Shown here one piece after another: positions 1-64,000 of a DNA stretch of 64,000 bases. This stretch comes from Branchiostoma floridae (Eukaryota; Chordata; Leptocardii; Amphioxiformes; Branchiostomatidae), in NCBI RefSeq assembly GCF_000003815.2, contig NC_049985.1, positions 7,874,066-7,938,065 on the forward strand. Reading direction: 5' to 3'. Made by a program: the position numbers and the translations under genes. The notes beneath the pieces were generated by a model. That model was not told the origin of the DNA, made no database searches, and saw only the letters and a list, made by a program, of their open reading frames with translations. Positions within the stretch are counted from its first letter, which is position 1. Each line of letters starts with the position of its first letter.

Positions 1-118
1 AAGATAAGTTTCCTTCTTAGTTCAAGACTAGCACATTTTACATTAGAAAGACACCTGTATTAGGACTATTAAGATTCCTTGTAAAAATCCAGGAATTAGC
101 AAGAAATACAAAACTCAC

Positions 119-274
119 CTACCAAACAAGAACGAAGAAGATTAAGTATTTGGCTGAACAAAGGACCTTTCCTGTACTGTCTTGTCCAAGCTTTGTCCAA
201 AAGGGGAACTGAATCACCTGTCTGTTCCAGAGTCTCAGGAAGTGTTCTTAGACATTCCAGCAATTCCTCATCAC
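119..274 (-). CDS. Probable internal exon of an unidentified minus-strand gene
   Basis: On the minus strand an open stretch of 52 codons runs from a CAG acceptor to a consensus donor (GGTAG|gtgagt). It is symmetric, starting and ending in phase 1. The peptide is acidic then leucine-rich, beginning DEELLECLRTLPETLEQTG and ending SQILNLLRSCLV, which looks like a helical repeat protein. I do not recognise the family. The acceptor has a weak pyrimidine tract, and the same frame stays open about 40 codons upstream, so the 5' border is uncertain. The rest of the gene would lie beyond the left edge and further right on the minus strand. Confidence 0.35.
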
Positions 275-1996
275 CTGACAAAGTCTTTGTCTTGCCAGCA
301 AGTTGATAAGAAGGGTAAAGTGAGCTTCAGTTATGGTTGTAAAAGCTTGGCTTCCAGATTATGCGAAGGACACACCTGTACCATGGTCAAATACACCGCA
401 ACCTGCAATCTGCCTTAGGCGGAAAACTTGTCTGACCTAGAATCAGGGCCAAAAATGGTTTGCTTGGAAGTCCAAGGGAGAACTCTCTCAGACATTTTTG
501 GCATTTCTTCTCGCTACAAAATCAGGAAGAAGAAGTAAAGACACGGATGTGCTATCAGCATGACTGATTTGTTTATAGTTTGTTCCAAAACAAGCACGAC
601 ATATTCAGCATAAGCTCAACCCAGTGAAGTAGAACAACCTAAAAATCTACATCTATAAAATGGAGTATAAAATGTTGACAGAAAATATACAGTGGCAAAT
701 ATGATATACATGTATTAAAGATTAATCTTTTTTCAAGCTTGTACATTTTCCTAATGTATACTTAATTGAGAGGCTCATAAACATATAAATAATTTTGTTG
801 ATAACTTAAGCAAAACTGGTTAATATGCTATATACTATGAAATACAGATGTATACTTTGCAGAGAGTTGCAGGCATTTAAGTGCTTTTTATAATGTTTAA
901 GTAATAACATTGGCATGTTGCAAACATAAACACCAATGTAGCTAACCACGCAGGCAGAAACATTGCTAACACTCTAGAAAAATGGCACAGTGACACAACT
1001 TCTTTGCTGGAAAATTCAGTTAGAGCACAGCTTTGTTTGGTTTGCTGCTTTCTCCAAGGTAACTTCAGCAAAGCTGGACAAACATCTGCGCTGTTTTAGG
1101 CACGATAAAAGCAAGAGTGTTCCGTCTAGCACGGTAATCTGGGTTAACATCTTAGAACAACCTTTGCACAGTTTTGTGTTGGCCACAATCAAAATACTCA
1201 ATACAGGATATGACGTATAGAATTCTATGCAGCAATCTTGACTACAGGCTACATTGTTACGTTATTTGTAACTACACTAACTGGTGTTAAGAGCTGAACT
1301 TTCTGTCTAGTAACAAATGTGTAGCAACCTGTGAAAAATGTATCTTAGAATGCCAAGTACATTACACATACAACACAGCAATGTTACAGTGTACCAGCAA
1401 TCTCCTACCATCCTGTAACTGACACTCTTTTGCTGATTGATCAAAATGGCACCTGCGTGATTATTCAGTTAGCTGAAAATATAGCACAGTTAACTGGCCC
1501 TGGCTCCTCCCCTTGTGTCCTTGTGTACTACAACAAAAGATCAAGGCAAGCTTTACTAACAAATGGCCGTTTGTCACGTCCCTCCACCAGGAAGGTTTAT
1601 TGATTATAGCATCATGTCAGGACTAATATGTTCCCACCCCCCTCATCAGCCTACTGGGGTGGTGGTAGTGTTACCTATTAGCTGGTAAGTACCATGTAAT
1701 TCAGACCACATTGCAGGTCCTTGGACATTGTCCCTGTGGAGTTAGGACCCTTGCACACAATTTTCAAGCCTATGAAGTGGTCTCAACAATTTAAAAAAAA
1801 AAGTATTTTCCTAGAGAAAGGGAAATCTGGTCCCTGTTACAATTTTTGTGAAAAAGGATTTTTTAAGATTAGGACATCAAACAGATACAGAGGGAATAGA
1901 TTCTTTATGTACTCACCATTAATCAGTTATACCATGAAGAAATATATAAGACTTAGTGTTCTAAATATGACTACCGGTAATATATGTCAAGTAATG

Positions 1997-2226
1997 ATGC
2001 AATGGAGACACACATCCTAATGTAAATTTTATAGACTGATAAAAATCTGTAAAATCAATCAATTTTCTAATTCTCTCTGCCTTTCCTTCTGTACTTTATT
2101 TCCTGCACTGCAATGAAGACACACACACACTAATCCCTAATGTAAATTTTATAGACTGATAAAAATCTATAAAATTAATTCATTTTCTAATTCTCTCTGC
2201 CTCTCCTTCTGTACTTTATTTCCTGA
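1997..2226. repeat. Two-copy 111-bp tandem duplication
   Basis: Two adjacent copies share long near-identical blocks such as TGTAAATTTTATAGACTGAT and CTGTACTTTATTTCCTG. The second copy has an expanded short CA run. No coding potential. Confidence 0.8.
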
Positions 2227-4369
2227 AGTTACAATCAATCTATCAAAGTTTATTTATTTTTTATTTTATTCATTGTATTTGCAGCATATATGGGTACACT
2301 GTGTACTTTGACCCTCATTGAATTTCATTGTCAATACAACATCACAAGTATAATGGCATTGAATGCTAGAAAAGAAACATCATGTAAGAATTCCAAGGCA
2401 ACATTGTTAAAGTCAAGAGCAAAGTGTACACAACTATAAACCATGCTGCAGAAGGCTGTAGGGGTTAAAGAAAACAACTTGTGTTTCAACAAGGGTCTAT
2501 TTGAGGTGTTGTGATATGAGAAATAAACCAGCTGGAGTCACGGCCACGGGACAGCTACATTTTGACGGGTACATATTTGCTAAACGTCGATTTTAGATGT
2601 GAGTTTACACCCTTGTCTTTCCGTTCATGAAGCTTTCTTGAGAATCAACACTAAAATGTCACTTTGTCTTTTCACCATGTTTGCAAAACACATTCCCTAT
2701 AGATTATTGTACTCACTACTGAGTGTGTGACTCATTTTATGATTTTACTGAGACCTGTGTACTTACCCTTTATGCATCATTTGCAATAAATATTTAGGAA
2801 CCCCAACATTTCCTGATGATATATTCTATATGATTGATATTGCAAACAATGCAACAGTCAATATTCATGATATACTGCAGTAAACATTTTACTACCATCC
2901 AAAGGGTCACTGCCAAAAATAAACCTGCCCCCCTCCCCCTGAATGCACCTGTCAAACAATAGACATATATCTTAAGTGCATATTTTCTACCATATGAACT
3001 TTGTTTCAGTAAAAAAGGACATTATTATTGGCAACTTCAAGTTTCATACAGGCTGTAAGGGTACAAAATATTCAACTTTCCATTACAACATAAGAAAAAC
3101 AAATTGTATTTTGACGGAACATTTGAAGGATTATGCTAGTAATGGTTTAGTACAGGTACAGCCTTGCCAAGGAAAAGGCATGAGGTAGTTCATCAAAAAT
3201 TTATCAAAGGAGTTTGGTTCACTAGGCATGTTAACATGTGATAATGGGGATTTCACGGGCACATCAAAGGTAACATTCACTACATCACAGTCATGCAGAC
3301 TACCCTACATGCTCGGATGCACATCCCTTACACAAAATATTAATGATATCATGATAACTTCAGAAACATGATTTTTGTCAAAGTCTTTTTATATCAGAGA
3401 TTTCAAAGAATGTTTGCTGTATTAGTTTTTCCATTTTCCAAACTTTGCCTAAACTTAGCAAATGATACACAGACAAATGCTGCAATAAAATTTGGTATAG
3501 TTTTTTTTTTACTACTTTACTCACAAGAAACATATTACACATACTGGTGTGCATCTGTTATGGTTTGTCCACATTTGTATAAAATGTCCTTATGTTCTCA
3601 AAATCATTTCCTTACAGTTCCAGGGCAGAGACACTGCTTTATTTATACTACCAAAGAATCAGCATTGGGAGGGCAAACAACAGAAATGTACTAAGCACTG
3701 TTCTGAAAAAGCACAGGTGAACAACCAAATAATCTAGACACAAAACACCAGGGTAAAATGCCCGACAATGACAGGATAAACCAAACTGCTAGCTGAAGCA
3801 ACTGTCCATTCACAGTCTGTTCTCTTCTTCTTTCACAGAATTGATGCAGCCAAGCTGCTAAAAGCTACTGAATCTAAACAAACTAACAATGGAAACTGTG
3901 TTTAAAGGCAGGTGTAGAACTGGGGTGGGTGGGGGGCTGAGGTGATAAGCAGACATGCAAACAACATTTGTTTATACACAGAGTACCTAAACTGGCAGAA
4001 ATGGAGGAATGACAAGAAAACAGAAAACAAGAAAAGGGTACAATGTAACGTTATGAAGTTAGAGCGCATCTATGGTATAGGATGTGGTCAACTTAATCTT
4101 AATGAGAGACAGGTAATTTTAAAATTCTAGCTAACTATTATAGTAGATACCTTGATACTCATCAGTATGTGAAAAATTAATGTTATATACATTACCACTA
4201 ATAACAGTTACATTGTTCTACAATTTCCAAATAAATTATAGCTTAATCAAGTTTATCTTTTTTATAGTGACTCATTCTTAAACTGATCAAGTTAAAGACT
4301 CATCTTTCACACTAGACACTTTGTTCACTAAAACTAATAGACACACATTAACACCTCAGCATATATTAG

Positions 4370-4922
4370 TCACACCTGTATACGTAATATTCACACCTGT
4401 AATCTGGTGAGAGCAAGCCACCTACCATACCAAATCTTACAAACACAGGGAAACATCCTACACTGAAGTTCGAGGCATTGAGGCTTGAACTTCAATGTAG
4501 AATGTTTCCCTGTGATGGTATGATTTGGTATGGTACTTTAATGTAGGTAAGGTGGCTTGCTCTCACCATGTTACAGGTGTGAATATGATTGAGGTCACAC
4601 CTGTAAGCTGTGTGCACAATATGTACACCTTTAACCAGGTGAAAACAAGCTACCTTACCTGTAATACCAGATCTTACAATCACATGGAAACATTCTACAC
4701 TTAAGATAGAAGCATCAAGACCACACCTGTAAGTTGTGTACATGATATCCACACCTTTAACCTGGTGAAAACAAGCTACTTTGTACCTTACCTTTCATGC
4801 CGGATCTTACAATCACAGGGAAATGTTCTACACTAAGGTATGAAGCATCAAGACTACACCTGTAGGCACACCTGTGTACGCAATATTCACACCTGTCACC
4901 AGGTGAGAATAAGCTAACTCAC
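4370..4922. repeat. Composite repeat of about 130-bp units, direct and inverted
   Basis: Units carrying CACACCTGTAA, GGTGAGA/GGTGAAAACAAGC, ATCTTACAA(T/A)CACA and GGAAA(C/T)(A/G)T(T/C)CTACACT recur about five times. The first and second copies are head to head, so 4410-4570 forms a long imperfect hairpin centred near 4487. Later copies are direct. Confidence 0.7.
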
Positions 4923-5290
4923 CTGATTTTATCAGTGTCAATATTCACAGGGGATGGGGCTGTTTATACATGTATTTTACCAGGATGGTTGAGTCATTGA
5001 ACTGGGACAGTAACCTGTAATAGGCCACACCTATAGACTGTCACACACCTGAGTAGAGTTTTGCAACTCATTTGCATAAACATGTTTCCAGTGCAAAGAT
5101 ACCTCCCGGTGTGGGGGACTTGGTGGTCCAGAATGAATTATTTATAACGTGTAGATGTGTGATTTAATATAAGAATGTCAGGAACTTGGTGGTGTAGTTC
5201 ACACTCACCATTGTGAAAACCCATAACAGTGGCACAAGTGACCCAGAACTGCTGAATCAAAAATGGCAGGGAGTGGGTAACAACATTATT

Positions 5291-6207
5291 GGGTTTTCGG
5301 AAAAACCTGTCCAGTCTGGAATGCGGAAAACCCTGTCCAGTCTGAAAAGAGGGTCTGCATGGGGGTATACGTTTTAAGCTACTAAGTACTAGTATACAAC
5401 AACATTTTTTATCTTTAATATGGCTAAGCACAGAAATAACATCAACTTGAAGTGTGACACAATGTCATGCAAAATTATAACTTAACAAATATCATCCATC
5501 ATTGTTACTTCTGTGCATCATATAAAAAACTTCTACTCTTTAAGTCTTTGAGACTGAACATGCTATTAGCCTTACAGCATAATTTTGCAAATAAAACACA
5601 TTATTTTTAAAAGGATACATAGTTCTATATAGCTCACAACTTGTACTAGGGTTTGAAAAATGCCATCTCGGCTTTATTGTAGTGCATTGTAAAATATATG
5701 TAAAATATATATATGTAAAATATATGTAACATTGTGTACTAAAGTCATGTTGATATTGTAACCTTTAACATTCATTCTATTAAACCAGGAGTTAAACAGA
5801 CCAGCTCTCAAAATGAGTGCTGCACACTTATCATTTAAAGAAAACCTTTCAAAGCCTGTCTTTGTAATGTATTGCCACTATTCAACAACCCGAAATTGAC
5901 AGACACTCACTAATCATTGTTTGATGGACAATGGGTGTAATTCTCTCCCCCTAATGTCCTACCAGATAAGTGTAAATTGGGTACTTTGCATTTGACAGAA
6001 CTGACTTTGTGTGCATGCATATTGCACCTTTGGGTCACTCATTATGCTGCGGATGCTATAGTTATGTGTATCAGTTTAGTGTAAGTGCTGTCTGAAGTAA
6101 TACTTTTAAGCATTTCCAGGAACCCCTATGCAGACCCTCTTTTCAGACTGGACAGGGTTTTCCGCCCCATTTCCCTGTCTGGACTGGACAGGTTTTTCCG
6201 AAAACCC
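5291..6207. mobile_element. Non-autonomous element with about 75-bp terminal inverted repeats
   Basis: The left end (GGGTTTTCGGAAAAACCTGT at 5291) is matched in inverse orientation at the right end (ACAGGTTTTTCCGAAAACCC ending 6207). Both repeats then contain a second AAAACCCTGTCCAGTCTGAA block and finish inward with GGGTCTGCAT. The interior of about 770 bp is AT-rich and lacks a transposase frame. No clear target-site duplication was found. A fragment of the same inner motif recurs at 52145-52168. Confidence 0.7.
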
Positions 6208-6440
6208 AACATAACGGCACTATGACTTAGCTTCCTTTGGACTCTGGCAGAGGCCAGCGACTTCCAACAACCTCTGAGCGACCCACAATCAAAACAAACG
6301 CCCCTCCACGTTCCAACCCCTCCCTCAAAACACACTTTGAAGCTATTCAGGAGGAGAACACAGCACAAAAACTAACGTAAACTTGACCCACAAATCGCCC
6401 GAACTAGCGGCACAAAGTGTTTTCATACACAGGCTTCTCA

Positions 6441-6560
6441 CCTGAAATTTTGGCGAAATTTCTCGGCAGTCGGACTATCTGTGGATAACCTGCGCCCTCC
6501 TCTGGCGGTAGCTGCACTCTGACTTGCAGGCAAAGTTCTGCAAATAAGTAACGAAGTGTG
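6441..6560 (-). other. Candidate noncoding first exon of a minus-strand gene
   Basis: Reading the minus strand, a moderately GC-rich stretch ends in a strong donor (AAAATTTCAG|gtgagaag, border near 6450). The only upstream ATG frame meets a stop before the donor, so it would be untranslated sequence. It may start the gene represented by the exon at 119-274; that link is inference only. Confidence 0.25.
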
Positions 6561-7470
6561 TAAACATGAGGCCAGGACCGCTATGTACAACAGTGGACAC
6601 TTTGCTGCACTGCACACCTTTCCCCTACGGACTCTAGCAGCTCATTAGCATATGCAAATGAGAACTTGGTAGCGCCCATTTTGAGGGGGGGGGGGGGGGT
6701 AATGTCTAAGTCTCCACCAGAATCCTCAACTTCAAGTTGCTAAAGAATAATCGAAATTTGCCAAAACGGTGAATTATTTGCCAGAGGAATTAGCTGGAAA
6801 TCGAAACACACCTTCGTTGGTGGCCGATGTATGATTCCGCTTTGAAGCATTTGTTCCCTAACGTTACAACACTTTAATATCAATAATCAAGCGGTGAAGA
6901 CACCATACTGGGTAATATACTCTGTAGTAAATACTAACTTTAAAAGCTATGGTATCAAAGTAGAGGGGTCTGTCGAATATGGGCCCGTAAAGGGTACAGG
7001 CACGGGAGAAGTTGTGAAAACTTTGTTGGATTATTAAATGAAAGTGGTTGATGAAAAGCGCCCCTGTTCGAACTAAATGATTATTGCACATAAAAGGTAA
7101 AGTTGAATTTCTGGAATTTACAAGTCATCTTCACTTTTACAAAAAAATTAAATACCATACATGGCATTCCTGCTGAACAATAAGATTGCAAAATGACGTT
7201 AATAAATGGATTGTATGTGATTTTAATGACACTGTTATAACGCAGTGGTGCTGTACAACAAGGTCGTAATTCAGCCGCTGGTTACAAGTGTCTTGTTTTA
7301 TCATGAATCAACCATTTGATTGATTGAATGTATTTTCTTGATGCGATGATAAATATTATCAAAACTACTAAATAGATAGGCAACGGCGTCAGGTGCTATT
7401 TGGAAGGTTCCGTGTCATGGACAATGCATCCATTAAACGCTTCGTTAGAGGGCGCTAGTGTACGCGTATA

Positions 7471-7902
7471 AACAAGCTACCTGTAACACCTGTTGCATGT
7501 TGGGCTTAAGCCCGTTACAGAATAATACAGTACTAGCATACAACCGCCTGTCCAGTACCTGGAACAAAGCGTTATCAGTTAACCACGCCCCAAAAGTCCC
7601 TGCAACCCCTGATGCTGAAGACTTAATTGTTTGATTCGTCAATATGAGATCTGACATGCGCTCTTTTGTTTCCCAACGCCAGGCTACCTATAACACCTGT
7701 TGCATGAACAAGAGTTAGGTTGGGCTAGACTGTGTAAAGTAGTATACAACCGCCTGTTCAGTACCTGGAACAAAGCGTTACCCGTAAACCACGCCCAAAA
7801 TGTCCATGCAACCCCTGATCCTGATGACTTAATTGTTTGGTTCGTCAATATGAGATCTGACAATACTGACTGACATGCGCTTTTGTTGCCCAACGCTAGA
7901 TC
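7471..7902. repeat. Two-copy tandem duplication of about 215 bp upstream of first exon A
   Basis: Copies at about 7471-7680 and 7682-7902 share blocks such as TACAACCGCCTGT, AGTACCTGGAACAAAGCGTTA and CGTCAATATGAGATCTGACA with scattered substitutions and small indels. The array ends about 350 bp before the ATG of exon A, so it may carry duplicated promoter-proximal sites. Open frames on its minus strand are shadows. Confidence 0.8.
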
Positions 7903-8143
7903 GCACCATGTTTGCCCGAGTTGTGGACACAGTGGATGTGTCATGTCTGGGGTTAGAGGTTATTTGGGGGTTGAAAGGAGAAGAAGTTAAATATTAGCCA
8001 CATTTTGGCGGTCCTCGTCCTAGGTCAACTGTTCTTCCACCTGTTATGTTGGGAGGGCGGGATATTTCGGGATCACAAAATACGCCAATTTCTGCAGCCG
8101 ACCCACTTTTTCCCTGAGTTACGAAGTTGGCTTTGGTTGCAGT

Positions 8144-8151
8144 CTATATAC
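8144..8151 (+). promoter_or_regulatory. TATA-like box for first exon A
   Basis: CTATATAC lies 107 bases before the ATG at 8258. A start site about 30 bases downstream would give a 5' leader near 80 bases. Support is motif and position only. Confidence 0.35.
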
Positions 8152-8257
8152 GAGGGTACGCCTAGAGGTCTTCAGGGGGATAACACAGCACCGCAGCTGC
8201 ACAATCTGCAAAAAGGGACGTTGCAACTTGTAAGCAAGAGGACATTGCCAAATCAAC

Positions 8258-9552
8258 ATGGAGGCCGCTGAGATGAGTGAAAAACCGCTAGTTCCGGAGA
8301 GTGCCACAGGAGAGGAAGACGTCAAGGAGAAGTTTGAGACAGAGGAGAATGCTGAGGTCAGTCCGGAGGAGAAAATGAGGGGAGAGATAGAAGCACTCTT
8401 GGAGAAAACAACCGGAAACATAGAGAAACTCGAAGAGGAGAAACAAAAGAGAGGCATCAAGGAAGAAGGGAGTGAAGGGGAGAAGAAACCGTTGATGAGT
8501 GAAGAGGGGGAGAAGGGCGCCGAGGAGGAGACATGGGCGACTCTGAAGGAGAAGGAAACCGAGGAGCCTCCGACGTCTCCCGAAGTACTTCCCGAAAACA
8601 TGACGATGGAAATTTCGGAACTCCACGATCCCGACGGCTCACCAGTGGAGAAGGAAAGTCCCTCTTTCTTATGGCAGTCGGAAGATCAGCTGTGGGAGGA
8701 GGTTCCCCCTGTGGAAGGAACTGAGGACAAGGACAAAGAAAAACCTGGAGACAAGAAGAAAGATAAGAAAAAGACGAAGGAGGAGAAAGAGAAAGAAAAG
8801 GAGAAGAAGAAAAAGGAGAAGGAAGAGAAGATGAAAGAAAAGAAGGAAAAAGATGAGAAGGCAAAGCAAGAAAAGAAGGAGAGAGATGAAAAGGCGAAGA
8901 AAGAAAAGAAGGAAAAAGATGAAAAAGCAAAGAAAGAGAAGAAGGAAAAAGACGACAAGGCAAAGAAGGAAAAGAAGGAAAAAGAGGAGAAAGCTAAGAA
9001 AGAAAAGAAGGAGAAAGATGAAAAAGCCAAGAAAGAAAAGAAAGAAAAGGACGAGAAGACTGCTAAAGAAAAGAAGGAAAAAGACGACAAGGCCGCAAAA
9101 GAGAAGAAGGAACGGGATGAAAAGATTGCTATAGAAAAGAAACAAAAAGATGAACAGGCTGCTAAAGTTAAGAAAGAAAAGGATGAAAAGGCTGCCAAGG
9201 AAAAGAAAGAAAAGGACGAGAAGGCCGCGAAAGCTAAGAAGGAAAAAGAAGAGAAGCTGAAGCAAGAGAAAGAGGAGGAAGAAGCTGAGAAGCAGGAACA
9301 GGCAGAAGTGAAGACAAAACCAGAGGATGAGGAGAAAGAAAAGTTGGTGCCAGAAGAAAAGGAAGTTGCCACGGATCCAGATGCGATTGAAATTCTCGCA
9401 GAGGAAGGTTTGATATCGCCTGAGAGGAGAAAGCCTGACGGAATTTGGGAGGAGAATAAGAAGATCATCATCCTCGGTATCGTGGCGTTCGTGTTGGTGG
9501 TCATCATAGTCATCGCAGTGGTGGTGCCACTCACAACGAGAACAGCTTACAG
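8258..9552 (+). CDS. Alternative first exon A: lysine/glutamate-rich cytoplasmic tail plus transmembrane helix
   Basis: The ATG at 8258 opens a 432-codon exon that ends at TACAG|gtgagg in phase 2. Residues 1-165 are acidic with few hydrophobics. Residues 201-332 are twelve tandem 11-residue repeats with consensus KAKKEKKEKDE, then KAAKEKKEKDE. Residues 375-400 form a short linker (ILAEEGLISPERR). Residues about 402-423 are a hydrophobic membrane helix (ILGIVAFVLVVIIVIAVVV), followed by PLTTRTAYR. The charged repeat should form a long single alpha helix or hendecad coil. With basic residues before the helix it looks like a type II anchor. In-frame readthrough stops at TGA 9554, so splicing is needed; the first phase-compatible coding acceptor seen downstream is at 21299. 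Reverse-strand frames over this exon are shadows of the purine-rich repeat. Confidence 0.8.
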
Positions 9553-12500
9553 GTGAGGCTGGCTTCACTTCACTCACAGGCAAAATGTAACTTTGTAGCA
9601 GTTAAGACTATGAGTAATCCTTTATGAAAAGGCGAATGGGGTGACAGTATACAGGTAAGTAGACAGGTAGGGGAGGGAGATCATTTTGCTACCTTTAGCA
9701 TGCAAAATGCAAAATTCGGATAAGAATCTAACAAGGCTGTCCACAATTGAGGTCACAACTAAGCTACAGGCATTTTGTTTGTTTGCTTGTTTGATGTCTA
9801 GTCTGTATTGCTCCTTATTGCATGTAGTATCTGTACCTGGACTACTCTGACCCGCCCTCTTTGACTTGTCGGTTGAAGAGAATGTTTGACTTCACACATA
9901 GAGTTACTGATTGTAGCAAAATCATTTAATGCACCACGAAAGGTTGCGCGTGTAAAATGTAATTTCAGAAGCTCGCTCCACTCTCATACAAGTTGTTCCT
10001 CCTTGAAATGAGGTCTGAAGGTAGGATGCATAGGATGTATACGAAGCAAGATTGACGAATTTACAACGCTGCAAACATTACAACTACTTCAGAAATAATG
10101 CATTACATGTACTCTGGGAACAGAAGACATAATCTGCTCGCTCGTGGTGTCACGAAACTGTGCCACGTACATTATAGTAACTGTGGTATTTACGTCACCC
10201 ACGTAATCCTCGTCAAAGATTAACGTTTTTCTTTCAAAGCGTGTTCTGTCAATGAGTAACTCGGCAAACTATTTCATGGTAATAGCACCTCCTGGCGAGT
10301 ACCATACGCCATTGCAGCTGATTCATTCTCTGTAACTCGTCCCATGTGAAGAAGCGGGGTCAGTTTGCCCCTCCCTCCACTGAAGGGGTAACAGAAGGGG
10401 TGCATGACGAACTTATGCCGAAAGTGCTGGCTGACATTTCTGGCTTTGTCCCTGTCCGCGTTTACGGTCGTCCTGAAGTTGAAGGCTGACGCGAATTTCA
10501 AACGGTTTCCCTTTTTACCTCCCGCCCCCTTACGGAAAGTCAGGTGAGTTCACCAACTCTGTCTGCCAAGATTTCCTTTGTAATGTCATCATAACAGCAG
10601 TAAATCTAAAGGGTAGACTGCTGTAGTAATTAATAAAAGTACTGCCGTCCTCAATGCATTCAAAACTTTGTAACTTGCACTTTCCACTACCGTAGTTAAA
10701 TGTAGTAGTTTTTACCGTCCCTCCCCCTCCATTGTGAGTACCGTAGTCTGCCCTGGTTCAGTCATGTGTTTTCACATGTGTTGACAGTCAGAGTGTCTGA
10801 AGCGTGCAAAGGTCAGCTTTTCAACCGCAAACAGCAGATGCTGTGCAAGACACGTAGCCTCCAGCACAGGCCTTTGAACAACTTATTGATTGGCAGCTTT
10901 TGTCATTGTGTTTTGTCGATTTCTTCTGGAGTTTTCTTTTTTGCTGCTCCGAACTGTTGATGTTTGCCAAGGCGCTTAAAGCTATGTGTTTGGAAGACAT
11001 TTTTGGGTCTCTTTTGTAGTTTTTAGAGCGCGTCATGTGTTGGGTCTGCGGGTAGTTTTTTTAGGGGTGCTTTTAGAAGTTAAAAAAAAAGAGTTTTTCT
11101 CTTTTCTAAGAGTCTTTTTTCTACCTTAAACTGTTGATGTTTACTAAGGCTGTTTCAGAATCGTGGAATATGATACCTTTGAACAATACAGTGTACGGAC
11201 TTTAGACAGAACGGAGTTAGAAACGGTGGAAAGCAAATAAACCAGCCTGCAAATAAGCTATGGGTGGCAAAATACAATGTGATAAGTCAACATCGTAAAA
11301 CATGTGAAATATTTACAATGTGGCCAGGCTACAAAGTACCTTAATGCAACGCTTGGTTGTTTTAAAATCACAAATCGGACTGGTGATTAGATATAGCATA
11401 GGCTATCCAAAGACTGGCACTAACGTCTATGTCCATTTAAAGGTGTATTACAAAGGAGCGTAGCGTATTATGGTGCCTCTGATATTTGCACATTCAACAA
11501 AACAATCGAGATACTCACTAACGATGAAGTGTGCGTATCTACAGTCCAACGTGCCGTTGTAGTTCAGAGAGACTACGCTAGAGTTTGCGCATATATATTT
11601 GGTATGCTCTACTTTTGTTTATCTATTTTGTGATTTTCTAATGCACTAATTTTTTCATTCTAGAATAATTCATTGCCTGTCCCTAATCAATGTGCGACCT
11701 TAGTGTGTGTGTGTTGGGGGGGGGGGGGTAAGGGGCGTGGTCAAAACGCTTCAATTCGTCAAAAATCGGTACCGACAAAGAGCAGCGATATAAGGAAAGG
11801 TCTAATAACACTTCATAAAGGTTCATCAGGGACGAACCATGGGGGAGGGGGGGGGGGGCGTTTGATTTTTGATATTCAATATTTCAGTCATGTCTCAAGG
11901 ATCTAGTTCATTGGAAAGACATCCGTCTCAAGTCAGGTGAGAATTTCAGTTGGGAGGTTGTGTAGTGGGAGTAGCACAGGTGTTGTAGAGGACCTTTTGC
12001 ATGACCCAGTAAACTGACCCAAGTCACGTGATGTCAAACAATAAAACTTGCTGGTTGGTTGGTTGGTTGGCTATTTGGTTGTTTTGGTTGGCTAGTTGTT
12101 TGGTTGTTTTGGTTGGTTGGTTATTTTTCAACCAGGAATGGACGCCTGTCCCGGTTTGGCGTAATCTGTCTAAATTTCCAGAACCGAGCATCCAATGTTG
12201 AAGGAATGGGACAAATCAGAAAATGATTAGGTGGCCATCAGTGAAACAGGGTATTATCAGTCGAAGTCCGGCAGTACTAAAAGTCCATCAACTGTCATAC
12301 TGTTTTCGGTCCGGTACGGTGTATGATATGTCCACAACCACCTGCCGTTTGGAACACCATATTTGGAACACAAGTATGCTCCCAAAGAGGGCGTGACCAA
12401 AATCAGGTGGTTGCTTCGGTGCGACACAACTATAAATCACCTTGTGAAAACTTGTACCAAGGTCCAGTTTAAGAAGTTGTGTTGCGAGGGAAAGACCTGG

Positions 12501-15500
12501 CAAATATAAAATGGCGGGCAAACATGACACGGGAGCCGACTCGACTACAGAGGCGGGCCAGCATGCGACGAGTTTCCAGACGAAGACATGCACAAGAAAT
12601 GTCCTTCTCGTGGCCGCTGTGGCGTTGGTGGTCGGAGTGGTCATGATCACGGTACCTGCTGTCTTGCTGACGAGGGAGGAAAGTCAGGAGGATTCTCGGT
12701 ACGTTCTTAAACATGGGCCAATCTCATACCTGGTCTAACTTTAATTTGAGGACTGTAAATAAACAGTCTAACAACTACCTCAACGGAGTTTGAAGCCTCG
12801 CATGTGCCCTTCACTACTCGAAAGGACACGTAAAGCATTCGTAAAGCATACGTAAAAAACTTTCATTAGAAAAGTCAACTTGTGTGCATGCTGTAAGTCA
12901 TGGTCCAAGATTTGGGTCTTTGAAGCGCCAATTCTTTCTAAAATCGTGAAGCTGCTGCAGCATCCATTCGCGTAGATATGAACATGCAACCCATATCTTT
13001 CTAACGCCCAGTAACTGATATCTTATAGGGGAACTTTATTGCACGACATGGTGCAATGTATAGTATTAGATCTCGGAATTTGGCGATGTTCTGTGCCGCA
13101 TATGACAGATGCGTCTCTGACATTTACTGCTCTTCTAAATGCATTTATCGGATATAGCCTGCCAAGATTAGACTGTGAGCCAACAGTGGGGTGAGCCTAC
13201 GGTCCTTCAGGGGGTAGTAAACCACGTATGACCTCTGTTCAAGTGCCATGAAAGTTATGATGAATCATAGGATTATGTGGCGAATGCTGACCTGAAGGCA
13301 GAGTTAGGGCAACTCCGTTATAGCTATACTGTTGGGTGTCAATCATGTGAACTCTTCCTCAAAGTGGAAAAAGTACTAGCCAGGCTTACGGCACACTCTT
13401 TGTTTACCCTTGCTCTTATCCCACTCCATCCATCACAAGCTGATACTAGCAGTCCGTCAGACTGTTTTCGAGGACACGAAGAGGATTCTAAAGCCCCACT
13501 TGTAGCTGTGTGAGATATACCGATGTGTAAAGGTATATCTGCATTTGCGCCACTGCGGGGGTGCGGGGTTCGAAAGATACTCAAAGAATTTCAGAGATAA
13601 AGAACGAATTTACTTATTTTTTGTGTACTTTGTCGTCTTCTAAGTCATACTTTTACGTATTACGCATGCAATATCTAATTATACAAAATTGGGGAAAATA
13701 ACACGACAGTGACACAGTGAACGAACCCCGCAGTGACGCAAGCTTGACGCAAGTGCAATGAGAGTGCACCTAAAGCATGACAGATCTCTGACAGGGTGGC
13801 GCGGCGTGCTATCTTAGCCAGACGTCATGGCCTCATCATGAGAGATTATAAATAGATAAAGTGGGACTCGAATGATTGATTTTACAGGAGTTGCTCGCGT
13901 CACTTCATGAAAGCGATTGTTATAGGGTGAAAGAGAGGATGATCAGAGGCTCTCCATCTGCGTAGATGTGACGGTGATATCATCCGTCTCTCTAATCCTG
14001 CCCATGCTTCATCTGTCGACCAGACAAACCCTCTTCTATCCAGGCATCGCCTTAAATCCATGGACGCCCATAGCGCTGACAGGACTAACATAACCGGCGT
14101 ACACCAACAAGGGCGATAGAAGCAAGTTGTCAAGCTTGTAGATCCCCGTTGTAGCCGCAGCTCCATCCCTATCTCGTCTTGCATTATCCCATGGCCCAGT
14201 ACAGCAACAGAAATTATCTGATGGCACAATATCCGCTAAGTAACCTATTTCTAACGCAAACAAGGAAGGTTGTTAGGGTAGCCTGTTGACTGTGTATATC
14301 CTGGATCTGATTTGTAACATTTTCTATGTCCCAAAGACGCCACTATATAAGCAGAGTTTCAAATACCATGTCATGATACCGAAATCAAAATCACCTTGTT
14401 TAGACAACCAACCAACCACATAGCAATCAACTATGCACACTTCGTCGCTGGTAGTACGTGTAATAAGAATTATGAAAAACTGGAGTATAGGCCTGCCAAC
14501 AAAATAAATGTCGTGGTCCCTGCCAACTTTGTAGGAATAGTCTTTCGTCATATGTTTGCAAGTTATCAATAAAAACGTTACTCATCACATGTACAAACGC
14601 AATAAAGTACATTTCATATCCCCATTGGGACCTAAATGAGTATCCTAGAGCTGGGTATGAGTCTACCGTTACAAAAGAGCACTTCGACGGGCAAACAAGT
14701 CTTCAATGGATTTTATGACTCCTGTGTTGAACATATGGCTCTGGTGGTGACAGAAAAGCAATAACAGTCGGGTAGCCGCGAGTGGGACGTCAGGGAAAGC
14801 ACTCACCCCCTGTCAAAAGGGTTTCTTGTCGCACAGAGCATCCCTAGGCCTGTTGGTGGCTGCAGAAGAAGATCTTGAAGGATTCCTTCGACAAGAAGAC
14901 GTCCTTAGGGGGAGTATTTCAGCAGGAGAAACTATATATTACATTACTGGTATATGAAGCGGAAAATGCGCTAGATCACAATCAGACATCTCCCTGTCCT
15001 CAGAGGCGACCCAGGGGATTGAAGAAAGCCGGACCGCTTGTCATGTATCTTCGTCAAGTTGGAATAGGTCGCGTCCTTCCGTAATTGCCCTTCGAGCGTC
15101 CTCCTTGGCGAGACTTAAACCGCAAGGAGGTGTATCGATCCCGCTCCCTGCTGCATATTGAGAGGCGCACTCCCCGTACGACGGGCGGGATCCGGACACA
15201 ACACTTTCAAACGACAGGTGGGACGCCACAAAGCGCACTACCATACGCGGCCGGGGTGGGAAGCCGCACTTTCATACGGCGTGCGCGACGGAACACTTAC
15301 GCAGCCTACACCAGGCCTTCCTACAGGAGTAGGGGTCGTAGATCGGCAAAACAATTCGGGAAATTGGTCGCGCTAAGGTTAATGTTTCCCCTCCGGAGAT
15401 CAGAGGCAGGCCAATTCCTCTGGTAGCAAAACTCCCCTGGCAAATTATTCTCCCTATAACAGTCAGCGTAGTCAGTCTGGTAGAGACTAACACTTACGAA

Positions 15501-18500
15501 AGGCAGGCGGTACCTTACCAGGCACTCCACTGGAACAGGAGTCCGGACTATGGCCGGTGGTAGTGGCCGCGACTCGGACACGTTCGTCATCAAGATTCCC
15601 GAGGAAGAGCGGCTGACGGGCACGGGTGAGGACGCGGCGGAGGAGAGAGGGTCTCCGCTGGGGAGGAAGCTGCGAGAGTACCGACTGCTGGCCGGCGTGG
15701 TGGCGTTCTTGGTGCTGGTGGACGTCATTTCTATCTCCGTACCGATTGTGATCAACACGAGGTGGGAAAGGTGAGGCAATCTGGAACCGAGTAGTTTTGG
15801 GTCAAGAAGGTTTTTGTGCGCATTGTACCTTTTGCGCCGGTATAAGTGCCCTTCATGGTAACACACCTGTCACACCGACTGACTTAACGGGTGTCACACA
15901 CCTTGGTTCTGCATGTCTGATGAACCCTTCTAAGCGCTTTTGAATTCTCAAACAACTCGATTTGAGATTGATGATATGGAAAGTGTAGACTTTTGGTTGT
16001 TTCTGGTTCTCCTCTCTGAGCTGTAACGTTACGTACAAGGTCCTTTGCCAATTTGCACAGCAACCACTCACCGTGTTACATAGTTTAAACAGGGTTTTCC
16101 ATCCATTCAAGGTTGTTTCGTAATGGTTTCACGGAAGGGGAAGGAACGTACTACCAACTCTCATAGTTCAATTTTCTTTCTATCTTTCTTTTCTTTGTCT
16201 ACTTCAAGTTCAAACTCCAGCGTACTGCACATTCCCTTCCCCTACCAGGACTTGGCGAGATGTGCATTATCAAAGTCCACTCTAAAATGCTGGATATGCC
16301 ATTACGGCATGTTTGCGAAGGATATGTATCCATGCATGTGCCTTTGAACGGGTCATTACAATACATTAACACCACCAGAATGGCACTTAGCGCGGCGGTT
16401 TTGTGAGCTAGGCCATTACATTTTCGTTCTCCCGCCATATCGGTGTAGCTCCTAATGATAATCTCATCTTACTTCACCAAGCCATCAGGACAGAGGGTCC
16501 ACATTCGCACGACCTTGAGAGGTAAACCATGTAGCCGCCTTCATGCACACGTCGATTTTAATGCATTTATCAATGTGAAGCTTGAATTGCGCTTCTTTTT
16601 CTTGCCTATTACGACTCCGATATTTGAACCGTGGTCAGCACTTCCAGTTTTAATCGATTTTCAGATGTGAAGTACCAAGTAATGTGTTTAAAGTCTAAGT
16701 CACAAATAAACACATTGAGCCTGTTGAATTTATTGGATTTTGATTTACTTTTTTTACATTTGATAAGTTACACGCTGTGTGTGGCAGCATAACAATTACT
16801 TGGGTCTAAAAGCATTGGCTGTACTTTATACACCAACGAAATAAACGTCCTCTTCGATTACATGCAACATATGTTCCCTAATTTCCGCTGTCTAAATAGT
16901 GCGGAAAAAATTCATATTCCTTATGCAACTAGAAAAATGACGTATTGTTGATTACATCTGCCCATATGTTTACAACTGTCTTAAGAAGCGAGAAGAAGTC
17001 AAACCTGTACATACTAGCATGTAGCCGTCTCTATAGATAGTGGCATATGGTATACCACTTCTTATATCAAATTATGCCTTTCGCTACGACCTGTACTTAG
17101 CTTGTTTTAGCATAAACGTACAATAATGGTCATTCGTTCATTCATTCATTCATTCATTCATTGTTCAATTTCTAGTCACTTGTTTTCAATTCAAAAGAAG
17201 ACGCCTATTTGTGCATGGTTCAATACCCCTCCGGTTATTGAACTTAACCTTGTCTTGATTAATCTTGCCATTTTTCAAAAGTCCTGATCGATGCTCGGCC
17301 CTCCCACAGAGATATTAGGAGCCAGCGACGATGGATCATGAATCATCCGTTGAGAACAACACATATGCTGTATGTGTGCCTTTGCCTGCGTCTGCGCCGT
17401 ACAGCCTGTACAACCGCCCTTAACTTTGACACAACACACCAGCTTCTGTGCATCTGTATAACCGCCCTTCGGCGTAACACACCAGCTTCGCATGCACTCG
17501 GCGCAGTAGCAGGCAGGTGGTTATATGTAACACTGAACAACCACACCCAACCTCTGCACATCTAGCTGCAAGTGTAACGAGTTCCACTGTATGATATGTC
17601 TCGGGGAAAAAACGATCCTGGTGCTCTTCTACTATAAGTTCAATCGATTCGCTATTTATCCTAACCCTGGTCGTTATTTCCATTATAGTATACTAGCATG
17701 GCCGATGAAATACAACCCAAGGCAGACTCAATGGGTTCAGGCTACATAAACTTTGAAATGGTTTTGAAAGTAAGGATGTCTTTTTATCCAATCTTTTCCC
17801 TCTCTGCATTTGGCATTAGTAGCGCTTACTGAAGCAAACCTAGTTACGGAAGTCGATTCCCGGATTCTCTCCCTGTAGGCGAATCTAATTATGTTTGGAT
17901 TATTTAATCGTACTTGAGGTAGCAGGTGTTTCCGAGATGTCTCGGCACTGGGAGCAGGTAGATCTTAATGTTTCAGTTCTATTAAATGTCCGAAAGGTAC
18001 GAAGTCACTGACCAGGTTACAAATGTAGATTCATCTGGGCCAATCTAAGAGCCATTTCACATTCAAGCTGTGCCCCCTTAATGTCTTCTTGAAATGAATT
18101 CTTTTAACCTAATCAGGTTTTTAATTAATTGCGTTGACGTAGCGCACGTCCCGCTAAATGTTCCACAAATAGCTAGACCCAGGAATCCTTTGGCCTCTAT
18201 CCGGCTTCACAGGACGCTGGGAAAATAGTAGAAATTGGCCAAAAAGATAGATACTAATAGATAACACGCCAGAGGAGTTAGCTGGCCGGGGAGTGCAGTT
18301 TTTGACCTCCTATTTTTCCAGTGACCTGTGCAGTCTGGTAGAGGCCAAGAATCTTTGGTGCAAATCATTACAGTTTGGTCGCTAGCAAACTAAGCTGGCT
18401 ACAAGGAGAATGATAATTTTACCAGGGGAGTTTGGCCAAAGAGTATCATTTGTCACGCAGTTCCAAGAGGAAATGTTATCATTCCTTATAATCATTCGTT

Positions 18501-21500
18501 CGATTCACAACCCTTCAGGACGTCCTTGTGGAGGCTAAAAATAATGATTCCATTACTCGGAGCCCTGGTGGTTTAGGATGGTGTTAGGATCTAGGAAGAT
18601 ACTAATTTGTCTTCTTTTGTAGTTTGACTTCTTACGCGTATGATGTGGTCCACTGTTGTTCACGGTACAAGGAGGAAAGACACCAAGTTGTTAGGGGTTG
18701 GTTGCCGCCTACACAGCAGGTTGCCGCCAGTACATGATGATGAATGGTAGAAACTACTAGACACACTTACAATGGTACCCATCCACCGGCATTTGATTTG
18801 CGATCTATTTCGAGCGCCACACGCTTACGTAGACAGACTGTCGGTACACACGGAAATTAGAACACATGGATATGAGTCTACGATGGAGGCACTCTTCAAA
18901 TATTCGTCTTTGGAGAAGAAATTGAGGAAACATTTATTGTATTGGAATTATTTGTCATGTGCATCGTGCGTATCATTAGGTAAACTTTTTTTTGTAGAAA
19001 ATCATTGTGGAAAATGGAGTCACGCACCTGGATCAATGATTCTTACTTTTCTTTACTCTGTGGTATTCTTTACGTATATTTGCTCTTGATGAAGGCAGAA
19101 AGCATAGAAGTTGATTTTAGACATGTGCTCACTTTATGGGAACGACTGGTATATGGCAATTTAATATACGAAGCGCAGCTCCGATGCGTGACCCAATGTT
19201 GCTTTTGTCTTCGATTGGCGTGAAGCTCAACTAAGCCGTAAAAGTTCTACTACCAACCGTCATACTTCATAACTTTCATCCTAGGGATCGGGGGCACATT
19301 CGTAGGATTTTCCTTATACCCCCTGTCACATTATCCACGATCTTCAGGCGTATCGATGGAAGATCGGCCATATTTAAGATCGACAGAGGGTTGTGCGTAT
19401 TTTTCACCTGAAAACCGTCCCTGTCACATATAAGCCATACTCTGTACCGTGTACAATTGTTGTGCAATAAAGTTATTATAAGCGAGGCTCGGGTGATTGC
19501 CGCAGAATCATCGTCCGAGCGATTTTCGCCAAATTAGCAGATGTAAGATTCTATATCACACATTTTACAGCTTACAAGTTGCAAACTGGTAAGTACCGAT
19601 AAGACGCGCAACTTACACGTCGCCCATAGTACTTGGCCATACGTTGTCAGAATACCAGAGCCCTTATCAGTAGCAACCACCCGACGTATTTTTCACACAG
19701 GATGTCTTTTTGTGCCAGCTAGTCGGCGCGGACAAATTTGAGAGAACCTGGCCCATATGTTGGAAAACCATGCACGAATCAGCGCTCCCCCAATAAACGT
19801 CAGTGATCCTAGAAGGTTCCGAAGGAGGCCAGTTCCGAAGTGCATCGCCTAAATCGAACAGCATCAGTGGTAAAATCAGATGAGAAGGTTTGAGTGCGTT
19901 ACCGATAAAACTGTCTGTCAAATTTGGCCCACTCTGATGCGTGGTAGGAAAGACGCCACATACTTTATTGGAGATAATAACATGAGCGTTATGTACAGAT
20001 AGAATAAGATGTCTCACGTCATGGCAAAATGTCTGTAACCCAATTGCACATGTCAACAATCTTTTCATTAAGCACTCATCGGGAACGTTGATAAAGTTAC
20101 CCGGTACGTGCGGCGTTTAACGTTTTACTGTGCCATGCGGATCTATATGGCGAGTTTGGATTAATCGAACCTCGAAGTTGTCTTCGATTCATTTCTATCG
20201 ACATTGCAGGTGGCATCCACTTGAGCAAAGCCTCTAATGACGCCCCACGGGCAAACTAACTTCCCACCAAACTAGAGAGCCGATTCAGAACCTTTTGAAA
20301 TCAACAAGATCGTTGTCATTCCAGGTGATATATTGACAGACAGGACTTGAGATAAGTCACAAGAATCGATAGACGGGCTACCTTATCTCCGGGGAGATAT
20401 TGGAAGATAAGACCGTGTTTGTTTCTGACTTCCCTGGACGACGCCTGGGAGGTACACCGGCCGGGACACAGGCGTGGGGAGCGTTCATTTTAGTTTATTA
20501 CTTCAACAAATCAAACAGCATTTCAGCTTCAGGAGATGCAAGACAGATGATAAAATCAATAGCTTACTCACACACCGATTAATCAACACTTACCCAGTGC
20601 TACGTTTTCAAAGGTCGCAGTCCCTGAAGCAGAGTGCGGAATGATAATGTGAACTCTTTGGTCCTCAGGCAATGAAGAAAGCGTATGTACAAAAATGGAG
20701 GACAACGTGAGCCAATATAAAAGTGTATAAAAAAGTACATGATGCGTCGTGGATAAAATGAAAAGAGGAAGGAAAGCTTACATCAAATTGAATGTAAAAT
20801 GTCTGATATTTTTGCCTTAGCCAATGATCCCAAACTAGGCACCAACTCGCTGTAATTGCAGTGCTGAACGACCGCTGGGGGACATTTGAGCGGTAGCGTG
20901 ATACTGTAACTATTGCTCATGCACTGTACACAAGGGTATAAAGTCAATGACCCAGGCATACCCGGAAGTTAGTTTCCCTATCGACTATTCCATAATGGAC
21001 GGGTGCCAAATGTTTGTTACCAGTTACACTACAGTATCTATTGCTTTGACAATTGAATAAAACATGCAACTGAAATAAATGGTTAGACTCTAGGATCAAG
21101 GACGTTCTTGCTGGTATTGAAGGAAAACAGTTGGCTGAGATAGGAGCATTAGATGTTGACAAACTGTGTCACTCACCCCCAACTAACGAATGGTACATCC
21201 CTCAGCTGCTGAGAATGGAGTTTGACAAGTTTCCCACCCCAATAATCATACGAATGAAAAGTTTGAGTATAGATTTCTGTTCTTTCTGTGCCCTTCAGGA
21301 TGGAGCCGTACCTGAACTTCAGCATCAGCACCACATGGAACAGCACGCCGATCGCACAACCCCTCAACTTCTCCCTGGAGGCAGGGGAGAGGCCTGGGAC
21401 CACCCCCACTGACCCACCCATACCCGGACTCACGGTAGGTACTACCCCCCCCTGACCCACCCATACCCGGACTCACGGTAGGTACCACCCCCACTGACCC

Positions 21501-24500
21501 ACCCTTACCTGAATGTACACCCTCACTGAGCCACCCATACCCGGACTCACGGTACGTACCACCCCCACTGAGCCACCCATACCCGGACTCACGGTACGTA
21601 CTGCCCCCACTGACCCACCCATACCCGGACTCACAGTAAGTACCACCCCCACTGACCCACCCATACCTGGACTCACGGTATGTACATGTACATTCCCACT
21701 GACCCACTCCATAGTTAACAGGTGGTTGACTACTATGTTGTTCACACCTTTCCAAGCACTTGGTAGATGGGCAAGGATCTTGGATCTTCACATATTTCCT
21801 CTATGGAAAATTGTAACACTTCCAGGGAATGGCTTATTTTAATGGCTTCATTACTCACAGGATGTCAGGTGAGGTGACCAATATTCAATGGATGACAGAA
21901 ATGCATATGAGTTATGTTAGTCTTTCTNNNNNNNNNNNNNNNNNNNNNNNNNNNNNNNNNNNNNNNNNNNNNNNNNNNNNNNNNNNNNNNNNNNNNNNNN
22001 NNNNNNNNNNNNNNNNNNNNNNNNNNNTTGAATCTGCATTATAGCATAGGCAAAACTGATGGACTCTATACAGATGATAACTTGCCTCATCGCATATAAT
22101 GTTAGAACTACTGTGTAGGGAAACAAGGAGATGGAGCAATGGTGTGAGGCTTGGAAATGTAACGTGTCATCTTCTTCTCCACATGCTGTAGGTTAACATG
22201 GATCTACCGTTCTTCGGAGTGGACCCAGCGCCAGCCGGACCTGCGGGACAACCTACTGACCAACTGTGGGACTATGAAGGTAGACCCTATCTCATATAGC
22301 GCCAGTTCACCCTTATCCGAGGGTAACCTATATCCGTATAGGGTATTTAGGGATATCAAGCCGATGGACAGTGGTTTCAAACTGCAATATTCGAAAATAC
22401 TGCAATTAGAAACCACTGTCCTTCAAAATCATATCAGTCAATACCCTGTTTAAAAAAACAACGGATATAGGTTACCCACGGATAAAGGTGAATTAGCGTT
22501 AAGTGTTCACTGAGAACTCTGTAGGAACTGGTCCATCCTCCTAGAGTAACCATCCTCCGACATAACCCACCAGCAAGGTTACAGATAATTTGGAAACACT
22601 CTTATCTACAGAGCCAGCTTCTCTGACCTCATTCAATACCCTGCATGCCTGCTGACTGAGGTCATCCCAGTTATCTCTGGACAGCTAGATTTGCTGAGTC
22701 CTATTCCATTTAGGCATTTATCTCAGGAGTGACTCAGTTTATGAAACATACTGGAATAATGGCTGGCACCTAGGCATATAATGAGACACCTTTTATTCCA
22801 AAACCATTCTACAATTTGCACTGATTGGCCCTTAATATCAGTTTATTATGTCATGCCACAAGTATTTGATAAAAGTGGCTTGCAGCTAAAGGAGAGTTGA
22901 AAGCAGCCATGGAAGATAATTAACATCCCCTGTACTTAAAATTTTGTAAGAATATTAAGTGAATTTGAAATCATTTTCTCTGACAGTGTTCGAGATTTTC
23001 TTTCTTGGACCAGAAGACCGGTACCTAGAAGTGGAATTTGGGCCGTAAGTATGGATTGCTTTGTGATACAAACATGTTCAAAATCAATGATTGGATCTTA
23101 CAGACAAAAATCCCCAAACATCATCATAGAAATTATCATAACTTGACTTAAACTATTTCAATTTAAACTAATTTAACAGCAATTTTGCAACAGCGTCTAT
23201 AATACCCTCCATTGTCATCGTATATGGAGAATCCTAATAAATAAATAGATAAATGATTTGCATCTTTATCCAGCACAATTATTCAGTGTTCAACACCAGA
23301 TGCTTTTGATGGATCATTTTAGGGTTATAAGTGGTCAAGGACTTCTTATGCCATAAGGCTAAACACATGTAATAAATCACTGCCATCTCAGTATCGACCA
23401 GTCACATACCATTACTCTTTTCAGATTGATTTACACATTTCTCATGATAGCTAGATGTTTTCATTTGATATTGACCATGTACAGTTATAAGGACCATTTT
23501 TGACTTAATTGTTCTTGGCTTGTCAAAAATACATGACCATAATATCACCACCACTGGCCGTTACGGTGAAAACGTCCTATAATGGGTGAATGGTAGTGAA
23601 AGTACGGTTAAAGTCGGTACTCTGATTGTTCTGAGTCAAAGTCACCCCTTTTATGTTTACTCTGCAAGGGGTTAATTTTGAGCAATTATCACATATTTTG
23701 AGTAGATTATGCAAGGATGGGGTGAAATGCCAAGTGTTTACTTTGCACCAGAACACAATAGAAAATTCACCGTGTTTCACCCCGCTGAAATTAACACCTC
23801 CGGTGAAAGGTGTCATCGTACGGGCGCACGCAACTCCATAGACAAAGAAACATACCATCGGTAGCTCGCCGCCATCTAGCCGGTGCTGGGAGTGTAGAAC
23901 GCCCGCCCAGTTCATCAGCACAAGCTGGGGAAATTTTACCGCTGTTGGTTGATATTAGACCCTATCCTCACTATTAAAAAAATCAATCGAAAACCGTGGT
24001 GACATCGTGGGGAGTTTTGCTACCAGAGTGTTTCTTTTCCCGAAAAATGACGGTAAAACCAGCATGGCATGCATACAACGTCCTTGGGCATACCATACCA
24101 TGAGATTCACCTAACGTTAGCTTCCCATACTGCGTTCGGAAAACACCATGATTTTGAGCAACTTTGGATCATAGTTTGTTTATCATATAAATAAAGAAAA
24201 TGGAAAACTGGTGCAAAATATCAGTCTACACGAAGGAGGTAANNNNNNNNNNNNNNNNNNNNNNNNNNNNNNNNNNNNNNNNNNNNNNNNNNNNNNNNNN
24301 NNNNNNNNNNNNNNNNNNNNNNNNNNNNNNNNNNNNNNNNNNCGGCCCGAATCATCCATGCAGGAAAATCTTCCATAATTCATAGTTTTCAGCATTAGGA
24401 AATATATTCTACGTCTTTTTTAGATCCTCTGAGTAAGTTTTGTTGTTGTTGTTGTCGGGAGCCGTAATTTTCCGTGGCCGTATCTTGACATTCCCAGCTT

Positions 24501-27500
24501 AAATTCTCCCATAAATGCGGATATAAATGCATGCTTTCTCGAAAGACTATTGTAATTGTGTATTTCTCTACGAGAATATTGCAATGTAATTGTGGAATAT
24601 AGCGTTTTTGTGCGTAGAAATGTAACATTTTTCATACAAAGAAATTTTGTTTGACGCGCGGGTGGGCGCAAGGCATCATGGGGCAGCAAAGAAAGAATTC
24701 TGCAGCTCGACCAATCAGAGCGCAGATCATAGTGGGGAACCCCCTACAGCCGTAGGATCAACCAATCAGAGGTGCGTATTCCGGTCACGTGCACGTATTG
24801 CACGCTTGCAGACGCTGAGCGGGCGTCATGGCGGCCGAAGTCGATTTAGCGCCGTATTTGACTGGGAAAACGCCCGGACACGATGTTTTATCATGTTTTA
24901 AAATGTGTTTTATAAGTTTATTAGACGCGCTTAGATGTCTGAGTTCTCGATACAAAAGAGGGTTAGTCTCCTTGTCAGATACAAGTCCTGTCATGGCGCT
25001 CTCGATTTCAGAATGAAAAATTAATTACTTGCAACAAGGAGGTGCTTGCAAGCATGCGGCAAATCAAACTTTGGGTCCGACCCAGAAATATGTGACTCGG
25101 TCGCAAGCGTAAAAAAATCCTGGAACTAGGCGGGCAGTCTTCAGTCCCAGTGCCGTTACAGATAGCGCCGAGCTGTAACCGTTGAAGTTTGCCCGGCGTG
25201 CGGAGGGAGCGTAAAAAATCCCCGGCTTGCGCTGAGGAACTGGGCGGGCAGTCTTCTGTCCCAGTGCCGTAGACTAGACAGCGCCGGGCACGTCGCTAGC
25301 GCTCGTGAAACAACGCACACAATAACGTAATTGCTGTTTGTTTTACTAGGGGTGAAACCTTCATTTCACCATGTTTTACTCTTTTGTCACGTAGGTGCAA
25401 GATTCGCTTTCACCCCTCCATATTTACATGGGAACAATGCGAATCCGGGTGACACATTTTCACCGTAGTTCACCGTGTTTCACCAACATTCACCCATTAT
25501 AGGACGTTTTCACCGTAACGGCCAGTGGTGGTGATACTGCAGCTGTACCATTTGTAAAAGCGACACAAAATTGACCATGCCAAATGGGACTGTCCCTTTT
25601 GGTGTAATGGTTTAGTGTGTTGGGACTGTTTATACTTGCTTGTTACATTGTTTCCCAATGCTGCAGCTGTGTTTAAAGGAAAGCTATAGGGGCTGCAGAA
25701 ATTACACTTAAGTTTTATGCGGTAGAAACCATTAGAGACCTATTGATTCTCAGAAGTAAATCAATGATGTACCACATATTGGGACATAGAATTTCATAGC
25801 GTCAATTTTACCAGATACATGTTGTCAACAATGTGACACTGCAGTCTGAAATACGACGACCATTCTGTGCAGACTATTGTACATTAATGTCACATTGATT
25901 GGTTGTTTTCAATCTCCACAGATATGGACATCATCTGGTCCTCCGTTTGCAGGGATACAGGAATTTGGTGGAGGTAAGTTAGAAGTTTCATGTAAAACTG
26001 AATTGTATGCAGATGTACGCAACTTCATACCTCTACATCTGACAATGTTGCTTCCCAAATTCACAAACTTTAAGGCAACATATTTTCCTCAATCATCTTT
26101 ATCTTGGTGACATTGAAATTGGTTTATACTTGAGCCAGTGGGGCACTCAGGCAGTATTGATACCCAAACTTCCTTCACACTACAGGTATCTGGCACTAAT
26201 ATTGCTCAAGGCAAATATCGGCTCATGATCTTATTGTGTTCTTGTACCAAAGAACACAGTAAGGCTGATACTTTCTGAGCAACTGTGTGTGATACAATTG
26301 GACCAGAAAGATTCGGCCCTTTACCATCTTGGCCCAGTTAACTCAGCTCAACACCCTGGTCAACTCAGGGTTATAAGGGTTAGAGGTAAGGTGTTGGGCC
26401 AAGTTTGTCTGATTGCACACATGTGTAGAGGGTTAAAGCAACCAACATACAGTCAATTAATCTTGTTTGGAAATGTAACGAGACATCACACTTTTTCAGG
26501 AAAAACTCCCCTTGCAATACACAGCCAGGAGAACAGGCAGCCGCTGGACAGGACAGGCCTTCATCCCATGGGACTACATCCCACCAAACCTGGGCTGGAT
26601 GAACGCTTACGGGATACACAACACGTCTGACAGCGAGCGCCGGTACCTGGCCTTGTATCCCATCCCTGCGGACAACACAGCAGCAGCTGGACAGCCAGAC
26701 TTGTAAGTTTGTTTGTTTGTTTGTTTATTTTTATTTAACCAGAGTTTCATGTCGCCTGGCTGGCATTTTTTAAAGATCCTTTTGAGGGAAACCCTGTGCA
26801 TACAAGCAACATAACAATAATCGATAACAATATCAAATGAAATAAATGGTAATACAGCAAGAATCAACAAATATTGATGCAAGTTAACTAAATACAAAAT
26901 AAGGCAAATCAATTGTACAACGTTAATTCTAATATAACTGAAAATCATGCTTAAAAGCTACGCATTTTTTCTTAGCATGAAACTTCTGCATGACAGAATC
27001 TTTATTGAACATGAGAGCTACATAAGAGAATAGATTCACCAACTTTATCACGACTTTATCACCAACCAAAGACCTCTACATGTGGTTGTAGGTGTTCAGC
27101 ACCAGGGACAGTACCAACTACTGTTGTGTTGTGTTGAAAAGTAGTTGATGTTTTCCCATTCATTCTCTAAGAATTACCCATATCTAGCTTGTAGGACTCA
27201 GAGGCCATAGAGTGTAAAGAGTCTGACTCAAAAACTCCACCATCCATAGTGTTGAAACCTCAATATCTTTTAGTCAGTACTCCATAACCATTAGATGAAG
27301 TGAACTGTGCTCCATGGAAAGTGGGTGAAAGCAGAACATGTTCAATGACTGTCTGAAAAGTATCTCTAAAAGACCTCCAACATTGAACCTGACTCTGCCT
27401 AAAAGCACCCTTAGTGGTGTAGTCTGACGGGGACACTTGTACAGCTGAGAGAGATGGAAATGAAGCATGCACTTGTCGACCCCGGGGCTTTTAGTGCCTT

Positions 27501-28283
27501 GACTGAGTGCTGCATCTATTCAAGAAGTCTGTATAATGCAAACTCTGCAATCTGGGGCTTCAATTGGCCCCTCCTTGCAAAGTCAGGCTACAGTGATTTT
27601 CATGTTAAAACTATAACATTAGCCATAGCCCTGATAAGGATAGGACTCATCAAGCTGTTTCTGTGGCCATCAAAACAGGCACATCTTTTAATCCTGAATT
27701 GGCTATCCTCAAAAGATTCTCTACAAGTTTTTTTTAGCGCTATCTTGCCTTTATTTTGCAAATACTAAGCTGTAGTTTCAATATGTGAAAATGTATGTAA
27801 TATTAGTACCAATGAATGTTAGTACCAATCTGTTGAATCCTACAGATTTCTGGTAAACAATGGTCATTTATTTACAAACAAGGTACATTGTATTTACAAC
27901 AGCATTATCAGTGTCACCTTACTCAGGACAATACTGACCAGTTCTATTTACACTGCTGCTAGGTGTCACAGTCCCAAAATATAAAGTATTGTCATATGTA
28001 CAGATTAACATAAATATATGTATTTATTTTTTTCTCCTTTTCTTCTTGTTTTTCCAGTCACAGACTTGGATTCTTCAAACCCCTGAATGCCAGTGTGCTG
28101 TACCCTGCGGGCTGGAAGCAACCACTGCCACAGAGGTGGGGATCAAACAGAGTACCAGCACCTCTCCAGGAAACACCTGTCCAAGACACACCTGTTCAAG
28201 ACACACCTGTTCAAGACACACCTGTTCAAGACACACCTGTCCAAGAGACACCTACCCAACTCACACCTGTGGATGAAACATGA
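8258..28283 (+). CDS. UPF0462 (C4orf33-type) protein, gene-level model with three alternative membrane-anchor first exons
   Basis: Common exons are 21299-21434, 22192-22279, 22987-23044, 25922-25973, 26500-26702 and 28058-28283, with matching phases throughout. From the ATG at 21300 they give 253 residues. Family resemblance to human C4orf33 is clear: MEPYLNFSISTTWNS, DLPFF (49-53), LWDYEVFEIFFLG (70-82), YLEVEFGPYGHHLVL (87-101), GQAFIPWDYIPPN (129-141), YLALYPIP (160-167) and a terminal FFKPL...GWKQP block. The WD.E.vEiFF / YLEvE..P.G pattern also recalls CBM9-like beta-sandwich domains (inference). Three upstream exons, all ending in phase 2, join in frame to the G at 21299 and give predicted products of 685, 316 and 327 residues. 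The biochemical function of UPF0462 is unknown to me. The common domain is secure; the fusions are inferred from phase, order and absence of other acceptors. Confidence 0.75.
9553..12429. other. Intron between first exons A and B
   Basis: No supported exon. It contains G-runs (about 11717-11728 and 11844-11858) and a TTGG/TTTGG simple repeat near 12050-12125. A CpG-richer patch at 10140-10560 has an open minus-strand frame of 75 codons with no splice or family support. Confidence 0.5.
12430..12438 (+). promoter_or_regulatory. TATA box for first exon B
   Basis: CTATAAATC lies about 80 bases before the ATG at 12511, which predicts a leader near 50 bases. It is the best core-promoter match among the three first exons and supports independent transcription of exon B. 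Confidence 0.5.
12511..12698 (+). CDS. Alternative first exon B: short tail plus transmembrane helix
   Basis: The ATG at 12511 opens 62 codons plus two bases and ends at TTCTCG|gtacgt (phase 2). Residues 1-29 are polar, threonine-rich and end CTRN. Residues about 30-52 are a membrane helix (VLLVAAVALVVGVVMITVP), followed by AVLLTREESQEDSR. There is no signal-peptide cleavage site, so a type II anchor is likely. The VP....TR motif after the helix matches exons A and C. Splicing to 21299 would complete CGG (Arg) and continue MEPYLNFS, a 316-residue product. Confidence 0.7.
12699..15549. other. Intron between first exons B and C
   Basis: No supported exon. Open frames on both strands at 13900-14260 and 15041-15426 lack family resemblance and acceptable splice borders. 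The stretch 15060-15550 is CpG-richer and is probably the promoter of exon C; a weak CTATAAC lies at 15454-15460. Confidence 0.45.
15550..15770 (+). CDS. Alternative first exon C: acidic tail plus transmembrane helix
   Basis: The ATG at 15550 (GGACTATGG context) opens 73 codons plus two bases and ends at GGGAAAG|gtgagg (phase 2). Residues 1-40 are acidic (IKIPEEERLTGTGEDAAEE). A basic stretch, GRKLREYR, precedes the helix at about 47-67 (LLAGVVAFLVLVDVISISVP), then IVINTRWER. Positive charge on the N-terminal side predicts a type II anchor. The helix and VP...TR tail resemble exons A and B, so the three are probably duplicated exons. Splicing to 21299 would give a 327-residue product. Confidence 0.7.
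15771..21298. other. Intron between first exon C and the first common exon
   Basis: No further anchor-type exon is evident. A (TTCA)n microsatellite lies at about 17132-17163. The longest open frame (minus strand, 19667-20068, 133 codons) has no recognisable family or splice borders and is left uncalled. Confidence 0.5.
21299..21434 (+). CDS. UPF0462 common exon 1
   Basis: The acceptor is CCCTTCAG|G. The first G completes an arginine codon from any of the three anchor exons, and the next three bases are the family's own ATG (21300), so a cytosolic form starting here is also possible. It encodes the N-terminal strand (MEPYLNFSISTTWNSTP), with sequons at N6, N14 and N23, then a proline-rich extension (TTPTDPPIPGLT). 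It ends ACG|gtaggt in phase 0. Confidence 0.8.
21399..21690 (+). repeat. 42-bp minisatellite carrying repeated splice donors
   Basis: The unit spans the proline-rich end of common exon 1 and its donor (CCCGGACTCACG|gtaggt). About seven copies follow, one degenerate. Donor-like GT positions are 21435, 21478, 21552, 21594, 21636 and 21678, with variants gtaggt, gtacgt, gtaagt and gtatgt. The last four are exactly 42 bases apart (14 codons). The second unit has one extra C, which puts a TGA in frame at 21453, so only the first donor gives an open transcript here. Confidence 0.85.
21928..22027. other. Assembly gap, 100 N
   Basis: Exactly 100 Ns, the conventional placeholder for a gap of unknown size, in the intron after common exon 1. 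Missing sequence here could hide an exon. Confidence 0.99.
22192..22279 (+). CDS. UPF0462 common exon 2
   Basis: The acceptor is GCTGTAG|GTTAAC, phase 0; the exon ends GAAG|gtagac, phase 1. It encodes VNMDLPFFGVDPAPAG and then DQLWDYE, the family block that in C4orf33 reads with a similar D..APFF and LWDYE. Confidence 0.85.
22298..22500. mobile_element. Fold-back MITE of about 200 bp
   Basis: The left arm (CACCCTTATCC, GGGTAACCTATATCCG) is repeated inversely at the right end (CGGATATAGGTTACCC, GGATAAAGGTGAATTAGCG). The centre is also palindromic, with GGACAGTGGTTTC facing GAAACCACTGTCC. It sits just downstream of common exon 2. Confidence 0.75.
22987..23044 (+). CDS. UPF0462 common exon 3
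   Basis: The acceptor is CTGACAG|TG; the exon starts in phase 1 and ends CC|gtaagt in phase 2. It encodes VFEIFFLGPEDRYLEVEFGP, the most conserved strand pair of the family. Confidence 0.85.
23545..25534. mobile_element. About 2-kb inverted-repeat element with TA target duplication
   Basis: A near-perfect inverted repeat of about 47 bp bounds it: TCACCACCACTGGCCGTTAC at 23545 and its inverse ending 25534, both continuing GGTGAAAACGTCC and TATAATGGGTGAATG. TA flanks both ends (23543-23544 and 25535-25536). GGTGAAA and TTCACC motifs recur inside both ends. The CpG-rich interior holds two CCAATCAGA boxes (about 24710 and 24760), an ATGGCGGCCG start at 24828 with 62 open codons, a directly repeated block near 25115-25280, and a 100-N gap. 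No transposase is visible. It lies in the intron between common exons 3 and 4. Confidence 0.75.
24243..24342. other. Assembly gap, 100 N
   Basis: Exactly 100 Ns inside the 2-kb inverted-repeat element; true size unknown. Confidence 0.99.
25922..25973 (+). CDS. UPF0462 common exon 4
   Basis: The acceptor is TCTCCACAG|A and the exon ends GTGGAG|gtaagt in phase 0. It encodes YGHHLVLRLQGYRNLVE, corresponding to the family's PHGQHLVL-type strand. Confidence 0.85.
26500..26702 (+). CDS. UPF0462 common exon 5
   Basis: The acceptor is CTTTTTCAG|GAA and the exon ends GACTT|gtaagt in phase 2. It encodes EKLPLQYTARRTGSRWTG, QAFIPWDYIPPNLGWMNAYG, a sequon in HNTSD (N152) and RRYLALYPIP. The W.G.A..PW.Y.P core is diagnostic of the family. 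Confidence 0.85.
26703..28057. other. Intron between common exons 5 and 6
   Basis: No exon seen. It begins with a (GTTT)n run at the donor (26703-26727) and is otherwise AT-rich unique sequence. Confidence 0.5.
28058..28283 (+). CDS. UPF0462 common exon 6 (last), with repeat tail
   Basis: The acceptor is TTTTTCCAG|T. It encodes the conserved terminal block HRLGFFKPLNASVLYPAGWK (sequon N189), then an added tail of about five pentapeptide repeats (consensus PVQDT) ending TPVDET and TGA at 28281. The tail comes from a 15-bp tandem repeat at about 28176-28255 and is absent from the vertebrate protein as I know it. Confidence 0.85.
28176..28255 (+). repeat. 15-bp coding tandem repeat
   Basis: Units of ACACCTGTTCAAG / ACACCTGTCCAAG type repeat about five times in frame, encoding PVQDT pentapeptides. 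Unit length is a multiple of three, so copy-number change preserves the frame. Confidence 0.85.
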
Positions 28284-29755
28284 ATTGGGTTTTTCTATCA
28301 AATCTCGTTTGACGCCTAAAAAGTTTGCTACTCTTAGAAATGATTTTGGAAATGAAGAGCCAAGACACCAGGGATAAGAAAGTGTCAAAGGTAAGGTACC
28401 CCCTTTGTAAGAGACGTGGTGACAGGTGTGCTAAGATCACAGTTTCTATTGTTTTTCTTTGTTTGGCATTGTTAAGGTCCTATTGAAAAACTTCAAAAGT
28501 TGTCCAATGGGTCCCTCTCAATGGAGTGGGCATTCAGGCTATGGCTGTCTGATTCTTAAACATTTTGTTTTCAGTTTGACAACTTGCATTGTTTTATTCT
28601 AACACTGGAAAGAAGCTGTCATACAAAAATCATTATTTCAGTTAAAAGAAATTAGTAAAATATTGCAAGCCAGGCTTTGAGTTCAAATCAAATTTCAGGT
28701 AACATGCTTTGAGTTGAAGTGGTTAAATCATTTATGTTAGATTATTTTTTCTTTATCCTCAGCAAAAGTGCAATCATGCAGATTAATGTTTGACAGAAAT
28801 TTGTAATCCTCCCACACAACAAAAAATGCTACATATTAGATTAGAAAAGTGGGATGTTTAATTCACTGAATGCCAATGTATGTATGGTTATTTACTTCTA
28901 TCATGTTCTATACTTTTTAAAACAATGAATTCCATAGTTTAGCAGTGTTGTGTTATGCATGATTCCAAAATTCATTCTGTATTTGATATCATGATACATG
29001 TATGTGTAATTTAAGGCTGTAGTATTTTTGCAATAGTTTTGTTTAAGTAATAATATGAAATATTAGCTATGTAATGTTTATAAGAAACCATTTACTCTGT
29101 GAAAATTCTATCATGATTTTTCAATCATAAGTAAAACTTGATTATCTATATTTGATTAATTATTTCACTGATTCAGGACATTACATGCTGTTTTCAATAT
29201 AGACTTCTCTGGAGCATACATGATGTGTAATACAGTAAAGTTTTTTTTACTGTAAGGCATAAAATGTGAAAATATAACTTAATTCAGTGCATAGAAATAC
29301 TGCATTAATGCCAGGGATTTGCAAAATGTCACTTATGATAAAGTTATAACATTAATGACTTGTATCATTTATTGCCCTAGCAGTCTGCTGCTTTAGATTT
29401 TGTGTAACGTTAGATGTGGCTTTTTGGATTATGTTATGTGGTATGTGGATCCAATTTCTAGCACACCCTTAAGATACCATTGTAAGTATATGGATATGGA
29501 TTCAATTTCTAGATCCCATTAAGTAAGGGGTTTAGATATAGGTTGCTTTCCAACATGTGTGATGGTTTGATGCTACTGCTGTTGCTTTTCAAAGTGCACA
29601 CTTCCTTCATTGTGATGCTGAATAAAAACTTCTGCTTTTTGAAAAAGTGCATTTATCATGATGTTCAATTTAGGATTCAATTCAATTCAATTCAAGTAGA
29701 ACTTGCCTTGAGGAGTTTGTTATATCTTTATTGTACCTTAAATGAAAGCTAACAG
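28284..29755 (+). other. Probable 3' untranslated region and spacer of the UPF0462 gene
   Basis: AT-rich with no open frame of interest. The first AATAAA after the stop is at 29621-29626, a plausible polyadenylation signal giving a 1.3-kb untranslated region. Confidence 0.4.
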
Positions 29756-30553
29756 ACATGTCCCTGGTGCTGAACACCATCCACATACAGGTTAACATAC
29801 CCGTCCCTGGTGCTGAACACAATCCACAAACAGGTTAACATACCTGTCCCTGGTACTGAACACCATCCATACATTGCTGAACACCATTCACACTTTGGCT
29901 AACATACCTTACCCTGGTGCTGAACACAGTCCACATATTGCCTAACAGGCATGTCCCTGGTGCTGAACAGCATCCACACACAGGTTAACATACCTGTCCC
30001 TGGTGCTGAACACCATCTGCACAGGCTAACAGACCTGTTCCTGGCACTGAACACACTCCACACATTGGCTAACATACCTGTCCCCGGTGCTGAACACCAT
30101 CTGCACAGGCTAACAGATCTGTCCCTTGTGCTGAACACCATCCACACACAGGTTAACATATCTGTCCCTGGTGCTGAACAGCATCCATACACAGGTTAAC
30201 ATACCTGTCCCTGGTACTGAACACCATCCATACATTGCTGAGCACCATTCATAGTTTGGCTAACATACCTGTTCCTGGTGCTGAACACAGTCCACATATT
30301 GCCCAACAGACATGTCCCTGGTGCTGAACAACATCCACACACAGGTTAACTTTTAACATACCTGTCCCTGGTACTGAACACCATCCACACATGGGTAAAC
30401 ATACCTGTCTCTGGTGCTCAACACAGTCCACATATTGCCTAACAGACCTGTCCCTGGTGCTGAACAACATCCGCACACAGGTAAACATACCTGTCCCTGG
30501 TACTGAACAACATCCACACGCTGGTAAACACGCCTGTCCCTGATGCTGAACAC
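29756..30553. repeat. 42-bp minisatellite, about 20 copies
   Basis: The unit contains CTGTCCCTGGTGCTGAACAC and CATCCACACACAGGTTAACA with variants. Most spacings between successive CTGAACAC motifs are 41-43 bases, with two shortened and one lengthened unit. Open frames on both strands reflect unit length and are not genes. It separates the UPF0462 gene from the next promoter. Confidence 0.9.
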
Positions 30554-31028
30554 TAAACACTATCCAGGCATAGGCCAATATGGGACCGCCTTCGCTTGCT
30601 GGCAGGTCCACGAGAATAGGAATTCATAGTGCACATGTGAAACGTCCTCTATCACGCTACCAATTTTGCCTGTGATCAGCAGATGTTGCCTTTTGGATCT
30701 GCATTCTATTTATTCCATACTAACGGTCCTGAAGAAGATACCTTTCCATGATGCAGTACCAAACACGGGGCATCAAACTTTGCCCAAACGCTGTAGCCAA
30801 AACAAAAGTATCATTATGACGATATAACCGCGACAACAAAGACACGTCTTACCATCATACGTCGACACCAGGGTCATCTAAGGTCATCATGTCTAAACAA
30901 TCGTAGCTTTGGTAAACGTTCTTTGACAATTGTTTACACAAAAGAAGATAAACTGGACATAATCACTTTGGACTCCGTTCTGTTTATGCACATTAAGTAG
31001 ATCAAACTATCCGTACGCAACTAACACC

Positions 31029-31675
31029 ATGTTCAAGAAGTTGATCGGCGCTGATCCCGAGTTAGCCTGGAAACTTGCCGGATCTATGATGGTCTCGGAG
31101 CTCCTCGGCGATCACGTGGTCACGGTGCCCACTCTGGAAAACGCGCACTGCTTCGGACCGGCCACAGTCCTGGTCAAGGCTCCCCAGACCTTCACAGATA
31201 AAGCCACCCACCGCCATGGCTCCTTCCACGCCGTTGGCAGACTGTATGACCTGTGCGTCTGCCTACCACAATGTATCAAGTTTGGCCTGGTGCCACAGAC
31301 GGACACAATCTGGAAGAAACCTAAGCCCGGAAAGACGCTCTCAGTCGGCCACAGATCTCTAAGGCAGCCGCTTATTGAGAAGAAAAAGATACACATGGAG
31401 GTTCGAGACGTGGTGAAGAAGACAATTTTCTTGGACTTGAAGGAGAAGGTTCAGTTAAGAGACGACAATGAGGAGATCAGCACGGCGACATCTGTGTATA
31501 TCATCACAGAGGTGTTCTACGCGACAGGCCTGGACGTCCAGGTGACTGTGGACGGCAGAAAAGGCGCGTTTTCCACCGACACGGACATCCCCATCGCCTT
31601 CAGGTACCAGAAGTACAAGCTGGAAGATGACGGTGCAATAGGTGACGGGTTGGACAGCAATATTAAGAAAAACAG
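31029..31675 (+). CDS. Gasdermin-like gene exon 1
   Basis: The ATG at 31029 (ACACCATG context) opens 215 codons plus two bases, ending AAAAACAG|gtgata. It is CpG-rich compared with flanking sequence and holds the whole gasdermin-like region. Confidence 0.7.
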
Positions 31676-32860
31676 GTGATAAACCGTGCGATTGTTCATG
31701 TTGTTCTAGAGCTTACCAGTGTTTTGTTTGCTTTTCATATTCTAATATGTTCTATCTAGCCTGGGTACCATTCGGGTAGTAGTTCGCTCCTATGTTGGCT
31801 TTTGCCAGTTCTGGAACAGCAGAGAAGCGATATATATATATATATATAGTGTATAATGAATTTCAGAGCTAGAAGCGTCTGTACGTAACGTTAGTGTATA
31901 TAATGAACGCCGGAGCGAACTACTTTCTGGATGGTACCCAGGCTATGTTGATCCGTAATGATCGGATTGGAAGTGTTTGTTACAAAATTGACAAGAAGAC
32001 GACAAGAAAACAAACAAGTAAGCAAGTAGTGACAAAAATACATATTGCTTGGACGTGTAATTAACGTTCCGTCTTGTTTCTGAAGGACATCTCGCCTGCT
32101 GGTCAAAACGGCTTATGTCGAGAGACTAAACAGTATCATGAGATCCGAGGCGCAGAACTTGGTGGTCGGGTGGAAGACACCGCCGCCAGTGGTGGCAGAG
32201 GTTCTTCCAGGTGAGGAACTTTATACATCAACAGTACAACAATATGTACTGGTAGACTCGGTCGGTGTTTTTGCAAATTACGGCGTCCTAGTGTTACTAG
32301 TGATCAGTTTTATGGTCTGTCACTGATTTTAAGCAACCGTAAGGCTAAATTTATTGCTGCACCCTGTAGGTTTTTACTATGGCTGAAATTTGTAATTGTT
32401 TCGAACTTCTCGTTTCGAAAAACTTCATAATATAAGGGTTGGTACTTCAAAAGCGCTCCATCAAAGGCTGTTAGCCTTGTTATGATGCATGATGCGCAAA
32501 ATGTGTGTAATTAAACCAGTATTCATATGAGTTTTTTAGACAACCATTATCCATTTGGTACATGACAGGTATGGTGGACGACAAAATGACGTCATCAAAA
32601 CCCCGTGGTGCAGGAGGCCAGGCATGGGCGTGTCCCACGGAGGGTACTGCGCATGTCAGCTGTGACGTAGGGAAACCAAAACTCACAGGTACAATAAAAT
32701 GGCTTTTGACCCATAGTGGTTTTAATCACCAAAAGATCAGTATATTAAACCAACAGGCCGATAAACTGGGAATATAACTTCCTGTGTTCCTGTTTATATC
32801 ACAGAAGAGGCAGGCGACATGGAGGTGGAAGACGTTGAAGAGATCTTATTGGCGCCGTGA
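31029..32860 (+). CDS. Gasdermin-N-domain-like protein (tentative), four exons
   Basis: Exons 31029-31675, 32086-32210, 32569-32688 and 32805-32860 join in phase to 315 residues. Residues 1-50 begin MFKKL and contain TVPTLENAHCFGPATVLVK. Residues about 128-185 contain HMEVRDVVKKTIFLDLKEKV and TSVYIITEVFYATGLDVQVT. This order, with a basic Met-Phe start, a VP.L..A stretch and a YIITEV strand, recalls the N-terminal pore-forming half of gasdermins, membrane-permeabilising effectors of lytic cell death. No large C-terminal autoinhibitory domain follows; the remaining 100 residues are Pro/Gly-rich (WKTPPPVVAEVLP) and end acidic (DMEVEDVEEILLAP). Coding reality is well supported by phase and codon use; the family call is not secure. 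AATAAA at 33341 is a likely polyadenylation signal. Confidence 0.6.
31757..31945. mobile_element. MITE of about 190 bp in the gasdermin-like intron 1
   Basis: Ends are inverted: TAGCCTGGGTACCAT at 31757 and ATGGTACCCAGGCTA ending 31945, with GTAGTTCGCTCC facing GGAGCGAACTAC inside. The terminal TA could be a TA target duplication. A short (TA)n run lies within. Confidence 0.75.
32086..32210 (+). CDS. Gasdermin-like gene exon 2
   Basis: The acceptor is TTTCTGAAG|G and the exon ends CTTCCAG|gtgagg in phase 1. It encodes TSRLLVKTAYVERLNSIMRS and WKTPPPVVAEVLP. Confidence 0.6.
32569..32688 (+). CDS. Gasdermin-like gene exon 3
   Basis: The acceptor is CATGACAG|GT and the exon ends CTCACAG|gtacaa in phase 1. 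It encodes MVDDKMTSSKPRGAGGQAW and CPTEGTAHVSCDVGKPKLT. Low-complexity polar sequence; coding support is splice phase only. Confidence 0.5.
32805..32860 (+). CDS. Gasdermin-like gene exon 4 (last)
   Basis: The acceptor is TATCACAG|AA. It encodes EEAGDMEVEDVEEILLAP followed by TGA at 32858. Short acidic terminus. Confidence 0.5.
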
Positions 32861-35757
32861 TATCATTTTATTCAGCTAAAACAGTTATATTCAATATGAT
32901 TCTTTACGCACTGCTTGTGTACGTTTTATTGGCTGTTAGAATGCGTTACGTTTGCTGAGATATGCAAAAAATTAATGATAATGAAACTGTGATTTAATAC
33001 CCAAACATAAATTAGACCTACTAGTACTCCAAAGTTTCGACTGTCCAACTAGAGTCTTGTCGGTCAAGAAATTCGGCGGTGTGTTCGACATTACAGATCA
33101 ACTTTGATCCAAAATAACAGCAGAGGTTAACATTCAAGTTAGATGCAGGATATAGTGATGATAATCATGCTCTTGTTGTCTATCATAGTGAAGAGGGTGG
33201 TGATACTCGTGATCATGTTCCCTTTTATGGTGAAGAAGATTTTCTTTTGCTGTTTCACAGTGACGACCGAACCCTGCTGTTTCTGTTTCTAGTGATAAAT
33301 TTCATAGATCGGTCCAAGCTTGCTTCAATTTGTGCTGTCAAATAAATTTCCTCATATTATCATGGTCTTGTGAGTGATTTATTTTACCATTGTGCTACAA
33401 ATTTAAAGCGAAGCGTAGTTTATCAAACAAAGACAGCGCATCGAAGAAAGAAATGTTCCCGCATACTGACTTCGTCCGAGTTGTTCAAGTGCCTTCACCA
33501 GCGTGCGATACAAGGACGCCAATGGTATTTAGCGGAATGGAGTAGAATTGCACCAAAGGGAGTCATTATACAATGCGGATGCTGGTTGGTCAAATAAGAT
33601 ATAAATTGACCAATCAATCAGTGTAAACTGATTTACTCTGTGGGAATACACATGCATAACGTAGCCTGAATGTATGTTCTCAGCTAGTGTTGATTGGCTG
33701 CTGAATGACTCAGCTAATGTTTATTGGCTACTGGATGGTCCATGATTTCTAATGTCTTCTCTGATTGGTTTGTACTATTCATTTAAGCCAATCAACATTC
33801 AATGCCTAAGGATAAATCCAATTTGTATTTCCGTGCAGCAAATACAGCTATATGCTGATTAGGGCTGGGTATCGGTACAGCGTACCGGTACAAAACCGGT
33901 TTTTCTTATTGGACCGGTCCAGAAAAACCGGACCTGAAAAAATTCGGTGGACCGGATGTTGGACCGATTAGAAAATTAACATATTATTTTATCAGACATT
34001 CACACCTTTTGGCGCTTGCAGGTGGAAGAAAATAACAAGAGTGAAGTAGAGTAGAGTTTATAGTAATTTCTACCAAGTTTTACAGCCAATCGTACAGGTG
34101 CAGTTAGCGTTGTAGGATTTTAAAACGCCAGTGTAAGTCTAATACTCCACCAAACAGATTTCTTTGTTGTGAAATGGACCATTGGTATGAGTCATACTGA
34201 ATCAGGTCCAGGTTCAGGTCCGGACCTGATCCTTTGGACCTGAACCGGACCTGAATATTCTGTACCGGTACCCAGCCCTAATGCTGATCTTATATGCAGA
34301 TCTCATTCATTTACCAATCACTATACAGCTACAATGAGTTTTAAGTAGCTTTGAGCATTTATCTTATTGACTGCTAGGAGTCGCTCTTAAATATCTAACA
34401 TACAATCATATTAGAATCATTACCATACTGCCCTTCTGTTTTCCTCTGCCCTTATACAAACTTGATGCACGCCTTGTTATGGAGATGCTTTGTTCCTGTC
34501 CACACCTTGTCCAGGAACACAACTAACCTAAAATGTTACAATGACTACATACACAACAACAAACTTTCCATGCCCTAGTAATAATGAAACTGCTGAAAAG
34601 CTGCCACAAAACTCTTGCAACAGTGGTTTGTAAAAAAATGAAATTTTATTCATGATGCGCAATCTAAAGATAATCAGTATGCCACGAGTACAAATTGTTG
34701 AATAAGTGTAGGAAAATTCCCAGATTAAAATACAGTAAGTTCAGCTGTACATATACTTACTAAGTTCATGCTACTTATACCCTGCCCTAAATATTTAGCA
34801 ATCTAAAATACAGTAACTGTATGACCTTAAAGCTCAAAACGGCTACTAAACCAGACGATGGTCCTATGTATGGCTGCAGGTACCGGATGAACCCCCCGTC
34901 CCTACAGCGGATCCAGACCGAGGAAAGGGGGGTTCTCTGGATCTGGATCAAGCAGACACATGAGACAGTAATCTGGATCAAGCAGATCTAGACCCGTGGC
35001 ACAGTAATCTAAGAGATACATGTAACATGCAGAACCCTTTCTTTCCCCCCCTTACAAACATGGTCTTATTTCAGTACAAGACAAAGCAACTTTTACAGAA
35101 GTTCTTTTGGGATGCAATAATATGGGTCTTATCAATTTTGACATGTACAAGTACAATGTATTTTGTATACTGGTATATCATCTACAGACTACAGCCGTGC
35201 TCTATACTAGCAGCATATTTCTTCAACTAAAGCATCCAAAGTACATGTATCTGAATACTCTGACTTTTAATTTGTTAGACAATTTGTCATAATGGACAAG
35301 GACTCTACTGTGTGATACTACTGTGTATATGTTTGTACAAGTTCGTGTTTCAAATAATCTGTAAATCTGCAAACCTAAGGGCTTTAATAAATTTTTAGAG
35401 GCACATATTTCATATCAATATATAGAAGAAAGCATCAAAAACATGCTGTGCAGTGTGCATCACTAGTAAAGTCCATCGTTGACGGGGAACATAAATAAAG
35501 TTAATTAAGCAAAGCTTGAATGACAGGTTCCTAGTATTACAAGTTGTGAAAGACTAGAATGTGCAATGCTGTCTTGCTGACCCAAACATCCATTGTTAAT
35601 TTCAAGTCTTATATTGCCCCTTGTGCTATCATTGTTTTGAATGGCTACTCTATACAGACATGCATTCGCTCAGAAAGAACGCCATACTCTTGGAGCCATA
35701 CACGGCATACACTGCTCTTAAAGACTACTTCATGGACATTTGGGTACATCATATTTG
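32861..35757. other. Spacer between convergent genes
   Basis: No exon supported. CCAAT-type boxes cluster at 33590-33800. A hAT MITE lies at 33860-34280. A minus-strand AATAAA (TTTATT at about 34645) could end the CKAP2-like transcript. The block 34870-35000 contains a short direct repeat, CTGGATCAAGCAGA. Confidence 0.45.
33860..34280. mobile_element. hAT-type MITE, 421 bp, with intact 8-bp target duplication
   Basis: It starts TAGGGCTGGGTA and ends TACCCAGCCCTA. It is flanked on both sides by ATGCTGAT (33852-33859 and 34281-34288), an exact 8-bp target-site duplication, as expected for the hAT superfamily. The interior carries repeated ACCGGTCC / GGACCTGA motifs and no transposase. Confidence 0.9.
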
Positions 35758-35998
35758 TCAATCAGCATCACCATCGACCATGGGGGTCTCTCGGACGAGT
35801 GCCCTGTTGGCTCGAAGTACGAACTCCTCCTCGGACACGTCTGCGAGGGACGGTACAAGGGGGTCATGTTCCCGCAGCTCGGGCGGATGGAGGGCAGACG
35901 CACGGCGGATCCGTGCAGAGCGACGGACCGGCGTCACCACGATTGGAGCTACTGTTGCCACGGGAACCGGCGCAGCTTTTCTGAGCACCCCACGGGCT
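35758..35998 (-). CDS. CKAP2L: CKAP2-like exon 10 (last)
   Basis: It encodes APIVVTPVRRSARIRRASAL and ELREHDPLVPSLADVSEEEF, matching the conserved C-terminus of the family, and stops with TGA at 35758. It is markedly GC-rich; plus-strand frames here are shadows. Confidence 0.85.
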
Positions 35999-38900
35999 CT
36001 GGAATAACGTTTGAATTAATGGTATAACCCGCAATGCATGTTCCACAGTTTTATCAACCATTTAATCAGTTATACACATTCAAAAGTGATAATTCCATAA
36101 CATGTTCTCTAACTAAACAAGCTGTATTCAACAGACAAGAAGGGAAGAATCTGCATCAATTTTTTTCTCAAGTATTAGTATTAGTATATGAAATAACAGT
36201 ATTCATTATAACACCATAAACAGGATACTTTATTCCTAGGGACTATTGGTAGGCATATCTGAGACTCCTAACTTTTTAACTGTAGGCGAAACAACGCATC
36301 TGAGTGGTATACGTACCTTCTAAAGAGTGGTGTGACTGAATACATCTTCATAGAGGAGTCAAACGCTGCTCCCTGATCCAGTCTGAAATACAGAACAATA
36401 CCAGTTACAAGGGAAACAAACATGCTACAGTAAAGTGCAACTCTTTGAAAGGTACAGATGGTAACTAACAGTGTGAATCATCTACATAAGTCATGGGGAC
36501 TTAAACTATTTCTTTCCAACGCAGCCACCCTTCATTTTAGGGCCAGCGCATCCAATCTAACAACCGTACCTGGCAAATGCAGATCTCCGTTTTGGCGTCT
36601 TGAACAGCGCTGAAGGCCGTACGTGCTCTATCCCATCATCCTCTGGGGTCTCCCGAGGCTGCTCTGCTTCTTTTCTCAACACAAAGGCTGTCAGGGCATC
36701 TTTGATATCTTCATAAGGCTGTTGGAATGGAAAAGTACACATTTTTTATTATTTCATTCATTCCAGAGACAATGGAATGAACATGACTTTTAACGACCTG
36801 ATTACAGAAATATATAAATTATATATCCTTTTGTTTGAAATGGAATAAATAAAAAAGGAACTTTCTTTGACATAAATGTAAAAGGAAGAGACAGGTGGTT
36901 GACAGAGTATCCGTGGTGCCCTGATAGTCAACCGGACTAAGAAAAGAGATGTGAAAAATTCTATGTAACATCACCGCAAGGATTGAAAAATACAATACCT
37001 GGGGAAAAGTTCGAGATCACTTTCTTCTATCGCTTTTCTTTTTTGCTGCCTTACCTCTGCATGAGCTGCCACTGCCATCTCAAACATGGACACCACACGG
37101 TGATCGTCCCTTTGCAGCTGTGCCAGCCTGGCCCGACACAGCCAGTACTGGGAGTGCTGCACACACTGGGGGATGCAGCTGTACACCGTGTCCAGGATAC
37201 CAGCGATGTTGACTGAGGAATAACCCTGCACAAAGGCAGAATAGAAAGTGGGCATTGATACATGCCATACCTTCTATATTATTATGTTTAATTTTCTGCA
37301 TTGTTGTACAAGTTTAAATTTTATTATTTGTACTTGAATGGACTCCAGGAAGAATAGTGTAACCACATTATGTGTACACTAATGGAGATATGAATAAAAC
37401 ACACCTAAAATACTGCCCTTGCACCTTTTTTTCAATAATTGCCTTGCAAAAGTCAAAGTCGGCAGTAGTATTTTAGAGGAAAGTAATTACTTGCATATGT
37501 TGGTGAAGGTTAGGCACCCAGGTAAAGAGACACTCAATACAAAAGATGCTGAAGCAACCTGACAAGTTTTCTAAACTGTCAGACATGTCAGAGAGTATCC
37601 TATGTCTTTTGTCAGAACAGATTCTGAAGTCAAACAGGCATCAAACACAAAACTGACACAATCTTATTCTGAAGACTATAGTATAAATATAAAAAGATTT
37701 CCATTGCACTATTTGACTAGCATCATCCAAACCTACCTCATCTATTGCAGCCATGCATTCCTGGAAGATGGCTTCCAACTGCAAGGTCACAGCATCCTTC
37801 CCAGCATCCTCCTCATCCTTCCCAGCATCCCCCAGGCCCGGCCAGAAGGGTGCAGCACTCCTTCGTTTCCTCAGACTCCTTCTGGCAGACCCTGGAGCCG
37901 GGGTCCTGAATGTCAGGATACTGTTGAACCGTGACGGCGTCTTCCCCTTTTCTTTCAGCCACTGGTCAAGCTTTTGTCTGTGAAGAAACCGCGCAAAAAA
38001 AGTGAGCACAACATCTGTCGCTATGTGAACAAAAAAATTCGAACTAATGATAAATATTGACCACTGATACATCATTAGGCAAAGACTTCAACTGGAGAGG
38101 CCCACGCAACATATCTCACCTCATGGACATTTTCTTTGGTATGGCTACTGCTGCTTCCATGATGTCTGAGTCATCATCATCCTCTTGACTATCGCTTATG
38201 TTCTCCGCGTTGAGATCCTCATCAAGATCATTCAGGAATGGTGTCACGGCTGTGTTGGCTTGTCCTTCAGTTTCTGACACATCTAACATGGCACTTAGGT
38301 GATGAGGGAGTGCCACAGTATTGTCTGTCAAGTGTTCTCCAGCACCTGGACCGCTTAGTTCGGTGTCTTGTTCGACAAGAGTTACATGTTGTATGTCCTG
38401 CCTAACATTACCATCAGTTGCCATGTGGTCAGGTTGAGCCCTGTCCTCTTGCTCCGGCTCTACTGGAGTAACCTCAACATCATCCTGACCATCTTGTACG
38501 CTGGTGTTTATATCTGGGTTATCAAGGCTGTCATCTAAAGGCTCTGAATTGTCCTCTATGTTTCCCTTGCCTGGCTCCGGATTGCCTTGGTTGTCCTCTA
38601 AAGGTTGTAACACTCCCTGGGGGTTCTCTAGGTAACCAAGATGAGGGATGACTTCTAGATCATCTTGGTTGCCAAGCAGTGCCAGCTGTTCTGTGTTATC
38701 CTGGTTCTCCTCAATGTTGTTCACATGTGGTTGTAGTTCTTCAATGTTGTCCATGTCATTGTGTGGCATCACCTCTTGGTTGTCCTGAATGTTTAGATGT
38801 GACTGCACATCACCATTATCATCATGCTCTTGGTTGTGCTGGATGTTGTTCAGCTCTGCCTGATCACGAACATCTTCATAGTTCTCAATGTGCCGTTCTT

Positions 38901-41833
38901 GGTCGTGCTGGATGTCGACTGGATGTGGCTGTAGATTTTCAGCATTCTCAACATGCAGTAGTTCTTGGTTGTCCTGCATGTCGTTTAGATGTGGCTGCAT
39001 GTCTTCATCATGCAGGGGTACTTCTTGGTTGTCCTGAACCTCAGCGTTGTTCTGAACATCACCCCCAGCAGCGGCAGCGCCTGCATCCATGGCGAGTTTC
39101 TTCCTGGCACCAGCCCCAGCTCCATGGTCATGGTTACAGCACCTCGTCAGAGGCTGGGACAACAGGTTAGTCTTACCGGCACTGAATGGCCGCCATGGGG
39201 GTCTTTTGCTGAAAATACAGACAGAGATGTCTCAATTTTAGACCTATGTACTAGTAACATGCTGCTTTTTGCATCAACAGTACACGCATTTGTAGGTACA
39301 AGGAACAAGTATAGTTTTTTTATAAGAATCTATCATGGACAGTGATGAAATTGTTGTCCATAAATGAACATATTTTGCAAAGATATAAGTTATTATAACA
39401 ACTTTGTTTGTACTGCATACCCGGTAAACCACCTTATACTATAACACAAAAGGTTTATACCGATGAGAACAGGCCGCATATCTGGGCATAAAATTTGATT
39501 CATTCATTAACACTGTCATCTACTCTTTACTACGTAATACTGCTAATAGATGAAAGGTTAAAGTTTATCTATACTTACTATCTATTCAACTGGCTTCTCC
39601 CCTCTCAAAAGTACACATATTTCCTATGAATGTCTCTCAAATTCCAATTTCATGTCAGGTACCCAAATTCTTTGAGCATGGCTTTTTGTGAAGATACCCA
39701 GACATACCTTGCACTCTCTCTTTCTTGCTTCTTTTTCTTCTCACTGCGCCACTGTTCAAACCTCTCCAGATAGCTGAAAAGAAAAACCGTGCACCAAATC
39801 AATGTGTTTCCTGTGGTCCAGTCAATTCCTGTATAGCATTCTGGCAGTTTCTATAACAGATTTTGGTCAAGAAAAAGCAAGTTGAATAATGATCATAAGA
39901 CAACAGGATCCATCAAACACCTACCTATCCTCCTGGACTGTATTCTCCTTCTGCTTCCTTTTCACAGCAGATGATTTCCTGAAATAGTAGAAGTGATTTT
40001 TTTACTTTCTAATCAAACAAATAACTACACCTAGGGTTGGGTAACGGTACGGCATACCGGTTTTTCCTGACAAGTCCAAGAAGAAAAAGTTTGGTACTTA
40101 TTGGACCGGTCCGGAAAAAACGGACCTGAAAAAAATCTAGTGGACCGGATGTTGAACCTATTGGAAATTAATGGATTATATTATCAGACATTCACACGTT
40201 TTAGGGCTTACCGGTCGAAGAAAATAGAGTAGAGCGGCTACTTGAGCCTATAGTCATTTCTACCAAGGTCTACAATTGTACAGAGGCAGTTAGCCATGTA
40301 GGATGATCATAAAGTGTGTCAAATGCATTTGGGAAAATTTCTATTTATGATTTAAGCATAATCAAACCAATACATCATACATATCAAACCAATCATTGCC
40401 ATTGGTACTGACTACTATAAGTCAGTGGCCCTCTATTTGTAATCATTTTCTGAAGCAGTGAGTCATACTTGACAGAGGATCCCCTAGAGGGTGGAAGGTT
40501 GGCCTTGCTGGTACCGGTGAGCTTGACGATACCAGGGGTCAGGGGTTCCCTTCCCGGGCGGTGCTGCCGACCTCTGGCTTCACGCCACTTCTGCAGCTGC
40601 TCCAAACGTAACTCTGCAAGGGGAAAATCCATACAAGTAGTAAGGGATACATACTTAATGATTGCTTTTAATATGGAGGTGGAGATTTGGATGTACTACC
40701 ATTTGGATTGAATGTGTTTGAGGAGATGCTTCAAACACAAAGTGGAAGGGCTAGCAAAATCTCTGTAAAAAGATAAACAAACTGTACTAATATTTAAACA
40801 GCAAGGAAATTTGCCACCAGGGATCTGAACAAATATCTGATAACTGAGCCGATCTATTTTTTCTAACCCGAAATCTCTGTTTGCACATTTCACTGGGGAT
40901 GATCAGCCTTGCAAAAACAGAAAGTCCTTTCCCACGCCAGATGGTGTATAGAGTGGTGCCCAAGTCCATTTTTGGCAACAAGAACAACTATCAGAAAGCT
41001 TCAGTTTTGGAGTTAGGACATACTAGTACATACAACTTGGGACATAGAAGCATGCCATATGGATTCATATCATGTACATGAATGTCAAGCTTCATCTACT
41101 GATACCCATGATTCTATGAATGATGAAGCAACAATATTGATTACAAGTGCTGTAATATATGATCAAGGAGCTTTTATCGATGTGATCTAACATTTGCAGA
41201 CATCCAAAAATGACTGATAGCGTGTAAATCAGGCAAGCGTCAAATCCCCATGTTGGAAACACATCCGTCACAGCTCTCAAAGGGAAGCTCCAAGTCCAGC
41301 TACACGGAAGTCTTAAATGTCAGCAGCAATTATTGTAATTTTCAATAATGTGAGGGGGTATTCCTAAAGTTCCGATAACTTTGTTTTGAACAAGGAGGTT
41401 GTTTTGAAAATATGACGTCGTTAGACAAATATTATTGCCTCTCAACTATTTTGTTACATTTTCTACAAATTCAGAAAATATAAGCTAATTGAAATCACCG
41501 GAGGAAGTCTATATTGATTTATAACACAAATATGTGAAGAAATACTGAGATAGTTGTCTGTAATTATCATTCAAAACTTCGCTGACCTTTCTGGCTCCAA
41601 ACGGACAAAATTCAACATGGCGTACACGCCGCTTGGTCAAAAAATGTTTTGAACCCTTTTTGGTACCCATAAGCAAAAATAAACCGTAGTTTCGTGAAGA
41701 ATATTAGAAATCTGCCAAGCTTAGTGTTATGATAAGTGGAATATTTTCTTCTGTGCTAGTTTAGGAGAGAGAAAAAAACTTTAATTTTACCTGCCGCGGA
41801 CTTTCTCTTCGCGTTTGCCCCGTTTTCCGCCAT
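35758..41833 (-). CDS. CKAP2L: CKAP2/CKAP2L-like mitotic spindle protein, ten exons
   Basis: Exons in transcript order: 41833-41791, 40613-40469, 39978-39925, 39773-39708, 39208-38120, 37977-37737, 37225-37055, 36718-36570, 36382-36317, 35998-35758. All phases match, giving 754 residues. CKAP2-family proteins bind and stabilise spindle microtubules in mitosis. Visible features are three L..W...(K/R) motifs near W24, W89 and W472 (the last RQKLDQWLKEKGKTP, the family signature); a KEN box at 73-75, a likely APC/C degron; a 363-codon exon rich in N, D and Q repeats; the conserved C-terminal region with YWLCRARLAQLQ (573-584); and VTPVRRSARIRRAS with HDPLVPSL near 696-726. Family membership is clear. 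Whether it is orthologous to CKAP2, CKAP2L or ancestral to both cannot be decided by eye, so the symbol is provisional. Confidence 0.85.
36317..36382 (-). CDS. CKAP2L: CKAP2-like exon 9
   Basis: 66 bases encoding LDQGAAFDSSMKMYSVTPLF. Borders are TTTCAG|A and AGAAG|gtacgt. Confidence 0.75.
36570..36718 (-). CDS. CKAP2L: CKAP2-like exon 8
   Basis: It encodes PYEDIKDALTAFVLRK, then an acidic linker and SALFKTPKRRSAFA. Borders are CCAACAG|CCT and GCCAG|gtacgg (phase 2). Confidence 0.8.
37055..37225 (-). CDS. CKAP2L: CKAP2-like exon 7
   Basis: 171 bases in phase 0, encoding GYSSVNIAGILDTVYSCIPQ and QYWLCRARLAQLQRDDHRV, ending MAVAAHAE|gtaagg. It matches the helical C-terminal domain of the family (W.C.AR.E). 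Confidence 0.85.
37737..37977 (-). CDS. CKAP2L: CKAP2-like exon 6
   Basis: It encodes RQKLDQWLKEKGKTPSRF, the family signature, then SLRKRRSAAPFWPGLGDAG and LQLEAIFQECMAAIDE. Borders are TTCACAG|A and GATGAG|gtaggt (phase 0). Confidence 0.85.
38120..39208 (-). CDS. CKAP2L: CKAP2-like exon 5: N/D/Q-rich repeat exon
   Basis: 1089 bases. It starts KRPPWRPFSAGKTNLLSQPL, a conserved basic motif, then about 250 residues of imperfect repeats with DNQE, LQPH, NIQ and ENLE-type words, then an acidic end (SQEDDDDSDIMEAA) before KKMSM. The plus-strand frame here is a shadow. Confidence 0.8.
39708..39773 (-). CDS. CKAP2L: CKAP2-like exon 4
   Basis: A 66-base exon encoding YLERFEQWRSEKKKKQERES, the second tryptophan motif. 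Borders are TTTTCAG|C and GCAAG|gtatgt. Confidence 0.75.
39925..39978 (-). CDS. CKAP2L: CKAP2-like exon 3 with KEN box
   Basis: A 54-base exon between TATTTCAG|G and GATAG|gtaggt. It encodes KSSAVKRKQKENTVQED; KEN is the destruction-box type motif seen in vertebrate family members. Confidence 0.75.
   Translation of the reverse strand, partial: EIICCEKEAEGEYSPGG
40032..40303. mobile_element. Truncated copy of the hAT MITE
   Basis: It begins TAGGGTTGGGTAACGGTAC and shares ACCGGTCCGGAAAAA, GGACCTGAAAAAA, TATCAGACATTCACAC and GTTAGC blocks with 33860-34280, but lacks the right terminal repeat. It sits in CKAP2-like intron 2. Confidence 0.75.
40469..40613 (-). CDS. CKAP2L: CKAP2-like exon 2
   Basis: It encodes ELRLEQLQKWREARGRQ and then LTPGIVKLTGTSKANLPPSR. 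The donor AA|gtatga was chosen because it alone restores phase with exon 3; an alternative end further on cannot be excluded. Confidence 0.7.
40614..41790. other. CKAP2-like intron 1
   Basis: No supported exon on either strand; unique sequence. Confidence 0.5.
41791..41833 (-). CDS. CKAP2L: CKAP2-like exon 1
   Basis: ATG at 41833 in an AAGATGGCGG context. It encodes MAENGANAKRKSAA and ends GCAG|gtaaaa in phase 1. Confidence 0.75.
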
Positions 41834-41860
41834 CTTTTCAAACCAAATGTCTGCTCAACG

Positions 41861-41880
41861 CTGATTGGTCAATTATATAC
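41861..41880 (-). promoter_or_regulatory. CCAAT box and TATA-like motif upstream of the CKAP2-like gene
   Basis: On the minus strand GTATATAATT is followed by GACCAATCAG, 28 bases before the ATG at 41833. CCAAT control is typical of mitotic genes. The very short distance to the ATG implies a short leader, or a start site further upstream. Confidence 0.35.
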
Positions 41881-42870
41881 CTCTGGATAGCTACATTTTA
41901 TACAACCGGGGGGAAATACAAATGGAAAATAAAAAGAAACTCCTTTCAGTTACGAATGAAAAGTAAATATTCACATTTTGTTAAATATTGGTTATCATTA
42001 ATTCTATTTAGTGTATGTTGTATACATATATAAGAGAATGAGAATTGTTTGAAAATACCCAAATTGGTAATGGACTAGTCCATTTACCAAGAGAGATCAA
42101 AGATGGCAGGAGCGCAGCTGACATCTCAGTGTTGTCTTCCATAAATCTCTCCTGCCCAACGCCACGTGGTTGGATTGCTAACTCGCTGGCTCCTGTGTCT
42201 CTGTGACAAAAAGATCTGACCTCTGCTCTAGGCTGGCAGTCCCAGGACATGACAGAAAGGCGGATAGCGTGTTCGCAGAAGGCAGGGTGGGTGGGGGAGG
42301 CAGTGTTGTGATATGATTTCCAAATAACTACTAGTTAAAAGTTTCGATCATGCACATGCTCCAGTACAGTCGATAATCTACCTCATCGAGTGCACCGCCT
42401 TAGGAGCGGATTTAGATAGTCTTCGGGCGTCATTGAAAATCTAGGCGAATGGAATCCGCGACCTCAGGGTCAGGTAATCTACGCGCCGCTCAGACGCATG
42501 TACAGTTGTAGACTCCCTCTGGGTTTATCAACGCTACGGTCGCCTGGCAGCTCCCAAATCCGCACCTATTAACCGGCTTCCTCCAATACACATCATCAAT
42601 GTGCTCCCCTCTTCATACGGCACCTCGCTGCAGACGACAGACTCGCAGATCCTCTCCATTTCGTCTGCCGAAATTTATGTCAGAAAGATGAAGCAGTGTG
42701 GACTGGACCATGCATGCAGAAATTATCCACTCAGATGTCATGGCTGCTTGCTGCTAGATTATTGGACAATATGTAATTTCAGTAGTACGGCAGCATCAAT
42801 CCCACAGTCAGACCTCGCCTCTCATACATAAGCTGCACGTCGCCGAGAGCCCCAGCTGTTGCATCTCTCC
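41881..42870. other. Intergenic region between divergent CKAP2-like and DUF229 genes
   Basis: About 1 kb separates the two start codons. No exon is seen. The half nearer DUF229 (42350-42870) is CpG-richer than its surroundings, consistent with promoter sequence or a leader. Confidence 0.4.
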
Positions 42871-43140
42871 ATGACGACGGAAGCGAGGCAGGGGGAGCCG
42901 AGAACGATGGCCAGGCTGTGCCGCTACAACAGGATCCTCCTGCTGAAGATGTTCCTGGTGCTGCTGGCAGTGTCGGGGGTGTACTTCTACACCTACCATG
43001 TGCTGGAGTGGGGCGCGACCGTGCGGAGTAGAGGTAGCAGTGCCAACGGTTTCAAGGTGGGGGAGTTTGCCAGCAACCCCGACCTGCAGGAGGCTCTGAG
43101 GCTGATGAGAGAAGAGCAGGAGGAGGAGGAGCAAGAGCAG
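42871..43140 (+). CDS. DUF229 gene exon 1: signal anchor
   Basis: The first ATG is at 42871 (CTCCATGACG); a second in-frame ATG at 42907 is a possible start. It encodes MARLCRYNRILLLKMFLVLL, the start of the membrane helix, then a stalk ending EEQEEEEQEQ|gtaccg in phase 0. GC-rich. Confidence 0.7.
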
Positions 43141-46100
43141 GTACCGACTCATCTTCTCTGTTGTTATCAGTCAAATGCAAGTACTGTCGTCTTTTGAAAT
43201 AGACTATTATCAGCCACATCCAGGGACAATATGTCATCACTCAAGACTTACACTGTTATTTATCAAATCTATCTGAATTAAGGTACTTGTACACAGTACT
43301 CTGCTTGTGCAACGTACTACTTTTTATTCCAAATGCCTTTGAGTGTGACCATTGCATGTATTTGACTCGCACCTGTACATGCCCGGAGGCTAATTGCAAG
43401 AACATTGTGAAAACATAAAAGACATACATGTGACAGTGAACAGTGATAAACATCATTGTGAAAAGAGGCTACTCGAATGCTAGTGTTGACTACGGTATTT
43501 CTTAACAGGTAATAACACTTCACCCAGTATGTGTCTGCTCTTTACTCATTCAGAGCAATGGAAAGACAGCAGGGAATTTAATTTGATACTTGTAAGCAAG
43601 GTAACAACAGTTCTTTATGCAGGTTTCATTTGTGCATTTTGTTTCAATAACATTGATCCCTTCTCATGTAGCATGTGGTTCAATCATAAAGTTGATGGCT
43701 GCAACTACTTACAATAGACTGTAAAATAAATTGTTGCTTGTAAAATTGTTGGCCAGATGTGCATTGACAAAAGTCCCTCCACTCTCGAGAGATTTTTGTC
43801 CTCAGAGTGGCTGTGGTTTGTTACTATAGTGTCACAACTTGCAGCCAAGCCTTCACAATCAATTCAATGCCTCCCCATGGAAATCTGGCCTTTGATATTT
43901 CAAACTGATACATACCCCTTTGTCACATACCTCCATCAGTGTGCATCCACACCTCAGTTAGCATGCAGTACCAAGTCTCCGGTGACTGTAGCAAATGAAG
44001 GAAGTCAAGGCCATAATTGTAATTGACTTGGACCTTTGTGGGATGAACTCTGCTGGACTCTGGCTTATTTTTCAGCACACACAGGGCCGAGTCAGGGCTG
44101 CAGTACAATCACTGCTTGTTGTCAGGAGAGACGCTCTCTGTGTGAGTTATGCTGTAAAATTTAATGTTTTGATTTCATGTTTGGAAGAAAATGTGGTATT
44201 CGTGATGTTTGCAGTCAAAACAAGCTTAAGGGGATAGGCTAGCAGAAGATGGAACTAGCATTTTGGTGGTGGTTTTAAGTTTGCAGCAAACATAATTATA
44301 AACCCCCTGATAGATCTATGTCGTAAAGTTTATGTAGGAAGAAATGTAATTCAAATGCTATTTCATTTTATTGGACATATTTTGTATGTGATGAATTGCA
44401 TAGACCTTTTGGGAGATTGAATATAGAGGAAGCGGTAAAATTCAGTCTGCATAGTACAAATAAGCTTCTTTTTGATTATAGATCACTAGATAATAATAGA
44501 TATAACTGAAATAACCATTATATAAATTAATGATTTTTATCAAACTGGCACTCAGCTTTCAACTGCTGCTGTTGTTAATTTTCTGTTTAAAAGGCACCGG
44601 CGTGCATTTAGTGTTTTGCAGGTAGTTGGGACGGAAAATAGGCTGCTGGAAGTGAAATGGCTTTAAAACCCACCTGAAAGGGACGACTGAGTTACATGTA
44701 GTTTGTGATGAGCAGATATTATAGTACGGATCAGTACAGCAAACATCAATATCTGTCAGTTGGAATGGCACACAGGTATCATTTACAAGTACTATACTGT
44801 GCTGAAGATTCATGTTTATTATGGGTTGTACCTTTTCTTGTGGGCTTTGCTACTTTTAGGAGGGCATATAGAGCGATTGAGCTGGGACTTCTAAGGAAAA
44901 ACCAGGGTATTGAAATCGATGCACAAACTCTAAGGAGTAAATAAAACTCTGGCTGATTTAGGATGACTCTTGACTCAGACATTGAGACATAGCTCCTTTT
45001 AGAAACCCTTGGCTGCCTGGCACTCTGAGATACTTTGTGGTTGTTTTGAATACTTCTGTTACGCTGCTGCCAGAAGCTTATTATTGCCGGTCTCCCCTGC
45101 GGTCTGACTCCATTGCTTGCTGCGTTAATTGCTTTCTCCTCACCACTGTTGGCTAATCTATAACAGGCTGAACTTTATCTCCTCCTCCCGTACTGCCGAC
45201 TTTACACACACACCTGTGTGACACTGCAAGGTGCGTGATTAAGATAAAACCCTCCAGCAGTACCCAGCCCTAGTTAAGTCATATCCGTGCCATCCATATT
45301 AATACGCCACAAATTCCCTGCTGCATGAATGCGAGGATGTGAGGGTAAGAGCGCCGTCCTGTCATCAAGGTTGAATTAGATTAAGATTACAGGAATGCGA
45401 GCTTCATGGCAGGAAGCTGGGGCATCCGCGCGGCGAGATCACAAGGAATGATGGGGTGGAAAGTGTAGCATGTACGGCCATTAGGAAGTCGTGTCAGTCT
45501 GCCGTGATGCTAATGTTTTCTGTGTCCTTGTGTCAAAGTCATCTTTATTCCAGGAGAAACTGGCAGAGGAATATATATAAGACCCATTATAGTCCCCTCC
45601 TGGGTGGCACTCTGTTGACAGGTAGTTTTTCACAGGGGTCAGAGGCCACTGACAGGAAAGTATATCAAGATAGCATAAAACTTGAATGTGGAGGCACCTC
45701 AATATTGAACAGAGTGGACTGCTATATGAGAACAGGGATGAAGCTTTAATTCGCTGTCAGGGACACTCACACAGCGCCATCCGTCTTGTGGGAAATGGTG
45801 AAATTGCAGACATTTGATATGATATGGAGGGAAGTCTGTGACTGTGGTGGAATAAGTGAAAACCCAGGGGAAACAGAATAACTTTGCGCACAGGTGACAC
45901 AATGTCTGGCATGGTAAAGTAGGTTCGTAAATTTGAGGGTTATAGATATGACATGCAATCTCATCTTGGCCTATGGTGACATTGCCTTTTTTATCCTTTA
46001 CTCCAGAAGTTATTACTAGCAAAACATACTCTCAGTGCATTAATATTAGTCATATGAGTTTTCTTAAACATTTTGTTTTATGTGCCATTGAAATCTGTGT

Positions 46101-49100
46101 ATCACTGAACAGATAAAGAATTTGTCCTGTCAAAGCCTAAGATAACCACCTCCTAACGGGAGGTGCCCCAACACGGTACGCTTTTTCTTGCGCTCAAACT
46201 CATGGCGCTCCATCGCTAGTTGCCTGAGAGTGGTCAAATTTTGATGACTGAATTTTTTACACATAGATTTGAACAACATACTTGAATAAGAAATGCATTC
46301 ATGTGGTTCATGAACCTTTCGCGCTGCGTGTTACAAGCGGCAAACACTGTGAGACAATTTCGTGTATGTAACCTTCCAATTTTGTGCTACGCTGGACAGT
46401 GTGCCTAACTTGGTACGCTTTTTTTACATTTTGCTCTCTTCAGAAGTAAGTGGTAAATTTAAGTACACAGAAAAAAATTAATAGTATGATATTTTAGCTT
46501 TCTTTTGACAGTAAAATCGTGACTGTATGTACTTCTTGTCTCACATGAGGAAGGCTGTACCTAGAACAATCCAGCTGATGTTTTTACGGGCAATGGGCTA
46601 AATGCACTGATTGTGAATGCCCGACTAAAAAAAACCATTACGAAAAAACGACACCGCCAACATCAACAAAACTCTGTCTGATTATATGAAAATATCATCT
46701 ACATCTCTCTATCAAGTCTTATTTTCATAGACAGCACGAATAATTTGTTACAGTCAAATAAATCTTTGGAGGGTTCTCTAGTCTGCCACCTTCACGGCCA
46801 CACTCCCTTGGGAGTACAATGGTGGCAATGTTTATGTCGCTTCCTTTTGGTTGCTTTTCTACTCAACAAACATTTGAAGACACATATTCATAGTGTTTTA
46901 TGGAGCTTTATTTATGTGTATCATGGCAGTTGTGTGACTGCTTGGAAGAGTTCGTATAGTTAGCGACACGAGCCGCCAATACGCAGAGGCCGGTGACCGC
47001 AGTGATTCAGCACTGTCAACATTACCGTTAGAATTCTGTTTAAAAAAAAACATGAATTAAATATGTTAAAGTATACTTGGAATGCAAATTAAAGCTGTGT
47101 GCATGGACTTGGTTTATTTACCTTTGTAATCAGCATAGTCTGTGGTAACAAACGCGGTGTACTTATGGATAATAAGATCAGCAAAAAATCCGTACCGTCT
47201 TAGGACGGGAACCGTCTTAGGGCGGCCCCCGTTAGTAAATGGCTGAACAGATCTTTTTCTCTTTTTTTCTTTTACTAGATTTAGTAAATATACTTGAACT
47301 GTGCTTAAAGGTAATTTCTTTCACTTACCCCCAAATCACACTTTATATAATAGAAAGTAGAAAAAAGTTGAATTCTTTTAAAGTTTTATCAAAGCAAGGT
47401 GCAAGCATTAAATCTGAGAACCAAGAAATTGAATTGTTGTGGCCTATGGGTGAAGAAGTTTACTGTGTGGGATCATCAGAACAACTCTCCTTATTTTCAA
47501 TACAACATGAACACTTGACTTCCTCATTAAGACTAATATGTATAATGTGTCAGAAATACATTCAGTGGTTAGAATAATGGGTCTATATGTTCAATTTCCT
47601 TTTGCAAATGGCAAGTACCGAATTTTTGTTTCCCATTTCCTGAGCTTTTCCCATCATTTGCAATCGTGAGTGCAATCGTTGCCTACGATTCTCAGTGCTC
47701 ATTTTAGGTTTGACAGCTGCCTTTAAGTGGTTATAGTACTGGTTGTTAAGATGATGTACAACTAAGAAGAACATAGCATGTATTCCCTGTTATTGCTCTC
47801 CAAGGTGGTCGTGGGTCGTTCCATGAAAGTTATGGAATGCACTAAGACGACCTATTACATACAGACCATGTAATTCGGAAGGTGGTAAACTCCGTCCCGT
47901 AAAGTCATAAACAGACGCTGCAGAGTGATGTCCAGAATTTTGATGCGAGAATACCAGATGGTACATGTACATGCAATGTTCATCATTATGGCAAAAAATA
48001 TTCAGATCTGCAAAATGTTAGTGATTGCATCAACAAGGCCTGAAGAATAATGCAGACAGACTTTACTTGAGTATTTGAGGCTGAAGTTTAAGTTCAGTTA
48101 AGTTTGCAATTTTATTATCTACTGCAGCTATGACTGTTGTTTTTGAAGATACACATGTACTAGTAGTCTGGGGTAATGAAAAAAGAAGCCAACTGACATC
48201 TTTCTGATTTTTGTCTTCTTTCAGTTTTAATAGCATAAAAGAAATTATGATTTTCAGACATGTAAATATTGTAAAATTTCAAGATGTAATATGTTGTGAC
48301 GAATATGTTGTATTTGTGGGATGTAATATACAAATTTGTTTTGTTTTTTTGTCTCTACAAGTCCAAGTACCATGTAGTTCCAAACTAAAATTTAGAAAAT
48401 TTATTTGGTGAAGTTGATACTTGGGAACTTCTTGGCACTCAAAGTCAGTATCAGAGGACTGCAGGCCTGGCAAAATAAATGTAATACTGCCATATGCAGA
48501 AAGAAGCGGAAGCTGGGCATGGCCAATATCTGCCATGCACAGTTGCTCAGTAATCACACTCAGCTACATTGCATTCAAATTATGACCTCTTTAACTAAAC
48601 AGCCCATGGAGTACTGCGCCAATAAGGTAATGCTACAAACGTATTCCTGAAGTGCTACGTGAAATCTTTACATTAGAATTTATCTGTACAGACGCAGCTA
48701 GCAAATCTTGAGACCTGCAGTTTTTAAAGCTCTACAATGCAGACTCATGCTTATCTTCCCCTCCATTATGGTTACAACTTTCCTGCAGGGCTTTAAATGC
48801 ACCTTTAATAAAAGTGCAGATAAGCTACTTGGCCTCTTCAACAGACACCAATACATCCGCTGGACCAAATTGAATTGAAACATGTTCATGCAGTGAATAG
48901 TTAACGTTACAAGCAGTATGATAGGTAGTTTTAGCAATTGGATAGATTCATTTCAGAATCCACAAAATGTAGAGGCGTGACCACAATATAAATCAACCTG
49001 GAGTGCCAGTGGGAACATTTGAAAATTTTCCAAAACGACCTTGATTTTGACTTTACATGATCACACCAAATTGAAGTAAAACATGTTCATGCAGTGAATG

Positions 49101-52100
49101 ATAGACATGTTTTTAATTCATCGCAGATCATTTCCACAGAATGTGACCACAATATGAATCATCTTAGAGTGCCAGTGGGAACATTTGAAGATTTGTCCAA
49201 AATGACCTTGAGTTTGACTTTACTTCATCACCGCATGGCTGAACCGATAGACAAATGGGGGTACGGTCTTGGTTGTATTCCCTCTACAATGGGGCATACT
49301 GAAGGATATGTATGACTAGGAGGTGAAGAGGTTGATTGCACCCCACGCTGCAGTAGAGAAATGTTCAGCCTTCTGTGGGCAGATTGCGAAGACGATGTAA
49401 TTTTCCTCTCTCCCTGATTACATGGTAAACCACTCTGTGATTGAAGCGCGGGAAATAACGCCTTTCATGGACCACAAGCTGGATTCCCTGCCAAACCGAG
49501 TCAGTTGCCTGGTTTTAGGTTACTTTGTGTGAAAAGAGTGAGGCAAGAAGGCAGCTGCACAAGGTGATGATATTAATTTTTGGAATTGGTGCAAACCCGA
49601 GTAGGTGCTCAGGAAAACTTTGGGTGCAAAATGTAATCTACAGTAACTGACTCTATACTGTTGTAAAATGAAGAGAGGGAATAAATAGTGCTTTCATCCA
49701 GTTTTTCAGACACGATTTATAAGTGACTATGTCAGAGGCCCAAATATCAAGGTGTACTGGTGTAATGGTGCAGCAGCACCTCAAAGTATTGTGAACAGCT
49801 GCAATATTTGGGGTGCAGATAAGTGCAGAATTATGCACCCAGTATTTCAAGCCCTGTATGATTATGTGAAAACTCACTTGTACCTCATGAAATACATTCC
49901 AATATTCTTGCCAGCATTCATGCTCTAATTCCTTCTTGGGGAAGGTAATTAGTGTGGTCACTTCAAATCCCTTAAGCTCGTTACACAATGATTCAACTTG
50001 AATAATAGGCCACCAAACATGATACATATAGCTTATGGAATCACCAGTGGTTCAGGTAAGTAGGGCATGAAGTCAACAATCAGTCTTCAATCACAATTAA
50101 GTGTTGCTTTTAAGACTGCATTGGTACAACAGTGCTTTAGAACATCTAAAGAGATTGGTTGGCTCAGATTCTTCCGTGTCCTGTTTGAGAAGAGCCAGAT
50201 TTTCAGAAGAATTCCTTTCTGATGAAAGGGCCTCAAGTAATGTTATTGAGAGCCTATACGGATATTATATGGCCTTGATACTTATTTTGCTGGATAAATT
50301 AGGTTTTAACCAAGTCAAGCTTGAGTACCAAGTTCTGAAAGCCAGTTAAAACTGCGTACGATATTGTGAACTGATCAAATTATTGTTTCTTCCTGTGCAG
50401 GATGATAGTGATGAAATAGCAATTTCTCTCTAATTGCCCACGTACCTATATGAATTATGATTGTGAGTTACTAGTATGTTGTGCACATCTTTACAAATTA
50501 CATGGCCATGTCACTGCTTTGCAACATCAGTTAAAGCTCCTTGTTCATTCATATCCTGACAGAGAAATCCCAGCTCCAGGCAACTTTTACCCAAAAGTCC
50601 GCCCTTCCATCATGAGGCATTATCACAGAGGAATTCACATTCATCTCACGGGCAGATCTAACATCTGTGGTTCTAACTCAGGCCTGTTATTCCGATGTGT
50701 ACATCGGGTTATAACCGTACATTATGATGAAACACCCTTATTAGCTGCCTCATCCTGTGACAGGGCCTGATTTGTGTGGGATGGATGGGATGATTAGCAT
50801 GAAGGTACATGTATAGACTGCTGCCAGGGGGGAAATGCATGCCTACGCGGATCCTAGTGATCAGCTATGTTCACATGGCAAGAACACTTGAAGGTTATTT
50901 GGAGCTAGTACAAGCCTTTAGCAACGTGTACGTAGATTTAGTGATGTGACTGATTGGTCAATCGTATGTACATGTTCGATACTCTCGCAATGATTGGTCA
51001 ATCGCACGTACATGTGCCATAGTTCGATACTCTCTCAATGATTGGTCAATCGTAGTTTGATACTCTCACCATGACTAGTATGAGTATCTAGTCTTACAAG
51101 CCTAAAAATTTGAAATGTTGTTGTCATTACTTTAAATTTCCAGTTGATCTCCTTTACAAAATCAGAAGGATAGATAAGGGTGAACTGTGATTAGAGCAGC
51201 GAGGGTCGTGTTTTTCATGCCCTGAAATCTACAAAGACATCGTCAAAATGTTTGATGAGGAATCCCTTCGTATTTCAACTAGAAACAAGTGGGTACCTGT
51301 CAGACTTTCAGCTGAGCCGAAGTTCACCTGCAAACTTCAGGTTGCAGATCTCAGTCTTTCTCTCTTAACTAATTACATAACATTCCTGATTTTCAAAAGG
51401 ATGCCTCCTTCAAAACGATTTAAATTTTTAAATTTTTTATCTTAAATTTTGGTAGACATTCATAAAAGGCTCTAAAATTAACGTTTAACTTAACAACCAT
51501 GCCTTAACATTCCAGTTGTGCACCTTATGTCAGGTGAGGCCGCAAACGTATTGATCACCCCTGATGTCTTTCCACGACTCATCAGAGTGATTGAAAGTTC
51601 TTCACTAAGTTTTTTGGTATAGTTCCTGAAACCCAATTGCAAATTAGCCTCCCCAAAAGCTGCTATTTTGTATCCTAATGAAGCCTTAAAAGGCCTAAAT
51701 GCCCTCTCCCCTGTGATTCATCAGGTCGTATGCACCTAATGGTCACACACTGCGATGGGGGTGTTCCTGCTCGGTAAATCCTCCTGACAGCCATTATTTA
51801 CTCTCTGTAACAAACTTGCATCAAGCAGAACATTAGGAGCTGGTCCCTGCAGGGTTAATGGTAGACTACACGGATCCCCCAGCGTGGGAGACCGGCCTGA
51901 AAATTGAATGGGCAATAAGAGCAGGGAATGGCCCTTCCCCCTGGAGACAGGGCAGTTCTTCAATGGTCTGCATGCTCTTTTGCGCAAGGCGTAGGCAGCC
52001 TATTTTATTTCCCGTAATTCGTAGGGAAAATCATATTATCTATGTAATTTGTAGCGAGGCGATCAAATTTAGCGTAATTGCCTTCCTTGATTTAGCGTTA

Positions 52101-55100
52101 TACGTAGGGGGGTCTTCTGAATTCAGCATAACTCGTTGTCGGGACCCCCCATGCAGACCCTCTTGTCCATGTTAGGAGCCACGGGTAGACCTGTGATCAT
52201 GACAGGCATCAGATGAAATCTCCTTGCAGGCATGCAAAAAACATGGTAGTACCACCATCTCAATGAAAACGTCTGTTAAGATTTTTAAATGCTTGAAACA
52301 AAGCTTGTTTATGAGGGAATAAAAAAAATCATCAATGAATATCTTTATCTCAACATTGTTAGTTTCAGCTGATATACAAATGTGCCCCAAAATTTGAGTT
52401 GTGCATATTCCTTTTAGTGAGGATGAGAGTGTGAGAACTTATTAATGACCCCTCATATAAGGTATGACTCCTAAGGTATGTTCCTCATCATTATTGGTGA
52501 GGGCATTTACAATGTACCATAGTTTTGTTCCAGACTTTACAAGTTGTTCAAGATCTGAAATTCTGACTGGAATAAAAAAAAATGAATAATTGATAAAGAG
52601 TCCAAGCCAAACTTAAGCTGCTCTGTTTGCAAATTATCTCAACAGAACATCTTTCCTCAGAATACATTTCACAGTTGGATACTGCACAATATCCTAAGTA
52701 ATGATATGGAGTGCGAATAATTCAGGCAGCAGGATATCCTAGTGCTGATGTTATCTCCTGCTGAAGTCGAAGGGAAATTTCATTAAATCTGGCTTTAGAG
52801 TCCAACTGATAATTTACACTTAATCAAATTTCCTATTGCAGACTGAATCCTTCCTTGGAAATTGTGTTAAGGGAAGGCAATTACTTGGCACCGTAGACAG
52901 CGTTCTTGGCACGACAAACGCTACCCAAACCCAGGAGAGACGCCGACGTATCTGATCTTCCTTCATCGGCAAATTGCTGCCCACAAGCCAGCGAAGCTTG
53001 GGAAGCTAATGTAGGAGAGTGTACAACATGAGATTGTCCCGATATGACACATAAATTTTCCAGCAAACGCGGGCACACAAACAGCCCTTTCCTGTGATGT
53101 GCAATCCACTTATGATGGAGAACGCCTTTGGCGTATCGTTCGTAGCTCTGCCGGCGATACCGGCGCCAACTTCAGAATTCATTAGCGGGAAATTCATTTA
53201 GTTGGAACACACTTGTCACCAGGAGAGCTTGACTGGAGCTGCCGAGAGTGAATAATTGATGGGTGATATTCTGGCAGCACATTTAGTAAGGAGCTATAAC
53301 AGCATTCATAAAGGCAGGCCCAGGCCACGATGCATGTTAGAGGACATTTGTCACTTTTGGGGACCAACTGGTTGAGAAACCTGCAGTCAGACTAAAGTTT
53401 GCCGAGCTATTGGTGGTGGGAATGGCAGCCGAAACTTAACTCCTTAACCAAGTTGAACAAAATTACATATCCTGACATCGTAGAATCCTTTGTAGGATTC
53501 TGAAAACATCAGCTAGAAATTGCAATCAAGGCATTCTTATTGGCAGTTCAGAAGAGTCCACCTTTCACTAGTTAAGGAAGTGGATGCTCTACCTTGTTAT
53601 ATACTCTGGTAAATTTTTTAAAGTTCTTCATCATCAAGTTCATGCTACAAAATGTGTGCGATTTGCAATAAGTCATACACAACTCTAACTTATGTCTACA
53701 ATGTCATCATCATGATCTTGGGTGGGTTGCCAGACCAAATCCACCATCTACATTGTCATTCTAGCCTATTTCTCCTTAAATTCAGCAGATCACCTCCTGA
53801 CAGTTGCCCAATAGTCTTCTTCAATTTTAGCCTCACTATGTTACTGTGTCTATTTTGTATAAGCTTTAATGACATGGCATTGTGAGAAGTTTAGAAAAGG
53901 ATTTTCACCATTTACTGATTTAGGCCATTCGTACATCAATACGAGGGAGTTCGGATGCAGAGTTGATGGATGTAAGTCTAAAGTTGATGGATGTAAGTCA
54001 CTGCCCAATTGAGTAATTTGTTAGTCATGGGTGCAGCTGGGTGTCAGGGCAGAGATGACATCCCAGCATCAGCACCAGGTGATGGAGGAGGGAGTCTACA
54101 GAGTTCAACAAGCGGGGATAATAACACACCCCGCTGATGTCATACCAGCAACAGGAAAATTGAAGTGCATTTCCTGGCCAGGTGTGATAACATTACTATC
54201 AGCAGGGGTCAGCAAGGGTCCGTGGGAAGTGTTAGGACTTGTGTGGAAGCTGATTGCTGTATGGAATTCTGTTTGCCAGGTGCAGTTATCTCCCTTGAAA
54301 TTGCGAGGTTTCAATATGCTTGAGCAGTTCCACTTTTTAGATTGTTGTACCCTCAATGTGTTTCAAAGAGGCATTATCTTCATGATCATCCATTTCAATA
54401 GTCCAAGGTACATTTTTGTGTTTCAGTTTTTCAAGGGATCTGAAAATATGACGGTCATTTTGAATAGGATTCAACAAGCATTAAAGGATATTAAAGAATG
54501 TTGAATTCCTCTTTGTACCAAATTTGAAAACACCATTTGGCACTCTGAGAACGTCTGCGTTCTTAGAGGGAGGTAACCTTTATCCATACTGTGAAGACTG
54601 TGATAAGAAAACTTCCTTAATGCATTTAGAAGGTCCCCTTAATACCTGTAACATCCAATATTTTAAAGAAATGACTATAGGCACACAGTGAATGATATCA
54701 CGTTGAAGGTCATCTAACGTTACATGTAGTACAATGTATGTACTTTGGAAACATCACCTTTGTCACATTGCTACAACAAGGTTTTGATGTGACAGAACAT
54801 GAGAGAAGTTTAAAATTGGACAGTCTGTCAAAGCCAGTAATATCAGCTCTGCTCTCGAGCAGGTCGTGAAGGAGTGGTTTTCCTTCGGCTTTATTGCCTA
54901 TAAGTCACAGGTGCTCTGTGGCATATCAAGGCATGTGGCTGATTTATATGGAGCCTAGCGTCTGGGGGACCCCAGGGCAGGCACTTCCCAATAGCTCACA
55001 GCACAAACGTCATTACTCATAGAGCAATATTGTCCATATTTCCAGTCAAGTACATGTATCAGAACTGGTACTGATGCACACTTTGGAGGTAACTACTGGT

Positions 55101-58100
55101 GTGGAGATTACTTCAATAGTAAGAAAGTCTGAAGTTTTTTGGGGGGAACATGGAGTAGAAGAAAGGCCCCTGTATAATAATACAGTCATGTATTTTAACT
55201 TTCTGCAAATACCTGAATCAGAAAAGGACAATAATTTTCTTACGTGTATTCTCGAGGAAAAATTGATACAAAATAGTTTTTTTGCTTCCTGTTGTCAATT
55301 GTCTTTTAGTTCAGAATTATACTGTTCATTTTTGTTTAACATTCACACCCAGCTCTTGTACAGCTGTGAGGAATAGTGCTGATTAAATATTCTATTTCTT
55401 GGCAGCACTGTTTTGGCAAATATATTGCTTCTTGGGCTAAGCAAGAGAGTTATGTGGAGGTCACAGGTGCCATTAGTACACTCCATTGCCCACCTGAATG
55501 TCTCATTTATGCTGGGAAAATGGGATATTATTGCTACCAGGCCTTTTCAGGGAGAATATAGTGTGGTGGTAATGGCAATGCACTGTGGGATGTTTTTCAG
55601 GGGCATTCAAGGTGGGGATGATTATAAATTGTATTTTCTTATTACCACTATTTATTTCAATTCATCTTCTTGATTTATTGTATTGTTCCTTTGACATGTT
55701 CAATAAGATTAAAGTAGGTGAAACAGTTACCATGAAGATATTCTACACGGGCTGATGAAACATTGCATATAAGGATACAAGTTACAGTAGTATTTTTTTC
55801 AGAATTTATCTCAAATGGATATTATGAAAACTAAGCCAGTGTATTAAGCTGGAGTGGTACCCCGACTTAACATATACAGATACAGAAGCTGGTTTTGTTA
55901 CACAGAGGGTAGTTATACTGGCTTTATACACAACTGCCACAACTTTGCGGCACAGATGCTCGTGTGATTAAAAAGATGGTGAAGGGCTTTCATACGAACC
56001 ATGCAGAATGATACAGAAATTGACAGACAACTGAATCATTAAAGAAGACTAGGTAGGAAAGTGCCTAAGGAATAATGGTAAGACCCCACCCCCCTGATAC
56101 TTGTGTAAAATCATGTATTGTAATGAGGTGCAATTAGCAGTTGGCCCCATAGGAAAATCTACATTAATCCAATTTACCTTCATCGTCCCTCCAACTTTTC
56201 AGGAACCTCCCGGGAAAATACTCTAATTTCACAGCTGATAATGAGATTAGCCGTTCTCAATCATCCCATCAAAACTTCTTCCCTCCGTAGGCCGATGATG
56301 ACGTCTGTCCGCCGTTCACGCTGACCTCTGGGAGACAGTCAGACCCCCCGGGGCAGGGTGATGTGACCTGCAGGAGGATCACCCCCATTAAAGGGTCGTG
56401 TAAGCTGGGGAGGGAGATGTTTGAAGGAAAAGATGTGGAGACGTGCGAGTCATGGGGAGAGGCTCGGGACATCTGCCAACTGCAGGTGGGCTTTGTCTTA
56501 AGTATGTAGGAAGGAAGGACTCCATGCGGGAGGCTTTAAGGATACACACAATAAAAGACATTTGACACACATCGTACACTCAGGGTTACTTGGCATATAA
56601 TGCACAATGATATGCAAAGTCAAGAGTATTTTTAGACAATTTATCACTCTTTTGTAGGAGAAGATGCAGAAAAGCTGTTTGTCTATATTCCTTGTCCTTG
56701 GTGCTGAATTCTGTTGTGCTATTGCTAAATGTTTAGTTTGATGTTTTTTTGTTTTTCTGGCAAACTTGCTGAGATAATTTTTCCCCATGTAACTATGAAT
56801 GTTTGCTTTGTTTTTGATATTTGTTGATCAATTTTGAGAGTCTTGGAAAAAGTAAACATTGTGTACTTACTTGTTTGTTGTTACCCTTAGGAAAGTCCAG
56901 GCCCAGATAAATACAAGGTGCACTGTGACCCGGACATGTGTAAGTCCTCCATGGCCCTGGGCACCATCCACCCAAACCTGGGCATCCTGGACTGGCAGGA
57001 GTTCTCCACAGTAGACAGGCTACAGCTGGCCATCCGGCGCCTCGCCACCGCCGACTATAGCCAGTACCACTACGGCTTCTGCTACATACGCTGCCGACCC
57101 TTCCATAGATACCGAAGGAGAAAACTGTTGCATGACACACACATTCAGCATCAGGGCCAACAAATCATTTCAAATCACAGCTATAGTCATGATATTTACA
57201 GAAATAGAAGAAGAACTTTTTTCTCTAAACAGGGTGATGCATTTCTAGTATCACCTAGAACTTTGAAGAACAACAGTGTTAATAGTGTGGTTGGGCAGAC
57301 AACAAGAAAATCTGTCCCTGGCCAAAACAATAACAGAAGACTTCTCCAGGATGACAGTCTGAACAACAATATAGGTACAAATAAAGGGGAAAACCCAAAT
57401 ACTGATCAAGAGGAGGAGCCAGAAGCAGAGGATGGGAACTTTGGCAATGACTTCTATGAGGGCGGTGATGCAGATGATGATAACTACGAAGATGAACGTT
57501 ACAATGATGAAGATGACAAAGAGGAATATGACTACTATGATGATGAGCAGCGGTACATAATGCAGCTCATCATTCTCCCTCCACAGATGAAGCCAGTGGA
57601 GAAACCCGTGAATGGGAGCAACAAGATTAACATTAACATCGTTCTGTTAGACTCTCTATCACGGCACCACTTCTACAGATCACTGCCACAGACGTTGGCA
57701 CAGTTTCACAGCTTAAACAGTGGTAAAAGGTCCACTGCAAGAGTTCTTGACTTTGAACTTGTGCAAGCCATAAGAAGTAGGACGTTTGAGTCAGTACAGG
57801 CTCTATTTGCGGGGGAGATTTTTGAACCAGACAAGGGCTTTAGTTCTCAGGACATGCCTCCCAAGCCGTTGGAGGTGCAGAAAATGTTCATGCCATTCAA
57901 GAGGCAAGGGTACGAAACCCTCTGGCTGGAGGACTTGTGTTGGACGTGGGAGTGGGGACTGGTGAAAAACCTTGCCATGATACAGTTTGGGGAGAGGTAC
58001 AGGCTTCGGTGGAGGTCGTTCAGAGAGGCCGTGCAAAAGGCGGGCATCGATCGGCTGGATGCCACGCTGACCAGCTGTGACATCCTGAAGGAGAGCCACC

Positions 58101-61100
58101 TGCCCGACATGTTCCACGGACCCCCTGCCATCTGCTTCAATGGAAGGTACCAACACGAATATCTTCTCAGTTACCTCAGGCAGATGCAAGCCAAGATGAC
58201 ACAGCACAACAGACCCATGCTCAGCTACCTGATGCTGAACACTGCACATGAAGACTCAGGTTTGAGGGTGCAAACTCTCGACGAGGCATTCTCAGAGTAC
58301 GTCCATTTTGTTGCAGGCCAACAGAACACGTTAACCATCATCTTTGCAGACCACGGGAACTCCTACGGAGACTTTTTGAAGGAGACGTATGAAGGCCAGA
58401 TTGAACTGTACCACCCAGCACTCTTCATGATAGTGCCTGACAAGGTTACCAAGATTCTGGGACACAAGAAAATGAAGGCCTTAACCCTGAACCAGCACAG
58501 ACTGGTCAGTTTGCTAGATGTCCACTACACCATTACATCTCTGCTGCCAAAGAGGGAACAGACCATGAACGCAGCTCATCGCTCTCTCTACATGTTAACC
58601 CTGAATGGCCTGTTCAGTGAGATCCCGACAAATAGGACGTGTTCACAGGTACCTCGTATCCTGCCCAACCTGTGTATCTGTGAGGGATACGACTCTCCTG
58701 TACGGAACGACTCCTACCACACGCTGTTCGCAGAGTTTGCTCTGGGGACTCTCAACAACCACATTCTACAGCAGTTTGGGGAAGCCAACCCACAGGCGGT
58801 GTCAGGGGTTGGTTCGTGCCAAAGACTGGTGGCACACGGCTTCCACAATGTGAAGGAACGACATGGAAAGGTGTGTAGAAATAATGTCCGTGGGACCAAA
58901 CTAAACTAAAAAAAATTCTCGTATGTCCATTATTTTTGTATACTCATATACACATTTTATACATCTGGTTTAGTATCATATAAGTTGTCCCTGGTGTATT
59001 CCGCATCACCCTCGATCCCTCCTACGGTTCAGATTGCTCTTTGCCGGCAGGCAATCTGACGGGCAGTAGGGCTGGGACCTTGGTTGATACGGAATACCCC
59101 ATGTTGTATTCTATATATGTATAGATGATTTGTTTATATATGTATATTTACAAAGAGGATGAAAATCAAGTTTTTAAATTTTTAGAGTTTTAGATGTATT
59201 GAGTAACATTTCAGGAACCAATAACGTCAAATATGCTGTAGGTAAAACAGCTTGAATGTAACATTTGAAGTAACTAACTCACTCTGCAAAATCATCTATT
59301 CATGGATACTTTGGACAGAGTCAGCACTTTTATCCCTCTCCTCAAGTTTTCAATATCTTTGCTACATGCTTGTGCACTTCAGGGACTCATACCTGAACAG
59401 TTTTCATCCTATCAGAACCCCCTGCATAATCTGTCTTCCAGTCAAAGCTATCCGAAAAGACACTGGGTGCTTACGCAGCTTTCCGTGGGAAAGTGAATTT
59501 AGCCCCAACAATAGGATGCGGCTCGTCGGTCTCAGTGGGCTGTAAAAGATTTATTCATTTCCCTCCCAACAAGCCATCAGCACAAATTGATGCTCTTTGA
59601 ACGGTCCAAATTCAGTTACAATTCTATTCGGGGAGGGAGTTAGGCCTTCCTGGTTTCAAACAGATAGCAACATTTGCACATCCAATCAACACCAATCAAT
59701 ACCCTCTCCCAGTAGGTTTTGCTGTAAGTCCTTTCTCAGGGACCCAAGCACTCCCTCCAGAGACTCCAGAAAGTTAAGCACCGGCTATTGAAAAAGGAGG
59801 TCTTTATTACCGGCCGTAAACTCAGATCAATATCTGAGGGAAGGGATGATCCTGAGTTTATTACTGCCCAAAGGCAATACGTCTCCAGGCTGCCGCATCC
59901 AAGAAATATCAGAGTAGAGTATTCGCTTACCGAGGACCCAATCTTTGTTTCATGCATGAGAACGTTTCACTTGATTCAAATGAGATGAACGTAAATCCCA
60001 GGCGTCCGGCAGTCTCCGGGCCCACGGCTTCTCCTGGATACGTTCTGACATTCAGACTAGGAAACGTGCAGCAAGCTAAAGCTTTTGGTATGAAGGCTTC
60101 TTCAAGTGGCAACGTGGGTTGCAAAGAAAGCAGATGTAAATTCATGACAGTTTATGCGACATCTGGAAAGACACAGCAGATGAAAGGAGACTTCTGAGGC
60201 AGAGGAAATTGACAAACCGATTAAGATTACCTCCGTAATGTCAGGTCCAATTTTGACTTGCGAATTTTGGTCCTGATACATATCAGACGGAATCTCCCTT
60301 GAACTGATGTGAAAATGTAGAAGGTGTGTTTTCTTTTCTCACATCATCAGTGAACATAAGGTGTTTTAGATATTATATGGGAAACACATAAGGGAAATAC
60401 TTCCTAGGTTTGAAGAGTTTCAAATTTGTATTACTAGCAAAGTACCTCTATCAGAAGACTGTTCTAGCACTTTTGCACACATTCGTCTTTACAATAAGTG
60501 CTTCAACATTATTTCAAACTATAAGAGGCCATATAATTTCACTTAATTCCTCAGGCTAGTGTGGCTTCCCATCAAATCTCATGCAACATTTTATGGTCGT
60601 AAACAAGATGGATGCAGTCTAAATTTACTATACAGGATACTAGATAGATGGCACTCAGCGTAAATCCTCTGCCAACGTAAGGCACATTAGGATTTACATA
60701 TTTGTGTGTCTGGAGGGATTGCTAATGACTTATTGAATCTGGATCGAGAAGTACATGTACGGCTTTCCAAAATCTACATTTTCTAACATGAAAAGAAAAA
60801 ATCCTGTACTCTAACTACGATACTATACTTTTTTAATCATATTTAATTACATCACCAACACAATAGCAAACCAAGACTGTAACAGCACATAGCATGTATA
60901 GCAATGCTGCATCTTACGTAAAATTATTGGGAATTGCAGATTAAAAGCACATTCAGACAAAACAGTCCTTTTAGTCCCTTGTGGTGTACTAACTAATGTA
61001 GAACCAGTCCGATACACAACTCTGGGTTTTACTTCTAACATCTAACAAGCACACAGCTGCTGTTTCCCCAATAGTCATTTACCACCAATTACCGACCCCA

Positions 61101-63853
61101 TCTGGTGGCTCAAGATTACATGCACCAAACAAACACTGGGACATTTCTGCTTACCATTTCTGGGGATGAACTATTCATGTTCATCCAGTGTAAGCTTCAT
61201 GTTGGAATCACCATTCTTCATTTAGGGCCAGTAATTTGATTAATTACCAGTACCATATGTTCAATTGCACAGTGTTGAAACTGAGTGCCCCATTCTCCAT
61301 TCCTGATATTCTACAACCCTGTCCTAAACTCCTATGGTTGCATATTGTCAAGTACACTGTGCATTGCACTTACTGATTTTGTTTTCTATTGCCCATGTTT
61401 GTTGCAATTTAATTTCCTTGTAAAATGAAAATGGAGTGTTGTTGTGGTTTTGAGTTAATGATATGCTGTGGTCTCAGTAACGGAAACACTGTCGTTAACT
61501 TTGTGGTAAGGAATTTATCACAAAGCATGAAATCATTGCAAAAAATACTTGCTCAAAATTTGACTTATGTTATAATTGTTGATATGTGATACAGCAGGAA
61601 ATTGACTCATTTAGAATGAAATGATAGTAACGAGCGAGCTTCTTTCCATGATTGGATCTGATCACCATATTTGGCTATTACAATATTAGGGCGTTAACTC
61701 CATGTACCCATCAACAATTTCATCCACTTAGTCTAATTGTAAGAAAAAAATGCAAATTGGTAGTTCATAGTTTGGTACTTTGTTTATTGACTGAGAATGG
61801 AATGAATGCATATTAAGTAGGTGGCTAGACTGTTGATGTTATATTATATAACATTTGATGCCTACAGTTGAAACATTCATCTTACTTTGATTCTGAACAT
61901 TACAAATTACTGTAAATGCAGAAACTTTCACGGTGGTTTAATGTTCGCAGTTTTTGCTGTGGCTGCTTCAACAAAAACATTTTTCCATGGTAGTAAGAGA
62001 CTACAATGCATGGTGCTACCACAAACTTAAAACCACTGCAAAAAGTTCTTTTTCCCACTATTGTGAAATTAAATCCCCGCGAACTTAATGCATTTACAGT
62101 ATTTTTCTGCATCCTCTCAAATCCAGGACAGTGGACTTTATTATGGATTATGGATCACTAGCTGAATTCTTGATACAAAACATTGGTAAAAGAGGCCGTT
62201 GAGTAGATCACCAGTTAAGCCTGAGTACTGGTGTGATTTATGGAGTCTCTCTGCAAGGTGGACTAATTAGCTTAAGGCACACTTAACGATTGTTATGGCA
62301 GGCGGAATCGGCTCTGTGCAGTCAGATGAAGATGAATGACTCCACACCTTTGATACCTCTCCCGGTACTTGGCCTGTTGCAAAGTCATCAATCTTGTTCC
62401 GAACAAACTAGATTGAGTTTGGGATTAGCATGGGATGGTGTGACTCCCATGTTAATGACCTTTCTATGGAAAGAAAAGGTCCAGGCAGTTTCTGTTATAA
62501 GTTACAACAAAGTGGACTGAAGGAACATGGCATATATCCTTGATTGAAGAAGGCGCCCAATTAGAGTACACACACGCACCCAATCCAGCACAAGTACAAG
62601 ACAAATCTGTGAGGCTGAAATGTAGGATGGAAAAAAATAAAAGAAAGGATGCACCCCTTCTCCACAAATCTTGAATGCATAAAATCTAATTTATGGAGTT
62701 TACTCACTTTTCCATGGGGCAAAGGAGATGAAAATGTGTATATTTGTCCTGTGGAAATATTAATATCCTACATGCTGCTATATTGGACAAACCTTCACTT
62801 TTGTTTGTGTGCCACTCAGATGTCGCCAAATTGCGTGACTTGCATAAGAAATAGGACACTTGATGAAAGTCACTTATCTGTCTGAATGTGCTGCTTTTTG
62901 CACCTTTTGTTTGAAATTTTATTGAAATTTACCATGTGTGGACGAAGGTAGAGAAGATGTGTGTCTCACCCAGCATGGCATACAAGAAAATAATACACTG
63001 ATGGTGCAATCAGCCTAGAATATCCCAGGAGTAAGATGGCATTTCTCAGCCAATTTTATGAAGCATTCTGTGCAGTTGCTCTCATCAGTATAGCTTTTAT
63101 TAAATGTCATTGTTTCTTCAGTCATTCCTCTTTCTGCATCTCAAATGTCAGCACCACCCCAAGCACTTATAACTGGACCAGGTGCTAATGTAGGTGTCCA
63201 GATTTCCCTATCGGGTGATGAAAGTATAATGTCATTTGCTCCTTTTTCGTTCTCCTCACAATCATATTACCATCTGTTCCATCCAGGATGGTGTGGTGGT
63301 GGTGACCCTTGACCTCTATGTGCAGTCAGGTGACAGCTCTGGCCAATCGGAGGACGTCTTCACCGTGGTGGTGCAGTTTGATGAGAACGAGGACACAGCC
63401 ATGACCCTCTTGGGCTACGAGCGGGTTTCCAAATACGGGCACTACAGCAAGTGTGCTGACAAAGGTGTGAACGTGAAGTTGTGCGTTTGTTCCCTCAAAA
63501 AGCCTCTACAACCTCCAGATGTCAACAAAGTTCCACGATGGAACCTGCACTACCCTATGGTGCTGGGCAGGAAAACCAAGGTGTCCGAGTTAGACAAAGG
63601 GTGCCTGTTTGCTCTGTACAGACAGAATGAGTCAGGGGTGTCCTTTGAAGTTGCAAACGTGTGCCCAAATTTTCGATACACGGTGTGGTTTGACCTGGAG
63701 GTGTCCAACATGCACAGGTCGGTGAGAACGTCCCCTAAGAAGGACCTGAAGCCAGGTGATATCCAGTTCACTGTGGTGCTGCTGCAGACAAGAACACATC
63801 ACAGCTGGAGATGGACTTACAAAACTAGATACATGAGGAGAGACTATCCATGA
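42871..63853 (+). CDS. DUF229 sulfatase-like type II membrane protein, four exons
   Basis: Exons 42871-43140, 56291-56485, 56891-58870 and 63287-63853 all join in phase 0 to 1003 residues. Residues about 22-42 are a signal anchor after a basic tail. Residues 156-215 hold a Cys-rich segment (CDPDMCKSSMALGTIHPNLG). Residues about 328-375 are an extremely acidic Asp/Glu/Tyr insert after a basic stretch. The alkaline-phosphatase-fold core follows: NIVLLDSLSRHHFYRSLP (D409 and S410 at the usual metal/nucleophile position), MPFKRQGYETLWLEDLC, and IIFADHGNSYGDF (D642, H643). The C-terminal exon carries RVSKYGHYSKCADKGV and CVC, typical of the family. DUF229 proteins have no established substrate that I know of. 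The lumenal location is inferred from the anchor. Small exons could be missed in the 13-kb first and 4.4-kb last introns. Confidence 0.8.
46153..47235. mobile_element. Possible inverted-repeat element of about 1.1 kb
   Basis: The left end CTAACGGGAGGTGCCCCAAC..CACGGTACGCTTTTT faces a right end whose inverse reads CTAACGGGGGCCGCCCTAAG..GACGGTACGGATTTTTT. An additional GGTACGCTTTTTT copy lies at about 46412. No transposase and no clear target duplication. Arms are divergent. Confidence 0.45.
48862..49228. repeat. Two-copy tandem duplication of about 215 bp
   Basis: The copies share ACATGTTCATGCAGTGAAT, GTGACCACAATAT, GAGTGCCAGTGGGAACATTT and TTTGACTTTAC with about 15-20 percent visible divergence. 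No coding function. Confidence 0.7.
50949..51070. repeat. Three tandem units bearing a CCAAT-type palindrome
   Basis: TGATTGGTCAATCG occurs three times (starting about 50951, 50991 and 51038), each followed by GTACATG or TTCGATACTCTC sequence. The core ATTGGTCAAT is a CCAAT box on the minus strand overlapping a palindrome. Confidence 0.75.
56291..56485 (+). CDS. DUF229 gene exon 2
   Basis: 195 bases, phase 0 at both ends (CCTCCGTAG|GCC, CTGCAG|gtgggc). It encodes ADDDVCPPFTLTSGRQSD and RRITPIKGSCKLGREMFEG, with five cysteines. It looks like the family's N-terminal Cys-containing region. Confidence 0.75.
56891..58870 (+). CDS. DUF229 gene exon 3: catalytic-fold core and acidic insert
   Basis: 1980 bases, phase 0 at both ends (ACCCTTAG|GAA, GGAAAG|gtgtgt). 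It contains the Cys-rich start, the basic-then-acidic insert, the LLDSLSR and FADHGN motifs, and ends GFHNVKERHGK. Having most of the domain in one uninterrupted exon is notable for such an intron-rich genome. Confidence 0.85.
58993..59100. mobile_element. Short palindromic MITE of 108 bp
   Basis: GGTGTATTCCGCATCACC at the left faces GGTTGATACGGAATACCCC at the right. The centre holds CAGATTGC facing GCAATCTG. The whole sequence can fold into one hairpin. Confidence 0.7.
61910..62100. mobile_element. Tc1/mariner-like MITE, 191 bp, TA target site
   Basis: It starts CTGTAAATGCA and ends TGCATTTACAG, with TA on both sides. AAACTTTCACGG and CCGCGAACTT lie just inside the two ends. No transposase. 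Confidence 0.8.
63287..63853 (+). CDS. DUF229 gene exon 4 (last)
   Basis: It starts after CATCCAG in phase 0: DGVVVVTLDLYVQSGDSSG, then FTVVVQFDENEDTAMTLLGY, RVSKYGHYSKCADKGV and LCVCS, ending RYMRRDYP and TGA at 63851. Beta-rich terminal domain typical of the family. Confidence 0.8.
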   Translation, partial: DGVVVVTLDLYVQSGDSSGQSEDVFTVVVQFDENEDTAMTLLGYERVSKYGHYSKCADKGVNVKLCVCSLKKPLQPPDVNKVPRWNLHYPMVLGRKTKVSELDKGCLFALYRQNESGVSFEVANVCPNFRYTVWFDLEVSNMHRSVRTSPKKDLKPGDIQFTVVLLQTRTHHSWRWTYKTRYMRRDYP

Positions 63854-64000
63854 CTTCCTGTGATATTATTCTCAGATAAAGTTTTTAAAACGCTTTGATA
63901 TTGTAGCTGTTAAGTTTGTGGATTATTTCCTCATTAGTTATGTCAGGAAGTACGGAAGATGTTGTTTCTATCGTAGATCATAATATATTCATAGTTATGC
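63854..64000. other. Start of the DUF229 3' untranslated region
   Basis: AT-rich. No AATAAA occurs before the window ends, so the polyadenylation site is beyond the edge. Confidence 0.4.

What the first reader, a model, noticed from the sequence alone, without database searches (positions are those of the whole stretch)
8258..21434. Three alternative membrane-anchor first exons feed one UPF0462 domain
Seen: three separate plus-strand exons (A, B, C) each start with ATG, encode a tail and one membrane helix, end at a consensus donor in phase 2, and cannot be translated usefully without splicing. The first phase-compatible coding acceptor downstream is the UPF0462 exon at 21299, whose first G completes an Arg codon and leads straight into the family's own ATG. 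Known: vertebrate C4orf33/UPF0462 is a small protein without a membrane anchor. Inference: alternative promoters produce three type II membrane forms with different cytoplasmic modules, plus possibly a cytosolic form. I know of no description of this architecture.
Basis: partly seen in the sequence, partly recalled or inferred. Interest (0 to 1): 0.85.

Follow-up and report, generated by a model that had tools for sequence, protein, structure and literature searches.

The report
Three membrane-anchor starts for one gene
In a lancelet-like animal genome, three membrane-anchor exons lie in a row just upstream of a single small gene and fit its reading frame, so the gene probably makes three membrane-bound versions of a protein thought to float free in vertebrate cells; RNA evidence is still missing.

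Summary
Exons A (8258-9552), B (12511-12698) and C (15550-15770) start with ATG, encode a tail plus one hydrophobic helix, and end in phase 2 with two bases of an Arg codon. A two-strand scan of the window finds these and no others of phase 2; 20 control stretches give one in 341,160 strand-bases. The helix ends of C resemble those of A and of B beyond composition; A-B fails. Of 14 acceptors scoring 5 or more from C to 21299, only 21299 opens a long coding-like frame. It begins a six-exon, apparently single-copy UPF0462/C4orf33-type gene. New evidence: this domain has 5 N-glycosylation sequons against 0.88 expected, and no cysteine, as expected outside the cytosol, yet its own first exon shows no signal peptide by eye. 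I think A, B and C are alternative first exons giving three type II membrane forms (about 0.7). Splicing is not shown. Two points were overstated: A and C can be read without splicing (one Arg, then stop), and B's donor is weak. It works like vertebrate GCNT2 and DPP6/DPP10.

The parts
8258..9552 (+). Alternative first coding exon A: 431 codons, acidic/KEKE-rich tail, one helix (IIILGIVAFVLVVIIVIAV), then VVPLTTRTAY + AG; donor CAG|GTGAGG
   Evidence: the end of A has one match in the genome
8833..9292 (+). 33-bp coding tandem repeat in exon A (13.8 copies; 11-residue K/E/D-rich unit)
8145..8150 (+). TATA-like box 113 nt before the ATG of exon A (weak evidence)
12431..12436 (+). TATA-like box 80 nt before the ATG of exon B (weak evidence)
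12511..12698 (+). Alternative first coding exon B: 62 codons, short tail, one helix, donor TCG|GTACGT
   Evidence: one match in the genome
15550..15770 (+). Alternative first coding exon C: 73 codons, tail, one helix, donor AAG|GTGAGG
   Evidence: one match in the genome
21299..21434 (+). First common exon of the UPF0462 gene; acceptor tgtgcccttcag|G; the G completes Arg, then ATG; carries 3 of the 5 sequons
22192..22279 (+). UPF0462 exon 2
22987..23044 (+). UPF0462 exon 3
25922..25973 (+). UPF0462 exon 4 (52 nt)
   Evidence: not among the four matches
26500..26702 (+). UPF0462 exon 5 (sequon NTS)
28058..28283 (+). UPF0462 last exon: rest of the domain (sequon NAS) and a Pro/Thr-rich TPVQD-repeat tail; stop TGA at 28281-28283

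Best explanation
This is one gene with three alternative first exons. Transcripts that begin at A, B or C are each spliced from a phase-2 donor to the same acceptor at 21299, joining as ...Arg-Met-Glu-Pro... Each first exon supplies a cytoplasmic tail and a signal-anchor helix, so the shared UPF0462 domain ends up outside the cytosol (ER/Golgi lumen or cell surface), N-glycosylated and followed by a Thr/Pro-rich tail. Choice of promoter selects the tail (a roughly 400-residue KEKE-rich one, or one of two short ones) and so where the same ectodomain is placed. Shown: exons, frames, phases, hydrophobic segments, a single genomic match, sequons. Inferred: the splices, the promoters, topology, glycosylation, and the role of the tails.
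For: Frame and phase fit for 3 of 3 exons. Such exons are rare: 3 in 13 kb here, 1 in 341,160 strand-bases of control. Helix ends of C are like those of A and B (shuffle P 0.0013 and 0.0007; in C's list both score above all 42 control hydrophobic segments). Of 14 acceptors scoring 5 or more from C to 21299, 21299 alone opens a long coding-like frame (51 codons, score 0.27). The DUF4663 neighbour, assumed cytosolic, has 0 sequons. The domain's own first exon shows no signal peptide by eye; no other phase-2 anchor exon on + was found in window 1-21298 or in the 60 kb upstream, and no short signal-type exon in 1-21298. The first sequon lies 17, 20 and 12 residues after the helix of A, B, C. Genome searches find the domain at one gene and B, C and the end of A once each.
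Against: No RNA. A-B helix similarity is not significant by shuffling (P 0.38); 1 of 42 controls equals the A-C score in A's list, and the motif pattern I wrote down matched B and C but not A, and 0 of 42 controls. B's donor is weak, and the first scan missed B. Charge does not favour N-inside for A (0 before, +1 after). No TATA-like box within 600 nt of C; three lie within 700 nt upstream of 21300 and may be a local promoter. The sequon test was devised after seeing the sequence, and the sulfatase-like neighbour (DUF229) shows no excess (5 against 4.4), so the count is a hint, not a classifier. The signal-exon scan was strict (2 hits in 128 strand-kb), so its silence is weak. ATG 21300 has A at -3 and G at +4 and could start a cytosolic form (sequence).
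Confidence: 0.7

Rival explanations
1. A, B and C belong to one or more separate membrane-protein transcripts that end before 21299: either unspliced (A and C stop one Arg after the donor, as tail-anchored proteins) or spliced to a small terminal exon such as 16249. UPF0462 is an unrelated neighbour.
For: Read-through gives R-stop in A and C, 13 aa and stop in B. 16249 is the highest-scoring of 318 acceptors from C to 21320, with an 11-codon open frame and AATAAA at 16705 and 16840. An AATAAA lies 22 nt after B's read-through stop (12736 to 12758).
Against: A stop after AG|GTGAG is automatic in phase 2, so it says little. AATAAA/ATTAAA occur 1.09 per kb here. It leaves the near-consensus donors of A and C, the shared phase and the sequons of UPF0462 unexplained. 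The 16249 frame scores as non-coding (-0.22).
Confidence: 0.13
2. UPF0462 is an ordinary cytosolic protein made from ATG 21300 behind a noncoding leader or a local promoter; the fit with A, B and C is coincidence of phase (1 in 3 if the three are duplicates).
For: Good ATG context (sequence); in-frame stop at 21270 and three TATA-like boxes at 20716-20937; vertebrate protein has no anchor (recalled).
Against: Strong acceptor directly before the ATG (third of 689 scored AGs), though a leader would also use it; 5 sequons and 0 Cys; no coding acceptor found for A, B and C to join instead.
Confidence: 0.1
3. Only one or two of the three exons (most likely C, the nearest, or A) join 21299; the remaining one, most likely B with its weak donor, is a relic.
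For: Donor score of B 1.8; weak A-B similarity.
Against: B is open and in frame by codon score and has a TATA-like box; two donors inside the UPF0462 gene score lower.
Confidence: 0.07

Closest known systems
GCNT2 (IGnT) variable-first-exon cluster, with UGT1 and Pcdh clusters (PMC1885805, abstract and passages read)
   Same: Tandem first exons (three in human, mouse, rat), each with a hydrophobic transmembrane segment near the N-terminus, each behind its own promoter and separately spliced to common exons.
   Different: GCNT2 variable exons are of about the same length and very similar to each other; here only the helix ends are alike and the tails are unrelated. The common part here is UPF0462, not part of a glycosyltransferase. 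Splicing and promoters are described there, inferred here. That paper calls the Ugt1, Gcnt2 and Ugt2a organisation vertebrate-specific.
DPP6/DPP10 N-terminal variants (PMC3973911, abstract and passages read)
   Same: Alternative first exons give different cytoplasmic N-termini to one type II membrane protein.
   Different: There the transmembrane segment is in the common exons; here each first exon brings its own.
UPF0462 / C4orf33 family
   Different: Five sequons, no Cys, an 11-residue insert, a Thr/Pro-rich repeat tail, and likely an N-terminal anchor.
A-beta-H-J-J (ASPH/junctin) locus (PMC2625362, search listing and start of abstract only)
   Same: One locus, several functionally distinct proteins by alternative splicing and promoters (membrane topology recalled).
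   Different: Different ectodomain; no sequence comparison was made.

Membership tests
UPF0462 (C4orf33) | Sequence similarity over the whole domain | tested here: met
No curated confirmation: no Pfam match to the domain itself (only a weak, below-cut-off Extensin_1 match to the repeat tail), none in NCBIfam, no PDB chain.
UPF0462 (C4orf33) | No membrane anchor (recalled, vertebrates) | tested here: inconclusive
   The anchor depends on unproven splices.
Multiple-variable-first-exon cluster (GCNT2/UGT1 type) | Tandem first exons that share donor phase and fit one common acceptor | tested here: met
Multiple-variable-first-exon cluster (GCNT2/UGT1 type) | Variable exons highly similar to each other | tested here: not met
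   Only the helix ends are alike, A-B not significantly; the tails differ in length (431, 62, 73 codons in all) and show no likeness by eye. So it works like such a cluster but is not filed as one of the classical kind.
Multiple-variable-first-exon cluster (GCNT2/UGT1 type) | Each variable exon has its own promoter | tested here: inconclusive
   TATA-like boxes before A and B, none within 600 nt of C
Multiple-variable-first-exon cluster (GCNT2/UGT1 type) | Each variable exon is spliced to the common exons in mRNA | not testable with these tools
   No RNA data held

The most novel reading that the evidence does not exclude
A protein family that is cytosolic in vertebrates was turned, in the amphioxus lineage, into a set of three glycosylated type II membrane proteins by acquiring a duplicated array of anchor exons with their own promoters, giving an invertebrate chordate a GCNT2-like variable-first-exon gene with a new kind of ectodomain.
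Probability: 0.5. Interest if true: 0.6.

Novelty: new variant of a known kind. Interest (0 to 1): 0.5.

Why it matters
That limits what it can do: it must work in an oxidising, glycosylating compartment without cysteines, which hints at ligand binding rather than cytosolic metabolism (inference). It would also be a variable-first-exon gene outside vertebrates, where the Ugt1, Gcnt2 and Ugt2a organisation has been called vertebrate-specific (PMC1885805).

Tried and rejected
Tried without result: Pfam, NCBIfam and PDB searches with the domain (the one Pfam line for the protein was a below-cut-off Extensin_1 match to the repeat tail); two scans of bacterial and archaeal genomes for relatives, 11 and 59 pattern matches, none confirmed; search of the own genome for paralogous anchor exons, nothing beyond each exon itself (counts there are lower bounds).

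Papers: 'C4orf33' or 'UPF0462' gave 50 papers, of which I saw the 20 listed and passages of three (PMC10142993, PMC8953622, PMC10253896). Branchiostoma with UPF0462 gave 1, the same octopus ink paper; C4orf33 with signal peptide none; amphioxus with alternative or variable first exon 3 and 1, listings only. None of what I saw describes this architecture; 30 of the 50 papers were not listed. A human CRISPR screen reports lower LDL uptake on loss of C4orf33 (-21%), with no lipid-trait association of its predicted expression (PMC8953622, passages); I draw nothing from it for topology.

Considered and rejected: that tandem donors in the 42-bp array at 21399-21685 extend exon 1 productively (six donor-like copies, but the frame stops just after the first). 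An earlier count gave the end of the last exon as 28284; counting codons gives 28283.

Full report
Setting. The window is G000:C7:7874066-7938065 of a genome of 513,431,437 bases in 431 contigs.

The common gene. Six plus-strand exons (21299-21434, 22192-22279, 22987-23044, 25922-25973, 26500-26702, 28058-28283) join in frame to a 253-residue protein counted from ATG 21300. The choice of 28058 as last acceptor gives ...GQPDFHRLGFF..., which recalls the peptide GQFDFPDFHR printed for the Saccoglossus UPF0462 homolog (PMC10142993, one passage). The genome search with this protein scored five candidates and returns four places, all of them exons of this gene, so it appears to be single copy. No Pfam or NCBIfam model and no PDB chain matches the domain.

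The three upstream exons. Codon usage trained on two other genes of the window favours the stated frame in each. A first scan with a strict donor threshold found A and C only. With the threshold lowered so as to admit B, the three are the only phase-2 'tail plus helix' exons on either strand of the window; in the other phases there is one phase-0 hit at 42871 and none in phase 1. At the same threshold simulated sequence gives 0.10 per 64-kb strand in phase 2, and 20 real stretches of the same genome give 5 hits in all phases, 1 of them in phase 2, in 341,160 strand-bases. Sixty kb upstream and 20 kb downstream of the window give 4 hits, none of phase 2 on the plus strand. I take the clustering to be real (Poisson P 9e-6, or 9e-4 with the upper bound of the rate; interval chosen after the fact).

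Relation between the exons. In the three-way alignment the helix ends share V, A, V, V, P, T and R columns. By BLOSUM62 with shuffles that keep helix and flanks apart, A-C gives P 0.0013, B-C 0.0007, A-B 0.38. Against 42 hydrophobic segments of ORFs in other fetched stretches, most of them not known to be genes, C scores higher with A and B than with any control; A-C is equalled by 1 of 42 in A's list, A-B is reached by 2 of 42 in A's list and 1 of 42 in B's. A pattern I wrote for the shared residues matched B and C, not A, and none of the controls. I read this as probable duplication with C as the link; the tails share nothing that I can see. No further copy was found elsewhere at the sensitivity.

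What they can join. Between C and 21299 there are no assembly gaps; the only N runs of the window are 21928-22027 and 24243-24342. Fourteen acceptors from C to 21299 score 5 or more. Only 21299 leads into a coding-like frame of any length (51 codons, score 0.27). The longest others (84, 74 and 36 codons) score -0.08, -0.24 and -0.10; those near zero (0.01) are 20 and 37 codons without a good donor; one four-codon frame scores 0.36. The strongest acceptor by my simple score is 16249, with an 11-codon frame; this is the basis of the main rival.

Why UPF0462 should lie outside the cytosol. The domain has sequons at 6, 14, 23, 152 and 189, five against 0.88 expected by shuffling (P 0.00075; for the full 253 residues 1.15 expected, P 0.003), and no cysteine. 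In the recalled human protein there is one sequon, at another place, and two cysteines in the compared 192 residues. The last exon adds a TPVQD-type repeat of the kind that is often O-glycosylated (general knowledge). The first common exon begins MEPYLNFS..., by eye no signal peptide, so it would need an upstream anchor. No signal-type short exon of phase 2 was found in 1-21298, with a strict scan. Against too much weight: the test was made after the fact; of the controls, exon A has 1 sequon (0.25 expected), B and C none, the DUF4663 ORF (218 residues used) none against 0.59, and the sulfatase-like DUF229 ORF (632 residues used), probably itself luminal or secreted, shows no excess (5 against 4.4) and has 10 Cys.

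Topology and promoters. The net charge of up to 15 residues before/after the helix is 0/+1 for A, +2/-2 for B, +3/0 for C, so B and C obey the positive-inside rule and A does not. The first sequon lies 17, 20 and 12 residues after the helix, enough or nearly so for transfer (limit recalled). TATA-like boxes lie 113 nt before A's ATG and 80 nt before B's; C has none within 600 nt; three lie at 20716-20937, upstream of 21299. TATAWA occurs 56 times on this strand of the window, so these are weak hints.

Comparison. GCNT2 in human, mouse and rat has three variable first exons, each behind its own promoter and spliced to common exons; each variable domain has a transmembrane segment (PMC1885805, passages). 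DPP6 and DPP10 vary the cytoplasmic N-terminus of a type II protein by first exons but keep the helix in the common part (PMC3973911, passages). The present gene works like the first, but its variable exons are not highly similar, so I do not file it as a classical member.

Verdict. Observation confirmed; interpretation partly supported and more likely than not. Shown: exons, frames, rarity, one genomic match each, sequons. Inferred: splicing, promoters, topology. Interest is moderate: the design is known, its use on a UPF0462 domain is not, as far as my partial searches reach.

Noticed in passing
21399-21685: A 42-bp tandem array (7 copies) that contains the 3' end of the first common exon and its donor, so six donor-like sites follow each other (21435, 21478, 21552, 21594, 21636, 21678); reading on stops in frame after the first. 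Possibly a variable splice site between individuals.
   Followed up: partly
30963-31679 (+): ORF matching Pfam DUF4663 (E 2.2e-18); its start reminded me of gasdermin N-termini (from memory, untested).
   Followed up: no
56891-58909 (+): Long ORF with a DUF229 match (E 1.1e-38) and a weaker, below-cut-off Sulfatase match.
   Followed up: no
42871-43056 (+): Another tail-plus-helix first-exon-like ORF, phase 0, donor score 4.3; perhaps the anchor exon of a downstream type II enzyme.
   Followed up: no
28159-28270 (+): 15-bp coding repeat (7.5 copies) giving a TPVQD tail at the C-terminus of the UPF0462 protein.
   Followed up: partly
29760-30553: Large minisatellite region with a basic period of 43 and several longer periods up to 243.
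   Followed up: no
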